From assembly GCF_011683915.1 (NCBI RefSeq), contig NZ_JAAQPH010000025.1:1-64000 (forward strand): a DNA stretch of 64,000 nucleotides, in the 5' to 3' direction. Source of the DNA: Pelagibius litoralis (GTDB taxonomy: Bacteria; Pseudomonadota; Alphaproteobacteria; Kiloniellales; Kiloniellaceae). Every line of letters begins with the position of its first letter. Position 1 is the first letter of the stretch. Positions 1 through 64,000 of this stretch are shown piece after piece. The notes under the pieces are model-generated. The model was not told where the DNA came from, did not search any database, and saw only the letters and a list, made by a program, of their open reading frames with translations. The translations under genes and the position numbers were made by a program.

Positions 1-1
1 C

Positions 2-106
2 CTCGTCCGCGCCAATCTCATGCACCGAAAGCGCATCGACCGCCTGATCCAGTCCGATCCAGAGCCTCCGATCAACCCCGATCAGATGGTCCTCCAGTGG
101 GCCTAG
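2..106 (+). CDS. 3' end of an unidentified gene (partial)
   Basis: The window opens inside a possible reading frame whose last 34 codons end at a TAG at 104-106. The visible residues are basic and then proline-rich (ending DQMVLQWA), with no domain I recognise. It runs off the left edge, so its start and family cannot be judged. It could be the tail of a transposase or phage-type protein, because two small HTH regulators follow, but nothing in the sequence proves this. Confidence 0.3.
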   Translation, partial: LVRANLMHRKRIDRLIQSDPEPPINPDQMVLQWA

Positions 107-173
107 TCTTAACCGGACACCAGTGGGACAAGCCCGAGCATGACGGCTGTGGGGATGCGGTGAGTAACGAGAG

Positions 174-422
174 CTAGTCGGCGCGGTCGCGCAGGCGCAC
201 CCCGGCACCGCCACCATTCTCTTCAATGAAGACCACGCCGGCTGCTTCCAGGGCGGCTTGGATGGCCAGGAGGTTGTTCTTGAGAGGTTTGCGGGTGCCT
301 GTTTCGAAATCAGCCAGAGTTCGCGGGGCTACCCCGGCTGCTTTTGCCAGCTTGTCGCGCGACATGTCGATCATTGCGCGTGCGCCTTTGCACTGGGCCG
401 AAGTTATATAAAATACGCTCAT
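174..422 (-). CDS. Small XRE-type helix-turn-helix protein
   Basis: This 82-residue protein is almost entirely one Cro/C1-type HTH domain (about residues 8-62), with the pattern QCKGARAMIDMSRDKLA then AGVAPRTLADFETG. The tail reads VVFIEENGGGAGVRLR, an ending typical of short alphaproteobacterial XRE proteins. It should bind DNA as a dimer and repress its own or the neighbouring promoter. It is divergent from a second HTH protein at 569-931 with the same layout and the same tail motif, so the two look like diverged paralogues sharing the AT-richer gap between them. The targets are unknown. Confidence 0.75.
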   Translation of the reverse strand: MSVFYITSAQCKGARAMIDMSRDKLAKAAGVAPRTLADFETGTRKPLKNNLLAIQAALEAAGVVFIEENGGGAGVRLRDRAD

Positions 423-568
423 GTTGCATTAAATACGTTTATATTAAAGAGGCATCATTGCATGATTCTAGCATAGTATTGATTGAATCTCACATGACAA
501 ACGGCGCGAGAAGGTGCTGAAACACCCGCCCGCGCCTGACCACAACCCGACTGTTAAGGAGTCAGGCC
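423..568. promoter_or_regulatory. Divergent promoter/operator region between two HTH genes
   Basis: This 146-bp gap separates two divergently transcribed HTH genes and is clearly more AT-rich than its surroundings. The heptamer AAATACG occurs twice close together, once just inside the start of the left gene (near 413) and once at about 431, in helically related positions, so it is a candidate operator half-site. A strong ribosome binding site AAGGAG (556-561) lies 7 bases before the ATG at 569. No promoter hexamers are assigned with confidence. Confidence 0.35.
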
Positions 569-931
569 ATGGCTAAGAACAGCCTTATCACGGATTCGCC
601 TTCCCGAAACAATCAGGCCCCCGACAACAGTGCCCCCGAAGACATCACCGGCGACAACAGCGACCGGACAGGCCACCATCCGCCGAAGCCGCCGCTGATT
701 ACCGGCAGGCAGTGCCGCGCGGCGCGCGCCATGCTGCAATGGAGCCGCGAGGAACTCTCCGAACGCAGCGGCGTCCACTACATCACCCTCTGCAATTTCG
801 AACTTGGCCACTGCACCCTGAAACCGGGAAGCGCCCGGCTGCTGCGCCTGACCTTCATCACATCCGGCGTGATGCTGATCGACGACGACAGCGGCGGCCC
901 CGGCGTCTGCCTTGCCATGCCGGTCGGTTAG
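569..931 (+). CDS. XRE-type helix-turn-helix protein with disordered N-terminus
   Basis: This 120-residue protein has a low-complexity N-terminal tail of about 45 residues rich in D, N and P, followed by an HTH domain (QCRAARAMLQWSREELSERSGV) and the tail VMLIDDDSGGPGVCL. The same arrangement, including the G-G-x-GV ending, is seen in the divergent protein at 174-422. The start is well supported by AAGGAG 7 bases upstream. It probably acts as a DNA-binding regulator. Whether the pair belongs to a toxin-antitoxin, phage or conjugative system cannot be said, because no partner gene is visible. Confidence 0.75.
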   Translation: MAKNSLITDSPSRNNQAPDNSAPEDITGDNSDRTGHHPPKPPLITGRQCRAARAMLQWSREELSERSGVHYITLCNFELGHCTLKPGSARLLRLTFITSGVMLIDDDSGGPGVCLAMPVG

Positions 932-971
932 TGGGCCCGGAAGACCCCGCCGTTTTCCCGCTGACGCGGGA

Positions 972-1160
972 TGCCCCCCTCACCCCGGCCCTCTCCCACG
1001 GCGGGGAGAGGGGGAAACAAATAGGGGCCGCTGTAATACCCTCTCCCCTTGCGGGAGAGGGAGGGGCCCGCGAAGCGGGAGGGTGAGGGGGGAAGCCTTT
1101 GGCCAGGGGCAACGAAATCCCCTCCCCCCTTGATGGGGGGAGGTTGGGAGGGGGGTGAGC
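972..1160. repeat. GC-rich intergenic stem-loop repeat cluster
   Basis: Three consecutive hairpins are visible. One pairs CCCTCTCCC with GGGGAGAGGG (about 989-1012), one pairs CCCTCTCCCC with GGGAGAGGG (about 1039-1061), and one pairs CCCCTCCCCCC with GGGGGGAGG (about 1119-1142). An outer pair (CCCCCTCACC near 975 with GGGTGAGGGG near 1081) encloses the first two. The pattern resembles the REP-like palindromes found between genes in many GC-rich proteobacteria. It lies between a plus-strand gene end and a minus-strand gene end, so it may also stop transcription from both sides. Confidence 0.6.
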
Positions 1161-1223
1161 CCCGGGCGCGATGATTCTCTCGGACACACCGCGCAGCAAG
1201 CAACCGGACAGCCGCGCGCCGGC

Positions 1224-1712
1224 TCAGGCCTTGCGGTAGAGGTAGTAGCGGCCCGCCCGGACCCCCGGCGGCAAAGCCAGGGGCTCGGCCCCGGACCAGC
1301 CGACATCCTGATCGGAGACCACGACGCCGCCGCTGGTAAGCAGCAAAGGCAGGCGCGCCGCCACAAATGCCGAGACCGCCGCATCGCAGTCGGCCCGCCC
1401 GCTGCCGAGATCCGCGTGGATCAAGGCGACCCGACCGCCAAAGCGCCCGGCCGCGGCCTCCAGGGTCTCTTCGATGCAGCCCTCGAACAAATGTTCCACA
1501 TCCGGAACGCAATCCGGATGGGCGGCGACCTTGCGCTCAAAGACGAAAATCTCGCGCCCGGGGCAGGCCTCGCGCAGATGGTCGTAGGTGCGGCCATTGC
1601 CGAGGCCGAGTTCGAACACCGCCCCCGGCAGATCGCCCACCAGATCGACGGCGGCATCAAGGCAGGCGCGCTGCGCCTGAAGGCGGCGGATAAAGCTGTC
1701 GAGACGGCTCAT
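1224..1712 (-). CDS. Class I SAM-dependent methyltransferase
   Basis: This 162-residue protein carries the SAM-binding glycine motif FELGLGNG (about residues 33-40) and a later VALIHADLGSG strand, fitting a compact Rossmann-fold methyltransferase of the Methyltransf_17 type (my family assignment from memory). The substrate is unknown. It is the last gene of a minus-strand run that starts with an ABC-transporter-like gene and a cyclic-nucleotide-binding gene, with a gap of 70 bases to the latter, so the three are probably one transcript. A role in modifying a glycan or lipid made by the divergent glycosyltransferase operon is possible but only inferred. Confidence 0.7.
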   Translation of the reverse strand: MSRLDSFIRRLQAQRACLDAAVDLVGDLPGAVFELGLGNGRTYDHLREACPGREIFVFERKVAAHPDCVPDVEHLFEGCIEETLEAAAGRFGGRVALIHADLGSGRADCDAAVSAFVAARLPLLLTSGGVVVSDQDVGWSGAEPLALPPGVRAGRYYLYRKA

Positions 1713-1782
1713 AGTACCTGTGTTCTTGGGCTGTGGGGTACGGGCCCCTTTGCCGAGGGTCGGCAGGTCAGTCGATCAGGGA

Positions 1783-2232
1783 TCAGCCCGCCGCCCGCGC
1801 CTCGCGCAGTTGATTGGTGGTCTGCTCCAGGCGATGGGCCAGCACGCGCATGACCTCGACCCCCATCTCGGGGAAATCCATGATCATCCGGAAAAACAGA
1901 TCCTTGGTGATCTTCAATGTGGTGAGTTCGGTCGCCGCCTGCACCGTGGCGGTGCGCGGAATATCGCAGAGGATGGCGATCTCGCCGATAATCTCGTTAT
2001 CCGAAAGCTGGGCGACCCGCATGGGGCCGTCAGCCGCGTTCACCAGGATGTCCGCCGTTCCCTCCAGCACGATGTAGGCGGCATCGCCCATCTCGCCCTG
2101 AGCGAAGAGCGTCTGGCCCGACTTATAGGTCAGCCGCTCGCTGGCAAAGGCCATCAGCTTCAGCTTGGCCGGTTCGATCTGCGAAAAGATCGGAATGCGC
2201 CGCAGGATCTCCACTTCTTGATCGATGCTCAT
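1783..2232 (-). CDS. Cyclic-nucleotide-binding domain protein
   Basis: This 149-residue stand-alone cNMP-binding domain contains the hallmark phosphate-binding cassette GEIAILCDIPRTATV (about residues 83-97), with the conserved glutamate and the arginine that contacts the cyclic phosphate, so it should bind cAMP or cGMP. There is no DNA-binding domain after it, unlike CRP. The start at MSIDQEVE is chosen because AGGAAG lies about 6 bases upstream; an in-frame start 14 codons earlier has no good site. It lies 63 bases after the ABC-like gene and may control it by protein contact. A class III cyclase is encoded at 16508-17839. Confidence 0.85.
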   Translation of the reverse strand: MSIDQEVEILRRIPIFSQIEPAKLKLMAFASERLTYKSGQTLFAQGEMGDAAYIVLEGTADILVNAADGPMRVAQLSDNEIIGEIAILCDIPRTATVQAATELTTLKITKDLFFRMIMDFPEMGVEVMRVLAHRLEQTTNQLREARAAG

Positions 2233-2295
2233 GCCCCGCTTCCTCGCTCCTCTGCTGTCAGGCGCCCACTCCATGCGGGCGCCGATTATTGGCCG

Positions 2296-5004
2296 CTATT
2301 CCGCGGCAACCAGGTTCTTGAAGGTAGTGCCGCTCTGCGTCAGGTCCTGATAGCTGCCCTGTTCGACCAGCCGGCCATCGCCCATCACCAGGATGGTTTC
2401 AAAACGACTGGCCAGATCCGGCCGCTGCAGGGTCCAGACCACACCCCGGCCGCGGCGCATCTCCAGAATGTTGTCGATAAGACGTATCTGGCTCGCCCGG
2501 TCGAGAACCGAGGCCGCTTCGTTGACGATCAGAATATCCGGCTGCTTCAGCAAGGCCCGCCCGATCGCCAGCTTTTGCCGCTGTGCGGCCGAAAGCCGGC
2601 CGCCGCCGATCCCCACGTTGTAATCCAGGCCGACCTCGATGACGGTCTGATGCAGGCCGAGATCGTTCAGCACCTCCGACAGGGCTTCGCCGATCGTCTC
2701 CTCCGCCTTGGCCTGGCCATAGGCCAGACGCCCGAAGAGGATGTTGTCCTGCAGGGAGGCCGCGGCATTGTAGGCTTCGGCCCCGTAGAACTCCACGGCG
2801 CCCGGGCAGTCCCGCTCCAGTCGCTCCGCCAGGCGGCGGCGCGCATCCACCAGCCGCACCGCCATGGCGTCGTCGACCAGGCCGAGGCGATGGCGCGCCT
2901 CGACGTACTTGAAGGGCAGGCCCAGCAGAAGCTGGCGGGCCGCTTCGTCCAGCGCTTCCACGCCGGAATTGTCGACCCGGGTGACGATGGTGCGGAACTC
3001 CGGCAGGTCGTCGTCACTGATAAAGCTGAACTGCTCGAAGAAGGGATGGCCGGGCGGCAGGTCGGCAAAGATTTCGACCATGGTCTTGGCGATGGTCGAA
3101 CCCATCGAGACGAAAGCTTCGGTCAGCCCGGCCTCGCGCAGAACCAGGTCGACCGTCGCGTTGGTGGCCAGCGCTTCGGATTCAAAATCGGCACGGCGCG
3201 GCGTGCCGAACAAAAGGTTCTCCGCCACACTGGCGTTGAGGTTGTAGTTGTCGGCTTCGAAGCGCACGACAAGATCTTCGTTCCCGCTGCTGGTCAGGCG
3301 TTCGACAATGGCGGCGCGGGCTTTCAGGATGCCGGCGGCGATTTCCGGTTTGCCGAGCGGATCGATGGTCCCGGTCAGACCGAAACGATAGGCATCGCTC
3401 TCAAGATCGACCGCCGCCAGAACCTCCATCAGACGCTCGGTCATTTCCTTTTCGTCGCCGGCGCCGGCAGCCTGATAGTCGATCCAGTCGGCCTGGATAT
3501 CGAGCACCGGATTGCCCGCGCGCCGGCTCTCGGCAAGATCGGCGGCGGAGGTCGCGTGATCGGGATCGGCCTTGATCACCGGCTTGTGCTTCAGGCCATA
3601 AAGCAGGTTGCTGCGCAGCGATCCGGTGAAGTGATAGGCGTTCTGGCCGACATAGGAGAGGCGCCGCCCGGTCACCGAAGACGGCAGCTCGTCAATGTCC
3701 TTGCCGGCAATCCACAAATGGCCGGAAGAAGGCTCGATCAGGCCGGCCAGCAACAGGCTCAGCTGCTCCATGCCGCTGCCGCTCTGGCCGACGATGGCGA
3801 TATGCTGGGTCGTCTCCGCGGTGAAGGACACGGAGCGCAGCAGCGGGATGTCGTTTTCGTCGAGCAGGGTCAGCGACGAGGCCGCGATCTGTCCGGTCAG
3901 CGGCGGACCTGGATCGTTGTCGGGCAACTGCTGCGCCGGGTCGATGAGGCTTGGCGGCTGGAACTGGTCGATCACCTGCTCGTATTTGATCTGCACGTCC
4001 AGGCGCTGCTGGTCCCAGTCGATCAGCTCTTTGATCGGCGAGGGCAGGTCCTTGTAGGCGGCGATCACCGCGACCAGCGCACCGATGTCCAGGTGGCCGT
4101 AAATCGCCAGCAGGCCGCCCCCGAGATAGAAGACAAAGGGGGTGAACTGGGCCAGCAGGTTGTTGAGGAATTTGACGAAGAACTTTCGCTGATAGATCTC
4201 GTAGCGGATCTTGAAGATGCGCCCGAGGCGTGAAGAGAGATCGGCGCGTTCGTAGTTCGACGTATCGTTGGCATGCACCTCGACGCCACCGTCGATAAGT
4301 TCGCCGATCCGCCCGGCCAGCATGCGCGCCGTCAATTGACGTTCGCGGCCCAGAACCAGAATGCGCTTGCGCAGCTTGGGGATCAGGAAAGCCTGGAACA
4401 GAACAATCGCGGCCGCCACAAGGCCCAGCCAGATCGACTGCACCAGGATGAACGTCAGGGCGGTCAGGGCCTGGCCGCCGAGAAACAGCGGGGTGGCGAA
4501 GGCGTCGCCGATGAAGCCGCCGAGCGGCTCCACCTCGTCCTTCACCATGGTCGCCATCTCGGAGGGCTTCACACGGCGCAGGTGGGGCAGCGGAAAGCGC
4601 AGTATGCGGTCACTCAGCTCGTAACGCAGCCGCCGCAGCAGGCGCTCGCCCATGCGGCCCTTGCGGGTGTTGATGACGAACTTGAACAGCCCGTTGACGA
4701 GGACCAGGCTGAGGAAGGAGAGGCTGAGGGCCAGGAGCATATTAGCCTGATCGAGCGACAGGCCCTCGAACAGCTGTATCGGCCGGCCAAACAGACTCTC
4801 GGCGAAAGGCAGGTCCAGACTGAAAAACCTCTGGGTCGCGCCCGGCCCGTCGAAGCCCTGCCCCTGGATCCCCTCATTGACGATCTGTTTAGGCAGGTTC
4901 AGCGAAAGGTAATAAAACGGCAGTGACAGGAGAACCAGGACCAGGATTACCAGTTGTTCCGCCCGGCTGTGATGCCACACATATCTGAAGATGTTTGGTT
5001 CCAT
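2296..5004 (-). CDS. ABC-transporter-like membrane protein with degenerate ATPase
   Basis: The protein is about 902 residues, far longer than a usual half-transporter (about 600). Residues 20-330 form an ABC exporter-type membrane domain with several hydrophobic helices. The ATPase part starts near residue 400, but its Walker A reads GQSGSGME (about 406-413) with no lysine, the Walker B-like strand is DILIVNEA (Asp to Asn), and the H-loop region reads WTLQRPDL with no histidine. The signature LSAAQ is kept. Between Q-loop and signature lies an insertion of roughly 280 residues with two further Q-loop-like stretches (near 585 and 745). It is therefore likely ATPase-dead. The start MEPNIF is preferred over one three codons upstream. 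The gene is divergent from the glycan operon. Confidence 0.85.
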   Translation of the reverse strand: MEPNIFRYVWHHSRAEQLVILVLVLLSLPFYYLSLNLPKQIVNEGIQGQGFDGPGATQRFFSLDLPFAESLFGRPIQLFEGLSLDQANMLLALSLSFLSLVLVNGLFKFVINTRKGRMGERLLRRLRYELSDRILRFPLPHLRRVKPSEMATMVKDEVEPLGGFIGDAFATPLFLGGQALTALTFILVQSIWLGLVAAAIVLFQAFLIPKLRKRILVLGRERQLTARMLAGRIGELIDGGVEVHANDTSNYERADLSSRLGRIFKIRYEIYQRKFFVKFLNNLLAQFTPFVFYLGGGLLAIYGHLDIGALVAVIAAYKDLPSPIKELIDWDQQRLDVQIKYEQVIDQFQPPSLIDPAQQLPDNDPGPPLTGQIAASSLTLLDENDIPLLRSVSFTAETTQHIAIVGQSGSGMEQLSLLLAGLIEPSSGHLWIAGKDIDELPSSVTGRRLSYVGQNAYHFTGSLRSNLLYGLKHKPVIKADPDHATSAADLAESRRAGNPVLDIQADWIDYQAAGAGDEKEMTERLMEVLAAVDLESDAYRFGLTGTIDPLGKPEIAAGILKARAAIVERLTSSGNEDLVVRFEADNYNLNASVAENLLFGTPRRADFESEALATNATVDLVLREAGLTEAFVSMGSTIAKTMVEIFADLPPGHPFFEQFSFISDDDLPEFRTIVTRVDNSGVEALDEAARQLLLGLPFKYVEARHRLGLVDDAMAVRLVDARRRLAERLERDCPGAVEFYGAEAYNAAASLQDNILFGRLAYGQAKAEETIGEALSEVLNDLGLHQTVIEVGLDYNVGIGGGRLSAAQRQKLAIGRALLKQPDILIVNEAASVLDRASQIRLIDNILEMRRGRGVVWTLQRPDLASRFETILVMGDGRLVEQGSYQDLTQSGTTFKNLVAAE

Positions 5005-5245
5005 ACCCCTCACCGACCCGAACTAACCACTTGATCCAGCGGCCAGCTTTGGCGCTTCTCCTGGCGCAACTTAGCCCATGGCCCGCAGCGGGTAAACGCC
5101 CGCCCAAGGGCGCGCCGGCCCGCCACGATCACGCTTTCGTTGGCGTAACGACGATTTTCAGCGGGCTTCCTGCCGGGCCGGCGCTGTGTCATAGTCCGGC
5201 CCGCCAGATTGCACCAAGCCAGATTGCAACGAGGGAGAATGCGGC

Positions 5246-6475
5246 GTGCAGGAAAGCCGCAGGGGCAAGCGGGTCCTCATATACAGTCACGACAGTTTCG
5301 GCCTGGGCCATCTGCGCCGCTGCCGGGAAATCGCGCATACCCTGGCGGAGGCGCACAAGGCCCTGTCGGTGCTGATTCTTTCCGGCTCACCCATCATCGG
5401 TTCCTTCGATTTCCGCGCCCGCGTCGACTTCGTTCGGGTGCCGGGAGTGATCAAGCTGCGCAACGGCGACTACACCTCTCTGGCGCTGCATATCGATGTC
5501 GATCAGACCATGGCCATGCGCGAATCGATCATCGAACATACCGCCAAGGCCTTCGACCCGGACCTTTTCATCGTCGACAAGGAGCCGCTCGGCCTGCGCG
5601 GCGAGGTGGAGGGGACGCTCGCCATGCTGAAGGAACGCGGGACGCCCTGCGTGCTGGGCCTGCGCGACGTTATGGACGAGCCCGGCCTGCTGGCCCCGGA
5701 GTGGGAGCGCAAACAGGTGGTTCCGGCCCTGGCGCGCTACTACGACGACATCTGGGTCTACGGCCTGCCGCAGATCTGCGATCCGCTTGAGGGCATCGAC
5801 CTGCCGGATTCAGTGCGCAAGAAGATGACCTACACCGGCTATCTGCGCCGCACCCTGCCGGAGGCCGCCGCGCAGCTGACCCTGGAGAAGATCCAGGACC
5901 CCTTCATCCTGGTCACCGTCGGCGGCGGCGGCGACGGCGAAGCGATCGTCGATTGGGTGCTGCGCGCCTACGAAAGCGACCCCGATCTGCCCAATCCCGC
6001 GCTGTTGATCCTGGGGCCTTTCATGAACAGCGAAGTACAGGCCGACCTGCAGGCCAGGGTGGCCAAACTGGACAAGGTGGAAGCCATCACCTTCGAGGCC
6101 CGCATCGAAAGCCTGGTGGATCAGGCTGCCGGGCTGGTCTGCATGGGCGGCTACAACACCTTCTGCGAGGTCCTGTCCTTCGACAAGCGCGCCCTGGTGG
6201 TCCCGCGCACCGAACCCCGGATGGAGCAGTACATCCGCGCCTCCCGCGCGCAGGACCTGGGACTGGTGCGCATGCTGCGCGACGACGGCACCCGCGATGC
6301 CCGCCTGATGGCAACGGCCCTGCGCAACCTGCCGCAGCAGCGCCGCCCCTCTGAGGTCGTGGTTCCCGGTCTGCTGGACGGGCCGCAAAACGTCGTGCGC
6401 CTGGCGGACCATTGGCTCGAACAGGGCGGCAAAGGCCTCAGCCTGGCCGACAGTGCCAAACAAGGGCAGGCGTGA
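5246..6475 (+). CDS. GT-B glycosyltransferase (family 28-like, COG4671 type)
   Basis: This 409-residue protein has an N-terminal YSHDSFGLGHLRRC motif (residues 13-26), the glycine-rich loop of MurG/GT28-type enzymes. A TVGGGGDGE loop near residue 228 and MGGYNTFCEVL near 302 match the C-terminal nucleotide-sugar-binding half. It should transfer a sugar from an activated donor; the acceptor is unknown. A GTG start is chosen because GAGGGAG lies 8 bases upstream (5231-5237). It is the first gene of a tightly packed operon running to 12166. A paralogue with the same two motifs lies at 9550-10845. Confidence 0.85.
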   Translation: MQESRRGKRVLIYSHDSFGLGHLRRCREIAHTLAEAHKALSVLILSGSPIIGSFDFRARVDFVRVPGVIKLRNGDYTSLALHIDVDQTMAMRESIIEHTAKAFDPDLFIVDKEPLGLRGEVEGTLAMLKERGTPCVLGLRDVMDEPGLLAPEWERKQVVPALARYYDDIWVYGLPQICDPLEGIDLPDSVRKKMTYTGYLRRTLPEAAAQLTLEKIQDPFILVTVGGGGDGEAIVDWVLRAYESDPDLPNPALLILGPFMNSEVQADLQARVAKLDKVEAITFEARIESLVDQAAGLVCMGGYNTFCEVLSFDKRALVVPRTEPRMEQYIRASRAQDLGLVRMLRDDGTRDARLMATALRNLPQQRRPSEVVVPGLLDGPQNVVRLADHWLEQGGKGLSLADSAKQGQA

Positions 6476-7800
6476 CACCGGCCGCCATGCAGGCTGTCCC
6501 GCACACCAGCACCCAGGCAAGTGTCGACAGCGCGGCACCGGGCCCCTCGCTCGCCGTGGTCCTGAAGGGCTACCCCCGCCTGTCGGAAACCTTTATCGCC
6601 CAGGAGCTTCTGGCCCTGCAGCGCCGTGGCTTTCGTCTGCGGCTGATATCGCTGCGCCATCCCACCGACGCGAAGCGCCACCCGGTGCACGACGAAATCA
6701 CCGCGCCGGTGACCTACCTGCCGGAATATCTCTATCAGGAACCGTGGCGCGTGCTGCGCGCCTGGCGGCGGGCCCGCCATCTGCCCGGCTATCGCCGGGC
6801 CCGGCAGGTTTTCCTGAAAGACCTGTGGCGTGACCGCACGCCGAACCGTATCAGGCGCTTCGGCCAAGCCTGTGCGCTGGCAGCCGAGCTGCCCGACGAC
6901 GTGGAGCGCCTCTACGCCCACTTTCTGCATACCCCTGCCTCGGTTGCCCGCTATGCGGCGGTAATGCGGGGACTGCCGTGGTGCGGTTCGGCCCATGCAA
7001 AGGACATCTGGACCCTGCCGGACTGGGAGAAGCGCGAAAAACTGGCGGAGGCCGACTGGCTGGTGACCTGCACCGCCTATGGGGCCGAGCACCTGCGCGC
7101 CCTGGCACCGGAGCCGCAGCGTGTCGGACTGGTCTATCACGGGTTGGACCTGTCGCGCTTTGCCGCCGCATCAGATTCAGGCGAGACCCCGGAGAACCGG
7201 GACGGCAGCGCGGAAACGGCACCGGTGCGCCTGCTCTCCGTCGGCCGGCTGGTCGAGAAAAAGGGTTACGACGACCTGCTGGCGGCGCTCGCGGCCCTGC
7301 CGGCCGGGCGGCATTGGCACCTGACCCACATCGGCGGCGGGCCGCTGGCCCAGCCGCTTCGCCAGCAGGCCGAGAAACTGGGCCTTGCCGGGCGAATCTC
7401 ATGGCTCGGCCCCCAGGCCCAGCGCGAGATTCTGGCGCACTACCGCAAAGCCGACATCTTCGTCCTGGCCAGCCGGATCGCCAGAACCGGCGACCGGGAC
7501 GGCCTGCCGAACGTCCTGATGGAGGCCCAAAGCCAGGGCCTGACCTGCCTGGCCACCGCCGCCGCCGCGATTCCGGAACTGATCGAAGATGGTATAACCG
7601 GCTGCCTGGTACCGCCCGGCGATCCGGAGACCCTGGCCCGGGCGCTGTCACTGTTGATGGCGTCACCGGACCTCAGGGCGCAGCTTGGCAGGGCCGGCGA
7701 GGTGCGCGTTCGAAGGGATTTTGATATGAACCGGGGGATTGATGCTTTAGACCGGTTGCTGAGATCGGGCCAAGCAAGCAAACTTGCCGAATTGTTGTAG
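6472..7800 (+). CDS. Glycosyltransferase family 4-like
   Basis: About 442 residues with a GT-B fold. The C-terminal half has LLSVGRLVEKKGYDDLL followed by DGLPNVLMEAQSQGL, the family 4 EX7E region with the first acidic residue as Asp, and IPELIEDGITG. The N-terminal half opens with VVLKGYPRLSETFIAQE, typical of surface-polysaccharide transferases. The start is taken as the GTG at 6472 because it overlaps the previous TGA in GTGA, suggesting translational coupling; an ATG five codons later is the alternative. It probably extends an exported glycan or glycolipid; the sugar is not predictable. Confidence 0.85.
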   Translation: MTPAAMQAVPHTSTQASVDSAAPGPSLAVVLKGYPRLSETFIAQELLALQRRGFRLRLISLRHPTDAKRHPVHDEITAPVTYLPEYLYQEPWRVLRAWRRARHLPGYRRARQVFLKDLWRDRTPNRIRRFGQACALAAELPDDVERLYAHFLHTPASVARYAAVMRGLPWCGSAHAKDIWTLPDWEKREKLAEADWLVTCTAYGAEHLRALAPEPQRVGLVYHGLDLSRFAAASDSGETPENRDGSAETAPVRLLSVGRLVEKKGYDDLLAALAALPAGRHWHLTHIGGGPLAQPLRQQAEKLGLAGRISWLGPQAQREILAHYRKADIFVLASRIARTGDRDGLPNVLMEAQSQGLTCLATAAAAIPELIEDGITGCLVPPGDPETLARALSLLMASPDLRAQLGRAGEVRVRRDFDMNRGIDALDRLLRSGQASKLAELL

Positions 7801-7819
7801 GGTATTCTTGTTCTAGACT

Positions 7820-8950
7820 ATGCGTATCGCCTTTTATGCTCCGCTAAAACCGCCGACCCATGCGACCCCTTCCGGGGACCGCCTGATGGCGCAGTTGCTG
7901 ATGCAGGCCCTTGAGCAGGCGGGCCACGAAGTCACCCTGGCAAGCCGCTACCGCAGCCGCGAAGCGGTCGGCAAGGCGGATCGTCAGGCCCGTCTGCAGA
8001 AAGTCGGCCAACAGCTGGCGCAGCGCCTGATCCGGCACTATCAGGCGCTGCCTGCACGCCAGCGCCCCCAGCTCTGGTTCACCTATCATCTGTATTATAA
8101 GGCCCCGGACTGGATCGGCCCGGCCGTCGCCAAGGCCCTGAAGATCCCCTATGTCGTGGCCGAAGCCTCGGTCGCCCATAAACGCGCCAACGGTCCCTGG
8201 TCGGCCAGCCACCGCGCGGTCTTGCAGGCCCTGGACCAGGCCGCCGCGGTTATCGCCTTGAACCCGCTGGATGCCAAGCTGATCCCGGACCAGAACAAGG
8301 TCCGGTCACTGAAGCCGTTCCTGGATACCGCGCCCTACCAAGCCGTGCTGGCGCTGCGCGGCGACTACCGCAACGCCCTGGCGGCCGAGCAGCACCTGGA
8401 TCCGGAAATGCCCTGGCTGTTGGCCGCCGCGATGACCAGACGGGGCGACAAGCTGGCGTCCTACCAGATCCTGGCGCAGGCGCTGCGGGCCATTCCCGAT
8501 ATGCCCTGGCAGCTGATTGTCGCCGGCGAGGGGGATGCCTACGAAGACGTGCGCCAGGCCTTTGCCTGGGCAATGCCGGAGCGGGTGCGGTTCCTGGGGC
8601 TGGTGCAGCCCGCAGTCATGCCTGCCCTCTATGCAGCCTGCGATCTGATGGTCTGGCCGGCGGTGAACGAAGCTTACGGGATGGCCTTGCTGGAGGCCCA
8701 GGCGGCCGGTCTTCCAGTGGTGGCCGGCCGCAATCCGGGCGTGGAAACCGTGGTTGCCGAGGGCGTTACCGGGTATCTCTGCGACCCCGGCCTCGCAACC
8801 TTTGCCGCCAGCGTGCGCGAGATCCTGACCCAGACCGCCAGCCGCAGCGCCATGGGTGAAGCGGCCCCCCGCATGGTAGCCGAGAATCACAGCCTGTTGG
8901 CCGCGGCGCGGCGCCTGAACAGCATCCTGGAAGAAGCGAGCCGCCGGTGA
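7820..8950 (+). CDS. Glycosyltransferase family 4-like
   Basis: This 376-residue GT-B glycosyltransferase has an N-terminal FYAPLKPPTHATPSGDRL segment like that of family 4 enzymes that form a donor/acceptor cleft. The C-terminal part has VAGEGDAYEDVRQ and the full EX7E motif in NEAYGMALLEAQAAGLPVV. The acceptor is unknown. It begins 20 bases after the previous gene and its TGA overlaps the GTG of the next gene (GTGA), so it belongs to the same coupled operon. No membrane segment is evident, so it should act at the cytoplasmic face. Confidence 0.85.
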   Translation: MRIAFYAPLKPPTHATPSGDRLMAQLLMQALEQAGHEVTLASRYRSREAVGKADRQARLQKVGQQLAQRLIRHYQALPARQRPQLWFTYHLYYKAPDWIGPAVAKALKIPYVVAEASVAHKRANGPWSASHRAVLQALDQAAAVIALNPLDAKLIPDQNKVRSLKPFLDTAPYQAVLALRGDYRNALAAEQHLDPEMPWLLAAAMTRRGDKLASYQILAQALRAIPDMPWQLIVAGEGDAYEDVRQAFAWAMPERVRFLGLVQPAVMPALYAACDLMVWPAVNEAYGMALLEAQAAGLPVVAGRNPGVETVVAEGVTGYLCDPGLATFAASVREILTQTASRSAMGEAAPRMVAENHSLLAAARRLNSILEEASRR

Positions 8951-9537
8951 CGGCGTTGCTGCTGATCCGGCACGGCCCGACAGCCTGGAACGAGGAGGGG
9001 CGCCTTCAGGGACGCAGCGACCAGCCGCTTTCGGCGCAGGGGCGCCGGGAGGTTCAGGGCTGGCGGGTTCCCGAAGCGGACAGCCGTGCCGCCTGGATCA
9101 CCAGCCCCCTGATGCGGGCGCGCCAGACGGCGGAAATCCTGCACGGCACGGCGGTGGAGAGCGAAGACCGCCTCATAGAAACCGACTGGGGCGACTGGGA
9201 AGGCTGCAGGCTGGCCGAACTGCGCGCCACCCAGGGCGTCGCCATGGCCGAGAACGAGGCCCGCGGTCTGGACTTCCAACCGCCGGGCGGCGAAAGCCCG
9301 CGCGCGGTCCAGGCGCGGGTAAAACCGTTGCTGTCCGCACTCGCCCGCGATCGACAGGACACGGTGGCGGTGGCGCACAAGGGCGTGATCCGGGCCGTCT
9401 ATGCCCTTGCCAGCCGCTGGGACATGCGCGAAAAGCCGCCTGTGAGGCTGGAACGGGCCTGCGCCCATCGCTTCGACCTGGCGCCTGACGGCGCGCCGCA
9501 GGTTGCTATGCTGAACATCCCGCTCAGCCCGGTATAG
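8947..9537 (+). CDS. Histidine phosphatase family protein (phosphoglycerate-mutase-like)
   Basis: This 196-residue protein begins LLLIRHGPTAWNEEGR, the RHG catalytic motif, and has a matching VAVAHKGVIRAV with the second catalytic histidine, so it is a probable phosphatase of the histidine phosphatase superfamily. It starts at a GTG overlapping the stop of the preceding glycosyltransferase. Lying between glycosyltransferase genes, it most plausibly dephosphorylates a phosphorylated sugar or lipid-linked intermediate rather than acting in glycolysis. That role is inferred from position only. Confidence 0.85.
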   Translation: MTALLLIRHGPTAWNEEGRLQGRSDQPLSAQGRREVQGWRVPEADSRAAWITSPLMRARQTAEILHGTAVESEDRLIETDWGDWEGCRLAELRATQGVAMAENEARGLDFQPPGGESPRAVQARVKPLLSALARDRQDTVAVAHKGVIRAVYALASRWDMREKPPVRLERACAHRFDLAPDGAPQVAMLNIPLSPV

Positions 9538-9549
9538 TGGCCGGGAATA

Positions 9550-10845
9550 GTGGCGGGGGATAACGGAAACAGGTCTTTGGCGGAACAGGTGACGACGGAT
9601 CGCGGAAGCAAAGGGGCCCCGGGCAATTACGGTTGCGACGTGCTGTTCTACGTTCAGCACCTGCTGGGGATCGGTCATATCCGCCGCGCCGCGGTGCTGG
9701 CCCGCGCCTTTCAAAAGGCCGGACTGAAGGTCGTCTTCGTAACCGGCGGGCTGCCCATCGGCGATCTTGGCTTCGAGGAGGTCCAGGGCCTCGCGCCGAT
9801 AGAGGTGGTCCAGTTGCCGCCCGCCCGCGCCCAGGACGAGACTTTCGCCGTGCTGGTCGACGAGAACGACCGGCCGGTCGACGACGCCTGGATGGCGAAC
9901 CGCCGCGAGACGCTGCTGGCGGTCCATGAACGCTGCCGCCCAAGGGTGGTGATGATCGAACTCTACCCCTTTGGCCGCCGCAAGATGCGCTTCGAGTTGG
10001 AACCCCTGATTGCTGCGGCCCGGGAATCCGGGGCGCTGATCGCCTGTTCCCTGCGCGATATCGTCAACCGGCCGGAGAAGGCCGACAAGGCAGCCTGGAT
10101 GCTGGAGACTTTCCGCCGCGGTTTCGATCTGCTTTACGTCCACGGCGATCCGGCCTTTTTCCAACTCGAAACCAGCTTTCCCGAAGCCGCCGCACTGTCC
10201 GAACGCCTGTACTACACCGGCTATGTCACCGAAGCGGGCCAGCGCCTGCCGCCGCCCCAGCCGGACGACACCGGCGCCGAAGACTTGAAGGCCGGCAAAG
10301 GCGAGGCCATCGTTTCCGTCGGCGGTGGCGCGGTCGGGCGTCATCTGGTCGAAGCGGCCCTGGCCGCCAGGGCCCTGTCGCCCCTCGCCGAGATCCCCTG
10401 GCGGGTGCTGATCGGCCCCAATATGCCCGAGGTGGATTTCCAGAAGATCGTCGCCGCAGCGCCGGCGGGCATCGCGGTGGAACGCGCACGCAGCGACTTC
10501 GCCTTGTTGCTGACCCGCGCCAGGCTTTCCATCAGCCAGGGCGGCTACAACACCCTTATGGAGGTTCTCGCCGCCGGGCTGCCCGGCGTGGTGGTGCCCT
10601 TCGCCGGCGGCACCGAGACCGAGCAGACCCTGCGTGCCGGCCGCCTGGCGGACCAGGGCTACCTGACCGTCGTCGACGAAGCAAACCTGAGCGGCGCCAG
10701 CCTGGCCGCGGGGATCGCCCGGGCGCTGGAGACCCGGCCGTTGGCGACAGCAAAGCCCTTTCGAATGGACGGGGCTGACGAAACCGCGCGCCATCTGATC
10801 GCACAACTGGCCGCACGGGACCAACCCCAGGAACTGGACGCATGA
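9550..10845 (+). CDS. GT-B glycosyltransferase (family 28-like), paralogue of the operon's first gene
   Basis: This 431-residue protein has YVQHLLGIGHIRRA near the N-terminus, which mirrors the FGLGHLRRC loop of the protein at 5246-6475. Further on it has IVSVGGGAVGRHLVEA, and SQGGYNTLMEVLAAGLPGVV replaces MGGYNTFCEVL. It is therefore a second MurG-like transferase in the same operon, probably acting on a related acceptor. The start is a GTG 12 bases after the previous stop; later in-frame starts are possible because the first 27 residues look unstructured. Its TGA overlaps the ATG of the next gene. Confidence 0.83.
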   Translation: MAGDNGNRSLAEQVTTDRGSKGAPGNYGCDVLFYVQHLLGIGHIRRAAVLARAFQKAGLKVVFVTGGLPIGDLGFEEVQGLAPIEVVQLPPARAQDETFAVLVDENDRPVDDAWMANRRETLLAVHERCRPRVVMIELYPFGRRKMRFELEPLIAAARESGALIACSLRDIVNRPEKADKAAWMLETFRRGFDLLYVHGDPAFFQLETSFPEAAALSERLYYTGYVTEAGQRLPPPQPDDTGAEDLKAGKGEAIVSVGGGAVGRHLVEAALAARALSPLAEIPWRVLIGPNMPEVDFQKIVAAAPAGIAVERARSDFALLLTRARLSISQGGYNTLMEVLAAGLPGVVVPFAGGTETEQTLRAGRLADQGYLTVVDEANLSGASLAAGIARALETRPLATAKPFRMDGADETARHLIAQLAARDQPQELDA

Positions 10846-11639
10846 GCGACTGGCAAGCCCTGGAGCGCGAGTTGGACCGTTGGGACGCGGCAGGCCGCAG
10901 CGCCACCCTATGGTGGCGCGACGACGATGCCGGCGCGCGCTCCCCCGCCCTGGACCGCCTGCTTGGCCTGGCGGCCCGCCACGGCCAGCCGCTGGCGCTG
11001 GCGGTCATCCCCAACGAAGCGCAAGCCGGGCTTGAGACAGACCTCGCCAGGCCCGACAGTCCGGTGAGCGTGCTGCAGCACGGCTTCGCCCATCGCAACC
11101 ACGCACCCGCCGGTGCCAAGAAGTGCGAGCTGATCGACCCGCAGACGCGCCCGGAGATCCTCGCTGAACTGCGCCAGGGCGGTGCCCGGCTGCAGGATTG
11201 CTTCGGCGCGCGGGCGCTGAGCGTTCTGGTGCCGCCGTGGAACCGTATCGACCCGGCCCTCTGCGCGCAGCTGCCGGGCCTCGGCATCACCGGCCTGTCC
11301 ACCTACAAGGCACGGGACAGGGCCGTGCCCCTGCCGGGCCTGCAGCAGGTGAACTGCCACCTGGATATCATGCAATGGCGCCCCGAACGCCGCTTTCTCG
11401 GCGAAGCGGCGGCGCTCGATCTGCTGGCCGGCCATCTGAAGGCGCGGCGCGAAGGTACCGCCGACCCGGCGGAGCCCAGCGGCATCCTGTCCCACCACGC
11501 CGCCCATGACGACGACGCCTGGGATTTCCTCGACCGGCTGCTCGATTGCCTGGGCCGCCACCGGGCGGCGCGCCTGCTGTCCGCCGCCGAAACTTTCGCG
11601 CCGGCCAAGCTTGGAACCACGGCAGGAAAGGTCGCATGA
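10842..11639 (+). CDS. Polysaccharide deacetylase-like protein
   Basis: This 265-residue protein has the NodB-homology pattern: TLWWRDDDAG near residue 23 (metal/base Asp), LQHGFAHRNH near 79 (metal-binding His pair), VPPWNRID near 128 and LSHHAAHDDDAW near 221. It probably removes an acetyl (or similar acyl) group from a sugar. No signal peptide is visible, so it should act in the cytoplasm on a precursor. It is joined to both neighbours by ATGA overlaps and so belongs to the glycan operon. The family also acts on other N-acyl substrates, so the exact reaction is open. Confidence 0.75.
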   Translation: MSDWQALERELDRWDAAGRSATLWWRDDDAGARSPALDRLLGLAARHGQPLALAVIPNEAQAGLETDLARPDSPVSVLQHGFAHRNHAPAGAKKCELIDPQTRPEILAELRQGGARLQDCFGARALSVLVPPWNRIDPALCAQLPGLGITGLSTYKARDRAVPLPGLQQVNCHLDIMQWRPERRFLGEAAALDLLAGHLKARREGTADPAEPSGILSHHAAHDDDAWDFLDRLLDCLGRHRAARLLSAAETFAPAKLGTTAGKVA

Positions 11640-12166
11640 TCGTCCTGCGCTACCCGCCACGCGCCCTGATGGGGGACTACCTGCGCTCCGGCGCCGGGCT
11701 GCTGGTCGGTTTCGGGGTGCTCGCCGCGGTCCCGCCAAACCTGCCGGTGCTGGTCATCTTCGGCGGCATTGCCTTGCTGTTCAGCATCTTCGGCATCCGG
11801 ACCCTGCGCCGCCACAAGCTGGAGGTCGCCTTGACCGACAACGAGATCGCCTGCCGCGGCTTTGGCACCAAGGTATTGCCCTGGGCGGAACTGGAAGTCA
11901 TGAAGCTGCGCTATTTCGGCGCCCGCAAGGGAAAACGCGGCATCTTCGGCAGCGGATTCATGGAACTGACGCTGAAAGGCGCCGGCACGGCCGTTACTTT
12001 CGAATCGAGCCTGGACGGCTTTGAAAAGCTCGCCGCGGCAGCGCTGCGTTCATACAAGGAGAGAGGCCTGGAGATCGATCCGGCAACGGCCAGTAATCTG
12101 ATCGAACTGGGCATCGACAGCGGGACAACGGAGCCGGGGTGTGATTCCCCGCCAAACATCCTATAA
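11636..12166 (+). CDS. Small membrane protein with PH-like cytoplasmic domain
   Basis: This 176-residue protein has two adjacent hydrophobic segments (about residues 18-36 and 40-56), followed by a soluble part with LEVALTDNEIACRG and LPWAELEVMKLRYFG, a pattern seen in bacterial PH-like membrane proteins. The ATG overlaps the preceding TGA (ATGA) and marks the last gene of the glycan operon. The function is not known; it may anchor or scaffold the pathway at the inner membrane. The family assignment is from pattern memory and is uncertain. Confidence 0.6.
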   Translation: MIVLRYPPRALMGDYLRSGAGLLVGFGVLAAVPPNLPVLVIFGGIALLFSIFGIRTLRRHKLEVALTDNEIACRGFGTKVLPWAELEVMKLRYFGARKGKRGIFGSGFMELTLKGAGTAVTFESSLDGFEKLAAAALRSYKERGLEIDPATASNLIELGIDSGTTEPGCDSPPNIL

Positions 12167-12241
12167 CGCTGCTTCATCAGACAGGGAAAGCCGGCCGGGA
12201 ATGCCGACCGGGAGCAGCAGCAGGGAGACGGGGACAAGAGG

Positions 12242-14173
12242 GTGCGGAACCTACTGCACATAAGGGATCTGCGGATCAGCTTCAATCTGCCGGAGGGGCG
12301 CCTGGAGGCGGTCCGCGGCGTCAGCTTCCGCGTGCCGGCCGGCCGGACCGTCGCCCTGGTCGGCGAGTCCGGCTCCGGCAAGTCCGTCGTCAGCCAGGCG
12401 ATCATGGGCATCCTGCCGCGCAGTGCGTCGATCGACAGCGGCCGTATCCTGCTGAACGATCCGGCGACATCCAGCCAGGTCATCGATATTGCCAGTCTGC
12501 ACCCCGACAGCCAGGCGATGCGCGACATCAGAGGCAGCCGTATCTCGATCATTTTCCAGGAGCCGATGACCTCTCTGTCGCCGGTCCACTCGGTGGGCAA
12601 CCAGATCTGCGAGGCCCTGCATCTGCACCGCAAGGTCAGCACCGCGGAAGGCCTGTCCCTGGCGACCGAGATGCTGCGCCTGGTCGGTTTCCCCGACCCG
12701 GCCAAGGCGATCAACACCTATCCCTTTGAGCTTTCCGGCGGGCTGCGCCAGCGCGCCATGATCGCCATGGCCCTGGTCTGCCGCCCGGCGCTGCTGATCG
12801 CCGACGAGCCGACAACCGCACTGGACGTGACCATCCAGGCGCAGATCCTGAAGCTGATCAAGGACCTGCAGTCCGAGCTCGGCATGGCGGTGCTGATGAT
12901 CACCCATGACCTGGGGGTGGTGGCCAACGTGGCCGACGAGGTGGTGGTCATGTACCACGGCGAGATCATGGAAAGCGGCACCCTGGACGATATCTTCAAA
13001 GCCCCCGCCCATCCCTATCTTTCTGCCCTTCTGCGCGCGGTGCCGCGCTTTCATATGAAGCCCGGCGAGCGGCTGGTGCCGATCCGCGAGATCAAGAAGC
13101 GGGCCGACGGCGCCTTCCTGGCCCAGAAAGCCGAACAGGCGGTAAGCGCCGATCCCACGATCCTTAAGGTCGAGGGTGTCACCAAGAAGTTCACGATCCG
13201 CAAGTCCGGTCTTTTCGGCGGCGGCAAGGAGAGCGCGGTCCTGGCGGTCGACGATGTCAACCTGACGGTCGAGCGCGGCGAATGCCTGGGCCTGGTGGGG
13301 GAGAGCGGCTGCGGCAAGACCACCCTGTCGAAGATGATCATGCGGGCGCTCACCCCGGACAGCGGCAGCATCACCTTTACCGGCGGGCGCCCCGGCGACA
13401 GCGAGACCGACGTGCTGGCGCTGCATGACAAGGCGCTGATGAACTTTCGCACACAGATCCAGTTTGTTTTCCAGGACCCCTTCTCCTCTCTCAACCCGCG
13501 CATGACCGTCGGCGAGATCATCGCCGAACCGCTGGTCATTCACGGCATCGGCGACGCCGCCGACCGGCGCAAGGTGGTCGAGGAACTGATGGGCGTGGTC
13601 GGCCTCAACCGGCAGCATATCCGCCGCTATCCCCACAGCTTCTCAGGCGGTCAGCGCCAGCGCATCGGTATCGCCCGCGCCCTGGCGCTGCGGCCCCAGC
13701 TGCTGATCTGCGACGAACCGGTCTCGGCCCTGGACGTCTCGATCCAGGCGCAGGTCCTGAACCTGCTGAAAGACCTTAAGAAAGACCTCGGCCTCACCTA
13801 TATCTTTATCAGTCATAACCTGGCGGTGGTCGACTACATCGCCGACCGCATCGCGGTGATGTGCCAGGGGCGGCTGGTCGAACTGGCACCGCGCGAGAGC
13901 CTGTTCCGCGCACCGGCGCATCCCTATACCAAGGCCCTGCTCTCCGCAGTGCCCGAACCCAATCCCAACCAGCGCCTCGACCTGACGGCGCTGATGCAGG
14001 GCCGCGCCTCCGACCCCACGGCCTGGCCGGCGCCTTTTGGCATCGACGGCGAGCATGCCATGACGATGGTCGATCTGGGCGGCGGTCACCAGGTGCGCGC
14101 CCGCGCCGACGCAGCGCCGGAGCTGCTGCTCTGCCGCCCGCAGCCGGTTCTGCAGACAAGCACGAAGGTCTAG
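12242..14173 (+). CDS. Fused double ATPase of an oligopeptide-type ABC transporter
   Basis: The protein is about 643 residues with two complete ABC ATPase domains. The first has GESGSGKS, the signature LSGGLRQR and Walker B LLIADEP. The second has [16 protein letters not shown] and LLICDEP. Each is followed by the AHPY element typical of DppD/DppF-type ATPases. Both sites look active, unlike the ABC-like protein at 2296-5004. It would drive uptake of a peptide, opine or similar solute through the two permeases encoded directly downstream. The GTG start gives RNLLHIRDL. No substrate-binding protein gene is adjacent. Confidence 0.9.
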
Positions 14174-14178
14174 GTCGG

Positions 14179-15177
14179 ATGCTCAGCTACTTCGTCCGCC
14201 GCCTGCTGGTGATGATCCCGACCTTGCTGGTGATCAGCCTGGTGGTCTTCTTCATCATCCAGCTGCCGCCCGGCGACTTCCTGGAAACCCACATCGCCGA
14301 GTTGATCGCCCAGGGCGAGACCGTCGATTCCGCCCGCATCGCATTCCTGCGTGAGCAATACGGCCTCGACAAGCCGATGATCGAACAGTACTGGGTCTGG
14401 CTGTTCGGCCTGCTGCAGGGCGACCTCGGCTACTCCTTCGAGTTCGAGCTGCCGGTGGGGGAAGTCATCGGCAACCGCTTCTGGTTCACCGTTCTGCTGG
14501 CCGTCGCCACGACGATCTTTACCTATATCATCTCCTTTCCCATCGGCATCTACTCGGCCGTCAAGCAGTACTCCATGAGCGATTATACGGTGACCTTGAT
14601 CGGCTACTTCGGTCTCGCCATGCCGAACTTTCTCTTCGCCCTGGTGCTGCTCCACTACGCCAATATCTGGTTCGGCCTTTCCATCGGCGGCCTGATGGAC
14701 CCGCGCTACATCGACGCGCCCTGGACCCTGGACAAGGTGATCTCGGTCATCAACCATCTGTGGATTCCGATGCTCGTCATCGGCACCTCGGGCACCGCCG
14801 CGATGATCCGCCGCCTGCGCGCCAACATGCTGGACGAACTGCAGAGGCAGTACGTGGTGACGGCCAGGGCCAAGGGGCTGTCGTCAACGAAGATCATTCT
14901 GAAGTACCCGCTGCGCATGGCCCTCAACCCCTTCATTGCCGATATCGGCATGCTGCTGCCGCAGATCGTCTCCGGCGCCGCGCTGGTTTCCGTCGTCATG
15001 GACCTGCCGACCAACGGGCCGCTGCTGCTGCGCGCGCTGCAAAGCCAGGACATGTTCCTGGCCGGCGCCTTTTTGATGTTCGAGGCGACCCTTGTGGTGA
15101 TCGGCGTCTTCCTCTCCGATGTGCTGCTGGCCATGCTCGACCCACGCATCCGCCTGGGGGGGGCTTCGTCCAAATGA
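14179..15177 (+). CDS. ABC transporter permease (OppB/DppB type)
   Basis: About 332 residues starting MLSYFVRRLLVMIPT, the typical first helix of DppB-like permeases, followed by a periplasmic loop, five further helices and the EAA-type loop (RRLRANMLDELQRQYV...ARAKGL) that contacts the ATPase. The ATG at 14179 comes 5 bases after the ATPase stop. Its TGA overlaps the ATG of the second permease. The protein is an inner-membrane channel subunit. Confidence 0.92.
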   Translation: MLSYFVRRLLVMIPTLLVISLVVFFIIQLPPGDFLETHIAELIAQGETVDSARIAFLREQYGLDKPMIEQYWVWLFGLLQGDLGYSFEFELPVGEVIGNRFWFTVLLAVATTIFTYIISFPIGIYSAVKQYSMSDYTVTLIGYFGLAMPNFLFALVLLHYANIWFGLSIGGLMDPRYIDAPWTLDKVISVINHLWIPMLVIGTSGTAAMIRRLRANMLDELQRQYVVTARAKGLSSTKIILKYPLRMALNPFIADIGMLLPQIVSGAALVSVVMDLPTNGPLLLRALQSQDMFLAGAFLMFEATLVVIGVFLSDVLLAMLDPRIRLGGASSK

Positions 15178-16349
15178 GCGACCACAATCCGCGCCCCGGC
15201 GACCCGCTGCAGCACTACGTCAACAAGGCGCCCTTCGACCCCTATCGCGCCGATACCCTGACGCCGGAGCAGGAACGCTACTACCAGGCATCCGAATGGA
15301 AGATCATGTGGTGGAAGTTCCGCCGCCATAAGCTTGCCGTCTGGTCCGGTGCCTTCCTGCTGATGATGTACTTCGCAATTGCGATCTGCGAATTCCTGAC
15401 GCCCTACAACCTGCACAGCCGCGACACCACCCACATCTACGCACCGCCCCAGGGCCTGCACCTGTTCCACGAGGGCACCTTCGTCGGGCCTTTCGTCTAC
15501 GGTTACGATTTCAGACTGAACATGGAAACCCTGGCGCGCGAGTACGTGCCCAATCCCGACAAGATACAGAAGGTCCGTTTCTTCTGTTCCGGCGACCCCT
15601 ACGAGTTCTGGGGCGCAATCCCCGGCGACGTCCATCTTTTCTGTGCGGCCGAAGGCGGCACCCTTTATCTATTCGGCACCGACCGGCTGGGCCGCGACAT
15701 GTTCAGCCGCATTATTTACGGCGCGCGGATTTCGCTGACCCTGGCCTTCATCGCCGTCGCCATTTCCTTCGTGCTGGGCGTCATCATCGGCGGCGCCGCC
15801 GGCTACTACGGCGGCATGGTCGACGCCGTCGTGCTGCGGATCATCGAGCTGATCCGGTCCTTCCCGGAACTGCCGCTGTTCATGACGCTCTCGGCACTGC
15901 TGCCGGTAACCTGGAGCCCGATCGGAGTCTTCGTCGGTATCTCGGTGATCATCGGGTTTCTCGACTGGCCCGGCCTGGCGCGTGCCGTCAGGGCCAAGAT
16001 CCTCTCCCTGCGCGAGGAGGATTTCACCACCGCGGCGCAGCTCATGGGGGCCTCGCCAAGCCGCATCATCGGCCGTCACCTGCTGCCCAGTTTCACCAGC
16101 CACCTGATCGCCTCTCTCTCGCTGTCGGTGCCGACCGCGATCCTGGGTGAAACGGCACTGTCGTTCCTGGGGATCGGCCTGCGGCCGCCGGTGACCTCCT
16201 GGGGCGTTCTGCTCAACGAAGCGCAGAACCTCAATGCGGTCGAACTCTATCCCTGGCTGCTGTTGCCGGTGGTGCCGCTGTTCCTGGTGGTGCTGGCTTT
16301 CAACTTCCTGGGCGACGGCCTGCGCGACGCGGCGGACCCTTACAGATAA
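15174..16349 (+). CDS. ABC transporter permease (OppC/DppC type) with enlarged periplasmic loop
   Basis: About 391 residues. After a first helix (LAVWSGAFLLMMYFAIAIC) there is an unusually long extracytoplasmic stretch of about 100 residues with two cysteines (FFCSGDPYEFWG ... HLFCAAEGG), before the conserved FGTDRLGRDMFSRI and the remaining five helices. A similar insertion is known in a subgroup of oligopeptide/opine-type permeases. The EAA loop RAVRAKILSLREEDF is intact. The ATG overlaps the upstream TGA. The gene closes the transporter operon and is followed by a hairpin repeat. Confidence 0.92.
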   Translation: MSDHNPRPGDPLQHYVNKAPFDPYRADTLTPEQERYYQASEWKIMWWKFRRHKLAVWSGAFLLMMYFAIAICEFLTPYNLHSRDTTHIYAPPQGLHLFHEGTFVGPFVYGYDFRLNMETLAREYVPNPDKIQKVRFFCSGDPYEFWGAIPGDVHLFCAAEGGTLYLFGTDRLGRDMFSRIIYGARISLTLAFIAVAISFVLGVIIGGAAGYYGGMVDAVVLRIIELIRSFPELPLFMTLSALLPVTWSPIGVFVGISVIIGFLDWPGLARAVRAKILSLREEDFTTAAQLMGASPSRIIGRHLLPSFTSHLIASLSLSVPTAILGETALSFLGIGLRPPVTSWGVLLNEAQNLNAVELYPWLLLPVVPLFLVVLAFNFLGDGLRDAADPYR

Positions 16350-16372
16350 CGGAAGCCAAACGGATGCTTTCT

Positions 16373-16510
16373 GGAGCAGATCCCGGCCGGATGGAATCGC
16401 CGGAGGCGATCCATCGACCGGGTGAATCTGCTCTAACTGTTCGATGGCGATCGGATTCACATGTTTTGGCGCAACCACGAAGTGGTTCCGTCAAAACATG
16501 ATCCGATCTA
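16373..16510. repeat. Dispersed hairpin repeat, copy 1 (two stem-loops)
   Basis: The right-hand hairpin (16449-16508) has the arm GATCGGATTCACATGTTTTG continuing to GCGCAACCAC, a GAA loop and the complementary arm GTGGTTCCGTCAAAACATG continuing to ATCCGATC. A left-hand hairpin pairs AGCAGAT..CCCGG with CCGGG..ATCTGCT, with an inner stem ATGGAATCGCC/GGCGATCCAT. The right part recurs almost unchanged at 37447-37538. In both copies the terminal CTA is the stop codon, read on the minus strand, of the neighbouring gene. It lies between two convergent genes and could terminate both. Confidence 0.75.
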
Positions 16511-17839
16511 AGGCGCGATGACGACCAGTCCCATGCTGTCTTTGATGCCGCCGACCGGAACCGCCTCCAGCAGTTTCTTCTGGCTGCGCGGCTGATAGCC
16601 CTGAGCCAGGGCCCGGTCATAGGATTCGCGGTCGCAGATCGCGCGCACGCCGAGATCCTTGTTGTGCTTCTCCAGCTTCGCCGAGAGGTTCACCGCATCG
16701 CCGATGACGGTGTACTCCAGACGGCTTTCGTCGCCGACCGCCCCGAACAGAATGGTGCCGGCCGCGACGGCACCGTTGACCGAGGGACAACTGCGGTCTT
16801 CGGCTTTGCAGTCCTCCTGCCAGGCCGCGGCGATGGACATCGCTTCCTCAAGCGCGCGCAGGGCATCGGCGGCGTAGGTCTCCGAAGGCTCCGCGGCACC
16901 GAAAGTTGCCATGATGCCGTCGCCGAGAAACTTGTCGATGGAACCGCCGTGGCGCTGAATCGCCGGAACCATCCGCTGCTGATATTCCGACAGCAGGCTC
17001 ATCACCTGGTCAGGCGGCGCCTCGCCGGCCAGGCGGGTGAAGCCGCGCATGTCGAGATTGAGGATCGCGGCCTGGCGCAGCTCCCCGGTTCCGGCACGGA
17101 TCTGGTCCTCGGAGCCTTTGATGCGTTTGGCGATTTCCGGCGCGAAGAAGCGCGACAGCTCGGTGGCTGCCGCCTGCTCGGAGACCGAGCGGACCAGAAG
17201 GTTCTTGGCGCGGTAGATGGCAAAGGCGATCAGGCCGGTGACCATGAGGATCGAGATGATCTTGTCGAACTCGGCCCCCAGCAGCACCGAATTCGATGTC
17301 ATGTAGGCGACGTAGTCGCGGGTGATCATGGTGTCGAAGGGGTCATAGTAAATCACGTAGACGATCATCAGACCCCAACCGATGGCCGCGACAACACCGG
17401 CCAGCAGAACAAAGCGGGCATCGAAACGCAGCGCCCTGAGAGCGATGAAGATGAAGACATAAAGCAGGGTCGGCGCCTTCAGATAAAACGACGCCGGCTG
17501 CATGTACTGGATGTGAAAGCTCCAGATCAGCACCATCAGCAGCGTCATGTCGAAGAAGACGGAAACCGCCAGCGACCAGTCCGGAAGACGCCCAAGGTGG
17601 GACCAGATCACGCGGATCACGGTGAGCACCAGATAAACCGACAGCGCCCAGGGCACCGGGGCAATATCGACCTGCGGTTTGGGCGACAGGAGATAGAGCG
17701 TGCCGAAGGTGATGACGATGCACAGCTGGATCCAGGAGATCAGCCGCTCGGTCGCATTCTCCTGTTCGCGGACAGCCGCCTTCACCCGCTCGGGCAGGCC
17801 GGCTTCCGGGTCTTTGCGCCACCAACTCATCATGGCCAT
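16508..17839 (-). CDS. Membrane-bound class III adenylate/guanylate cyclase
   Basis: This 443-residue protein has about six hydrophobic helices in residues 30-230, a short linker and a C-terminal class III cyclase domain. Both metal-binding aspartates are visible (LNLDMRGFTRLAG and DKFLGDGIMATFG), as is the late VIGDAVNLSAKLE segment with the Asn/Lys region of the transition-state site. It should make cAMP (or cGMP) at the inner membrane. The likely partner is a cNMP-binding protein such as the one at 1783-2232, but that link is only inferred. A GGA-type ribosome site suits the internal Met two codons downstream about as well. The stop codon lies in the repeat. Confidence 0.88.
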   Translation of the reverse strand: MAMMSWWRKDPEAGLPERVKAAVREQENATERLISWIQLCIVITFGTLYLLSPKPQVDIAPVPWALSVYLVLTVIRVIWSHLGRLPDWSLAVSVFFDMTLLMVLIWSFHIQYMQPASFYLKAPTLLYVFIFIALRALRFDARFVLLAGVVAAIGWGLMIVYVIYYDPFDTMITRDYVAYMTSNSVLLGAEFDKIISILMVTGLIAFAIYRAKNLLVRSVSEQAAATELSRFFAPEIAKRIKGSEDQIRAGTGELRQAAILNLDMRGFTRLAGEAPPDQVMSLLSEYQQRMVPAIQRHGGSIDKFLGDGIMATFGAAEPSETYAADALRALEEAMSIAAAWQEDCKAEDRSCPSVNGAVAAGTILFGAVGDESRLEYTVIGDAVNLSAKLEKHNKDLGVRAICDRESYDRALAQGYQPRSQKKLLEAVPVGGIKDSMGLVVIAP

Positions 17840-18091
17840 TTCCTAACCGGATCGACCGGGATCAAAGCCCAGGGAGAAGTCGACGACCACATCATCCGTT
17901 CCCAGCACTTGATTGTTTCATTTTGAACGAAGATGAAGTGTGAACCGGATCCCATCTCAAAAGACCGGGGAGAGAGGTATATTCCTGGATCACTCCAGCC
18001 TTTGCCATTCTAGGCGATGATGCGGCGTGAACCGCATCGCAACGCATAACTTCTGCGTGACCGGCGGCAAACTGGCCGGCGGTCGCCCTGG

Positions 18092-19015
18092 TCATTGCAG
18101 GACCCTGTTTTGCGATCCCGGGTCTCGCGATACTGGCGCGCCGGCGGTCTTGCGTATCCAGAGCGCCGTTTCCCAGGCGCCCTCGGGCAGCGGCAGCGCC
18201 GCCAGGGGGCCGGCGGCCAGACGATCGGTCATTCGGGTGGCCGCATAGTGGCTGGCAAAAAGAACTTCCCAGCCACCGGAGGTAAGCAGCGGAAGCAGCG
18301 CCTGCTGTTCGTTGTAGCCGCGCCAATGCCAGGCCCCGGGATAGTCGTCGGGCAGAAAGATATCGTGGACCTGGACAATGACGCCCGCCGGCAGCAACGG
18401 CAGGACGCGGCCGAACAGGAAGTCGACATCGCTGCCCGGCACCAGGATGTGACTGGAATCGATCATCAGAAAATCACCGGCCTGAAGATCGGTAAAAGCA
18501 GCCAGCGGCGTGGCCTGAACGACCGAGCGCCGAAGGGTCACCGGCAGCGTTGCAAGATCGGCCCGCGGCGCCGGGTCGATCGCCAGGATCTCGCTTTCCA
18601 GGCCCGCGTCGCGAACTGCCTGGGCGACGAAACGGGTCGAATGGCCGCAACCGACTTCCACAATACGGCGCGGAGCGAAATGTCGGATCATGGTATAGGC
18701 GGCGGCAGCATCCAGGCGCGGATACCAGACCTGGTTCCAACGCGGGCCCGGCGCGCAGGCCTGGCCGAGGGCCAGAAGCGCGGCCGCCCAGCCCTCCATC
18801 TCCGCAAGAAAATCGGCAAAGGCGCCTTCGCGATCCTTCATAAGGCACTCAAGCGCATCATAGCTGCGCCGACGGTCCTCAGGCAGGATCTGCGCAGCGT
18901 AGCGATAGGGAATGAAGAATCCGCGCTCGGCGATGCCCAGCAGGGTGAGAAGGCCGAACCAAGTGTGACGCAGGCGTCCGCGCGACCAGACGGCGCCCCG
19001 CTGGGTCGCGGTCAT
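18092..19015 (-). CDS. Class I SAM-dependent methyltransferase
   Basis: This 307-residue protein has a SAM motif IVEVGCGHSTRFVAQA near residue 115 and a downstream FLMIDSSHIL, resembling the Methyltransf_24 group. The substrate is unknown. Its start overlaps the stop of the metallo-hydrolase gene by four bases (ATGA), so the two are translationally coupled. A 252-bp gap separates its end from the cyclase start; I see no gene in that gap. Confidence 0.75.
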   Translation of the reverse strand: MTATQRGAVWSRGRLRHTWFGLLTLLGIAERGFFIPYRYAAQILPEDRRRSYDALECLMKDREGAFADFLAEMEGWAAALLALGQACAPGPRWNQVWYPRLDAAAAYTMIRHFAPRRIVEVGCGHSTRFVAQAVRDAGLESEILAIDPAPRADLATLPVTLRRSVVQATPLAAFTDLQAGDFLMIDSSHILVPGSDVDFLFGRVLPLLPAGVIVQVHDIFLPDDYPGAWHWRGYNEQQALLPLLTSGGWEVLFASHYAATRMTDRLAAGPLAALPLPEGAWETALWIRKTAGAPVSRDPGSQNRVLQ

Positions 19016-19845
19016 GGCCGCAGGACCATGCCTTCCTGGGCGACGATGGTACCGGGACGTCGCTTGTCTGCCTCTTCGGCCACGCGGTCCATAAAGTCGT
19101 CCTCGTGGCCGGGGTCGTGATGGAAGATCACCAGCTTTCCGACATCCGCCTGCTCGCAGAGCCGGACCCCCTCCTGCCAGGTGGAGTGGCCCCAGTTGCG
19201 GTACTTGGGAAATTCCTCGTCGGTATAGGTGCTGTCGTAGATGACCAGATCGGCGCCCTGGATGAGCTCCAGAATGTGCCGGTCCGGCTTGCCTTCCACA
19301 TGCTCGGTGTCGGTCACGTAGCAGATCGCGTGACCGCCGTAATCCACCCGGTAGCCGGTGGCGCCGTTGGGGTGGTTCAGCGGCGCGGTGATCAGGCGCA
19401 CGCCGGGCTTCGGCTCCAGCACGTCGCCGGCGGTGAAATCGTGGAACGAAACGTTGGCGGCGAAGATCTTCGGCGGCACCGGAAACAGCGGGGCGTTCAT
19501 GAACTGAACCAGCACGTCGTGCAGGGTCAGGTCGGGAATCAGATGTCCGGCCCAGAGGCGGATCCGGTTGCGCTTGTCGAACAGCGGCGCAAAGAAGGGA
19601 AGGCCCACGATATGATCATGGTGGGTGTGGGTCAGGAAGATGTCCGCCTCCAGCGGCGTATCCGCCATCAGTTCCTGGCCCAGCGGCCGCAACCCCGTTC
19701 CCGCGTCGAAGATCAGCAGCTTCTCGCCGCAGCGTACCTCCAGGCAGGAGGTGTTTCCGCCGTAACGCAGGTGGCTTTCGCCGGGACAGGAAATCGATCC
19801 CCGAGTGCCCCAGAAACGAACAAAAAAATCGCTACCGTTCTGCAA
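19012..19845 (-). CDS. MBL-fold metallo-hydrolase
   Basis: This 277-residue protein has the dinuclear metal motif THTHHDHIVG near residue 72, an early FWGTRGSISCPG and later histidines in APLNHPNG and IFHHDPGHEDD. This fits the beta-lactamase-fold hydrolase group related to RNase Z-like and phosphodiesterase-like enzymes, so a cyclic nucleotide or phosphodiester substrate is possible. The start is a TTG preceded by GAAGGGA about 9 bases upstream. A degenerate copy of its first 27 codons lies at 21303-21381, left by the duplication of the adjacent transporter gene. Confidence 0.8.
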   Translation of the reverse strand: MQNGSDFFVRFWGTRGSISCPGESHLRYGGNTSCLEVRCGEKLLIFDAGTGLRPLGQELMADTPLEADIFLTHTHHDHIVGLPFFAPLFDKRNRIRLWAGHLIPDLTLHDVLVQFMNAPLFPVPPKIFAANVSFHDFTAGDVLEPKPGVRLITAPLNHPNGATGYRVDYGGHAICYVTDTEHVEGKPDRHILELIQGADLVIYDSTYTDEEFPKYRNWGHSTWQEGVRLCEQADVGKLVIFHHDPGHEDDFMDRVAEEADKRRPGTIVAQEGMVLRP

Positions 19846-19950
19846 AATGCCAATATCCCTTCGGTCCGGCAGCCACTTAATAGGGCCCGCAGATCGGGCG
19901 GACGAACAAATGCTTTGCCGAGAATTGGTTCACTCTAGCGAATAGGAGCG

Positions 19951-21267
19951 GTGCGCCCCAATGAAAATTGCCCAAAAAACGGCAGTCTGTGGTGGCGGCG
20001 CTTGATCGAGCGGACAGACAGCCGCTATGCGGTCATCGGCCTGGGGCTGGCATTGCTGGTTTTTGCCGCCTTCTCACAGTTCAAGCTGCCGGTGGTCCTG
20101 CCCCTGCTGCTCGACCGCTACGCCTATGACCCGGTTCTGGCCGGCGGCTTCATGTCGGTCTACGCGGCGCTGGGCATCGGCTTGTCGATCTGGATCGGCC
20201 GGCGCGCCGAGGGTGGCGGCCCCTTGCCCCTGGTTCTCCTCGCCCTGCCGCTGATGGCCGCCGGCACCCTGATAAGCCTGAGCGCGCCCCAGTCGGGAAT
20301 GACGATGCTGCTGGGCCGCGGCCTCGAGGGAGCGGCCTTTGCCATCCTTGCGGTTGCCGGCGCCACTCTGGCCACCAGCGCTGCGGCGCCGCGGCACCGC
20401 GCCCTGGTGATCGGCCTGGTCGCTGCCTGGATGCCCGCCGGGCAACTGCTCGCCGCGCTGCTGGCGCCGCTGGCGCTTGCGGCGGGCGACTGGTCCCTGC
20501 TGTGGCAGGCCAGCATTGCCCTGGCAGCCCTGCTGACGGTCTGGAGCTGGGCCGTGAAGCGGCAGGCGGCAAAAGAGCGAAAGCAGGAAAACGACCGGTC
20601 ACCAGGGAAGACTACCGCGACGCCGCAGCCGTGGAGCGCGGCCCAGCGGCGCGGCCTGCTGCTGACCGCCGCCGTCTTCATGCTGTGGTCGGGCCAATAC
20701 CTGGCCTATATGACCTGGCTGCCCGAGTACCTGGTTGAAGCGTTGGGCATACCGGTGGAAACCGCGCTTTGGATCTATCTGGTTCCGGTGGTCTTCGTCG
20801 CCCTCTTCAACGTCGCGACCGGCTTTATGCTGCGCAGCGGCATCGCGGTGGAGCGGCTGCTGCTCGGCGCGGTCGTCGTACAGGCGCTGCTGTGGTGGCT
20901 GCTGCCGGTCAGCAGCAGCGGCATTCCGGGCCTGCTGTCGCTGGTGGTCTATGGCGTAACCGCCGGGATCGTCCCGACCTGCCTCTTTGCGCTGCCGACG
21001 GTGCTGACGGTCGGCCCCGGGCAGACCGCGCGCGCTTTCGGCGCCATCATGACCGGGCGGAACCTGGGGGTTCTCATGGGCCCGCTGCTGCTGGCCCAGG
21101 TGGTCAAGTGGTCCAGCGACTGGATCGCCAGCAGCCTGGTTTTCGGCCTTCTGACAACCGGTGCAGCGGCCCTTGCCGCGCTGTTGATCCTGATCGCCCC
21201 CAGGGTGCGCGGCGAGTTGATCGCCGCCGCCGAAGGCACCGAACGGGTTTACGGAACCGGCCGCTAG
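19951..21267 (+). CDS. MFS transporter, copy 1 of a tandem pair
   Basis: Up to 438 residues with about 12 hydrophobic helices and the major facilitator pattern, starting in YAVIGLGLALLVFAAF and including a central cytoplasmic loop near residues 205-230. The next gene encodes a close paralogue. The substrate is unknown. The GTG at 19951 has AGGAG only 2 bases upstream, which is too close. The paralogue lacks that GTG, and the only start codon shared by both is TTG (20002 here), which overlaps the stop of a short leader frame. The true start may therefore be 20002. It is divergent from the metallo-hydrolase gene. Confidence 0.88.
   Translation: MRPNENCPKNGSLWWRRLIERTDSRYAVIGLGLALLVFAAFSQFKLPVVLPLLLDRYAYDPVLAGGFMSVYAALGIGLSIWIGRRAEGGGPLPLVLLALPLMAAGTLISLSAPQSGMTMLLGRGLEGAAFAILAVAGATLATSAAAPRHRALVIGLVAAWMPAGQLLAALLAPLALAAGDWSLLWQASIALAALLTVWSWAVKRQAAKERKQENDRSPGKTTATPQPWSAAQRRGLLLTAAVFMLWSGQYLAYMTWLPEYLVEALGIPVETALWIYLVPVVFVALFNVATGFMLRSGIAVERLLLGAVVVQALLWWLLPVSSSGIPGLLSLVVYGVTAGIVPTCLFALPTVLTVGPGQTARAFGAIMTGRNLGVLMGPLLLAQVVKWSSDWIASSLVFGLLTTGAAALAALLILIAPRVRGELIAAAEGTERVYGTGR
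19961..20005 (+). other. Candidate 14-codon leader frame before MFS copy 1
   Basis: ATG AAA ATT opens a 14-codon frame (MKIAQKTAVCGGGA) whose TGA overlaps the candidate TTG start of the transporter as TTGA. The duplicated transporter has a leader frame of exactly the same length and overlap at 21496-21540, although its residues after MKI differ. AGGAG lies 12 bases upstream. It may be a coupling leader, or simply a frame retained from the duplication. Confidence 0.3.
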
Positions 21268-21302
21268 CCGCCGGGGTCGCTCACCCGTATCTCCGCTGCG
21301 AT

Positions 21303-21381
21303 ACCGGTGGCTTTCGCCGGGACACGAAATTGACCCGCAGGGGCTGCGGGAACGAACAAAAAAATCACTGCCGTTCTGCAA
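21303..21381 (-). pseudogene. Remnant of the metallo-hydrolase 5' end
   Basis: Read on the minus strand, this stretch gives LQNGSDFFVR...GSISCPGESH, matching the first residues of the MBL-fold hydrolase at 19012-19845 (QNGSDFFVRFWGTRGSISCPGESH), but the frame then runs into unrelated sequence. The matching upstream bases, including GGGATAT before the TTG, are kept too. It is the leftover of a duplication that copied the transporter together with the divergent promoter region and the start of the neighbouring gene. Confidence 0.8.
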
Positions 21382-21495
21382 CTCTTCCGATATCCCCCCG
21401 GTCCAGCAGATACTTAAGGTCGCCCGCCGATCAGGCGGACTGACAATTGTTTTGCCGAGATTCGGTTCACGCCAGCGGACAGGAACGGCACCCTC

Positions 21496-21540
21496 ATGAA
21501 AATCACCCCAGGAATCGCACGACAAGACGGCAAGGCTTGA
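21496..21540 (+). other. Candidate 14-codon leader frame before MFS copy 2
   Basis: The ATG at 21496 opens MKITPGIARQDGKA, 14 codons, whose TGA overlaps the TTG start of the second transporter (TTGA). Length, MKI start and overlap match the leader frame before copy 1, while the rest of the peptide has diverged. This suggests that position and overlap, rather than peptide sequence, may matter. Confidence 0.3.
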
Positions 21541-22781
21541 CCCAGCGGACAGACAGCCGCTACGCGGTCATCTGCCTCGGGCTCGCATTGCTGGTTTTTG
21601 CCGCCTTCTCGCAATACAAGCTGCCGGTGGTGCTGCCCCTGCTGCTCGACCGCTACGCCTATGATCCGGTTCTGGCCGGCGGCTTCATGTCGGTCCATGC
21701 ATCGCTTGGCATCGCGCTGTCGATCTGGATCGGCCGCCGGGTCGAAGACAGCGGGCCGCTGAAACCGATCCTCTTCGCACTGCCGCTGATGGCCGCCGGC
21801 ACCCTGGTCAGCCTGTCAGCCCCGCAGTCGGGGATGACGATGCTGTTGGGCCGCGGCCTCGAAGGGGCAGCCTTCGCCGTCCTCGCAATTGCCGGTGCGG
21901 CGCTGACCACCAGCGCGGCGGCGCCACGACACCGCGCCCTGGTGATCGGCTTGATAGCGGCCTGGATACCGGTCGGACAATTGTTCGCCGCCCTGCTGGC
22001 GCCCCTGGCGCTGGCCGGGGGCGACTGGTCTCTGCTTTGGCAGGGAAGCATCGCCCTGGCGGCTCTGTTGACGCTCTGGACCTGGGCGATAAAACGGCGC
22101 ACGCCATCCGGGTCGGCTGCACAGAACGCGCAGCAGGCAAAATCGGCGCAGCCGTGGAGCGCCGCGCAGAGATACAGCCTGCTGCTGACCGCCGCCGTCT
22201 TCATGCTGTGGGCCGGTCAGTATCTGGCCTACATGACCTGGTTGCCGGAATACCTGATGGAGACCCTGGGGATGCCGGTGAAAACCGCGCTCTGGTTCTA
22301 TCTCGTCCCGGTGATCTTCGTCGCCCTGTTCAACGTGGCAACCGGGTTCACCCTGCGCAGCGGCCTGCGCCCGGAATGCCTGCTCCTGGGGGCGGTTATC
22401 CTGCAAGCCGCGTTGTGGTGGCTGCAGCCGTTCACCGGGGGCGGCTTTCCCGGCCTGCTTTCACTGGTGATCTACGGCATCGCGGCCGGCATTGTGCCGA
22501 CCTGCCTGTTTGCCCTGCCGACCGTGCTGACGACCGGTCCGGGACAGACCGCCCGCGCCTTCGGCGGCATCATGACCGGGCGGAATCTGGGTGTCCTGAT
22601 GGGCCCGCTGTTACTGGCGCAGTTGGTGAAGTGGTTCGGCAGCTGGATGGCAAGCAGCCTGATCTTCGGTCTTCTGACAACGCTCGCAGCGGCCTTTGCC
22701 GCCTTGCTGGTGTTCGCCGCGCCCAGAGTGCGCCGGGAGTTGCTGATACCGGCCGGCGGCGGCAAGGCGGCAGGGGTTTAG
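21537..22781 (+). CDS. MFS transporter, copy 2 of a tandem pair
   Basis: About 414 residues from the TTG at 21537, which aligns with the TTG of copy 1; the frame remains open 30 codons upstream, to 21447. It has 12 hydrophobic helices and is very similar to copy 1 throughout (for example identical runs LPLLLDRYAYDPVLAGGFMS and SAPQSGMTMLLGRGLEGAAF). The two diverge most in the central loop and the C-terminal tail. The copies probably have related but not identical substrates. The end overlaps the stop of the convergent response-regulator gene by four bases. Confidence 0.88.
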   Translation: MTQRTDSRYAVICLGLALLVFAAFSQYKLPVVLPLLLDRYAYDPVLAGGFMSVHASLGIALSIWIGRRVEDSGPLKPILFALPLMAAGTLVSLSAPQSGMTMLLGRGLEGAAFAVLAIAGAALTTSAAAPRHRALVIGLIAAWIPVGQLFAALLAPLALAGGDWSLLWQGSIALAALLTLWTWAIKRRTPSGSAAQNAQQAKSAQPWSAAQRYSLLLTAAVFMLWAGQYLAYMTWLPEYLMETLGMPVKTALWFYLVPVIFVALFNVATGFTLRSGLRPECLLLGAVILQAALWWLQPFTGGGFPGLLSLVIYGIAAGIVPTCLFALPTVLTTGPGQTARAFGGIMTGRNLGVLMGPLLLAQLVKWFGSWMASSLIFGLLTTLAAAFAALLVFAAPRVRRELLIPAGGGKAAGV

Positions 22782-23482
22782 GGAACCAGCCGGTAGCCGC
22801 CGGGCTCGGTGACCAGGATCTCCGCCACCGAGGGATCGTTCTCGATTTTCTGGCGCAGGCGGTAAACGTGGGTTTCCAGGGTGTGGGTCGTGACCCCGGC
22901 GTTGTAGCCCCAGACCTCGCCCAACAGCTTGTCGCGGCCGACGACCATATCGCCGCTGCGGTAGAGATACTTCAGGATCGAGGTTTCTTTTTCCGTCAGC
23001 CGCACCTTCTTTTTCGACTCGCCATGGGTGAGCAGCTTGGCGCTGGGCCGGAAGGTGTAGGGACCGATGGTGAAAACCGCGTCTTCGCTTTGCTCGTGCT
23101 GACGCAGCTGGGCGCGCATGCGCGCCAGAAGAACCCCCAGCCGGAACGGTTTGGTGACGTAGTCGTTGGCGCCGGCATCGAGCGCCAGGATGGTGTCGGC
23201 ATCGGATTCAGCCGCCGTCAACATGATGATCGGCGACTTCACCCCGCCGCGGCGCATGAGACGGCAGACCTCTCGCCCGTCCATATCGGGCAGGCCGACA
23301 TCCAGGAGAATCAGGTCGTAGTAGTCCGCTTTCGCCTTTTCCAACCCGGAAGCTGCGGTTTCCGCCTCCGCGGTATCGAATTCCTCGTGCAAGCGCAGCT
23401 GTTCGCTAAGCGATTGACGAAGCGCCGAATCATCATCGACGAGCAGTATCTTTTTGCCGCTGGCGCCGCTCATACCCGACAT
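22778..23482 (-). CDS. OmpR-family DNA-binding response regulator
   Basis: This 234-residue protein has a receiver domain (acidic pair in KKILLVDDDSALR, phosphoacceptor Asp in LILLDVGLPDMDG, conserved Lys in YVTKPFRLG) followed by a winged-helix output domain (LTEKETSILKYLYR ... THTLETHVYRLRQKIE). It should activate or repress transcription after phosphorylation. No histidine kinase gene is adjacent, so the partner is unknown. The start has several close Met codons (MSGMSG). It is convergent with the second MFS gene. Confidence 0.9.
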   Translation of the reverse strand: MSGMSGASGKKILLVDDDSALRQSLSEQLRLHEEFDTAEAETAASGLEKAKADYYDLILLDVGLPDMDGREVCRLMRRGGVKSPIIMLTAAESDADTILALDAGANDYVTKPFRLGVLLARMRAQLRQHEQSEDAVFTIGPYTFRPSAKLLTHGESKKKVRLTEKETSILKYLYRSGDMVVGRDKLLGEVWGYNAGVTTHTLETHVYRLRQKIENDPSVAEILVTEPGGYRLVP

Positions 23483-23544
23483 CTATCTCCTAAATCCACT
23501 CGGACCCCCTGTAAATTGTGAGATAGCACCGCTGCAGCCGCGGT

Positions 23545-24459
23545 TCAAGAAAGCTGCCCTGCCACCATCTGCTGCATCGCAACACAAAGCGGGTGCCCGG
23601 CATCGCCCAGTGCATCGACAGCGGAGAAATGATGAAGGTCCGGAAGCGGAATGTCATGGAGTTTGAGGCCCCGCTCTTCCCAGGCCGCGGCATATTCCGC
23701 ATGCTGACAGCGGAATTCGTCGGTTTCTTCGCTGCCGACCGCGAGAATAAGCGGCGGCGCCTGCGGCGGCAGCCGGTGAAGCGGGCTCCAGCCGGCAGCC
23801 TCGGCCTCGGACATCGCCAGGATCTCGTTATGAAAGCTCAGGCGCACGGCCTCCAGGTCGTAAACGCCGGAGATCGAGCAGCCACCGGCCAGCAGGCGTG
23901 CCGGCAGATCGGGCTCCATGCCCGGCCAGTCGGTGGAAAGCGCCATGGCCGCCAGATGCCCGCCAGCGGAGTGCCCGGCCACATAGATCCGCTGCGGATC
24001 GATGCCATAGTCGGCCGCGTGACGGTAAAGCCAGATCAGGGCCTGGCGGATCTGATCGATCATGGCGCCGATGGCGGTACCCGGCGCCAGGCCGTAGTTC
24101 AGGCTGGCATAAGCCGTACCCCGGTCGAGGAAAGTCGGCGCCAGGTAGCTGTAATCGCTTTTGTCGAGCGCTTTCCAGTAACCGCCGTGAATGAAGGCCA
24201 GCAGGGGCGCCGATGAAGATCCCTCGGCCGGGAAGAGGTCGAGGGTTTCCAGTGCCGCTGTCCCATAGGACAGATCCAGATGGGCCGTCAGGCGGGCCCG
24301 GACCGCTGCGGATTCCCGTGCCCAGCGTTCAAAGAAAACCGGATGATCCGGCCAGCGGTCCCGAAGGTTGAGCTGTTTGTCGAGCGCCGCCTGGTCATAG
24401 TGCCGAAAGATCGCAGCCGCTTTCTGGTTTGCGGTACCGGCTTCCACCTGAACTGCCAT
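23545..24459 (-). CDS. Alpha/beta hydrolase, kynurenine-formamidase-like
   Basis: This 304-residue protein has the oxyanion motif HGGYW (near residue 90), the nucleophile elbow GHSAGGH (near 164) and a probable catalytic His in DLHHFSAVDAL near the C-terminus. The HGGxW arrangement is typical of arylformamidase-like esterases. No tryptophan-catabolism genes are nearby, so it may be a general carboxylesterase instead. It is cytoplasmic, as no signal peptide is visible. Confidence 0.8.
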   Translation of the reverse strand: MAVQVEAGTANQKAAAIFRHYDQAALDKQLNLRDRWPDHPVFFERWARESAAVRARLTAHLDLSYGTAALETLDLFPAEGSSSAPLLAFIHGGYWKALDKSDYSYLAPTFLDRGTAYASLNYGLAPGTAIGAMIDQIRQALIWLYRHAADYGIDPQRIYVAGHSAGGHLAAMALSTDWPGMEPDLPARLLAGGCSISGVYDLEAVRLSFHNEILAMSEAEAAGWSPLHRLPPQAPPLILAVGSEETDEFRCQHAEYAAAWEERGLKLHDIPLPDLHHFSAVDALGDAGHPLCVAMQQMVAGQLS

Positions 24460-24634
24460 GTTTTCCTTATTGTCCCTGCTTACCGGGCCACTTCGGCCAC
24501 ACTGCCCCGGCGGTCTGGTCCCGCCAGGCCCGAAACACTGGTCAATCGCCGTTCCGCCCCTTATCTCTAACTAGGCCGGCTGCGACGTTGCACCAGCGTG
24601 ACATGGCTTGGCCGCAGCCGTAAAGTGACCATTG

Positions 24635-25783
24635 ATGATGCAAGAACCCGAAAAATATCAGAAATCGGCCGATGCCACCGTTTTGCAGGCGGTCGAACGC
24701 GCCCTCGCCGAGCTGCGCCGGGGCGCCACGATTGTGCTGCATGACTGGTCCGGCCAGGGCGCCTTGGTGCAGGCCGCCGAACAGGTCAGCACAGAGGGCC
24801 TGGCGGGCCTGGGCGCGCTGACCGGCAAAGACGCCATGCTGTTGCTCACGGCGCGCCGGGCGCAGGCGCTGGGCATGGCGGAGGCCGACGGCCTGATCGC
24901 CAGCGGCGGCGTGCTTGCCCTGGCCCTGGACGACCGCGAAGCCGAGCGGATCCGCGCCCTGGCCGACCCGACAGCCGCAAAGGCCGGCAGCGGCCGGGAA
25001 CGGCGCGTAGTGACGGCACCGCCGGGCCTGGACGTGGCCGCCGTCGAGCTGACCAAGCTGGCACGCCTGCTGCCGGCGGCTCTTCTGGCGCCCCTGCCGG
25101 GCGCGCCGGTACAAAGCCCGCTGGCCTGGGCCGATGCCCATGATCTGCTGGCCGTAACGGCCGCCAACGTTGCCGAATACAGTTTTGCGTCCGCCCGGTC
25201 CCTGGCACCGGTCGCCGATGCGATGGTGCCGCTGGCCGAGGCCGAGCAGGCCCGCATTGTCGCCTTCCGCCCGGATGACGGCGGCACCGAGCATCTGGCC
25301 ATCATCATCGGTGAGCCCGATCCGGAAGCGCCGCTGCTGTTGCGCCTGCATTCAGAATGCTTCACCGGCGATCTGCTGTCCTCGCTGCGCTGCGATTGCG
25401 GCGAGCAGCTGCGCGGCGCGATCAAGGCCATGGCCGACGCCGGTTCGGGCATCCTGCTCTACCTCACCCAGGAGGGACGGGGCATCGGGCTGGTCAACAA
25501 GCTGCGCGCCTACACCCTGCAGGACCTCGGCTCCGACACCCTGGATGCCAATGAACAGCTGGGCTTCGACGCCGACGAGCGGGTCTATCTGCCTGCCGCC
25601 CAGATGCTGCACCAACTGGGCTTCCGCAAGGTACGCCTGATGACCAACAACCCGCAGAAGGTCGCGGCCCTGAGCCGCTTCGGCATTGCGGTGGAGGAGC
25701 GGGTCGAGCACAGCTTCCCCTCGAACGGCCACAACGCCTTTTACCTGGCGACCAAGGCGGAGCGTTTCGGCCACCTTTTCTAG
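24635..25783 (+). CDS. ribA: GTP cyclohydrolase II with degenerate N-terminal RibB-like half
   Basis: About 382 residues. The C-terminal half (from about 180) is a clear GTP cyclohydrolase II: zinc cysteines in HSECFTGDLLSSLRCDCG, the EGRGIGLVNKLRAY loop and TNNPQKVAAL. It opens the GTP ring in the first step of riboflavin synthesis. The N-terminal half aligns loosely with 3,4-dihydroxy-2-butanone-4-phosphate synthase, but the acidic catalytic stretch is replaced by LHDWSGQGALVQAAE, so that activity is probably lost. The start is one of two adjacent ATGs (24635, 24638). No FMN riboswitch is seen upstream. A terminator follows. Confidence 0.9.
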   Translation: MMQEPEKYQKSADATVLQAVERALAELRRGATIVLHDWSGQGALVQAAEQVSTEGLAGLGALTGKDAMLLLTARRAQALGMAEADGLIASGGVLALALDDREAERIRALADPTAAKAGSGRERRVVTAPPGLDVAAVELTKLARLLPAALLAPLPGAPVQSPLAWADAHDLLAVTAANVAEYSFASARSLAPVADAMVPLAEAEQARIVAFRPDDGGTEHLAIIIGEPDPEAPLLLRLHSECFTGDLLSSLRCDCGEQLRGAIKAMADAGSGILLYLTQEGRGIGLVNKLRAYTLQDLGSDTLDANEQLGFDADERVYLPAAQMLHQLGFRKVRLMTNNPQKVAALSRFGIAVEERVEHSFPSNGHNAFYLATKAERFGHLF

Positions 25784-25828
25784 GTCAGCCGGCCTTAACA
25801 CGCCACGGCAGAACCGTAGACCGAGCGC

Positions 25829-25865
25829 CGCAACCCGGCAAAACCGCCGGGTTGCGGGCTTTTTT
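25829..25865 (+). terminator. Rho-independent terminator after ribA
   Basis: CGCAACCCGGC pairs perfectly with GCCGGGTTGCG around an AAAACC loop, and is followed by GGCTTTTTT. This is a strong intrinsic terminator 45 bases beyond the ribA stop. Confidence 0.9.
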
Positions 25866-25983
25866 GGCAGGCAGAACTTGCCGCCAGAACGCCTCTATCC
25901 TCCCAAGCCTGCCGGTAACCAATTGATTTTCCTTCACTTCATGTTCTGGCCCGCATCTTGCGGATTGCGCGGGTGGAGGATTG

Positions 25984-27015
25984 ATGACGGACATTCAGTT
26001 TTGGCGAGGGCATGCGAACGAGCAGTCGGCGGCGGCCGGGCGCTTCGGCCGGTCTTCGCCTGCGTCGAGCGCAGACAAGCCGGAAGCAGGCACGCCAGCG
26101 GCGGATATGCCGGGCGCGGGTAAGCCGGGCGAAACGGCAGAGGCGGAGTTCACCTTCGACGACTTCCTGGACATCATCAATCCGCTGCAGCACATCCCCG
26201 TCGTATCGAGCCTCTATCGCGAACTGACCGGAGACGAGATCTCGGCACCGGCCAGAGTCATCGGCGGCACCCTCTTCGGCGGCCCCAGCGGTTTCGTCTC
26301 GGCCATTGCCAACACCCTCTTTGATGAAGTCGCCGGCGAAGACGTGGGCGCCAGCGTCCTGGCCTGGTTCAGCGGCGAGGACGACAGCAGCGAAGGCCAG
26401 GTCGCCAGCGACGGCGCGGTACCAGGCGGCGGCGCCGATCCCTTTGCCGCAGCACCCTTGGTGACCGCCGCCGGCAGCGTTATGCCGGCGGTTGCACCGG
26501 CAACGATGCCTAAGGGCGACGGCGATCCCACCGGGTTTATCCCGACGGCCATGCCGCTGGCGCCGCAGCCTCAACTCCCGCCACTGCCCCAAGCCCAGCC
26601 CGGCAAGCCGGAGACCCCTGCCGCCGGGCGTCAGGAAACTAGCGGCAATGGGCTTCTGACCGGACAGGCTGCCCTGAACGCGCTCTTCAACGACCTGCAT
26701 GGCGGCGCGGCGGTGACGCCGCCCGCCAGCCAACCGCCGTCGATGCCCCCGTCCATACCGCTGGATCGCAGCGCCGTTGGACAAAGGACCCGGGCAGTAA
26801 CCGCGGATAGCGCCGGCCCGCCCGACACGACGCCACAGAACCCGGCAGCGGCAACAAATCCGCTGTTGTCCGCGGCCGGCGCCCCCGACGCGGCCCTGGC
26901 CGAGCGCATGCTCAAGGCCCTGGACAAGTATGGCGCCATGACCCAGCAGCGCCAGCAACAGAACCAGGAAAACCCGCCGGTCGACACCCGCGACCCGGCG
27001 CTGCCAAGGCTTTAG
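25984..27015 (+). CDS. Conserved hypothetical protein with glycine-rich core and Pro/Ala-rich tail
   Basis: About 343 residues. GGAGG lies shortly upstream of the ATG. Residues 55-130 form the only ordered-looking part: FTFDDFLDIINPLQHIPVV, then SLYRELTGDEISAPARVIGG, TLFGGPSGFVSAIAN and DEVAGEDVGASVLAWF. I recall similar cores in other alphaproteobacterial proteins without a function. The remaining C-terminal 200 residues are low-complexity Pro/Ala/Gln-rich linker with a short helix (AALAERMLKALDKYGAM) near the end. There are no membrane helices or signal peptide, although the core has Gly/Ala-zipper-like spacing. Confidence 0.75.
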   Translation: MTDIQFWRGHANEQSAAAGRFGRSSPASSADKPEAGTPAADMPGAGKPGETAEAEFTFDDFLDIINPLQHIPVVSSLYRELTGDEISAPARVIGGTLFGGPSGFVSAIANTLFDEVAGEDVGASVLAWFSGEDDSSEGQVASDGAVPGGGADPFAAAPLVTAAGSVMPAVAPATMPKGDGDPTGFIPTAMPLAPQPQLPPLPQAQPGKPETPAAGRQETSGNGLLTGQAALNALFNDLHGGAAVTPPASQPPSMPPSIPLDRSAVGQRTRAVTADSAGPPDTTPQNPAAATNPLLSAAGAPDAALAERMLKALDKYGAMTQQRQQQNQENPPVDTRDPALPRL

Positions 27016-27073
27016 GGCCCTCCATGATCTCCGCCGCCCTTGAGATCATCCGAAGCGTGGCTAGACTGCGCCC

Positions 27074-27586
27074 ATGGAGCTGACCGTTTCTCAGGAAAAT
27101 GGCGTTTACCGGGCCTCTTGGGGGGACCGGCGATGGCGCTGTGCCGTCGGGCGCAGCGGCATCACCACGGCAAAGCGGGAGGGCGACGGGGCCACGCCGG
27201 TCGGCGTCTGGCCGCTGCGGCGCCTGCTTTATCGCGACGACCGCCTGGAACACCCGAAAACCGCCCTGTCCTGCCGGACGATCGGCGACGGCGACGGCTG
27301 GTGCGATGCCCCGGAGGATCCCGCCTACAACCAGCCGGTCCAGCTACCCTATCCGGCAAGCCACGAGGTGCTGCGCCGGGACGACCATCTCTACGACCTG
27401 CTTGTTGTGCTGGGTTACAACGACGCGCCGGTGGTGCCGGGCCTGGGCAGCGCCATCTTCCTGCACCTGGCGCAGAGCGACTACAGCGGCACCGAAGGCT
27501 GCGTCGCCCTTGCCCAAGCCGACCTGCTGACCTTGTTGAGCGAAGCCGGGCCCGGCGATGCCGTCAGGGTTCTGGGCGAGGGCTAG
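27074..27586 (+). CDS. L,D-transpeptidase (YkuD) domain protein
   Basis: This 170-residue protein has the YkuD catalytic signature: a histidine in IFLHLAQSDYSGTEGCVAL, about 15 residues before the nucleophilic cysteine of the S/T-x-GC motif. This fold makes 3-3 crosslinks in peptidoglycan or links lipoproteins to it. No signal peptide is visible, unlike classical secreted members; the short cytoplasmic-looking version is common in alphaproteobacteria and its target is unclear. It begins 58 bases after the preceding gene. Confidence 0.85.
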   Translation: MELTVSQENGVYRASWGDRRWRCAVGRSGITTAKREGDGATPVGVWPLRRLLYRDDRLEHPKTALSCRTIGDGDGWCDAPEDPAYNQPVQLPYPASHEVLRRDDHLYDLLVVLGYNDAPVVPGLGSAIFLHLAQSDYSGTEGCVALAQADLLTLLSEAGPGDAVRVLGEG

Positions 27587-27587
27587 C

Positions 27588-27610
27588 GCATTTTCGACTT
27601 ACGTCGAATC
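27588..27610. repeat. Short palindromic repeat TTTTCGACTTACGTCGAA, copy 1
   Basis: An 18-base motif containing the palindrome TTCGACTTACGTCGAA (27593-27608) lies directly after the L,D-transpeptidase stop. The same 18 bases occur at 52402-52419, also in an intergenic stretch and in the same orientation, preceded by TAGCG in both places. Confidence 0.55.
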
Positions 27611-27617
27611 GGTTCCA

Positions 27618-27682
27618 GCCCGCTCTCCCTCCCGGCCACCCAATGCGATTATCCTGGTGGGTGGCCGGGAGGGGGAGCGGGC
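27618..27682. repeat. Long inverted repeat (25-bp arms)
   Basis: Arms 27618-27642 (GCCCGCTCTCCCTCCCGGCC then ACCCA) and 27658-27682 are complementary with a single mismatch, around a 15-base loop. It lies 32 bases after the L,D-transpeptidase gene and could act as a terminator-like or mRNA-end structure, but no T-run follows. The rest of the gap up to 27847 holds no gene I can support. Confidence 0.75.
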
Positions 27683-27847
27683 CGGTGCCGTCAAACTGCG
27701 AAAGAGTCTGGCGACTGATTGGTCGGCGGGAACCTCCGGTCTTTGTGAAGCCGAAAAGAGCTGGCCATGGAAACGCCGAGCCGAATCCCTACGTATCTCT
27801 ATGGGCGGAGTGTTCGATACTCACACGACCATCAGGGAGTCCGTTCC

Positions 27848-28444
27848 ATGAAGACCAATCGCCGCAGCGTCACACAGGTCTTGCTGCTGACCACCGCCTT
27901 TTGCGGTCTGACGGCCCTGTCGGCCTGTGCCGGCAGCAAAGGTGTGGTCTACAACAAGAATTTCACCGCCGGCTATTCGCCGAGCAGCCTTGCGGCCTTG
28001 CGCGAGCCCTTGTTGGTTGAGACCTTCGGGCGGCCCGCCGCAGGGCCGTCGCAGGCGGCCATTACGGCAGCGACCGTCGAAGGCCTGCGCAAATCCGGCC
28101 CGCGCTGGGCCCAGTTGGGCTATAGCGGCAATCCCGCCGACACCCCCAAGGCACCCTACCGTCTGCGCTTTGCCTATGGTGCACCTGTCGCTTTCGCCCG
28201 GGCGGATCTCTGCAGCAGTGATCTGCAGCCGGATGATGTCGGCAGTGACGGCAGCAGCGAGCGAACGGTGGTAGCGCTGTGCCGCGGCGCACGCTTTGTC
28301 AGCATCGCAGAGGGCACACCCGGCGCGAATGCGGACATTAACTCCGCGGCTTTCTTGGACTTCGTCGGCGCGATCGGACGGCAGGCGTTGCCGCGGCGCA
28401 ACCCGGTGGTCGACGACGACTGTCTGTTCCGGAAGTGCGATTAA
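27848..28444 (+). CDS. Putative outer-membrane lipoprotein
   Basis: This 198-residue protein has a clear lipoprotein signal: basic MKTNRRS, a hydrophobic stretch, and the lipobox LSAC (cysteine near residue 29). The mature part has no family I recognise; it contains four cysteines near the middle and C-terminus (ADLCSSD, VALCRG, DDDCLFRKC), which could form disulfides in the periplasm. The start is set by the signal peptide; the frame extends 27 codons further upstream but those residues are not signal-like. It stands alone between gene-free stretches. Confidence 0.75.
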   Translation: MKTNRRSVTQVLLLTTAFCGLTALSACAGSKGVVYNKNFTAGYSPSSLAALREPLLVETFGRPAAGPSQAAITAATVEGLRKSGPRWAQLGYSGNPADTPKAPYRLRFAYGAPVAFARADLCSSDLQPDDVGSDGSSERTVVALCRGARFVSIAEGTPGANADINSAAFLDFVGAIGRQALPRRNPVVDDDCLFRKCD

Positions 28445-28485
28445 GCGGTTGAAACGCAGCGGCGCAGCAGAGCGCAGAAAAGAAG

Positions 28486-29178
28486 TCAGACGGCAGCCGG
28501 TTTGACCGGCCGCGGACCGAAAACCCCGGTGCCGACGCGCACCAGATCGGCCCCGAAACGAATTGCGGTCTCGTAGTCGCCACTCATGCCCATCGACAGC
28601 GCCAGGGGCGCATCAGGCAAGCTGTTGCGCCGGGCGATCTCGCGCAGGAAGGCAAAGTGCAGCGCCGCCTCCTCATCCACCGGCGGAATGCACATCAACC
28701 CCCTGATTTCGAGCCCCAGGGCGCGGCTTTCGGCCACGAAGGCATCCGCATCCCGGGGCATGATGCCGGCTTTCTGGGGTTCTTCGCCGGTGTTCACCTG
28801 AACGAAGCAGGCGGGGCGCTGACCGGTTTTTCCGGCCTCGCGGGCCAGGGCCTGGGCCAGTTTCGGCCGATCCAGCGTCTCGATCACATCGAACAGAGCC
28901 AATGCCTCTTTCACCTTGTTGGTCTGCAACGGTCCGATCAGATGAAGGCGCAGATCGGGAAAGCGCGCCCGCAGCGCCGGAAATTTCGCCTTGGCCTCCT
29001 GCACCCGGTTTTCGCCGAACACCCGTTGCCCGGCCGCCAACGCCGCTTCCACCGCTTCGGGCGGCTGTACCTTGCTGACGGCAACCAGCGCGACCGCTTC
29101 CGGGTCGCGCCCCGCCGCCTCCGCCGCCTCGGCCATGCGGCGTTTCACCTCTGCCAGGTTCTCTGCAATCGTCGCCAT
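28486..29178 (-). CDS. YggS/PLPBP-family pyridoxal-phosphate homeostasis protein
   Basis: This 230-residue protein has the fold-type III PLP barrel of this family: the PLP lysine in VALVAVSKVQPPEAV (near residue 36), FGENRVQEAKAKF, LHLIGPLQTNK, and the phosphate-binding LSMGMSGDYETAIRFGADLVRVG. It balances free pyridoxal phosphate rather than catalysing a known reaction. It is full length for the family. It is not obviously cotranscribed with the sulfotransferase genes upstream, as the gap is only 37 bases but the roles differ. Confidence 0.92.
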   Translation of the reverse strand: MATIAENLAEVKRRMAEAAEAAGRDPEAVALVAVSKVQPPEAVEAALAAGQRVFGENRVQEAKAKFPALRARFPDLRLHLIGPLQTNKVKEALALFDVIETLDRPKLAQALAREAGKTGQRPACFVQVNTGEEPQKAGIMPRDADAFVAESRALGLEIRGLMCIPPVDEEAALHFAFLREIARRNSLPDAPLALSMGMSGDYETAIRFGADLVRVGTGVFGPRPVKPAAV

Positions 29179-29215
29179 CGGGGTCCGCCTGTCGTCCTCT
29201 AAAACCTGTCGTCGC

Positions 29216-30043
29216 CTAAAGATACCCGAAACGCTTCATCTGCACGCCGTGATCAAGTTCGATCTGGCGGGCCTGCTGCGCCGACAGCTTTTCCCGCCAA
29301 CCGCCGGCGCGCCCGGAGCGGAAGAACTGTTCGCTGTGCAGTGAGCGTTCGATAAAGCCTTCATCCGACTCCAGCTTCTTGAGCTGCTTGAAGGCGGCAT
29401 GCTCGACCGCGCGCTCGATACACGTCTGGTCGTTGGAGATACCGAACCGCCGGGCAACCCGCCCGAACTGGTCCAGCGGGTCGGCCAACAGGTCCTCGTA
29501 GCGTACCGTGTAGATCCCCGGATGATTCCACTTGGTCCAGGATTCGACATGGTTGGACCAGGAACTCAGAAACTCATGAACGATAGTACCCGGCATTGCC
29601 GCGCCAAGACCCGCGGGATTGGCCATCATGACGATCATCTCGTCCAGGGTTTTGCCGAAATGGTCGGCCGCCGACAAAACAACATCGCGGGGATCGCGGA
29701 TGATGTAGATCGCCCCGAAGGTGGCCGACATCGAGAAGATCGGATGGCCGTAGTCCTCGCCGAAGTAGCTGTGGGTCTTCATCGGCACCACGTTCTTGTT
29801 GAGACTGACAACCCGCTCCTGCGCCTTGCTGCGCAGCCCCGCGATTTCTTTCGCTGAAAGTTGGTCGACCGGGCGCTCTGACAGAGGCCGGAACCACGTC
29901 TCCGCCGGCTCACTGGGGCAGATTTCGCCAATCCGCTTCAAGGGCAGGGGCTCTCGCGCATCGAGGATGAGATTGGCCAGAAAGGCCCGCATCCAGGTGT
30001 TTCCCGATTTCGGGTAGGAAGCCAGCCAGAGGATACCGGGCAT
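29216..30043 (-). CDS. Sulfotransferase, copy A of a tandem pair
   Basis: This 275-residue PAPS-dependent sulfotransferase has a 5'-phosphosulfate loop YPKSGNTWMR at residues 10-19 and a 3'-phosphate motif IIRDPRDVVLSAADH near 113. The C-terminal part (FFRSGRAGGWREKLS) matches the RKGxxGDWK-like PAPS-binding region. It should sulfate a carbohydrate or other small acceptor. The start is placed at MPGILWLASY because the neighbouring paralogue begins exactly there and has the same length. The copies share roughly half their residues by eye. Confidence 0.9.
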   Translation of the reverse strand: MPGILWLASYPKSGNTWMRAFLANLILDAREPLPLKRIGEICPSEPAETWFRPLSERPVDQLSAKEIAGLRSKAQERVVSLNKNVVPMKTHSYFGEDYGHPIFSMSATFGAIYIIRDPRDVVLSAADHFGKTLDEMIVMMANPAGLGAAMPGTIVHEFLSSWSNHVESWTKWNHPGIYTVRYEDLLADPLDQFGRVARRFGISNDQTCIERAVEHAAFKQLKKLESDEGFIERSLHSEQFFRSGRAGGWREKLSAQQARQIELDHGVQMKRFGYL

Positions 30044-30097
30044 CGTCAGCAAGCCTTTCTCAGCGATGGGAGGGGACGCAGGAGACGGCGCATGACC

Positions 30098-30925
30098 CTA
30101 AAGATACCCAAAGCGCTTCATCTGAACCGCATGGTCACGCCCGATTTCGGCCGCCTGGCTGGGGCTGAGTTTCTCGCGCCAGCCGCCCGAACGACCGGAG
30201 CGGAAGAAGCGCTGGCTGTTCACCGATTTCTCCACGAAGCCGGTTTGCTCCTCCTGGGCCTGAAGCACCTTGAAGGATGAAAACTCTACCGCCCTGGCGA
30301 TCTTCGCGTCGTCGCGCGTAACGCCCAGCTTGCGGGCCACACCGCCCAACTGACGCAGCGGATCGGCCAGCATGTCTTCATAGCGCAGCACAATCAGCGG
30401 GCTGTGACGCCATCCGGTCCAGGATTTCACGTGGTCGGACCAACTGCCCATCCGTTCATAGACCGTGTTGCCGGCCATGGGCCGCCCGCGCGTCGTCTTG
30501 TCGCGCATCATCTCGATGGCCTGGTCGATGGTGAGGCCGTAGTGGTCGGCGGCCGAGATGGCCACATCGCGCGGGTCGCGCACAATGTAGATCACACCGA
30601 CGCTCGCCTTCACCGATATCGTCGGGTAGCCGTAGTCCTTGCCCAGAAAGCTATGGGTTTTCATGGGCAGGATGTTCCTGTTCAGGGAGGCGGCGCGCTC
30701 CTGCGCCTTGGTCCGCAGAGCGGCAACCTTCTTATCGCTGAGCTGGCCGGGCGGGGCCTTGGTGAGCGGCGCGAACCAGACCTCGTTGGGTTCGCTGGAG
30801 CAAACCTCGTTGATGCGCTGCAGGGCCAGCGGCTTTTCCTCGCCGAGGATGACATTCGCCAAAAACACCCGCATCCAGGTGTTTCCGGACTTGGGGTAAG
30901 AGGCCAGCCACAGAATTCCGGGCAT
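30098..30925 (-). CDS. Sulfotransferase, copy B of a tandem pair
   Basis: This 275-residue protein is collinear with copy A: the same MPGILWLASYPKSGNTWMR opening and the same GGWREKLS...HAVQMKRFGYL end, with divergence concentrated in the middle (acceptor side), such as residues 130-160. This pattern suggests the same sulfate donor but different acceptors. It is upstream of copy A by 54 bases in the same direction, so they are probably cotranscribed. Confidence 0.9.
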   Translation of the reverse strand: MPGILWLASYPKSGNTWMRVFLANVILGEEKPLALQRINEVCSSEPNEVWFAPLTKAPPGQLSDKKVAALRTKAQERAASLNRNILPMKTHSFLGKDYGYPTISVKASVGVIYIVRDPRDVAISAADHYGLTIDQAIEMMRDKTTRGRPMAGNTVYERMGSWSDHVKSWTGWRHSPLIVLRYEDMLADPLRQLGGVARKLGVTRDDAKIARAVEFSSFKVLQAQEEQTGFVEKSVNSQRFFRSGRSGGWREKLSPSQAAEIGRDHAVQMKRFGYL

Positions 30926-31321
30926 CGGGACGTGAACCTTAAAGATCGAAGGGGCAGGGCGCCGCAGCCGTAACGCTGCCGGACTGCTCTAGGCAAAAGC
31001 CCGGGCGGATGCAAGGCAGGGTGCAGGGCCCTGCAGTGGAAAAGTTAATGGGACGATTCAAAATAAACTTTTCTGGGGATTTTAACGAAGGCTAAACAAC
31101 TGACCAGTGCAAATTCCGCTTATTGTCCGGTTGCAAGGCGGTTCACGAAGTATCTGGTCTACCGCCGAAAAACAGAACCGTTGCAACGAAGACACAGTGT
31201 GTCGGAAAAACAACTTAATACCCTTGCCCACCCTTGCGATCCTAAGCAGAGCCTAGTACCAACAGTCCATCCCGTGGCTTGGGGTACCCACAATAGACAC
31301 CGTATTTGGAGCTTTTCGGAA
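30926..31321 (+). promoter_or_regulatory. Gene-free region upstream of the porin gene
   Basis: This stretch of 396 bases holds no credible gene. It is AT-richer than the window average, especially around 31040-31110 (AAGTTAATGG, AAATAAACTTTTC), and presumably contains the divergent sulfotransferase promoter on the left and the porin promoter plus a long 5' leader on the right. No -35/-10 pair is clear enough to name, and no strong Shine-Dalgarno sequence precedes the porin ATG. Confidence 0.35.
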
Positions 31322-32389
31322 ATGAAAAAAGTATTGATGGCAAGCAGTGCCATTGTCGGGGCCGCGGTTTTGGCTGCCTCGCCTGCCGCTGCTCAGGAAC
31401 TGACGCTGAACGCGTTCCAGGTCTTCATGGCCTCCGGTGGCGACGCAGATCAAGAAAACAGCGGAGATGAAGGCGGTTCGGATCGTGGTTTTGCGTTCTC
31501 GACGAACACGGAAGTGCACGTCAAGGGCGAGATCATGGCCGACAATGGCATCACCTTCGGTTTCCGCGTCGAGTTCGAGGCGGATTCGGGTGAAGAAAAC
31601 AACGTCGACGAAAACAGCATCTACGCCCAGGGCAGCTTCGGTAAGCTGGAATTCGGCAACAACGACGGCGCCGAAGACACCTTCATGGTGAACGGCTCGA
31701 ACTCCGGCGTTGACTATGGCGGTGTCGGTAACCCGACGTCGAACTTCCTCTCGTCTGCCTTTGCCGGTCAGGCTCGCACGTCGGTCGATTTCGCGAACGG
31801 CGTCGACAGCAGCGACGGCACGAAGATCACTTACACCACGCCGAACTTCAACGGCTTCAGCGCCGGCGTCAGCTATGCGCCGGACTCGTCTGACGGTGGT
31901 GATGGTAATAAGTTCAATCGGGCTGACGACGATGGCATCCACGACCACGTCGGTGTTGGCCTCGGCTACGACGGCGAGTTCAACGGCGTCGGTATTGAGC
32001 TTGGTCTGGTTGCAGCCTTCGGTACAGCCGACGCTGAGCCGGAAGACGACGTTTATGGCATCGGCGGTGGTGTTGCTATCAGCTACGCCGGCTTCACCTT
32101 CGCGACCGGCGCAGTCTTTGACGATGCCGATGGTAATGGTGGTGAAGGTTATGCCTTTGACGCCGGTATCGGTTATGCGACCGGTCCCTGGTCGTTCTCG
32201 GTTAACGGCATCTACTCCGAAGACGACGACTCAGACGACGAATTGCTCGCTGGTTCGGCTAACGTTGGCTACAGCGTCGCCCCGGGCGTTCGGGTGTTCC
32301 TGACCGGCTACATCGGTGAGGAAGACCTCGGCAGCGGCGATGACAACGAAATCGTCGCGGTGACCAGCGGTCTGGCTGTTTCTTTCTAA
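31322..32389 (+). CDS. Acidic outer-membrane porin
   Basis: This 355-residue protein has a signal peptide (MKKVLMASSAIVGAAVLA then SPAAA|QE) and alternating beta-strand character throughout, ending VAVTSGLAVSF with the terminal phenylalanine needed by the BAM machinery. It belongs with Gram-negative general porins (trimeric 16-strand barrels). It is strikingly acidic, with many DD/DE/DG loops (DADQENSGDEGG, EDDDSDDELL), consistent with a saline habitat. Codon choice differs from most neighbours (more GTT, GGT, GCT), as expected for a highly expressed gene. A strong terminator follows. Confidence 0.92.
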   Translation: MKKVLMASSAIVGAAVLAASPAAAQELTLNAFQVFMASGGDADQENSGDEGGSDRGFAFSTNTEVHVKGEIMADNGITFGFRVEFEADSGEENNVDENSIYAQGSFGKLEFGNNDGAEDTFMVNGSNSGVDYGGVGNPTSNFLSSAFAGQARTSVDFANGVDSSDGTKITYTTPNFNGFSAGVSYAPDSSDGGDGNKFNRADDDGIHDHVGVGLGYDGEFNGVGIELGLVAAFGTADAEPEDDVYGIGGGVAISYAGFTFATGAVFDDADGNGGEGYAFDAGIGYATGPWSFSVNGIYSEDDDSDDELLAGSANVGYSVAPGVRVFLTGYIGEEDLGSGDDNEIVAVTSGLAVSF

Positions 32390-32415
32390 GCCAGAACGAA
32401 GACTTTTCAGTCTTG

Positions 32416-32451
32416 AATGGGCGGCGCCTTCGGGTGCCGCCCATTTCTTTT
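32416..32451 (+). terminator. Rho-independent terminator after the porin gene
   Basis: ATGGGCGGCGC pairs with GTGCCGCCCAT around a CTTCGG loop and is followed by TTCTTTT. It begins 27 bases after the porin stop. Confidence 0.9.
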
Positions 32452-32558
32452 GCCCGCTTCCGGGCCCTATGATATCTACACGATCAAGAGTTCGAGCCTG
32501 GTTTTCTCCCAACGGGCGGAAAACCAGCCGGTGTATGTATTCAAGGGACGTGAGAGCG

Positions 32559-33104
32559 ATGACAAGAACGGCCTTTGCCAGCAAGAAGACGAGCCTGCGC
32601 CTGGTGGCGATGGCCCTGGCAGTCAGCGTTGTGGCCGGCTGCGGCCTGGGCGGCGAAGCCGTCTATCGTGACGATACCGCTGAAAAGCTTGAGGAAACCC
32701 GCGGATCGATCCTCGGCAACGACCAGGTCGGGATCAACAACGACAGCGACCGGCCGGACGCCAGCGGCGGCGATTCCGGGATCGGCGTGAATTCCTACCT
32801 CTGGCGCGCTTCGCTGGATACCGTCTCCTTCATGCCGCTGGCTTCAGCCGATCCCTTCGGCGGGGTGATCATCACCGACTGGTACTCGCCCCCTGAGTCC
32901 GCGGCCGAGCGGTTCAAGATCAATGTCTACATTCTCGGCCGCGACCTCCGCGCCGATGGTGTACGTGCAGCCGTGTTCCGTCAGCTGCAGGACCCGCGCA
33001 ACGGGGCCTGGGTCGATGCCGTGGTCGAGGGCCAGACCCCGGTCGACATCGAAAACGCCATCCTTACCCGCGCCCGCCAGCTGCGCATCGCCTCGCTCCA
33101 GTAG
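32559..33104 (+). CDS. DUF3576 family lipoprotein
   Basis: This 181-residue protein has a lipoprotein-type signal (basic start, hydrophobic LRLVAMALAVSVVAG then CG), followed by the conserved body: VNSYLWRASLDTVSFMPL, DPFGGVIITDWY and INVYILGRDLRADGVR. This matches the DUF3576 family of alphaproteobacteria, which often lies next to leuS and lptE as it does here. The function is unknown; an envelope role is likely. The start is set by the signal peptide. Confidence 0.85.
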   Translation: MTRTAFASKKTSLRLVAMALAVSVVAGCGLGGEAVYRDDTAEKLEETRGSILGNDQVGINNDSDRPDASGGDSGIGVNSYLWRASLDTVSFMPLASADPFGGVIITDWYSPPESAAERFKINVYILGRDLRADGVRAAVFRQLQDPRNGAWVDAVVEGQTPVDIENAILTRARQLRIASLQ

Positions 33105-33269
33105 TTTCGAGGTCTCTTTGCGCGGTCGGGAGGCGATGGAGTCGCTTGCTTTGCCGACGCCGCGTGCCGGCAACCGCAGGACCCTGCCCGATTGCGAGAT
33201 GACCGCCATTGCCGGCCAAACAGGCGACCCAGATCCGACCTTTGATCTAATCCAGGCATTGACCAGACC

Positions 33270-35834
33270 ATGAGCCGTTACAACGCCAAGGAAGTCGAAG
33301 AGAAGTGGCGGCGCCGCTGGGATGAGGCCCGTTGCTTTTCCGTCCAAGAGGATGAGACCCGCGAAAAGTACTACGTGCTCGAGATGTTCCCCTATCCATC
33401 GGGGAAGATCCACATGGGGCACGTACGCAACTACACCATCGGCGATGTCGTCGCGCGCTATAAGCGGGCCAAGGGCTTCAATGTGCTGCATCCCATGGGA
33501 TGGGATGCTTTCGGCCTGCCGGCTGAAAATGCCGCCATGGAACGCGGCATCCACCCGGCGCAGTGGACCTACGACAACATCGCCACCATGCGCGCCCAAC
33601 TGAAGCTGATGGGCCTGGCGATCGATTGGGACCGGGAGATCGCGACCTGCCATCCCGGTTACTACGCCCAGCAGCAAAAGCTGTTCACGGCCTTCATGAA
33701 GGCCGGCATCGTCTATCGCAAGGAATCATCCGTAAACTGGGATCCGGTCGACCATACGGTCCTGGCCAACGAACAGGTGATCGACGGTCGCGGCTGGCGC
33801 TCCGGCGCGCTGATCGAGCGGCGGAAACTCTCACAGTGGTTCTTCAAGATCACCGCTTTTGCCGACGACCTGCTGGAGGGTCTCGACAGCCTGGAACGCT
33901 GGCCGGACAAGGTCCGCGTAATGCAGCGGAACTGGATCGGACGCTCCGAGGGTGCGACCGTCCGCTTTGAAATCGAAGGCCGCGAAGACCGCCTGACTGT
34001 CTTCACGACCCGGCCGGATACGCTCTTCGGCGCCTCCTTCTGCGCCGTTTCGCCCAACCATCCCCTGGCGGCCGAAGTGGCAGCCGGCGACCCGGCGGCC
34101 CAGGCCTTCACTGAGGACTGCAACCGCCTGGGAACCAGTGAAGAGGCCATAGAAACGGCGGAAAAGCAGGGTTTCGATACCGGTCTTCGGGTGCGGCACC
34201 CCTTTCTGCCGAACCAGAGCCTGCCGATCTACATCGCCAACTTCGTGCTGATGGAGTACGGCAGCGGGGCGATTTTCGGCTGCCCCGCGCACGACCAGCG
34301 CGACCTGGACTTTGCCCGCAAATACGGCCTGCCAGTGGTGCCCGTCGTGCTGCCCGACGGCGGCGATGCGGCCAGCTTCGAGATCGGCACGGAAGCCTAT
34401 ACCGGCGACGGCACGGCGATAAACTCCGACTTCCTGGACGGTCTGGGTGTCGAGGCGGCCAAGCGCGCCGCGATCGACCGCCTTGTCGAAGCAGGCCAGG
34501 GCGAAAGCACGATCCAATACCGCCTGAGGGATTGGGGAATCTCGCGCCAGCGCTATTGGGGCTGCCCGATTCCGGTGATCCATTGCCCGGACTGCGGCCC
34601 GCTGCCGGTGCCTGAGGATCAGTTGCCGATTGTCCTGCCGGAGGATGTCACCTTCGAGACCCCGGGCAATCCGCTGGCGCAGCATCCGACCTGGAAGCAA
34701 ACGACCTGTCCGGGCTGCGGTGCAGCCGCCGAGCGCGATACCGATACCATGGATACCTTCGTCGATTCATCCTGGTACTTCGCCCGCTTCTGCAGCCCGC
34801 GCGCCGAAGACCCGATGGATCGCAAGGCTGTGGACTACTGGCTGCCGGTCGACCAGTACATCGGCGGGGTGGAGCATGCCATCCTGCATCTGCTCTATGC
34901 CCGCTTCTTCACCCGCGCCCTGGCAAAGGTCGGTCATGTCGGCCTGCCGGAGCCTTTCGCCGGGCTGTTCACCCAGGGCATGGTCTGCCACGAAACCTAC
35001 AAGGACCCGGACGGCAAGTGGCTGTTCCCGGAAGAGGTGGAGAAACGCGCCGACGGCACGGCGCAGCATCTTGAGACCGGGCAACCGGTGGTCCTGGGCC
35101 GCTCCGAATCCATGAGCAAATCCAAGCGCAACGTCGTGGACCCGCAAGCCATCATCGGCACCTACGGGGCCGATACGGCGCGCTGGTTCATGCTGTCCGA
35201 CAGTCCGCCGGAGCGTGACATGGAGTGGACCGACGCCGGCGTCGAGGGCGCCTGGCGCTTCACCCAGAGACTTTGGCGTCTGCTGACGGAAAGCCTGGAC
35301 GCCTTGGCGCCCAAGGGCACGGCGGTACCGGAGGCGCTGGACGGCCCGGCCCTGGAGATGCGCCGCGCGGTGCACAAGACCGTGCAGGCTTTCGGCGACG
35401 ACCTGGAGAAATTCCGCTTCAACCGCGCGGTGGCGCGGATTCATGAGATCGCCAATACCTTGGCGGGTTTCAAGCCGGGCGATGACGGCGGGCGTTTCGT
35501 TCTGCGCGAAAGCCTGGAGCTTCTGGTGCGCCTGATCGGACCGATGATGCCGCACCTGGCCGAGGAAATGTGGCTGCAGCTGGGCCACGACAGTCTGCTG
35601 GCCGAGACCGCCTGGCCGCAGGCGGACGCCGCCCTGGTGGCCGACGAGCACGTGACCCTGGCGGTTCAGGTGAACGGCAAGAAACGCGCGACGATATCCT
35701 TGCCCGTCGACGCGTCGGAGGCCGAAACCCAGGAACTGGCCCTGGCCGAGCCGGCGGTGCAAAAGGCCATGGATGGAAAGCCCGCGCGCAAGGTAATTGT
35801 GGTGAAGAATCGCATCGTGAACGTGGTAGTCTGA
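33270..35834 (+). CDS. leuS: Leucyl-tRNA synthetase
   Basis: This 854-residue class I synthetase charges tRNA-Leu. The HIGH-type motif is [15 protein letters not shown] (near residue 40), the CP1 editing domain lies in the first half (with [10 protein letters not shown]), a zinc-type CPDCG...CPGCG pair is visible near 440-490, and the KMSKS motif appears as [12 protein letters not shown] (near 616). The C-terminal anticodon-binding region ends [14 protein letters not shown]. The length is normal for the family. lptE follows after 3 bases and holA after that, a typical alphaproteobacterial operon. Confidence 0.97.
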
Positions 35835-35837
35835 GGG

Positions 35838-36365
35838 ATGGAAAGGTCGCGTCGCAATTTCTGCAATCTGGTCCGGCGGGCAGCCGTGGCGGGAGCAATC
35901 CTTCCCCTGGGGGCTTGCGGGTTCAGCCCGCTCTATAGCCGCGGGGACGATAACAGCCAGGCGGTCTCGGCCGAACTGGCGGCGGTGCGCATCGAGCCGC
36001 TGCGCGACCGGATCGGCCAGCAGATGCACAACTTTCTGCGGGATCGGCTGAACCCCAACGGGCAGCCGGTGTCACCGAACTATCAACTGCGGCTGCAGAT
36101 CCAGGAAACCACAAGTGAGCTCGGCGTACGCCGGGACGAGACGGCAACCCGCGCCAACCTTAAGCTGACGGCGAACTTTGACTTGAGGGACGCCGGCAAC
36201 GGCGCGTCTTTGATCAATGGACGCTCCACCTCGACGACCAGCTACGACATCCTCGAGAATCCTTTTGCGACGACGATCTCCGAGCGCGATGCGCGCGACC
36301 GGGCGCTGCGCGAGGTGGCGGACGACATCCAGACCCGCCTCGCCGTCTATTTTTCCAGTACCTGA
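35838..36365 (+). CDS. lptE: LPS assembly lipoprotein LptE
   Basis: This 175-residue protein has a lipoprotein signal ending in LGACGFSPLYS, where CGFxPLY is the hallmark of LptE. It plugs the LptD barrel at the outer membrane and helps insert LPS. The start lies 3 bases after leuS, showing cotranscription. The body has the expected alternating strand and helix pattern, and its length is normal. Confidence 0.9.
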   Translation: MERSRRNFCNLVRRAAVAGAILPLGACGFSPLYSRGDDNSQAVSAELAAVRIEPLRDRIGQQMHNFLRDRLNPNGQPVSPNYQLRLQIQETTSELGVRRDETATRANLKLTANFDLRDAGNGASLINGRSTSTTSYDILENPFATTISERDARDRALREVADDIQTRLAVYFSST

Positions 36366-36383
36366 ACCGGGCAGAAGCACGCT

Positions 36384-37424
36384 TTGAAGCTGACGGGCAA
36401 GCAGGTTGATGGTTTTCTTGCAAGGCCCGATCCGGCACAGCGGGCAGTGCTCGTGTATGGCCCGGACGGCGGCCTGCGCCGGGAGCGCATAAACCAGCTG
36501 CGCGCCGGTGTGGTGGACGACCCCGGCGACCCTTTCTGCGTCTCGGAGCTTTCGGCAGCGCAGATCAAGGAAGATCCGGCCCGCCTGTCGGACGAGGCGG
36601 CCGCCCTGACATTCGGCGGCGGCCGGCGCTTTGTCCTGGTCCGCGATGCCGCCGATGCCATGACCGCAACGGTGAAGGATTTCCTGGAAAGAGCACCGGG
36701 CGAGGCCTTGGTGGTGTTCGACGGCGGCGACCTTCCCGGTCGCTCCAGCCTGCGCCGCGCCTTCGAAGGAGACAAATCGGCGGTGGCCATTGCCTGTTAT
36801 CACGACGACCAGCGCAGTGTCGCAGCGGTGGTGCGGGATTTCTTTGCCGAGGCGGGCCTGCTGATCGAGCGCGAAGCCGTCGACTTCCTGGCCGGTCATC
36901 TGGGCGGCGACCGGCAGCTCACCCGGCGGGAACTGGAGAAGCTGCTGCTCTTCAAAGGCCTGGAGTCCGGGCCCTTGACCGCCGAAGACGCGGAGCATTG
37001 CGTCGGCGACTCCGCGTTGCTGAGCCTGGACGACGTGGCCTTGGCGACAGCCAGCGGAAACCTGGCGGGCCTGGAACGCGCGTTGTCCCGCTGCTTTTCC
37101 GAAGGCAATGCGCCGGTCAGCCTGCTGCGCGCCGTGGCACGTCACTTTCAACGGATTCATCAGGTCGCGGGCGCGGTTGCCGCAGGCACGGCGGTGGAGC
37201 AGGCCATGAAGGGCCTGCGGCCCCCGGTATTCTGGAAATCGGCAGCCAGTTTCAAGGCGCAGGCGAGCGCCTGGCCCGGTGCAGCCCTGGCGGTGGCGAT
37301 GAACAAGCTTCTGGAAGCCGAGGCCGCCTGCAAGCGCAGCGGCGCGCCGGCGGAGACCCTGACGGCGCGGGCCCTGATGGAGATTGCCGCCAATGCACCG
37401 GGCCGGCGGGCGGCACGGCGCTGA
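36384..37424 (+). CDS. holA: DNA polymerase III delta subunit
   Basis: This 346-residue clamp-loader subunit has a RecA-like N-terminal domain (AVLVYGPDGGLRRERINQL), the conserved VVFDGGDLPGRSSLRR and a helical collar domain (LTRRELEKLLLF ... NAPVSLLRAVARHFQR). It opens the sliding clamp for loading. It starts at a TTG 18 bases after lptE; no better ATG is available in frame nearby. It ends in a basic tail (GRRAARR). It is cotranscribed with leuS-lptE. Confidence 0.93.
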   Translation: MKLTGKQVDGFLARPDPAQRAVLVYGPDGGLRRERINQLRAGVVDDPGDPFCVSELSAAQIKEDPARLSDEAAALTFGGGRRFVLVRDAADAMTATVKDFLERAPGEALVVFDGGDLPGRSSLRRAFEGDKSAVAIACYHDDQRSVAAVVRDFFAEAGLLIEREAVDFLAGHLGGDRQLTRRELEKLLLFKGLESGPLTAEDAEHCVGDSALLSLDDVALATASGNLAGLERALSRCFSEGNAPVSLLRAVARHFQRIHQVAGAVAAGTAVEQAMKGLRPPVFWKSAASFKAQASAWPGAALAVAMNKLLEAEAACKRSGAPAETLTARALMEIAANAPGRRAARR

Positions 37425-37446
37425 GCCCGGTCAAGGTTGATCTTCT

Positions 37447-37538
37447 ATCGACCGGGATCTGCTCTAACTGTTTGATGTCGATCGGATCATGTTTTGGCGC
37501 AACCACGAAGTGGTTCCGTCAAAACATGATCCGATCTA
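37447..37538. repeat. Dispersed hairpin repeat, copy 2
   Basis: A 27-base arm (37480-37506) and its near-complement (37510-37536) surround a GAA loop with only two mismatched pairs. The flanking ATCGACCGGG...ATCTGCTCTAACTG is shared with the copy at 16373-16510, but the extra left hairpin of that copy is missing. The right edge CTA supplies the TAG stop of parB on the minus strand, just as the other copy supplies the cyclase stop. It lies between convergent holA and parB. Confidence 0.75.
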
Positions 37539-38465
37539 GGGGCGACCGGCCATCGGCGGCATCTGGTTCAGCCGGTGAAGCACATCGTCCAGCTGTTCCA
37601 GGGTTTTGTAGTGAATGGTCAGGGAACCGCCATCGCCATGGAACTTGATGCTGACCTTCAGGCCGAGGAGCGCCGTCAGGTCGCGCTCCAGGGCGATGGT
37701 GTCGCTGTCCTTGGCGACTTCACCCGGGGAGGCGCTGCTGCCGGTCCTGGTTTTTGACCGCGCGCCGGCCTTGGCCTCCTGCACCAGGCGTTCGGCCTGG
37801 CGCACGTTCAGGCCCTTGCTGACGATCTCCGCCGCCAGGTCCTCCGGCGATTCGCAGCCGACCAGGGTGCGGGCATGGCCGGCGGAGAGTTTGCCCTCCA
37901 TGACCATGGCCTTGACCGCCTCCGGCAGGCTGAGCAACCGCATGGTATTGGCCACGTGGCTCCGGCTTTTGCCGACCACCTTGGCCAGGTCATCCTGGGT
38001 GTGTTGGAACTCCTCCAGGAGACGACGGTATCCCTCCGCCTCTTCAATCGGGGTCAGGTCTTGCCGTTGAACATTTTCAACAATGGCCAGCTCAAGGGAT
38101 TCCGCGTCGGTCAGGTCACGGATGATCACCGGCACTTCGTGAAGCTTGGCCCTTTGGGCGGCCCGCCAGCGGCGCTCGCCGGCGACGATCTCGAACTCGC
38201 TCGGCCGCTCCGGATGGCGGCGCACCAGGATCGGCTGAAGAATGCCCTGCGCCTTCACCGATTCAGCCAGCGCGGACACCGCCTCTTCATCGAAGTGCTG
38301 GCGCGGCTGGTAGCGCCCGGGATGAAGATGCTCGACCGGTACGCTCTTGTTGGCACGCACCTTGTCGAGGGAGGCGTAGTCTTCGTTCTCCTCGCCAAAG
38401 AGCGCCGCAAGGCCGCGCCCCAGGTTGTTGCGCTTGCCTTGGTCCGATGATGCTCCGTCTGTCAT
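37536..38465 (-). CDS. parB: Chromosome-partitioning protein ParB
   Basis: This 309-residue protein has the N-terminal CTPase/box region with the conserved patch GERRWRAAQRAKL (near residue 97), the HTH parS-binding domain (TQDDLAKVVGKSRSHVANTMRLL) and a C-terminal dimerisation domain (VSIKFHGDGGSLTIHYKTLEQLDDVL). It loads on parS sites and spreads as a clamp. Two perfect parS sites lie 1.6 and 3.7 kb away. It is downstream of parA on the same strand. Confidence 0.97.
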   Translation of the reverse strand: MTDGASSDQGKRNNLGRGLAALFGEENEDYASLDKVRANKSVPVEHLHPGRYQPRQHFDEEAVSALAESVKAQGILQPILVRRHPERPSEFEIVAGERRWRAAQRAKLHEVPVIIRDLTDAESLELAIVENVQRQDLTPIEEAEGYRRLLEEFQHTQDDLAKVVGKSRSHVANTMRLLSLPEAVKAMVMEGKLSAGHARTLVGCESPEDLAAEIVSKGLNVRQAERLVQEAKAGARSKTRTGSSASPGEVAKDSDTIALERDLTALLGLKVSIKFHGDGGSLTIHYKTLEQLDDVLHRLNQMPPMAGRP

Positions 38466-38622
38466 AGTCTCAGTTTCCCCGACACGGCATTGCCCAGTGG
38501 CGCCCGTCCGCTTCGCCCGCCCGGTCCCTTCGCCCGAAAGCCGGCTGGATTATCTCAAGATCGATCGTTACGATCCAGAAACGAATTACTTTCCCCAAGG
38601 ACGCTATCGCAAGAGCCTGGGA

Positions 38623-39477
38623 TCAAGATGCCATCGCCGGCTGGCCGGCCAAACCATCCTCGCGCTGCAAAATCTCGCGCGCCAGACGGATGTAGGCCTG
38701 AGAGCCGGCACAACGCATATCGTACAGCAGCACCGGCTTGCCGTGGGACGGCGCCTCCGAGACCCGGACATTGCGGGGGATGACCGTCTGATAAACCGCA
38801 TCGCCGAGATGCCCGCGGACGTCGGCCGCCACCATCTCGCAAAGATTGTTGCGGCGGTCGAACATGGTCAGAACGACGCCCTGGAGCGACAGTTTCGGAT
38901 TGAGCCCGCGCTGGACCCGGTCGATGGTCCGCATCAGGTGGCTGAGCCCTTCCAGGGCGTAGAACTCCGCCTGCAGCGGGACCAGCACCGCATCGGCCGC
39001 CACCAGGGCATTCAAGGTCAGCAGGCCGAGGGCGGGCGGACAATCGATCAGGATGAAGTCGTAACGGCCCCTCACCCGGTCGATCGCGTCGCGCATGCGG
39101 TATTCCCGGTTGTCCACCGAGATCAGTTCCAGCTCGGCACCCGACAGCTCGACGCCGGAGGGAATAATGTCCATGCCCGGCACCAGGGTGGTGCTTTCCG
39201 CCTCGTCGAGGGCCAGGCCCTGGATGAGCACCTGATAGACACCCTGGCTGCGCTTCTCGGCCGAGACGCCCAAACCGGTGCTGGCGTTGCCCTGCGGGTC
39301 CATGTCGACGATCAGCACCCGCTTGCCGCAGGCGGCCAGCGCCGTTGCCAGATTGACCGTTGTCGTGGTCTTGCCGACGCCGCCCTTCTGGTTGGCGACG
39401 GCGATGACCCGCGCCACCGGAGCGGCCGGTGAGATCAGCCCAGGGTCTGGGGATTCATCAATATATTGTAGGTTCAA
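38623..39477 (-). CDS. parA: Chromosome-partitioning ATPase ParA
   Basis: This 284-residue protein has the deviant Walker A motif VANQKGGVGKTTTTVNLA, the switch region DMDPQGNASTGLG and the Walker B strand DFILIDCPPALG. It forms the DNA-bound gradient that moves ParB-parS. It starts at a TTG that overlaps the rsmG stop (TTGA) with GAGGA about 9 bases upstream, indicating coupling. A 157-bp gap separates it from parB. Confidence 0.97.
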   Translation of the reverse strand: MNLQYIDESPDPGLISPAAPVARVIAVANQKGGVGKTTTTVNLATALAACGKRVLIVDMDPQGNASTGLGVSAEKRSQGVYQVLIQGLALDEAESTTLVPGMDIIPSGVELSGAELELISVDNREYRMRDAIDRVRGRYDFILIDCPPALGLLTLNALVAADAVLVPLQAEFYALEGLSHLMRTIDRVQRGLNPKLSLQGVVLTMFDRRNNLCEMVAADVRGHLGDAVYQTVIPRNVRVSEAPSHGKPVLLYDMRCAGSQAYIRLAREILQREDGLAGQPAMAS

Positions 39478-40139
39478 GACGCGCTATCCTCAACAGGTAG
39501 AAGTTTGAGACGCAGAATCGATCCTTCTGGATCGGTGATGCTCTCAAAGCGCTCGGTTTGCAGTCTCCATGTTTTACCGGCCTCGGTCAATTCCTGATCC
39601 ACGTTCCGCCCCTTCAGAAACAGCCCGATCGGCCGATCTTTTCCACAATCTGCCCTCAGAAACCGCTCGGAAAGGTCCAGGATCTTCGGCAGCGGGGCAA
39701 AAGCGCGGCAGGTGACGGCATCGACGGGAAACAGATCCAGGGCCTCGACCCTCACGGCATGAACCGTCGCGCGCGCGCCCGTCTCCCGGGCCACCTCCCG
39801 CAGGAAGACAGCCTTGCGCTGATCCGACTCCACAAGATGGACGTGGCCGCAACCCAGGATCGACAGGACCAGGCCCGGGAATCCCCCGCCCGATCCCAGA
39901 TCAAGGATCGTTCTCTCAGCCGTCTCCTTCGGATCGGGAAGGTATTGCCGCAACTGGGCAGCATCGAGGAAATGGCGGCGCCAGAGATCCGGCAGGCTGC
40001 GTGGAGAGATGAGATTGATCGCCGCCGTCCATTTCGTCAGCATGGCCGCGTATCGATCGAATTTGTCCTGTGTTTCACGTGAAACACCGACGATGCGCTG
40101 AAAATCGGCGGCGGTCAGCCTTTCCGGCTCATTAACCAT
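39474..40139 (-). CDS. rsmG: 16S rRNA (guanine-527-N7)-methyltransferase
   Basis: This 221-residue SAM-dependent enzyme (formerly GidB) has ILDLGSGGGFPGLVLSI as the SAM loop, HLVESDQRKAVFLREVARETG and the late VTCRAFAPLPKIL. It methylates 16S rRNA in the decoding region. It sits in the classic order mnmG-rsmG-parA-parB, 15 bases after mnmG. A complete parS site is embedded in codons 19-23 (V-S-R-E-T). Confidence 0.96.
   Translation of the reverse strand: MVNEPERLTAADFQRIVGVSRETQDKFDRYAAMLTKWTAAINLISPRSLPDLWRRHFLDAAQLRQYLPDPKETAERTILDLGSGGGFPGLVLSILGCGHVHLVESDQRKAVFLREVARETGARATVHAVRVEALDLFPVDAVTCRAFAPLPKILDLSERFLRADCGKDRPIGLFLKGRNVDQELTEAGKTWRLQTERFESITDPEGSILRLKLLPVEDSAS
40071..40086. promoter_or_regulatory. 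parS centromere-like site (inside rsmG)
   Basis: TGTTTCACGTGAAACA, a perfect 16-base match to the bacterial parS consensus, extended to an 18-base palindrome by flanking G/C. It is read in rsmG as part of the codons for V-S-R-E-T. Confidence 0.95.
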
Positions 40140-40153
40140 ATCGACTCTCCACC

Positions 40154-42079
40154 CTATGCGGCGGAATCCCCGGAACGGCCCGCCGCCGCCGGTCGCCGCT
40201 GCGCCGGCTTCTTGCGCACATGCCGCAGCAGCGCCACCACGGCCGCCGGGGTCACGCCGGGAATGCGCGATGCCGCGCCGAGGGTCTCAGGCCGCGCCCG
40301 CGCCAGGATCTGAAGAACCTCGGTGGAAAGACCCCCGATGGCGGTGTAATCCAGGTTCTCCGGCAACAGCAGGGCTTCGTCCTTCTGAAAAGCCCGGATA
40401 TCCGCGTCCTGCCGCTCCATGTAACCCTGATACCGCCCCTCGATCTCGATCTGGCGGGCAATCCCCGGCGGCATATCGCGCAGCGCCGGCCAGACCTCGG
40501 CCAAACGGGCCAGGGTGAGCTGGGGATAGCGCAGCATCTCATAGGCGCTGCGCCGGACCCCGTCCTGATTGATGGCGATGCCCTGCCCCGCCAGTTCATT
40601 GGGGGTGGCGGTCAGCGCGGCCGCCAGGCTGTGTCCCTCGGCGAGTGCCGCCCGCTTGGCCTCATAGGCACCTTGCCGCGCCGGTCCGACGCATCCCAGG
40701 TCAATCCCCCTGGCGGTCAGCCGCTGATCAGCATTGTCGGCGCGCAGCCGCAGGCGATACTCGGCGCGGCTGGTGAACATGCGGTAGGGCTCACTGACGC
40801 CCCGCGTGACCAGATCGTCGATCAGCACGCCGATGTAAGCTTCGGAGCGGTCGAGAACAAAGGGCGCCGCCTGGGCATCCGCCCCCCGGGCCGCGACGGC
40901 CCGCGCCGCGTTCAGTCCGGCCATCAGCCCTTGGGCCGCCGCCTCCTCGTAACCGGTGGTGCCGTTGATCTGACCCGCCAGATACAAACCGGGCAGCCGC
41001 CGCGTCTCCAGGCACGACGACAGCTCGCGGGGATCGACATAGTCGTATTCGATGGCGTAGCCGGGCTGGATCATCGCCGCCCGTTCGAGACCGGGAATGG
41101 TCTTCAGAAGGGCCTTTTGCACCTCCTCCTGCAGCGAGGTCGAAATCCCGTTCGGATAAACGGTGTGATCCTCCAGGCCTTCCGGCTCCAGGAAGATCTG
41201 ATGCCGTTCCTTGTCGGCGAAACGCACCACCTTGTCCTCGATCGAGGGGCAGTAACGCGGCCCGACCCCTTCGATCTGGCCGGAATACAGCGGCGCCCGG
41301 TCCAGATTGGCGCGGATCAGGGCATGCCCGGCCTCGGAAGTATGGGTGATGTGGCAGTCGATCTGGCGCTGGGTGATCGTCTCGGTGAGGGTCGAGAAAG
41401 GCTCCGGCGGCGAGTCGCCGGGCTGCGCCGTCAGGCCGTCATAGTCGATGGTCCGCCCGTCCAGCCGCGGCGGGGTCCCGGTCTTCAGGCGCCCCAGCTG
41501 AAACCCGGCCCGCTCCAGGGTCGCCGAAAGACCCACAGCCGGCGCTTCACCGGCGCGGCCCGCCGGGATGCGCTGCGCGCCGATATGGATCAGACCACGC
41601 AGGAAGGTGCCGGTGGTCAGGACCACGGCCGCCGCCTGCAGGCTCTCTCCCGTTTCGGAGGTCACGCCGCAGCAGTGCCCTTCGGCATCGAGGATCAGAT
41701 CATGGACTGCCGCCTCATAAATACTGAGGTTCGATTGCCCCGCCAGCCGCGCCTGCATCGCAGTTCGGTAGAGCGCCCGATCGGCCTGGGCCCGCGGGCC
41801 CCTGACCGCCGGCCCCTTGCTGGCGTTGAGCACCCGGAACTGAATGCCGGCCGCATCGGCGACCCGGGCCATCACGCCATCCAGCGCGTCGATCTCCCGA
41901 ACCAGGTGACCCTTCCCCAAACCGCCGATCGCCGGATTGCAGGACATGACGCCGATACTGTCCTGCCGGTGAGTGACCAACAGGGTGTCGGCGCCCAGGC
42001 GCGCGGCAGCCGCAGCCGCTTCACAGCCGGCATGGCCTCCGCCCACAACGATCACGTCAAAAGAGGTTTTTCGCGACAT
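40154..42079 (-). CDS. mnmG: tRNA uridine 5-carboxymethylaminomethyl modification enzyme MnmG
   Basis: This 641-residue FAD enzyme (formerly GidA) has the N-terminal dinucleotide-binding motif [21 protein letters not shown], the signature [21 protein letters not shown], and the second signature [15 protein letters not shown]. The C-terminal helical domain that binds MnmE is present ([14 protein letters not shown]). With MnmE it modifies the wobble uridine of several tRNAs. The length is normal. Confidence 0.97.
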
Positions 42080-42202
42080 CCGCCCAGCATCCTTTGCTGT
42101 GCCGGGTTATATCAGGCCTGAAGGTCCAGGCAACTCCCCGCGGCAACCCCAGGGTCCTGGCGCCTGCGAACAGCGCTGAAACGGGTTAAGGAAACTTCAC
42201 CA

Positions 42203-42218
42203 TGTTTCACGTGAAACA
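42203..42218. promoter_or_regulatory. parS centromere-like site (mnmE-mnmG gap)
   Basis: TGTTTCACGTGAAACA again, perfect over 16 bases and palindromic over 20 with the flanks CA/TG. It lies in the 153-bp gap between mnmE and mnmG, 2.1 kb from the copy inside rsmG. Confidence 0.95.
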
Positions 42219-42232
42219 TGCCTATCGATAGC

Positions 42233-43696
42233 CTATTTACCGATGCAGAACTCGCTGAACACAACATCTAGTAGGTCTTCGACATCTACACGCCCGGTAA
42301 GCCGGCCCAGCGAGCGGACGGCCAGGCGCAGTTCCTCCGCCACCAGCTCCGGCAGGGCCGCCGCCGCCGCTGCTTCCAGGGAAGCGCAGCAGTCCTCCAG
42401 GGCACGGCGATGTCGTTCCCGGGTGATCTCGGCCAACCCCATTCCGTTGGCGAAACAATCGCCGGCCCGTTCGATCATCGCCGCCAGCAGATCCGACAAC
42501 CCTTCCCCGGTCTCCGCCGAAACAAGGAAGCAACCGGCACCGCGAACGCCGTCTTCACCCGCCAGCGCCCGGCGGGCTACCGCCACCTCTTCCGGTGAGC
42601 CCAGGTCCATCTTGTTCAGCACCAGAAGGCTGCGCTCATCGCGAAGCGCCAGCACCTCAGGCGGCAGGCCCGGCCCCCCCGTGATGTCGAACACCAGCAG
42701 TTTAAGATCGGCCGCTTCGGCGCGGCGCCGGGCGCGCTCCATTCCCTCGTGTTCAATGGCCCATTGCCCGGCTTCGGCATTGTCGCCTTCGTCCTCACCG
42801 GCCGGCCCCGCGCGGAGACCGGCGGTATCCACCAGGGTCACGGGATAGCCGCCGAGATCCAGATGCACCTCGATCACATCACGGGTGGTCCCGGCAACCG
42901 TCGAAACGATGGCGGCCTCGCGCCGGGCAATGGCATTCATCAGGGACGACTTGCCCGCGTTGGGGGCCCCCAGGATGACGGCGGAAAGGCCTTCGCGCAG
43001 CCTCTCCCCCCGCCGCCCGTCCGCCAGGGCCGCCCGAATTTCGCTGGCGACGCCGGCTGCCGTGTCCAGCGCTTCGCGATCCAGCGCCTCCGGCAGATCC
43101 TCGTCGGCAAAGTCGATGGCCGCCTCAAAGTGGGCCAGCACGCGCAGCAGCCGCGCCGCCCAGGCATCGGTCAGGCGCGCCAGCCCGCCTTCCATCTGCC
43201 GCAGCGCCTGGCGCCGCTGCGCCTCGGTATCCGCCTCGATCAGGTCCGCCAGGCCCTCGACCGCGGTGAGATCCAGTTTGCCGTTGTCGAAGGCCCGCCG
43301 GGTGAATTCGCCCGCCTCGGCCGGGCGCAGCCCGGGGATCCCGCCCAATCCGGCCAGGACCGCAGCGACAACGGCCCGGCCGCCGTGCAGGTGCAGCTCG
43401 GCAACATCCTCGCCGGTGAAACTCTGCGGCGCCGGAAACCACAGCACCAGCGCCCGGTCGATCGGCTCCCCAGATTTGGGATCGCGAAGGCTGCGCAGCG
43501 TCGCCAGCCGCGGCGCCGGCAGATCGGTGGCTGTCGCACCACCGCCGGTCCCATCGCCACCAGCCCCATCGCCGCCGGTGAGCGCCGACAGGGCCCTTCC
43601 CGCCTGCCGGCCCGACACCCTGATCACCGCGACACCGGCCCGGCCCGGCGCCGTCGAGGGCGCGAAGATGGTCTCTCCTGCATAGCCGTCAGGCAT
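42233..43696 (-). CDS. mnmE: tRNA modification GTPase MnmE
   Basis: This 487-residue protein has an N-terminal tetrahydrofolate-binding domain (TIFAPSTAPGRAGVAVIRVSG), a helical domain interrupted by the GTPase domain (G1 GAPNAGKS, G3 DTAGLR, G4 NKMD), and the C-terminal FCIGK ending whose cysteine is conserved. It partners MnmG in wobble uridine modification. A glycine-rich stretch (GGDGAGGDGTGGG) near residue 42 is an unusual local insertion. Confidence 0.97.
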   Translation of the reverse strand: MPDGYAGETIFAPSTAPGRAGVAVIRVSGRQAGRALSALTGGDGAGGDGTGGGATATDLPAPRLATLRSLRDPKSGEPIDRALVLWFPAPQSFTGEDVAELHLHGGRAVVAAVLAGLGGIPGLRPAEAGEFTRRAFDNGKLDLTAVEGLADLIEADTEAQRRQALRQMEGGLARLTDAWAARLLRVLAHFEAAIDFADEDLPEALDREALDTAAGVASEIRAALADGRRGERLREGLSAVILGAPNAGKSSLMNAIARREAAIVSTVAGTTRDVIEVHLDLGGYPVTLVDTAGLRAGPAGEDEGDNAEAGQWAIEHEGMERARRRAEAADLKLLVFDITGGPGLPPEVLALRDERSLLVLNKMDLGSPEEVAVARRALAGEDGVRGAGCFLVSAETGEGLSDLLAAMIERAGDCFANGMGLAEITRERHRRALEDCCASLEAAAAAALPELVAEELRLAVRSLGRLTGRVDVEDLLDVVFSEFCIGK

Positions 43697-43764
43697 CGCC
43701 CAAGCTCACCACTATGGTCATTTATATTTCATTATCAAATAGTTATGGCGCATCCGGCGAACCG

Positions 43765-44019
43765 CTAGGCGCCCTTGGCCTTGTCGCCGGCGGTCTTGGT
43801 CATCTGCGACCAGAAGGCTTTCTGCATCTGCTCCCAACCCTGGATACCGGCGGGCAGCCAGGTCTTGAACAGCTGCTCCGGCTCCATGGCCGACAGGCTC
43901 GCCATCATGCGCTTCTGCATTTCTTCCATGACAGCCTTTTGCATGGGCGTAACATCGGGCAGCCCCAGAAAGGCCCGCGCCTCTTCCGGGGTGCAATCGA
44001 TATCCAGATGAATCTTCAT
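43765..44019 (-). CDS. DUF6489 family small protein
   Basis: This 84-residue protein begins MKIHLDIDCTPEEARAFLG, followed by LPDVTPMQKAVMEEMQKRM and a Trp-containing tail (WLPAGIQGWEQMQKAFW). I recall this family as DUF6489, a small alphaproteobacterial protein of unknown role. The start is an ATG with GGGAGAGAG upstream; a GTG directly before it is the less likely alternative. It stands alone near mnmE. Confidence 0.8.
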   Translation of the reverse strand: MKIHLDIDCTPEEARAFLGLPDVTPMQKAVMEEMQKRMMASLSAMEPEQLFKTWLPAGIQGWEQMQKAFWSQMTKTAGDKAKGA

Positions 44020-44288
44020 CACTCTCTCCCGTTCTTATAAGCACGCTTTCACGCGTGTCCGCCTGTCACCGGATCATGGCGCCGCATCGTGGCGCCGCTG
44101 AATTCCCATCCCAGACTTCCGCCCCGAATTCCCACACTGAATTCAAGGTTGAGCCGGGACGCCATGGCAACCCATATTGAGGGCAGCGATTGTGAAACTA
44201 CAGGGCGCCAACCCGGCACCGCAATCCGATCCAACAACAGAGTGGTTTCTGCGCCGCCCGCAGCCTGCCGCAAACAAAGAGTCGCCCC

Positions 44289-46430
44289 TTGACCAAACAG
44301 CCCCCGTTGTCCGACACCGCCAGCAACACCGATGGCCTGGCAAACCGCCTGGACGAGGAAACCAGCCCCTATCTGCTGCAGCATCGCGACAACCCGGTGG
44401 CTTGGCAGCCCTGGGGGGACGAAGCCTTCGAAGCGGCACGCCGGGAGGGCAAGCCGGTCCTGCTTTCCGTCGGCTATGCGGCCTGTCACTGGTGCCATGT
44501 GATGGCCCACGAGTGCTTTGAAAACCCCGACATCGCCGCCCAAATGAACCAATTATATGTTAATATCAAGGTGGATCGGGAGGAACGGCCCGATGTCGAT
44601 TCGATCTATCAATCGGCGCTGGCGCTGCTGGGCGAGCATGGCGGCTGGCCTCTGACCATGTTCCTGACCCCTGAGGGCAAGCCCTTCTGGGGCGGCACCT
44701 ACTTCCCGCCGAGCCCGCGGTTCGGGCGGCCCGGCCTGCCCCAGGTGCTCCAGGGCATTGCCGAGATCTACGCCAACGACAGCGCGCGGGTGACCAAGAA
44801 CACCACGGCGCTGAAAGACGCCCTGGGCAAGCTGTCGCAGAACCAAGCCGGCGAAGCCATCAGCCTTGGCATGATCGACCAGATCGCCGCCCATCTGGTG
44901 AAAGAGATCGACCCGCTGCACGGCGGCATCGGCAGCGCGCCCAAGTTCCCGCAGCCGGCGATCATGAAACTGCTGTGGCGCGCCTGGAAGCGCAGCGGCG
45001 ACCCGGCCCAGCGTCAGGCCCTGCGCCAGGCCTGCGAGCTGACCATGACCAAGATGTCCCAGGGCGGCATCTACGATCACCTGGGCGGCGGCTTTGCGCG
45101 CTACTCCGTCGATGCGATCTGGCTGGCGCCCCACTTCGAAAAGATGCTCTACGACAACGCCCAGCTGCTCGAGGTGCTCGGCTGGCTCTGGCAGGACACG
45201 GCCAATCCGCTCTATGAGCAACGCATCCGCGAGACGGTCGCCTGGACCCTGCGGGAAATGATCGCCGACGGCGACGGCAGCGGGAAAACGCCTTCCGGCG
45301 CCTTCGCCGCCACCCTGGATGCCGACAGCGAGGGCGAAGAGGGCAAATTCTACGTCTGGTCGGAGAGCGAGATCGACGCCTTGCTCGGCGCGGAAGCGGA
45401 GCTTTTCAAAACCCACTACGACGTCGGCCCCGGCGGCAACTGGGAAGGCAAGACCATCCTCAACCGCACCGACCGGCCGCTGCTGGCCGAACCCGCCGTC
45501 GAGGCCCGCCTGGCCGCGGCCCGCGAAAAGCTGTTCGCGGTGCGCAGCCGGCGCATCTGGCCCGGCTGGGACGACAAGGTCCTGGCCGACTGGAACGGGC
45601 TGATGATCGCCGCCCTGGCCGAGCTCGGCCCGCTGTTCGGCGAAGCGTCCTGGCTGGTCGCGGCCGAAGAGGCCTTCGCCTTCGTCTGCCGCGAGATGCA
45701 GCGCGATGGCCGCCTCTTTCATTCCTGGCGCCACGGTCGTCTGAAGCATCCGGCCACCCTGGACGACTACGCCAACATGGCCGCCGCGGCGCTCGCTCTT
45801 TATGAAGCCACGGCACAGTCCAGCTATCTCCATCAGGCCGAAGCCTGGGTCGGCGATCTCGACCGGCACTACTGGGACGATGCCGACGGCGGCTACTTCC
45901 TGACCGCCGACGATACCCGCGGCCTCATCGTGCGCACCAAGACGCCGCACGACAACGCGGTTCCTTCCGGTAACGGAACGATCATCGCCGTGCTGGCGAA
46001 GCTCTTTTACCTCACGGGCAGAGAAAGCTACCGCCACCGCGCCGAAGCCGTGATGCGGGCCTTCTCCGGCGAGATCAACCGCAACTTCTTCCCGCTGGCC
46101 ACCCTGCTCAACAGCACCGAGCTTCTGTCCTCCGCAGTGCAGATCGTCATCGTCGGCGACAAGGACGCCGCGGATACGGCGGATCTGCTGGCCGCCGTCC
46201 GCGCGCTCTGCCTGCCCAACCGGGTTCTTCAGGTGATCGCGCCGGCGGAAAGCCTGCCTGAAAACCACCCGGCCAGCGGCAAGGGCCAGAGCGAGGGACG
46301 CGCCACGGCCTACGTCTGTCACGGCCCGACCTGCTCCCTGCCGATCACCGCGCCGGCAGCGCTGACCGCCGCGCTGGCCCCCTCCGATTCGGAAGGTGAA
46401 CCGACTTCACTGAGCAACCCCGCACCATGA
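44289..46430 (+). CDS. Thioredoxin-domain protein of the DUF255 / YyaL family
   Basis: This 713-residue protein has an N-terminal thioredoxin-like domain with the family motif [15 protein letters not shown] (near residue 61) and [10 protein letters not shown]-like [12 protein letters not shown], followed by a long six-hairpin-type (alpha/alpha) domain containing [17 protein letters not shown] and [13 protein letters not shown]. The relatives (SPATA20/YyaL) have no settled biochemical role. The start is a TTG near position 44289, as no ATG lies nearby in frame. The stop overlaps the next gene's ATG (ATGA). The 269-bp gap upstream holds nothing recognisable. Confidence 0.9.
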
Positions 46431-46918
46431 CCTTGCTTCGCCGCAGCGTCGAAACCCCGACCGGCCCGGTCAACCTGACCGAGGACGACGGCGTCATCAT
46501 CCGGGTCACCTGGGCCGGCAGCCCGGGAACCGCAATGTTCGACGACACAAGTCCCTTGTTGGATCGTACCGCCGAACAGATCACCGCCTACTTCGCCGGC
46601 GCGCTTCAGGTCTTCGACCTGCCCCTGCGCCCCGCCGGCAGCGACTTCCAGCTTGCCGTCTGGCGGGAGATGCTGCGCATTCCCTATGGCGAGACCCGCT
46701 CCTACGGCGATCTGGCCAAGGCGACCGGCGGCGTTGCCCGCGCCGTCGGCGGCGCCTGCGGGGCCAACCCGATCCCGATCATCATTCCCTGCCACCGCGT
46801 GCTGGGCGCCGACCGGGCGCTGGGCGGTTTCTCCGGCGGCCTAGGGGCGGAGACCAAAGCCGAGCTGCTCACCCTGGAAGGCGCCTGGCCGATCCAGCAC
46901 GGCTTTTCCTTTGCCTGA
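46427..46918 (+). CDS. ogt: Methylated-DNA--protein-cysteine methyltransferase
   Basis: This 163-residue suicide repair enzyme has the active-site motif [20 protein letters not shown] and the preceding [24 protein letters not shown]. It removes alkyl groups from O6-guanine. It lacks an Ada-type regulatory domain, so it is an Ogt/MGMT-type single enzyme. It is coupled to the DUF255 gene by a 4-base overlap. Confidence 0.93.
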
Positions 46919-47023
46919 CCAGCCGGCATCCACCGCTGGCGGGATGACAGCAGCGGGCAGCGCACGATAAGCTCGCCGCCGGCAAACCGCATATCGAAAC
47001 AATGAAACAGACGGGGAAAGCGC

Positions 47024-47716
47024 ATGAGCGAAGTCACCATCGAAGGCAAGGACGGCAGCTTCGCGGTCTACACCGCGGTACCGGATGTCACACCGGCGCC
47101 GGGCATCGTCGTCGCGCAGGAAATTTTCGGCGTCAACCAAGTGATGCGCGATACCTGCGACTGGCTGGCGACCCAGGGCTTCGTCGCCGTCTGCCCCGAT
47201 CTTTTCTGGCGTATCGAGCCGGGCATCCAGCTGACCGATCAAAGCAAGCCGGAGTGGGACCGCGCTTTCGAACTGTTCGGCCTTTTCGATGTCGACAAGG
47301 GTATCGAGGACATGAACACCACCCTGGCCACGCTGCGGGCCCACGAGGTCTGCAACGGCAAGGCCGGTACCCTCGGTTACTGCCTCGGCGGCAAGCTCGC
47401 CTACCTCATGGCGACACGCTCGGACGCCGATTGCAATGTCGGATACTACGGGGTCGGCCTGGGCGACCTGCTCGGCGAAGCCGACAGGATCACCAAACCC
47501 CTGATGCTGCACATCGCCGAGAAGGACGCCTTCTCCTCGGCCGAGGAAATCGAAAAGGTCCGACAGGGCCTCGGCGGCAATGACAACGTCACAATCCATG
47601 TCTACGACGGCAACGACCACGCCTTCGCGCGCGAAGGCGGCGAACACTACGACGAAGCCGCCGCGAAACTTGCAAACGACCGCAGCGTGAAATTTTTCAG
47701 GGAGAACCTCGGCTGA
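47024..47716 (+). CDS. Dienelactone hydrolase family protein
   Basis: This 230-residue alpha/beta hydrolase has a cysteine nucleophile in GTLGYCLGGKLAYL (near residue 122), an acid and His in the C-terminal part (IHVYDGNDHAFAR), and an oxyanion region AQEIFGVN. It fits the dienelactone hydrolase (carboxymethylenebutenolidase) family. No ring-cleavage genes are near, so the real substrate may differ. Its TGA overlaps the next ATG by one base. Confidence 0.9.
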   Translation: MSEVTIEGKDGSFAVYTAVPDVTPAPGIVVAQEIFGVNQVMRDTCDWLATQGFVAVCPDLFWRIEPGIQLTDQSKPEWDRAFELFGLFDVDKGIEDMNTTLATLRAHEVCNGKAGTLGYCLGGKLAYLMATRSDADCNVGYYGVGLGDLLGEADRITKPLMLHIAEKDAFSSAEEIEKVRQGLGGNDNVTIHVYDGNDHAFAREGGEHYDEAAAKLANDRSVKFFRENLG

Positions 47717-48693
47717 TGACCAAAGCAATCCGCATCCACGCGCCCGGCGGCCCCGAAGCCCTGGTCTACGAAGACGTCGAGGTTCCCGCGCCGGGGCCCG
47801 GCGAGGTCCTGCTGAAGCAGAATGCCTGCGGCCTCAACTACATCGATGTCTATCAGCGCAGCGGCCTCTATCCCCTGCCTGCCTATCCCGCCGTCATCGG
47901 GATGGAGGGCATGGGTGTCGTCGAAGCGGTCGGCGAGGGTGTCGATGCCTTTGTCGCAGGCGACCGCGTTGCCTACGCCGACGTGCCGCCCGGCGCCTAT
48001 GCCGCCGCCCGCATCATGCCCTGGCACCGGCTGGTGAAACTGCCCGATGCCATCGGCGACCAGCAGGCCGCCGCCATGATGCTGCAGGGCATGACGGTCG
48101 AGTACCTGATCCGCCGCACCTATGCGGTGCAACCCGGCGACACCGTGCTGCTCCATGCCGCCGCCGGCGGGGTCGGCCTCATTGCCTGCCAATGGCTGAA
48201 CCACCTCGGCGCCACGGTGATCGGCACCGTCGGCTCGGAAGAAAAGGCCGCGCTTGCCAAGGCGCACGGCTGCCACCACACCATCAACTACCGCGAAGAA
48301 AACTTCACCGCCCGGGTCCGCGAACTGACCGACGGCGCCGGTGTGCCGGTGGTCTACGATTCCATCGGCAAGGACACCTTCGAAGGCTCGCTCGATTGTC
48401 TTCGTCCCCGTGGTCTTATGGTCACTTTCGGCAACGCTTCGGGCCCGGTCGAACCGTTCAATCCGGGCATCCTCGGCCAGAAGGGATCGCTCTACCTCAC
48501 CCGCCCCAGCCTGATGGCCTACAACGCCAAGCGTGAAGAGCTGGAGGCCTCCGCCGCCGCGCTCTTCGAGGTCGTGACCTCGGGCAAGGTGAAGATCGCG
48601 GTGAACCAGACCTATCCCTTAAGCGAAACCGCCCAGGCCCACCGCGACCTGGAGGCCCGCAAGACCACCGGCTCGACAGTGCTGCTGCCTTAG
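47716..48693 (+). CDS. NAD(P)H:quinone oxidoreductase, zeta-crystallin-like
   Basis: This 325-residue MDR-superfamily protein has a catalytic domain without zinc ligands and a Rossmann domain with LLHAAAGGVGLIACQWL (near residue 146), which binds NAD(P)H. It reduces quinones by one or two electrons in known relatives. It is coupled to the dienelactone hydrolase gene. The last 195 bases recur 3641 bp downstream (52140-52334) with 10 substitutions and no gaps. Confidence 0.93.
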   Translation: MTKAIRIHAPGGPEALVYEDVEVPAPGPGEVLLKQNACGLNYIDVYQRSGLYPLPAYPAVIGMEGMGVVEAVGEGVDAFVAGDRVAYADVPPGAYAAARIMPWHRLVKLPDAIGDQQAAAMMLQGMTVEYLIRRTYAVQPGDTVLLHAAAGGVGLIACQWLNHLGATVIGTVGSEEKAALAKAHGCHHTINYREENFTARVRELTDGAGVPVVYDSIGKDTFEGSLDCLRPRGLMVTFGNASGPVEPFNPGILGQKGSLYLTRPSLMAYNAKREELEASAAALFEVVTSGKVKIAVNQTYPLSETAQAHRDLEARKTTGSTVLLP

Positions 48694-48855
48694 CGGGTTT
48701 GGCTGCCGAAGGAGATCATCATCCGATGCCGGGCGTCACCGCCTAAGCATCGGTTCGCGATTCGACGGTGTTGTAGAGCGGCATGGCGCGCGGCAAGAGC
48801 GGAACTGCGGCCGCGTTCTTCGGTCATGATCGTTCCCCCGACATTCATGCCAGCG

Positions 48856-50484
48856 TCACTCGTGCCAGCGTTCCGGCAGCGATGATTTCTTTCGGTCGAT
48901 GAAGTCGCGCAGCGCCTCGTCCACCCCCGGGTCGATCGCCGGCGCCTCGTAGGCGGCGAGCATGGCCTTCCAGCACCCGTTGGCGCGCTGCTCGGCCGTC
49001 CGGCTGCCCTGTTCCAGCCAGGTCTCGTAAGGCCCCGCCTCCGGCAATGCGGAGAGGTAGTTGGCCTGCTCGAAATGACGCAGCGTGTGCCGGGTCGAAA
49101 GGAAGTTCTCACCCGGGCCGGTATCCAGATAGGCCTCGCGGGCCAGGCTTTCGTCGTCGACCACCAGACCTTCGATCAGACGCAGCAGCATCCCGCAGTG
49201 ATCGACGTCCATCACGAACTTCTCATAGCCCATGGTCAGCCCGCCCTCGAGCCAACCGGCCGCATGCCAGATCTGGTTCGCGCCGGAGAGGATCGACGTC
49301 AGCATCGCCATCGAACTTTCCTGCATGGCCTGACCGTCGGCGGAGTTCGCGGCGGTTATCTGCCCGCCGCCGGAGCGCACGGGCACGCCCAGGCGCCGCC
49401 CCAACTGCGACAGCGCCATGGTCGAGAGGTTCGCTTCCGGCGAGCCGAAAGTCAGCGCCCCGGACTTCAGGTTCATCGTCGAATGAAAACTGCCGAGAAC
49501 CACCGGGCAGCCCGTGCGCACCAGCTGCGCGAGCGCGATGCCGACCATGCCTTCGGCCAGCGTCTGGGCGATGACCGCGGGCTGGCTCACCGGCCCCATG
49601 GCCCCGCCGAAGATCGCCGGCGAGATCGCCACCGACTGCTTCGCCGCCGCATAGACCCGCAGCGCGCCGGACATCGTGCCGTCATAGACGAGCGGCGAAT
49701 TGACGTTGATGTTCGCCTGGATCACCGCATGGCTGTCCATGAACCCGCCGAAGACGATCCGCGCCATGTCGAGCGAGTCCCGGGCGCGTTCCGGCGCCGT
49801 TACGCCCCCCATGAACGGCTTCGTGGAGTAACGCAGATGCGCATAGACCATATCCAGGTGGCGCGTGTTCACAGGCACGTCCACCGGTTCGCAGACCGTG
49901 CCGCCGGAATGGTTCAGCCAGGGGCTGAGATAGGTCAGCTTCACGAAGTTCCGGAAGTCCTCAAGCGAGGCATAGCGGCGGCCGCGGTCGAGATCGGTCA
50001 CGAAGGGCGAGCCATAGCCCGGCATCAGCACGACATGGTCGCCGCCCAGCGTCACGCTCCGGTCCGGATCGCGGCCATGCAGGCGATAGGTTGCCGGCGC
50101 CGTGGCGCAGAGCGCGCGTGCATGACCGGGATCGAAGCGCACGCGCGCACCCTCCACCGTCGCCCCCGCCTCCCGGAACAGAGCCAGCGCGGTGTCGTCT
50201 CCCCGAAACTCCACCCCGATCCGGCTCAGAATCCAGTCTGCCTGTTCCTCGATGGCGATCAGCGATTCTTCGTCAAGCAGCGTATAAGCCGGAATCCGCC
50301 GAAGCGCTTGTGGCACCTTCTCTCTACCGGCAGCCACGCGGGCTTCCCGGCGCGCAACGCGCCCTCTCCTGCGGGGGGCTGTGCCGGGCTTCTCCGGCGC
50401 CGGCAGATCGCTTTTATGGTTCAGCATTTTTGCACTCAACAGGCTGCGCGGTGACGGTAAGTCATCGCGAGGCGTGACTTTCAT
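48856..50484 (-). CDS. Trimethylamine methyltransferase (MttB) family protein
   Basis: This 542-residue protein has the MttB-like barrel: LDEESLIAIEEQADWIL, VLMPGYGSPFV, an internal LMYSTKPFMGG-like segment (LRYSTKPFMGGV) and the glycine-rich SGGGQITAANSADGQ. The frame is continuous with no internal TAG, so it is a non-pyrrolysine member; relatives demethylate quaternary amines such as glycine betaine, with a corrinoid partner. No corrinoid protein gene is adjacent. It is divergent from a LysR regulator that likely controls it. An internal Met at codon 20 is an alternative start. Confidence 0.87.
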   Translation of the reverse strand: MKVTPRDDLPSPRSLLSAKMLNHKSDLPAPEKPGTAPRRRGRVARREARVAAGREKVPQALRRIPAYTLLDEESLIAIEEQADWILSRIGVEFRGDDTALALFREAGATVEGARVRFDPGHARALCATAPATYRLHGRDPDRSVTLGGDHVVLMPGYGSPFVTDLDRGRRYASLEDFRNFVKLTYLSPWLNHSGGTVCEPVDVPVNTRHLDMVYAHLRYSTKPFMGGVTAPERARDSLDMARIVFGGFMDSHAVIQANINVNSPLVYDGTMSGALRVYAAAKQSVAISPAIFGGAMGPVSQPAVIAQTLAEGMVGIALAQLVRTGCPVVLGSFHSTMNLKSGALTFGSPEANLSTMALSQLGRRLGVPVRSGGGQITAANSADGQAMQESSMAMLTSILSGANQIWHAAGWLEGGLTMGYEKFVMDVDHCGMLLRLIEGLVVDDESLAREAYLDTGPGENFLSTRHTLRHFEQANYLSALPEAGPYETWLEQGSRTAEQRANGCWKAMLAAYEAPAIDPGVDEALRDFIDRKKSSLPERWHE

Positions 50485-50537
50485 TAGACTTTAATCAGCC
50501 AACTTCGCGGTAAAAGCGCTGCCGGACAATGCAATTC

Positions 50538-50558
50538 ATTTGAACAGATCGTTCAAAT
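50538..50558. promoter_or_regulatory. Palindromic LysR-type operator
   Basis: ATTTGAAC - AGATC - GTTCAAAT is a perfect 8-base inverted repeat with a 5-base spacer, in the 90-bp gap between the divergent mttB-family and lysR genes, 16 bases before the lysR start. It fits a LysR-type T-N11-A box, so it is probably the regulator's binding and autoregulation site. Confidence 0.75.
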
Positions 50559-50574
50559 ATCTTAGACGATCAGG

Positions 50575-51453
50575 ATGCGCTTCCGTCATCACGACAGTCT
50601 GCGGCTCTTCGCCAGCATCGCCGAACACGGCAGCTTCTCCGCCGCCGCCGCCGCACTGAACCTGACCAAGGGCGCCGTCAGCTATCAGGTCCACCAGTTG
50701 GAGGAAGCGTTGGGCTTCGCGCTCTTCCACCGCCGCCCCCGCGGGATCGAGCTGACCGATGCCGGGCGGGAACTCCGGGCTTCGGTTCAAACAGCCTTTG
50801 AAGACATCGAGCGCAAGATCGAACGGCTGCGCAGTGGCGTACAGCAGTCCGTTACCCTGGGCCTCTCGACCTATCTTGCGTCGCGCTGGCTGTCGCCGCG
50901 CCTGATGACCTTCATGCAGGCTCACCCCGACATCAGGCTGCGCCTGCAGCCGATGGTCGATCTGGTCGACCTCCGCGGCGCCGGCGTCGACCTGGCCATT
51001 CGCTGGGGCAAGGGGGATTGGCCGGATCTGGAACTCGAACCGCTCTTCCCCTGTCCGGCCTTTCCGACAGGCGCGCCGGGCCTGGCGGCACGCATAGAAC
51101 GCGACGGCCTGACGGCCGTGTTCGCGCGAACGCCCCTCCTCATTGACCGAGAGGGCAGCTCTGCCTGGGCCGATTGGCATGCCGCCGCAGGACTGTCCTA
51201 CCTCCGCCATGGCGGCGCCCTGGCGATCCCGGACCCCAACGTGCTTGTTCAGGCTGTCATCGACGGTCAGGGCATTGCCCTGAACGACGCCCTGGTCAGC
51301 GACGAGATTACCGCCGGAAAGCTCGCCCGCCTTTCACCGATTGAACTGGCAGACTATGGCTACTTTATCGCCTACGCGCCAGGCGCCCTCGCCGACCCTT
51401 GCGTTGCCGCCCTTGTCGGATGGCTGCACGAGCAGGCGGCTCTGATGCACTGA
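50575..51453 (+). CDS. LysR-family transcriptional regulator (GcvA-like)
   Basis: This 292-residue protein has an N-terminal winged HTH (SLRLFASIAEHGSFSAAAAALNLTKGAVSYQVHQLEEALG) shortened here to its key parts: SFSAAAAALNLTKGAVSYQV and FALFHRRPRGIELTDAG. A periplasmic-binding-like effector domain follows. It resembles the GcvA/AmpR subgroup. It is divergent from the MttB-family gene, with a perfect palindrome between them, so a methylamine-related effector is plausible but not shown. Confidence 0.92.
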   Translation: MRFRHHDSLRLFASIAEHGSFSAAAAALNLTKGAVSYQVHQLEEALGFALFHRRPRGIELTDAGRELRASVQTAFEDIERKIERLRSGVQQSVTLGLSTYLASRWLSPRLMTFMQAHPDIRLRLQPMVDLVDLRGAGVDLAIRWGKGDWPDLELEPLFPCPAFPTGAPGLAARIERDGLTAVFARTPLLIDREGSSAWADWHAAAGLSYLRHGGALAIPDPNVLVQAVIDGQGIALNDALVSDEITAGKLARLSPIELADYGYFIAYAPGALADPCVAALVGWLHEQAALMH

Positions 51454-51550
51454 TCGACCAATGACCCGGCAGCGCCGTGTCTTGTGGCTTTAAGGACCGG
51501 CTTCCGATACTTTGCGGTCCGTTCATCAGCGACTGAGTGGGTGGGCTGCA

Positions 51551-52066
51551 GTGAAACGCGTCATGATCGTGGGAGGCCCTGGTTCAGGGAAAAGCACCCT
51601 CGCGAACCTGCTGGGCAGCCGTTCAGGCCTACCTGTTTTCCATATGGATCATATCCATTGGAAGTCTGGCTGGATCGAGCGAAGCAAAGTCGAGAAAGAC
51701 CAGCTTACCCATAAAGTCCACATGCTCGATAGATGGATCTTCGAAGGCGGGCACTCGCGAACCTACGACGAAAGGGTGGAGAGAGCTGACACCTTTATCT
51801 GGCTCGACTTTCCGGTGTGGATCAGACTCTGGAGAGTTTTGCGCCGTTCAGTCGTCAATGCCGGCAGGACCCGGCCTGATCTGCCGGATGGTTGCCCTGA
51901 GCAGTTGAACAAGGAAACAATCGAGTTCCTGCGCTTCATCTGGCGAACCCGAAAAACGTCGCGTGCGAAACTCCAGAAAATTTACAACAAACCGCCTCCG
52001 ACTCTCACGACCTATCACTTGAACAGTCGAAAAGCCGTTCAGCATTTTCTCCGAAATCTGACGTGA
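51551..52066 (+). CDS. P-loop adenylate-kinase-like protein (FlaR/topology-modulation type)
   Basis: About 171 residues. KRVMIVGGPGSGKSTLANLLG is a perfect P-loop, followed by HMDHIHWKSGW and WIFEGGHSRTYDERV, the pattern of adenylate-kinase-like proteins annotated as topology modulation or FlaR. The substrate is unknown. The GTG at 51551 is preferred because it puts the P-loop at the usual distance from the N-terminus. Its base composition is visibly lower in GC than its neighbours, suggesting that it was acquired. Confidence 0.8.
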   Translation: MKRVMIVGGPGSGKSTLANLLGSRSGLPVFHMDHIHWKSGWIERSKVEKDQLTHKVHMLDRWIFEGGHSRTYDERVERADTFIWLDFPVWIRLWRVLRRSVVNAGRTRPDLPDGCPEQLNKETIEFLRFIWRTRKTSRAKLQKIYNKPPPTLTTYHLNSRKAVQHFLRNLT

Positions 52067-52111
52067 GCTTCTCTCGGCGCCTGCCCTTTCGGAAGGTTTC
52101 GCAATCCAATA

Positions 52112-52145
52112 TAAAAAAACGGGCCCAGCGGATTGCCGGACCCGT
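52112..52145 (-). terminator. Possible terminator in minus orientation
   Basis: ACGGGCCC and GGACCCGT form a stem with one mismatch, preceded on the plus strand by TAAAAAAA, which is a T-run on the minus strand. As a terminator it would act on leftward transcription, possibly from 52676-53074 or from rho. It sits exactly at the left border of the qor 3' fragment. Confidence 0.4.
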
Positions 52146-52334
52146 CCCAGCCTGATGGCCTACAACGCCAAGCGCGAAGAACTGGAGGCCTCCGCCGCCG
52201 CGCTCTTCGACGTCGTGACATCGGGCAAGGTGAAGTTCGCGGTGAACCAGACCTATCCCTTAAGCGAAACCGCCCAGGCCCACCGCGACCTGGAGGCCCG
52301 CAAAACGACGGGTTCGACAGTGCTGCTGCCTTAG
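52140..52334 (+). pseudogene. Duplicated 3' end of the quinone oxidoreductase gene
   Basis: These 195 bases align without gaps to 48499-48693, the last 64 codons and stop of the quinone oxidoreductase gene, with 10 substitutions (about 95 percent identity by my count). Nine of the ten are at third codon positions and eight are silent; only one Glu-to-Asp and one Ile-to-Phe change result. There is no start or upstream part of the gene. The pattern implies that this fragment came from a functional homologue, not from a freshly decayed copy. Confidence 0.9.
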
Positions 52335-52401
52335 CCTTTGAAGAAGGGGGTGCGAGGGGAGAGTGGTAGGCTCATTGTCGTACCGACCTCCAGCTATAGC
52401 G

Positions 52402-52419
52402 TTTTCGACTTACGTCGAA
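52402..52419. repeat. Short palindromic repeat TTTTCGACTTACGTCGAA, copy 2
   Basis: Identical to 27591-27608 over 18 bases, including the palindrome TTCGACTTACGTCGAA. It is in the gene-poor stretch after the qor fragment. Confidence 0.55.
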
Positions 52420-52474
52420 GCGGGCTGAGGGTCGTAACCGCTTGACCAAGATTTCGTAAGTACTTTCAGATTCC

Positions 52475-52582
52475 TGGTCACCCCGGACTTGATCCGGGGT
52501 CCATCCCTCCCCGCGCAGGGGCCTCTCCAGCGAATGCCGGACCTGGACACGCTATGGATCCCGGGTCAAGCCCGGGATGACG
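52475..52582. repeat. Inverted pair of GTCAYCCCGG-type palindromes
   Basis: TGGTCACCCCGGACTTGATC (then CGGGGTCCA) and TGGATCCCGGGTCAAGCCCG (then GGATGACG) are imperfect reverse complements of each other, about 55 bases apart, and each holds its own hairpin (CCCCGGA..TCCGGGG; CCCGGGT..GCCCGGG). This resembles a dispersed repeat common between genes in alphaproteobacteria. The stretch between 52583 and 52675 holds nothing recognisable. Confidence 0.65.
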
Positions 52583-52675
52583 AATAAGAGAGTGATATCC
52601 AGGGGGCATACGCCGCCCGTTAGCACGGACCGCTGCCGTCTAAACTGAAAAGAGTCTAGCTTGAACTGGGCGCAG

Positions 52676-53074
52676 CTAAGGCGCGGTTCGTTCAAGGATA
52701 AACCGGTCGCCAGGCGACTCCCCTTCGAAGTATCCCAGTCGACCCGGTATGCAGGAAACCAACGTGCCTTCGCCGAGACCAACGACCTTCGCAAGCGCGT
52801 CCGACAGCGCAATGTCGAAACCATCGAGGTTGCGATCGCTTGAGATCAAGTGGCACTGAGCCGAAGCGCCACGCTTGGTCAACAAGGAAAAAATGGTTTC
52901 CGCTTGTTGATCTGCTGGTGCGATGTCAATGCGGTATCTGGGGTCAAGATCCCGGTAGTGGTACAAGCTTTCGAGAAACTTGCGGCGGCGCTTATGATTA
53001 GCAAGCTGATCCAAAGCGCGCTCGCGCTTCGCCGGTAAGACAAAGGCGTTGATCAGAGCCGTTTCATGATCCAT
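52676..53074 (-). CDS. Conserved hypothetical protein
   Basis: This 132-residue soluble protein has a basic helical start (VLPAKRERALDQLANHKRRRKFLESL), shown here by its parts LPAKRERALDQLANHKRRRK and FLESLYHYRDLDPRYR, and a C-terminal region VSCIPGRLGYFEGE. I think similar proteins occur in diverse bacteria without an assigned role. Codon use looks real (GC-rich third positions are only moderate). It lies 42 bases upstream of the rho stop on the same strand and is not coupled to it. Confidence 0.6.
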   Translation of the reverse strand: MDHETALINAFVLPAKRERALDQLANHKRRRKFLESLYHYRDLDPRYRIDIAPADQQAETIFSLLTKRGASAQCHLISSDRNLDGFDIALSDALAKVVGLGEGTLVSCIPGRLGYFEGESPGDRFILERTAP

Positions 53075-53116
53075 GGCGCCGCATTCTTACCCGCTCGCAG
53101 AACGGCCGGTATCACC

Positions 53117-54373
53117 CTATTGGTTCATAGAATCGAAGAAGTCCTGGTTGGTCTTCTGCTGCTTCAGCTTGTCGACCAGGAACTCGATGGAATCGGTAAC
53201 GCCCATGGGCATGAGGATGCGGCGCAGCACCCACATCTTCGACAGCGTCGCCTTGTCGACCAGCAGCTCTTCCTTGCGAGTGCCGGACTTGCCGATGTCG
53301 ATGGCCGGGAAGGTGCGCTTGTCGGCCAGCTTGCGGTCGAGAACGATTTCGCTGTTACCGGTGCCCTTGAACTCTTCGAAGATGACCTCGTCCATGCGGC
53401 TGCCGGTATCGATCAGCGCGGTGGCGATGATGGTCAGCGATCCGCCTTCTTCGATATTTCGAGCGGCACCGAAGAATCGTTTCGGGCGCTGCAGGGCGTT
53501 GGCATCGACACCGCCGGTCAGCACCTTGCCCGAGCTCGGCACCACGGTGTTGTAGGCACGGGCCAGGCGGGTGATGGAGTCCAGCAGGATCACCACGTCC
53601 TTCTTGTGCTCCACAAGACGCTTGGCTTTTTCGATCACCATCTCGGCGACCTGCACGTGACGCTGCGCCGGTTCGTCGAAGGTGGAACTCACCACCTCGC
53701 CGACGACCGAGCGGTCCATGTCGGTCACTTCCTCCGGCCGCTCGTCGATCAGCAGCACGATGAGGAAGATTTCCGGATGATTGGCGGCAATGGATTTCGC
53801 GACGTTCTGCAGGATCATGGTCTTGCCGGTGCGCGGCGGCGCCACGATCAGCGCGCGCTGGCCCTTGCCGATGGGCGCCGTCAGATCGATCACCCGGGGG
53901 GTGAGATCCTTGATCGTCGGGTCCTCGACCTCCAGCTTGATCTTGTCGTCGGGATAGAGCGGGGTCAGGTTGTCGAAGTTGATCCGGTGGCGCGAATTCT
54001 CCGGCGGATCGAAGTTGATCTCGCTGACCTTCAGCAGCGCGAAGTAGCGCTCGCCGTCTTTGGGGGAGCGGATCTGTCCCTCGACCGTGTCGCCGGTGCG
54101 CAGACCGAAGCGGCGCACCTGGCTGGGGCTGACATAGATGTCGTCCGGTCCGGCCAGGTAGTTCGATTCCGGCGAGCGCAGGAAGCCGAAACCGTCCTGC
54201 AGGATCTCCAGAACGCCGCGTCCGTAGATCGGCTGATCGTTCTCCGCCAGATGTTTCAGGATCGCAAACATCATGTCCTGCTTGCGCAGGGAGCTGGCGT
54301 TTTCGATTTCCAGCTCTTCGGCAAAGGCCAAAAGATCTGCCGGACTTTTGGCTTTAAGTTCTTGGAGGTTCAT
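53117..54373 (-). CDS. rho: Transcription termination factor Rho
   Basis: This 418-residue protein has an N-terminal helical domain ([19 protein letters not shown]), a cold-shock-like RNA-binding domain ([32 protein letters not shown], in the order [24 protein letters not shown]) and the hexameric ATPase with Walker A APPRTGKT and [16 protein letters not shown] (Walker B/R-loop). The length is standard. About 300 bases upstream (54374-54670) hold no gene; they could include the autoregulated rho leader, but I see no defined structure. Confidence 0.97.
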
Positions 54374-54670
54374 GGGCGCTTACGCCTGTGCTCGATCGAA
54401 GGGAAAATTGGATGTCTGGCCTGGACCTGCACCAAAGAGAAACAACGGGAAGGGGGTGCAGAAAGACGTGGGAAGAGACCGCGGACGGGGGAGGAATTCC
54501 CAAATACAGCCTATACTTGGCTGGTTAATGAATTATGACTCACCATATGGGATCGACACCGCCGGACGGCAAGGTGCTTAGGATTTCGCGATGGTTACTT
54601 GAAGCCAATGATGAAGTCAAGTGAAGCCGGTATCTGCATCCGCCATTGTCAAAATCTATCAAGTCGGCAG

Positions 54671-55114
54671 TCAAAACGGTTTCACCACCGCCATGACGAC
54701 AATCCCGATCATAAGCAGGGCCGGCACTTCGTTCATGACGCGATAGAAACGCTCGCTGTGGCGGTTGTCGTCCTCGGCAAAAGCGCGGCGCCAGCGCCCG
54801 GCAATCATGTGCAGGGCCGTGAGGACGATCAGCAGGGTCAATTTTACGTGAAACCAGCCTTCGCCCCAGGCCTCGATGTGGGCGGCCAGCGACAAGCCCG
54901 CCGCCCAGGCCACCACCATGGCCGGGTTCATGATCGCCCGCAGCAGGCGGCGTTCCATGATCTTGAAGGTTTCGGACTGCTTGGAGCCGACCTCGGCCCC
55001 GCAGTGATAGACGAAAAGACGCGGCAGATAGAGAAAACCCGCCATCCAGGCGATCACCGCCAGGATATGCAGGCTCTTCACCCAGAGATAGGCATCGCCC
55101 AGAAAACCGGCCAT
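54671..55114 (-). CDS. hemJ: Protoporphyrinogen oxidase HemJ
   Basis: This 147-residue inner-membrane protein has four hydrophobic helices and the conserved residues of the HemJ family: an early YLWVKSLHILAVIAWMAG and later WFHVKLTLLIVLTALHMIAGRW. It oxidises protoporphyrinogen IX in bacteria lacking HemG/HemY. The start ATG has GGGAG 5 bases upstream; a TTG four codons earlier is weaker. It lies downstream of hemE and hemH. Confidence 0.92.
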   Translation of the reverse strand: MAGFLGDAYLWVKSLHILAVIAWMAGFLYLPRLFVYHCGAEVGSKQSETFKIMERRLLRAIMNPAMVVAWAAGLSLAAHIEAWGEGWFHVKLTLLIVLTALHMIAGRWRRAFAEDDNRHSERFYRVMNEVPALLMIGIVVMAVVKPF

Positions 55115-55157
55115 CACGTCTCCCAAAAGTCTTTCTTATGCAATTAGGATCACAACG

Positions 55158-56222
55158 CTAGTCCGCAGCACCCTGGTCGGGCGCTTCGTGAGGCGCCTGG
55201 GGACAACCGCTCCAGCGCGCCGGGCAAATCCGGCCCCTATCCTGTGAGCAGATTGTCCGGTCGCTGGCCGCTATCGCGCGGATCTGCTTGGCCAGGCCCC
55301 CGATAAAGGCCTCGTCACAGGAAACCGTCGTGACCCTGACATAGGCCGGCACCCCTGAATCCTCCGCCAGCTTGCGGTATTCGATGTCCAATTCGACCAG
55401 GGTTTCCGAGTGTTCCGAAATAAACGCGATGGGCACCACGATCAGCGGCCGGCCTTCCCGCCCGGCCCGTTCGATCTCCGCATCGGTCGAGGGGCCGATC
55501 CACTCCAGCGGGCCGACCCGGCTTTGGTAGCAGACCACCCAGTCGAGATTCACCTCGCCCATCGCCTTCACAACCGCCGCAACCGACTGTTCCACCTGCC
55601 ACTGATAGGGATCGCCCTTCTCGACAATCTTCTTCGGCAGGCCGTGGGCGGAAAACAGAACCCGGGGCGCCGTTTCGTGTTCGAGGCCGCGCAGGGCCTC
55701 ACGCAGCTTTGCCGCCGTTGCCGCCACGAAACCCGGCTCCTCCGGATAGCAGCATAGGCTCCGGCTTGGCGCGGATATCCCGGCTGCTTTTGCTTCCTTG
55801 TGCCATTCCTTCAGCGAAGAACCGGATGTTGTGGTCGAGAACTGCGGATAGAGCGGCACCAGCAGAACCTGGTCCGGCGCGAAGGCCGCGACTTCCCGGG
55901 CCGCCTTCGCCGCCCGCGGATGCCAGTAGCGCATGGCGATAAAAACGCCGTAGTCGTCGGTTCCATCGTTCAGCTGTGCCTGCAGGGCGTCGACCTGCGC
56001 CTGGGTGTTGGGCAGCAAAGGCGAACCGCCGCCCAGCTCCCGGTAAATCTCCTGGGCCACCGGGGCCCGGCGTCTGGAAATAACCTTGGCCAGCAGCCAG
56101 CGCAGCGGGCCCGGCAGGCCGATGATCGCCGGATCGTTGAACAGATTGAACAGAAAGGGCTCGACCGCTTCGGGCCGGTCCGGCCCGCCGAGGTTGAAGA
56201 CGACGACGGCAATCCTGCTCAT
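55158..56222 (-). CDS. hemH: Ferrochelatase
   Basis: This 354-residue enzyme has AVVFNLGGPDRPEAVEPFL at the start, the substrate region LFSAHGLPKKIVEKGDPY (catalytic His) and VPIAFISEHSETLVELD (Glu/His pair). It inserts ferrous iron into protoporphyrin. The C-terminal tail (CSQDRGRICPARWSGCP) has several cysteines, possibly the [2Fe-2S] motif found in some ferrochelatases. It is separated from hemE by 4 bases, so they are cotranscribed. Confidence 0.95.
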   Translation of the reverse strand: MSRIAVVVFNLGGPDRPEAVEPFLFNLFNDPAIIGLPGPLRWLLAKVISRRRAPVAQEIYRELGGGSPLLPNTQAQVDALQAQLNDGTDDYGVFIAMRYWHPRAAKAAREVAAFAPDQVLLVPLYPQFSTTTSGSSLKEWHKEAKAAGISAPSRSLCCYPEEPGFVAATAAKLREALRGLEHETAPRVLFSAHGLPKKIVEKGDPYQWQVEQSVAAVVKAMGEVNLDWVVCYQSRVGPLEWIGPSTDAEIERAGREGRPLIVVPIAFISEHSETLVELDIEYRKLAEDSGVPAYVRVTTVSCDEAFIGGLAKQIRAIAASDRTICSQDRGRICPARWSGCPQAPHEAPDQGAAD

Positions 56223-56226
56223 GGTG

Positions 56227-57288
56227 CTAACCTGCGCGCCTTTCCGACGCGTTCCAGGCGTGAATCTGCTCCATCATCCGGCTCACATGATCCAGCGGCG
56301 TCTCCGGGACGATGCCATGGCCAAGGTTGAAGATGAACGGGCCCTGGCCGAGATGGTTTAGAATACGCTCGACCGCCTGGGTCAACTGATCGCCGCCAGC
56401 CACCAGTTGCAGCGGATCGAGGTTGCCCTGCACGGTCAGGCGCGACTGCAGCTCGTCGCGCGCCCAGCCCAGGGGCAGCGTAGTATCCAGGCCGAGCCCG
56501 GCGGCGCCGCATTCAATCGCAAAATCGCGGTACAGCAGCCCGGCCCCTCGGGGAAACAGGATAACGGGAATGCCCGGCCGCTCTTTTTGGATGCGGGCGG
56601 TCAGGGCCTTGGCCGGCTCCAGACACCAACGCCGCAGGGCCTCTTCCGGCCAGATGCCCGCCCAGGAATCGAAGATCTGAACAACCTCGACGCCGGCATC
56701 GATCTGCGCGATCAGGTAGTCGCCGGTCGCCTCGACCAAAAGATCGATCAGGCGCTGAAAATCATCGGGCGCCCCGTAGGCCCAGCGTTTGCCGGCGGCA
56801 AAATCCTTGCTGCTTCCGCCCTCCAGCATGTAGCTGGCAACGGTCCAGGGCGCACCGGCAAAGCCGATCAAGGTCACTTCCGGCGGCAACTCCTTGCTCA
56901 GGCGCCGAACCGTTTCGTAGACCGGCGCCAGGGCCTCGTGCATCCCGTCGCGTGAAAGCCGGTCCAGACCGGCTGGTTTCTCGATGGCTTCCAGCCGCGG
57001 TCCGACGCCTTCTTCGAACCAGACCTTCTGACCCAGGGCATGGGGCACCACCAGAATGTCGGAAAACAGGATAGAGGCGTCAAATCCATAGCGGCGGATC
57101 GGTTGCAGCGTCACTTCGACCGCCAGATCCGGCGTGAAACAGAGGTCCAGAAAGCCGCCGGCCTCAGCCCGCAGGGCCCGGTATTCCGGCAGATAACGGC
57201 CGGCCTGGCGCATCAGCCAGACCGGGGGCCGGGGCAGGGTTTTGCCGCTCAGGGCCTGTAACAGAAGCTTGTCGCTTGCTTGCTTCAC
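56227..57288 (-). CDS. hemE: Uroporphyrinogen decarboxylase
   Basis: This 353-residue enzyme has [17 protein letters not shown] (the classic N-terminal signature), [21 protein letters not shown] and the C-terminal [16 protein letters not shown]. It makes coproporphyrinogen III. It is the first gene of hemE-hemH(-hemJ) and reads away from the putative replication origin. Confidence 0.97.
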
Positions 57289-57842
57289 GGTTTCTCTTTT
57301 CGCAGCAGATCATCACTGAGCCGAAAGATGGCCTTTTCCGCAGACTTGGCAAACCCCCCTTCTTCTAAAAAGTATTAAATTAGAATCTAGTGTAGTTGTA
57401 GTTGATCCCTGTGAATCCTGGGGATCAGCGCTTTGCCTGAATCTGTCCAGAGAGTCATCCGCAGGGAACGGCCTGCCGGTCTTTGGCGGTGGGTTTCACC
57501 GGGAGAAGACCCTGCGACCGGCCAATTTGCTGTCGCTTGCACAAAAATGGGAACCAGGGGATAACGGGGAAAATCTTCATCTACGGCGCCGATATCAGGG
57601 TCTTGGGCGGCTGTGGGTTCTTATCTGTTCAAAACTGAAGACTCGTCTGATGAAAGAAGGGACGGGTGTGATGGTTTTTTTTCCGTGTTGCAGCGACTCC
57701 GATTTGCCCCCGGTTTCCCCATTGGCTGCACAGGTCATGCACAGAATCGGCCCGGGAAGCAGCGGCGGACCGAGGGCTTCGGGCCTGTCGTTGATTTCGG
57801 GGCCATTTCGCTAAGCAACGCCGGGGCTAAGGAACGTCGGGA
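57289..57842. other. Putative chromosomal replication origin (oriC)
   Basis: This 554-bp gap lies between hemE (leaving to the left) and the PPDK-regulator gene (leaving to the right), the position of oriC in Caulobacter and other alphaproteobacteria. It has an AT-rich patch near 57366-57400 (AAAAAGTATTAAATTAGAAT) and DnaA-box-like 9-mers: TCATGCACA at 57735-57743 (one mismatch to TTATNCACA), AGGGGATAA at 57556-57564 (reverse of TTATCCCCT) and the facing pair TGATCCCTG at 57403 and TGGGGATCA at 57419, similar to TGATCCACA boxes. No box is perfect. No coding sequence is credible here. Confidence 0.7.
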
Positions 57843-58664
57843 ATGACAGCGCATCATCTGCATCTTGTTTCGGACTCGACCGGCGAGACCATCAATTCGG
57901 TTGCGCGGGCCTGCCTGGTCCAGTTCAGCGGGGTCGAACCCGTCGAGCATATCTGGAGCCTGGTGCGCACCCGCGGGATGATGAACAAGGTCGTCGGTCA
58001 GATCGAAGCGCATCCCGGCCCGGTGCTCTACACCCTGGTCAATCTGCAGCTCCGCGATCAGCTCACCTCCTGCTGCATGCGGCTGGGGGTTCCCTGCATC
58101 GCCATTCTCGACCCGGTCATCCACACCATGGCAAACTATTTCGGTGTCGAAATGAAGGGGACGCCCGGTCTGCAGCATGTCCTGGACGCGGAATACTTCG
58201 GGCGCATGGATGCCATGACCTTTGCCCTGACCCACGACGACGGACAGCACTGCAGCGACATCGCCAAGGCCGATATCATTCTGGTCGGCGTATCGCGCAC
58301 CTCCAAGACGCCGACCTGCATGTATCTGGCGAACCGGGGCATCAAGGCGGCGAACATTCCCGTGGTGCCGGGCTGTCCCATTCCCGACGAGCTGCTGCAG
58401 GCCGACGGTCCGCTGATTATCGGCCTGACGAAAGACCCGGCCCGCCTGGTTCAGGTGCGCCAGAACCGCTTGCGCATGCTGACCGACGACCGGCAGGAAA
58501 CCGACTATGTGAACCTGGAGGCGGTGCGCCAGGAGATCGCCCAGGCACGGCGCTTTTGCGTCGAACACGACTGGCCGCTGATCGACGTCACCCGCCGTTC
58601 CATCGAGGAAACCGCGGCGACGATCATGAACTACTATGCCCGGCACATCGGTGCCGAGGTGTGA
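57843..58664 (+). CDS. Pyruvate,phosphate-dikinase-type regulatory kinase/phosphorylase (DUF299)
   Basis: This 273-residue protein has HLVSDSTGETINSVARACL at the start, a P-loop-like stretch ADIILVGVSRTSKTPTCMYLANRG (seen as VGVSRTSKTPTCMYLA) and the C-terminal TRRSIEETAATIMNYY. The family both phosphorylates and dephosphorylates PPDK or PEP synthase. It is the RP001-type gene beside the alphaproteobacterial origin. Its stop overlaps the next ATG by one base (TGATG). Confidence 0.93.
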   Translation: MTAHHLHLVSDSTGETINSVARACLVQFSGVEPVEHIWSLVRTRGMMNKVVGQIEAHPGPVLYTLVNLQLRDQLTSCCMRLGVPCIAILDPVIHTMANYFGVEMKGTPGLQHVLDAEYFGRMDAMTFALTHDDGQHCSDIAKADIILVGVSRTSKTPTCMYLANRGIKAANIPVVPGCPIPDELLQADGPLIIGLTKDPARLVQVRQNRLRMLTDDRQETDYVNLEAVRQEIAQARRFCVEHDWPLIDVTRRSIEETAATIMNYYARHIGAEV

Positions 58665-59305
58665 TGCAGATGTCCGGCGAAGCGCCTGCTGTCCTGAACG
58701 CGGCTGACGCCCCCTTGCTGGTCTTGGCGTCGGGCTCAGCAACCCGCCGCAAGGTGCTGGCCGCGGCGGGCGTGGCGTTTCAGGTTCAGGCGGCGGCGGT
58801 TGATGAAACGGCGGTGAAGGAATCCCTGAGAGCCGAGGGGGCAACCGCGATTCAGACAGCGGAAACCCTGGCCGAACTGAAAGCCCAGCGGGTTGCCGCG
58901 AAGTTTCCCGGCGCCCTGGTAATCGGCGCCGATCAAATGCTTTCCTGCAACGCTGTGTGGTTCGACAAGCCGGTCGACAGCGATCATGCCGCGGCGCATC
59001 TGCGCGCGCTCAGCGGCAAGGCTCATGAGCTCAGTACCGCGGTCTGCGTGGTGCGCAACGGCGCGCGGGCCTGGCATCACAACGCGGTGGCGCGCCTGAC
59101 CATGCGGTCCCTGTCAGATGACTTCATAGAAACCTATCTGGCCGCCGCCGGCGAGGCGGTGCTGGGCTCGGTCGGTGCCTATCAGCTCGAAGGTCCGGGG
59201 GCTCAGTTGTTTGCCGAGGTCGAGGGCGATTTCTTCACCGTCCTCGGCCTGCCGCTGCTGCCGCTGCTGGACTATCTGCGGGCCAACAAGGTGCTGCCGT
59301 CATGA
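58664..59305 (+). CDS. maf: Maf-family nucleotide pyrophosphatase
   Basis: About 213 residues. LVLASGSATRRKVLAAAGV is the Maf SxxR-type signature, followed by ALVIGADQMLSCN (Asp base) and a late LGSVGAYQLEGPGAQLF. It hydrolyses non-canonical or methylated nucleoside triphosphates. The ATG lies in the TGATG overlap with the preceding gene (a GTG one codon earlier is possible), and the TGA overlaps aroE (ATGA). The Ser-to-Gly variation in the signature (ASGS) is minor. Confidence 0.92.
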   Translation: MQMSGEAPAVLNAADAPLLVLASGSATRRKVLAAAGVAFQVQAAAVDETAVKESLRAEGATAIQTAETLAELKAQRVAAKFPGALVIGADQMLSCNAVWFDKPVDSDHAAAHLRALSGKAHELSTAVCVVRNGARAWHHNAVARLTMRSLSDDFIETYLAAAGEAVLGSVGAYQLEGPGAQLFAEVEGDFFTVLGLPLLPLLDYLRANKVLPS

Positions 59306-60159
59306 GCCTCAGCGGCAAGGCGGCCCTGGCCGGTGTGATCGGCTGGCCGATTTCCCACTCGCGCTCGCCGCGGCTGCATGGCTTCTGGCTGAAGGCCTAT
59401 GGCATCGACGGGGCTTACCTTCCCCTGGCCGTGGCGCCGGAAAAACTGGAAAGCGCCGTTTTGGGCCTGCGCGATGCCGGTTTCCGCGGCCTGAACGTGA
59501 CGATCCCGCACAAGGAAGCGGTGATGGCGCTCTGCGATCAGGTTGACGAGACGGCGCGGCGCATCGGCGCGGTCAACACCCTGGTCTTTGACGGCGAGGC
59601 CATCCATGGCTCCAACAGCGATGCCTTCGGTTTCATCGAGAACCTGAAGGAAGCCGTGCCTTCTCACGATTTCACCACGGCACCGGGCTTGCTGCTCGGC
59701 GCCGGCGGCGCTGCAAAGGCGGTTGCGGTGGCCTTGCTCGATGCCGGCCTTCCGGAGCTGTTGATCTGCAACCGCAGCCCGGAGCGGGCGGAGCGTCTGG
59801 CGGCGGACCTGGGTACGCGCGCCAAGCCGCTGGCCTGGGCGCGGCGGGCCGAGGCCTTGGCGGGCGTCGGCCTCCTGGTCAACAGCACCTCTCTTGGCAT
59901 GACCGGCCACCCGCCGCTGGATCTGGTACTCGACCGTCTGCCGGCCGGCGCCCTGGTCACCGACCTGGTCTACACGCCGCTGGAGACCGGCCTCTTGGCC
60001 GCGGCCCGCGCGCGGGGCTGTGTGACCGTGGATGGCCTGGGCATGTTGCTGCATCAGGCCCGACCGGGCTTTCAGGCCTGGTTCGGCGTTGCCCCGGCAG
60101 TAACGGCTGCGTTGCGCGATTTCGTTCTCGGGGATTTTGTTCCCGGTGGGGACGGCTGA
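59302..60159 (+). CDS. aroE: Shikimate 5-dehydrogenase
   Basis: This 285-residue enzyme has GVIGWPISHSRSPRLHGFWL (shikimate-binding SxS), LNVTIPHKEAVM (catalytic Lys) and the NADP loop LLLGAGGAAKAVAVALL, with NRSPERAERLA just after it. It reduces 3-dehydroshikimate. It is coupled to maf by a 4-base overlap and lies 6 bases before coaE. Confidence 0.96.
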   Translation: MSLSGKAALAGVIGWPISHSRSPRLHGFWLKAYGIDGAYLPLAVAPEKLESAVLGLRDAGFRGLNVTIPHKEAVMALCDQVDETARRIGAVNTLVFDGEAIHGSNSDAFGFIENLKEAVPSHDFTTAPGLLLGAGGAAKAVAVALLDAGLPELLICNRSPERAERLAADLGTRAKPLAWARRAEALAGVGLLVNSTSLGMTGHPPLDLVLDRLPAGALVTDLVYTPLETGLLAAARARGCVTVDGLGMLLHQARPGFQAWFGVAPAVTAALRDFVLGDFVPGGDG

Positions 60160-60165
60160 GGCGCG

Positions 60166-60804
60166 ATGCTGGTCATCGGCCTCACCGGTTCCATCGGCAT
60201 GGGCAAGTCCACCGCGGTGGCCATGCTGCGGCGCCTCGGCCTGCCGGTCCATGATGCCGATGCCGCGGTGCATCGCCTGATGGCCAAGGGCGGTGCTGCC
60301 GTGGCGGCGGTGGAAGCAGCCTTTCCGGGCGTCGTTGTCGAGGGGGCTGTCGATCGCGCCCGTTTGGCGTCAAAGGTGCTGGGTGACCCGGCTGCGCTGA
60401 GTCGTCTGGAAGCGATTCTGCACCCCCTGGCCCGTGCCTCCGCCCGTGCCTTCCTGGCCCAGCAGGCCCGGCTGCAGCGGCCTTTGGCGGTGCTCGATAT
60501 TCCCTTGCTGTTCGAAACCGGCGGCGAAAAGATCTGCGATGCGGTCATCGTGGTCTCGGCGCCGGCGGCGACCCAGCGCGCCCGGGTGATGGCCCGGCCC
60601 GGCATGACCGAGGAACGCTTTCAGGCCATTCTCGCCCAGCAGATGCCGGATGCCGAGAAGCGCCGCCGTGCCGACTTTGTCGTGCAGTCCGGGCTCAACA
60701 AGGCCCATGCCTTGCAACAGCTGCGCAGCATCGTCACAGTGATGAAAGGCCGCGCCGCCGCCGCGCCGCCGCCTCTGCACAAGCTCTTTGGGAGATACTC
60801 CTGA
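60166..60804 (+). CDS. coaE: Dephospho-CoA kinase
   Basis: This 212-residue P-loop kinase has [19 protein letters not shown] (Walker A), [12 protein letters not shown] (substrate Asp) and [12 protein letters not shown]. It makes CoA in the final step of the pathway. The stop overlaps the dnaQ ATG by one base (TGATG), so maf-aroE-coaE-dnaQ form one coupled unit. Confidence 0.96.
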
Positions 60805-61478
60805 TGCGTGAGATCGTTCTCGACACCGAGACAACGGGCCTGGACCCGGCCGCCGGCCACCGCATCGTCGAGATCGCCGGCCTGGAACTGCTGCACCATG
60901 TGCCCACCGGCCGCACCTTCCGCGAATTCATCAATCCCCAGCGCGACATGCCGGAAGAGGCGGAGCGCATTCACGGCCTGAGCGCCGAATTTTTGGCCGA
61001 CAAGCCGCTCTTCGCCGCCATCGCCCAGCCCTTTCTGGACTTCATCGGCGATGCCAAGCTGGTGATCCACAACGCCCAGTTCGACATGAAGTTTCTGAAC
61101 GCCGAACTGAAAGCCGTTGGTCTTACGACGCTGCCCAGTGACCGTGCCATCGATACCGTGGCCATGGCGCGCAAGCGTTTTCCGGGTGCCCAGGTGAACC
61201 TGGACGCACTCTGCCGCCGTTTCGAGATCGACAATTCCGCGCGCACGTTTCACGGCGCGCTGCTCGACTGCGAGCTTCTGGCTGAGGTTTATCTGGAGCT
61301 TTCCGGCGGCCGCCAGCCGGGTCTGACGCTGGAGCGTCAGCAACAGCAACGCGGCGGCGCCGCTCAGTCCGTTGCCCGTGCGGCCCGGCCTGCCCGGCCG
61401 CACAGCGCTTCCGACGACGAGAAGGCCGCCCACGATGCGATGCTGGCCAAACTCTCCGATCCGATCTGGCGCCAGTGA
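60804..61478 (+). CDS. dnaQ: DNA polymerase III epsilon (proofreading) subunit
   Basis: This 224-residue 3'-5' exonuclease has the DEDDh motifs: [12 protein letters not shown] (Exo I), [17 protein letters not shown] (Exo II) and [17 protein letters not shown] (Exo III, with the His). The C-terminal tail is QQQ-rich and ends KLSDPIWRQ, as in other alphaproteobacterial DnaQ proteins that bind the polymerase. Confidence 0.96.
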
Positions 61479-61507
61479 TGCCGGAGTGACGCCGGATCGA
61501 TAGCGAT

Positions 61508-62053
61508 CTAGGCCTGGCCGTTGGCCGGGGTTGTTTCTTCCGCCGCGGCCTCGCCCCCATCTTCGCCAGCCTCGTCTTCGCCGGACTCGCCCTCACCCGA
61601 CGGATTCTCAGCGGACTGGGCCATTTTGCGGCTCATATACATCTGTCCGAAGTCGATGGGGTTCATGATCAGCGGCGGAAAGCCGCCGTCGCGGGTATCG
61701 TCGGCCAGGATGGCGCGGGCAAAGGGGAAAAGGAAGCGCGGCACCTCGATCATCAGCATCTGCTCGCGCACTTTTTCATCCAGGTTGTTGGCGATGGTGA
61801 CCACGGCCGCATAGTCCAGTTCCGCCAGAAAGGCCGTCGTCTCGCCGATCATCGCAGAGGCCCGCAGGCCCAGGGTCACCTCGTAGAGGTCGCCCTGCAG
61901 ATGGCCCGGCGTCACCTCGACATTGACGTTGAGCTGCGGGCTTTCCTTGCGCATGGAGCCGTAGATGCCGGGCGCATTGGGGTTCTCGAAGGAGTGATCC
62001 TTCACGTACTGAGAGTTGATGGTCAACGGTGCTTGCGCGGCTTCCTCGGCCAT
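61508..62053 (-). CDS. secB: Protein-export chaperone SecB
   Basis: This 181-residue protein has INSQYVKDHSFENPNAP, the conserved LDYAAVVTI-type core strand, and the PRFLFPFARAILADDTRDGGFPPL region that binds SecA (PRFLFPFARAIL, then GGFPPLMI-like GGFPPLIMNPIDFG). It holds unfolded precursors for export. A long acidic C-terminal tail (about 35 residues rich in G, E, D and A) is longer than usual. It is convergent with dnaQ. Confidence 0.96.
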   Translation of the reverse strand: MAEEAAQAPLTINSQYVKDHSFENPNAPGIYGSMRKESPQLNVNVEVTPGHLQGDLYEVTLGLRASAMIGETTAFLAELDYAAVVTIANNLDEKVREQMLMIEVPRFLFPFARAILADDTRDGGFPPLIMNPIDFGQMYMSRKMAQSAENPSGEGESGEDEAGEDGGEAAAEETTPANGQA

Positions 62054-62170
62054 TTACGCCTCCTCTTGTGTTGGGCGCTTGGCTATCACGGATTGCCGCC
62101 CCTTACAACAAAGCCTGCCGGGCCGGGCCGGTTGCCGGCCTGACGCCGGACTGTCTGAGCTGACGCTTCT

Positions 62171-62716
62171 CTAGAGTGCAGCGGAAACCGCGCCCTGATG
62201 GGGGTCGAACCGCAGGGCGACCCCGTTTCCGACGGCTTCGCCGGTCAGCCCACGGATGAAGCCCCAGTGGCTGACGATCAGCAGACCGTCCCAGCGGCCC
62301 TGTTCCAGCATGGCGCTGCGAAAGTCCGCGCAACGCAGGCCCAGGGCGTCTTCGGTCTCTTCCTCTTCCGGCCACCAGCGCTCCGGCAGATCGCCGAAAC
62401 CGAAACCCGGCCAGCGTGCCGTGAGGTCGCTTCGATGGCTGCCGATATCGCAGGTAAAGAAGTAGCGTTCGCGTACCCGCGGGTCGATGGCGACCGGCAG
62501 GCCCAGCGTTTCGGCGATGATTTCCGCGGTATGAAGCGTGCGCCAATAGGGGCTGGCGACGATCCGCTTGATGCCCTGGCCCGTCAGGCCTTCGCCAGCC
62601 GCCTGCGCCTGGCGTTCACCCTCTTCGGTCAGGCCGGGATCGACGATGCCCGGGTCGATGCGGGTCTTGGCGAAATGGACGTTGAAGTGGGATTGACCGT
62701 GACGAACGAGGATCAA
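62171..62716 (-). CDS. Histidine phosphatase family protein
   Basis: This 181-residue protein opens MILVRHGQSHFNVHF, with the RHG catalytic motif, and has IVSHWGFIRGLTG with the second histidine. It is unrelated in position to the glycan-operon member at 8947-9537. The substrate is unknown. It begins inside the stop of the FxsA gene (4-base overlap), so the two are coupled. The 117-bp gap to secB holds nothing clear. Confidence 0.85.
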   Translation of the reverse strand: MILVRHGQSHFNVHFAKTRIDPGIVDPGLTEEGERQAQAAGEGLTGQGIKRIVASPYWRTLHTAEIIAETLGLPVAIDPRVRERYFFTCDIGSHRSDLTARWPGFGFGDLPERWWPEEEETEDALGLRCADFRSAMLEQGRWDGLLIVSHWGFIRGLTGEAVGNGVALRFDPHQGAVSAAL

Positions 62717-63309
62717 GGCTCCAGCCTCCTTGGCGCGTCGGGCCCGTTTTCGGCGCCGGGCCCGCTACCCGGTTTGTTCTTGGGTTTGCCACTGTCATTG
62801 GGATCGCCCGGGGAATCGTCCAATTCCTCGAACTCACCGTCGATGATGCCGCCGGGGCCGCCGTGGCGGCCTTTATTGTGGCTGTCCTTGCCCCAGGTGT
62901 TGGGATTGACCTCCTGTCCGTCGACGAAAACCCGGGCCTGGCCGCGCGCGGCCCGCTGGGCCAGCCGCCGGCCGACGGCGCGGCGCAGAAACGCGCGGAA
63001 AGGCGGCAGAAACAGCAGCAGGCCCATCGCGTCGGTCACGAAGCCGGGGACCAGCAGCAGCGCGCCGGCAAAGACCAGGCAGATCCCCTCGAACATTTCG
63101 TGGGCCGGCAGTTGGCCCCGATCCATCTGGGCCCGGGCCCGCCCCAGGGTTGCCAGGCCCTGTGCGCGCAGCAGCAGGCTGCCGGCCAGGGCCGTCGCCA
63201 CGGTCGCGGCAATGGTCGGCCAGATGCCCAGGGCACCACCTACCTGTATGAACACGGCGATTTCCAGCAGGGGCAGCCCAATAAAGACAGCCAACAGAAT
63301 AAGGGCCAT
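62713..63309 (-). CDS. FxsA-family membrane protein
   Basis: This 198-residue protein has a hydrophobic N-terminal half: LILLAVFIGLPLLEIAVFI, the LGIWPTIAATVATALAGSLL helix pair, then GICLVFAGALLLVPGFVTDAMGLLLFLPPFR (key piece LLVPGFVTDAMGLLLFLPP). This is the FxsA pattern. The C-terminal 70 residues are disordered and Gly/Pro-rich. The E. coli relative relieves phage F exclusion when overproduced, but the normal role is unknown. Confidence 0.9.
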   Translation of the reverse strand: MALILLAVFIGLPLLEIAVFIQVGGALGIWPTIAATVATALAGSLLLRAQGLATLGRARAQMDRGQLPAHEMFEGICLVFAGALLLVPGFVTDAMGLLLFLPPFRAFLRRAVGRRLAQRAARGQARVFVDGQEVNPNTWGKDSHNKGRHGGPGGIIDGEFEELDDSPGDPNDSGKPKNKPGSGPGAENGPDAPRRLEP

Positions 63310-63432
63310 ACTTGCTCTTTCTTGACCAGTTGCCTACATAATGCCCATAAACCATGCGGTGAGGCCAGCCGCGGCGGACTTCAGGGGTTTCACGGCCGCC
63401 CTCCGCCTTTTGTCTTACAGATTGCGAAGTAG

Positions 63433-64000
63433 ATGAGCGACAGCAGCCTCATAGAAATAGTCATCCTCGCTGCCGTCGCAGCATTTTTTATCTTCAAGCT
63501 GCGTTCGGTACTCGGCAAGCGCACCGGCCATGAGGAAAAACCGGATTTCGATCCCTTCAAGCCGCGTCCGAACGACGCTGAGGGCGAGGACGACAAGGTC
63601 GTTCAGCTTCCCGAGCGCGGCAAGGGCCCGCGGATTTCCCAGGACGAGCTGTTTGAGCAGGGTGAACCGGAATCGGCCGAAGCGGCCATGGACGACAGTC
63701 CCCTGGCGGCCGGGATCACCCAGATCAGGCTGGCGGACCGGGATTTTGATCCTGTTCAGTTCGTCGGCGGCGCGCGCGGCGCCTTTGAAATGATCGTCGC
63801 CGCCTTTGCCGACGGCGACAGCAAATCCCTGCGCCCGCTGCTGGCCAACGACGTCTTCAGCGATTTCGACGGCGCCATCAAGGACCGCGAGAGTCGCAAT
63901 GAAAGCCTGGAAACAACCTTGATCGGCATTACCTCGGTGGACTTGATCGAGGCGGAGATGCAGCAGAAAAGCGCCTTCGTGACCGTGAAGTTCGTCTCCG
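63433..64000 (+). CDS. Tim44-like domain protein (partial)
   Basis: The gene runs off the right edge after 189 codons. An N-terminal membrane anchor (IEIVILAAVAAFFIFKLRSVLG) is followed by an acidic linker, then a Tim44-like domain starting FDPVQFVGGARGAFEMIVAAF. In alphaproteobacteria such proteins (TimA) lie near secB and fxsA, as here, and are thought to work at the inner membrane in protein handling. The first codon is ATG, and its neighbour to the left is divergent with a 123-bp gap. Confidence 0.88.
   Translation, partial: MSDSSLIEIVILAAVAAFFIFKLRSVLGKRTGHEEKPDFDPFKPRPNDAEGEDDKVVQLPERGKGPRISQDELFEQGEPESAEAAMDDSPLAAGITQIRLADRDFDPVQFVGGARGAFEMIVAAFADGDSKSLRPLLANDVFSDFDGAIKDRESRNESLETTLIGITSVDLIEAEMQQKSAFVTVKFVS

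Follow-up and report, generated by a model that had tools for sequence, protein, structure and literature searches.

A 905-aa ABC-exporter-like protein, encoded in a 64,000-nt stretch of the Pelagibius litoralis genome (hereafter the window), has lost most of its catalytic elements, as have the 110 orthologues scored, and keeps the exporter fold. This dead protein, paired with or fused to a cyclic-nucleotide-binding (CNB) domain, is the new element described here, the PPP gene cluster to which it belongs being itself already known. We favour the explanation that the window carries the Pelagibius/Kiloniellaceae copy of a conserved PPP-type locus, as judged from orthology by sequence and position, and that the CNB domain directly controls the dead ABC membrane unit, which would be needed for PPP-type surface glycan output; taken jointly, both are given a probability of about 0.55.

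Locus organization and its counterpart in Sinorhizobium meliloti

The gene grouping proposed for 1224-12166 by a previous, sequence-only reading is real, its order is kept in relatives, and the cluster extends beyond the end then reported: an ABC transporter of the Opp type comes next (12242-16349), and after it lie the genes of a class III cyclase and an MBL-fold hydrolase. The genes are the following:

1224..1712, minus strand: Methyltransf_17 SAM methyltransferase (Pfam E 3.4e-53)
1783..2232, minus strand: stand-alone CNB protein, no HTH domain found (Pfam cNMP_binding as sole match)
2296..5013, minus strand: ABC-exporter-like membrane protein, catalytically dead, 902-905 aa (homologues favour the ATG at 5004)
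5246..6475, plus strand: GT28a, GT28-like glycosyltransferase (Pfam Glyco_tran_28_C)
6487..7800, plus strand: GT4a glycosyltransferase (Pfam Glycos_transf_1 E 4.9e-32)
7820..8950, plus strand: GT4b glycosyltransferase (Pfam Glycos_transf_1 E 3.5e-24)
8947..9537, plus strand: histidine phosphatase, branch 1 (Pfam His_Phos_1 E 1.5e-41)
9550..10845, plus strand: GT28b, GT28-like glycosyltransferase, start may be 9640 (Pfam Glyco_tran_28_C E 9.8e-14)
10842..11639, plus strand: putative, divergent NodB/CE4-like polysaccharide deacetylase (invariant motif columns)
11636..12166, plus strand: two-TM protein with a tentative PH-like domain
12242..14173, plus strand: OppDF, Opp-type dual ATPase
14179..15177, plus strand: OppB, Opp-type permease B
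15174..16349, plus strand: OppC, Opp-type permease C
16508..17839, minus strand: membrane class III nucleotidyl cyclase (Pfam Guanylate_cyc E 2.2e-8)
18092..19015, minus strand: Methyltransf_24 methyltransferase, linked in some relatives
19012..19692, minus strand: MBL-fold hydrolase, weakly RNase Z-like, under the RNase Z family cut-off

The lack of a classic polysaccharide exporter, also pointed out previously, holds for the 16 genes scanned from 1224 to 19692 (locus only), among which no Wzx/Wzy flippase, polymerase, co-polymerase or Wzm/Wzt gene is found, but the co-occurring Opp-type ABC transporter had been overlooked. Its Opp/Dpp-type importer gene set is complete in dual ATPase and two permeases; no solute-binding protein gene lies between OppDF and OppB, separated by a 5-nt gap, and two homologues (48-49%) of the solute-binding protein of the Mesorhizobium cluster are present elsewhere in the P. 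litoralis genome. No tRNA or Rfam match is found in the 64,000-nt window.

The deacetylase candidate, without a Pfam match or a credible PDB sequence-profile match, shows invariant columns W-RDDD, HG..H, PPWNR and HH..D in 25 proteins, and its conserved RDDD and HGxxH provide what we take to be the metal-binding Asp and His-x3-His of NodB/CE4 enzymes. The PH-like protein gives no credible PDB sequence-profile match, nor does Foldseek of its model return a match at E<=0.001. The cyclase retains its metal Asp residues and has Lys in place of the canonical transition-state Arg. A cyclase was detected near the cluster in only 3/55 and 12/53 of the loci having 8 kb on both sides, its position often falling outside the 20-kb stretches; the cyclase of rhizobial clusters looks different in type from that of the window. 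Orthology between the MFS pair of the window and a rhizobial, cluster-adjacent MFS gene was rejected, as BLASTP gives no match at E<=1e-3.

The matching gene set on S. meliloti pSymB is, by gene counting, the PPP cluster smb21252-smb21271. Eight window genes (GT28a, GT4a, GT28b, ABC, CNB, OppDF, OppB and OppC) directly match S. meliloti 2011 and three more (GT4, deacetylase and MBL) match it through their Mesorhizobium counterparts, all within one 22-kb run; the histidine phosphatase, the PH-like protein and Methyltransf_17 have no match within 47 kb of the S. meliloti cluster. By the same counting, with locus tags inferred from SMb21247-21249, SMb21257 and SM_b21272, the GT28a orthologue is smb21265 and that of the linked GT4 is smb21252. 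The S. meliloti cluster differs by additional genes (for a solute-binding protein, a nucleotide sugar dehydrogenase, a DUF3095 protein, a lyase and an FkbM methyltransferase), by its apparently different cyclase and by its genes from cyclase to FkbM being co-directional but for one.

According to the 2023 paper in which the cluster was named (PMC10128002), PPP stands for phazolicin-protecting polysaccharide, and nine PPP genes were hit in a phazolicin screen. The same paper reports that smb21252 and smb21265 are needed for phazolicin resistance via a putative surface polysaccharide, as their mutants show a MIC lowered from 0.625 to 0.078 uM, a phenotype read by the authors as that of a barrier polysaccharide. 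This screen also showed depletion of insertions in cyaA (smc00339), a chromosomal gene for an adenylate cyclase other than that of the cluster, the MIC shift of the cyaA mutant being just two-fold (PMC10128002). The idea of a wholly undescribed system, put forward as a possibility from the window alone, is thus abandoned: its S. meliloti counterpart already has a name, and the product is therefore not wholly undescribed.

In 289 alphaproteobacterial genomes, counted irrespective of relatedness, the ABC protein is present in 97, GT28a in 93 and OppC in 91. OppC and the ABC protein are found together in 88 (E<=1e-130), and all three in 87 of the 101 genomes having at least one of them; six genomes are ABC-only and two GT28a-only. 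Separation of the two gene runs in most relatives, named by the sequence-only reading as a refuting outcome, is not what is observed: among the 91 genomes with both ABC and GT28a, the distance is at most 10 kb in 65, exceeds 10 kb on one contig in 7, and in the other 19, being draft assemblies, the two genes are on separate contigs with their spacing open (of the two ABC matches in G081, the match sharing a contig with GT28a was counted). Gene order is conserved in 45/60 neighbourhoods, which we selected as ABC matches on longer contigs. These results support the view that the cluster is one functional unit, the minus-strand trio included, as the sequence-only reading had supposed; its shared role in surface glycan, taken from the same reading, is probable. 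In a phylum-level draw, 23/349 genomes give matches, those listed being all of the own genome, the same order or the same class. Titles of matching records also name Betaproteobacteria, Burkholderiales and Plasticicumulans, the latter a gammaproteobacterium.

A dead ABC protein and its CNB partner

In the window ABC protein (minus strand), Walker A (3766..3789) reads GQSGSGME, with Lys replaced by Met and Ser/Thr by Glu, the signature (2581..2595) reads LSAAQ, and Walker B (2518..2535) reads ILIVNE, with Asp replaced by Asn. When five elements are scored (Walker A, Walker B, signature, Q-loop and H-loop residues), only one, the Q-loop Gln, is kept in the window protein, and two at most in every one of 110 orthologues. 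Walker A Lys together with Ser/Thr is found in 1/110, Walker B Asp together with Glu in 1/110 and the signature in 2/110. As a control, all 7 ABC loci of the own genome (6 distinct proteins, L004 and L007 being the same gene) have Walker A and LSGGQ/E, in a set defined by frames bearing LSGGQ/E, one per locus, in which the Walker B pattern missed one locus and the H-loop pattern another. The divergent protein L250 keeps both Walker A (K-S) and Walker B (D-E), and not all family members are therefore dead.

Structural comparison nevertheless reveals a full TMD-NBD ABC-exporter fold, with SUR2B among the matches. The NBD carries an insert of about 260 aa (2797..3579, minus strand), and its Q-loop/helical segment is present in triplicate, two copies being inside or at the edge of the insert (internal repeat scores of 146 and 73 versus a shuffle mean of 29, the third pairing being weak at 41). 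Conservation among orthologues is 0.675 for the NBD versus 0.797 for the TMD (21 sequences), compared with 0.813 versus 0.823 in an ordinary exporter family (30 sequences), both sets being drawn from the same 41 relatives with genomes not matched one for one.

A CNB match lies directly downstream of the ABC gene, on the same strand, in 143/143 loci, which were picked by ABC match with bit-score thresholds that we set, from partly overlapping named and unnamed sets, and which include L118, actually an ABC-CNB fusion. ABC-CNB fusions, belonging to 8 genomes, account for 11 of 20 divergent loci; these loci were selected for long frames or low identity, and this is therefore not a frequency. Pfam supports the fusion in all 4 scanned, and in one of the 20 loci, L256, no CNB neighbour was found. 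The phosphate-binding cassette of the CNB proteins has its Gly and Arg in 144/144 and its Glu in 137/144, and deviates from consensus in the most divergent fusions. The window CNB protein is 149-163 aa long depending on the start (homologue median 151 aa). The label of Crp/Fnr regulator given in one record was rejected, as cNMP_binding is the only Pfam match and no HTH was found. With a Crp-type palindrome pattern, no match is found in the divergent promoter 5014-5245, and the single match in the window, at 32295, compares with 0.35 expected by chance. Among the open-licence PMC papers listed in a search, as judged by title or start of abstract, no report of such an ABC-CNB pair was found, a weak negative.

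Proposed mechanism and alternative explanations

In the mechanism that we propose, the four glycosyltransferases would assemble a glycan, whose carrier is probably a membrane lipid, and the deacetylase and methyltransferases would modify this glycan. As the hallmark of the locus, a two-component membrane unit would consist of the ATPase-dead, ABC-exporter-shaped protein and a CNB protein or domain that acts on this protein. The cyclase, which some genomes have within or close to the cluster, would raise cAMP or cGMP, whose binding by the CNB domain could induce a conformational change in the dead ABC unit and so permit or organise glycan translocation or assembly. The Opp-type transporter would also belong to this system and might import a fragment or a signal. 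Direct cyclic-nucleotide gating, the nature of the glycan and the cargo of each transporter are the parts that we infer. Several observations given above count against this reading: the cyaA result concerns another cyclase and a two-fold shift, the window cyclase has a deviating motif, few loci show a cyclase nearby and the rhizobial one looks different in type, the CNB cassette deviates in the most divergent fusions, L250 keeps both Walker motifs, L256 shows no CNB neighbour, three window proteins find no match near the S. meliloti cluster, and 19 ABC/GT28a pairs are split between contigs.

The dead ABC protein might instead itself flip or export the glycan or glycolipid, powered otherwise than by ATP, e.g., by a proton gradient, with the CNB protein as a mere modulator. 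The full exporter fold, the TMD as its most conserved part and the absence of Wzx, Wzy, Wzz or a classic exporter from the 16 genes would suit this role, but an ion-coupling site is not identified in the protein and the NBD, needless for an NBD-free mechanism, stays well conserved, which makes it somewhat unlikely. That the protein still uses ATP, through unusual residues or by pairing with an active ABC half, as an ordinary divergent exporter, is improbable. The Walker A Lys present in 59/110 orthologues, the Walker B Glu in 49/110, the intact motifs of L250 and the existence of heterodimeric exporters with one degenerate site are in its favour; yet the Walker A residue following the Lys is acidic in 95/110, the Walker B Asp is lost in 96/110, most orthologues also lack the signature and the H-loop, both composite sites of a heterodimer would be impaired, and a second exporter half is absent from the 16 genes.

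Opp could alternatively be the real transport step, the glycosyltransferases making a diffusible glycolipid or oligosaccharide signal rather than a surface polysaccharide, with the pseudo-ABC/CNB pair as a receptor feeding it. OppC indeed co-occurs about as tightly as GT28a, the clusters of some genomes carry cyclases and an MBL hydrolase, and in R. lentis and R. etli the Opp, glycosyltransferase, ABC and CNB genes form one co-directional run. Opp systems are, however, importers by family, and the barrier polysaccharide that the authors of PMC10128002 deduce from the S. meliloti phenotype also argues against a signal, so that we consider this rather unlikely. Mere neighbourhood, in which co-regulated genes would serve separate pathways and the CNB protein control something else, is highly improbable: the 10-kb proximity of ABC to GT28a is missing in 26/91 genomes, but their co-occurrence holds in those 26, very few of the 289 genomes have one without the other (see above), and CNB is joined to ABC by fusion.

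Relation to known systems and significance

From the MsbA/TM287-288 type IV exporters, the window protein differs by its lost catalytic motifs, its triplicated NBD helical segment, its insert and its CNB partner. SUR and CFTR, which serve as regulators or channels and keep ATP binding, are ABC proteins that resemble it in using the ABC exporter fold as other than a simple pump, but here the ATP motifs are missing and a cyclic-nucleotide domain is joined. SthK-type cyclic-nucleotide-gated channels, matched by the CNB sequence (E 5.5e-14), likewise carry a CNB domain at the C terminus of a membrane protein, the membrane part being here an ABC exporter and not a channel. The CNB proteins associated with NHLM bacteriocin transport (TIGR03896) share the association with ABC export, but the match is weak (43.7 bits for a cut-off of 161) and NHLM systems have active ATPases in a bacteriocin context. 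The SLiPT proteins SbmA/BacA set a precedent in that their membrane part, of the ABC-exporter type, needs no ATP, being driven by the proton gradient and free of an NBD, whereas the window protein still has a dead NBD fold.

We tentatively raise the possibility that ABC exporters have given rise to a novel class of membrane proteins gated by cyclic nucleotides, in which control by a C-terminal CNB domain or partner would replace the ATPase and a lipid-linked glycan would pass through the membrane with no ATP hydrolysed at the protein's own NBDs.

Most PPP genes rise during predation and the cluster protects S. meliloti from an antimicrobial peptide; the PPP locus is now seen as a widespread alphaproteobacterial system, to which the Opp transporter is added. 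As far as the sequences of the locus indicate, cyclic nucleotides would directly control a dead ABC exporter, and the proposed link between cAMP and surface glycan would need no transcription factor. The ABC family is a natural experiment on the role of an ABC exporter after ATPase loss, and, since it is present in a third of the sampled alphaproteobacterial genomes (97/289), the gated unit, if true, would be a common envelope device.

Gene content of the locus and of its surroundings

The ten genes proposed in the sequence-only reading are all found as intact frames at the positions it gave. The plus-strand run that it described is present, but its end at 12166 was misplaced, as the run goes on into Opp genes. 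The window starts at base 1 of its contig, and the locus comprises the following features, identified with Pfam for all of the ten genes but the last two:

1224..1712, minus strand: Methyltransf_17 methyltransferase (MTase)
1783..2232, minus strand: cyclic-nucleotide-binding protein (CNB)
2296..5013, minus strand: ABC-exporter-like membrane protein with degenerate ATPase motifs (ABC protein)
5246..6475, plus strand: GT28-type glycosyltransferase (GT28a)
6487..7800, plus strand: GT4-type glycosyltransferase (GT4a)
7820..8950, plus strand: GT4-type glycosyltransferase (GT4b)
8947..9537, plus strand: histidine phosphatase (HisP)
9550..10845, plus strand: GT28-type glycosyltransferase (GT28b)
10842..11639, plus strand: putative deacetylase, without Pfam match
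11636..12166, plus strand: tentatively PH-like protein with two transmembrane segments, without Pfam match
12242..14173, plus strand: Opp-type dual ATPase (OppDF)
14179..15177, plus strand: Opp-type permease (OppB)
15174..16349, plus strand: Opp-type permease (OppC)
after the Opp genes and up to 19692, minus strand: class III cyclase, methyltransferase and MBL-fold hydrolase

The Opp cluster of this genome is devoid of a solute-binding protein gene, and two candidates are found elsewhere in the genome (L199 and L200, on contigs C22 and C64, both different from that of the Opp genes). Their products are 48-49% identical to the solute-binding protein of the Mesorhizobium cluster, and no other cluster gene was matched in the 20 kb surrounding them. 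They could possibly be the partners of the cluster Opp transporter.

Further along the window, two adjoining MFS transporter genes (20002-21267 and 21537-22781) encode proteins that are 77% identical, indicating a tandem duplication, and a gene for an MTTB-family trimethylamine methyltransferase lies at 48856-50427. The parB, mnmG (gidA), mnmE (trmE), rho and hemE (uroporphyrinogen decarboxylase) genes are grouped at about 37500-57300, where the GC content drops around 52-54 kb; we take this region to resemble an alphaproteobacterial chromosomal origin region.

Conservation of the grouping

The ten-gene grouping forms, together with its neighbours, a conserved unit. A search of 41 near relatives, a set to which the window genome itself belongs, gave the ABC protein in 36, and that of a Pelagibius MAG is 86% identical to the window protein. 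Of 60 hand-chosen 20-kb neighbourhoods in other genomes, 45 show the gene order MTase-CNB-ABC / GT28a-GT4a-GT4b-HisP-GT28b-deacetylase-PH-OppDF with minor differences; the remaining 15 have it incomplete or rearranged, or lack it, in some cases because the stretch ends. When at least 8 kb is available on either side of the ABC gene (55/60), GT28a is found in 47 neighbourhoods, GT4a in 49, HisP in 46, GT28b in 45, OppDF in 39 and Methyltransf_17 in 35; likewise, the 53 named loci with flanks of this length contain GT28a (46), GT4a (45) and an Opp gene (44). R. lentis and R. etli have the Opp genes, three glycosyltransferase genes, ABC and CNB in a single co-directional run; in S. meliloti, the run is broken by one opposite-strand methyltransferase gene, and the cluster of a Mesorhizobium plasmid has its Opp genes at the far side. 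A DUF3095 gene recurs next to the cluster in several rhizobial loci (e.g., L010, 21028-22191), a term absent from the open-licence literature searched.

In a single sample of 289 alphaproteobacterial genomes, with statistics that ignore relatedness, the ABC protein (E<=1e-80) is found in 97 genomes (72 of 224 by genus) and GT28a (E<=1e-40) in 93; both are present in 91, ABC only in 6 and GT28a only in 2. OppC (E<=1e-130) is present in 91 genomes, 88 of which also have the ABC protein. All three occur in 87 genomes (89 with OppC at E<=1e-90), and at least one of them in 101, whichever of the two OppC cut-offs is used. In the 91 genomes with both ABC and GT28a, the two genes lie within 10 kb of each other in 65; another 7 have them on one contig at a greater distance, and the other 19 on separate contigs. 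As they co-occur even in the 26 genomes where they are not within 10 kb, they tend to travel together without adjacency. The P. litoralis genome also contains a second GT28a-like gene (G000:C1:21590-22684), 33% identical to the cluster enzyme.

Counterpart of the locus in S. meliloti

The pSymB set of S. meliloti 2011, also read from the annotated strain R28, comprises GT4, deacetylase, MBL-fold hydrolase, DUF3095, nucleotide sugar dehydrogenase, cyclase, OppDF, solute-binding protein, OppB, OppC, GT28a, GT4a, GT28b, MTase, ABC and CNB. Eight of its proteins are directly matched by window proteins, and its GT4, deacetylase and MBL-fold hydrolase are linked to the window via Mesorhizobium counterparts; its cyclase is apparently of another type than that of the window. 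Its ABC protein is dead by its motifs, and its CNB cassette is intact.

Gene counting from SMb21247-21249 (sugar deacetylase, aminotransferase and sulfotransferase; PMC5498481), SMb21257 (adenylate cyclase; PMC12542648) and SM_b21272 (LacI; PMC11387232) would make GT4 smb21252, GT28a smb21265, ABC smb21269 and CNB smb21270. Nine genes within smb21252-smb21271 have been reported to be required for an uncharacterised polysaccharide, named PPP (phazolicin-protecting polysaccharide; PMC10128002). The phazolicin MIC decreases from 0.625 to 0.078 uM in smb21252 and smb21265 mutants, and only to 0.3125 in a mutant of cyaA; this adenylate cyclase gene lies on the chromosome, not in the PPP cluster, and insertions in it are depleted in the same screen (PMC10128002). 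Seven of the nine PPP genes are up-regulated during Myxococcus predation (PMC10315480).

Pairing of a dead ABC protein with a cyclic-nucleotide-binding domain, and its proposed role

In all of the 143 neighbourhoods, among them that of L118, a fusion, the ABC match is followed on its own strand by a CNB match that starts at most 600 nt further downstream. The phosphate-binding cassette of CNB is intact (Gly 144/144, Arg 144/144 and Glu 137/144, the window counted), and a Pfam scan of the protein reveals no recognised DNA-binding domain. Among 20 divergent loci selected for long frames or low identity, ABC and CNB are encoded in one frame at 11, from 8 genomes, with ABC always first; CNB is a separate adjacent gene at 8 and was not found at one (L256). 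ABC_membrane and cNMP_binding were both recognised by Pfam in the four fusions scanned. Since the normally adjacent pair thus also occurs naturally fused, there is strong evidence that CNB would act directly on ABC. Two observations complicate the picture: the cassettes of the most divergent fusions deviate from the consensus, and one divergent fusion of 1133 aa (L250 of genome G304, 2351-5749) retains the Walker A Lys-Ser and the Walker B Asp-Glu. The latter is perhaps close to an ancestral active form.

The glycan would be built by the cluster glycosyltransferases and then modified by the deacetylase and methyltransferases. cAMP or cGMP sensed by the CNB domain would determine which state the dead ABC unit takes, and the unit would then permit or organise the output of the glycan; the Opp transporter would work for the same pathway. 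We infer the cyclic-nucleotide control of the ABC unit as well as the substrate and direction of transport. The main rival explanation holds that the dead ABC protein itself works as a flippase independent of ATP. The glycan locus is of an already known, though uncharacterised, kind. What looks new in it is the dead ABC exporter paired or fused with a CNB domain, a combination for which the open-licence literature searched gave no precedent.
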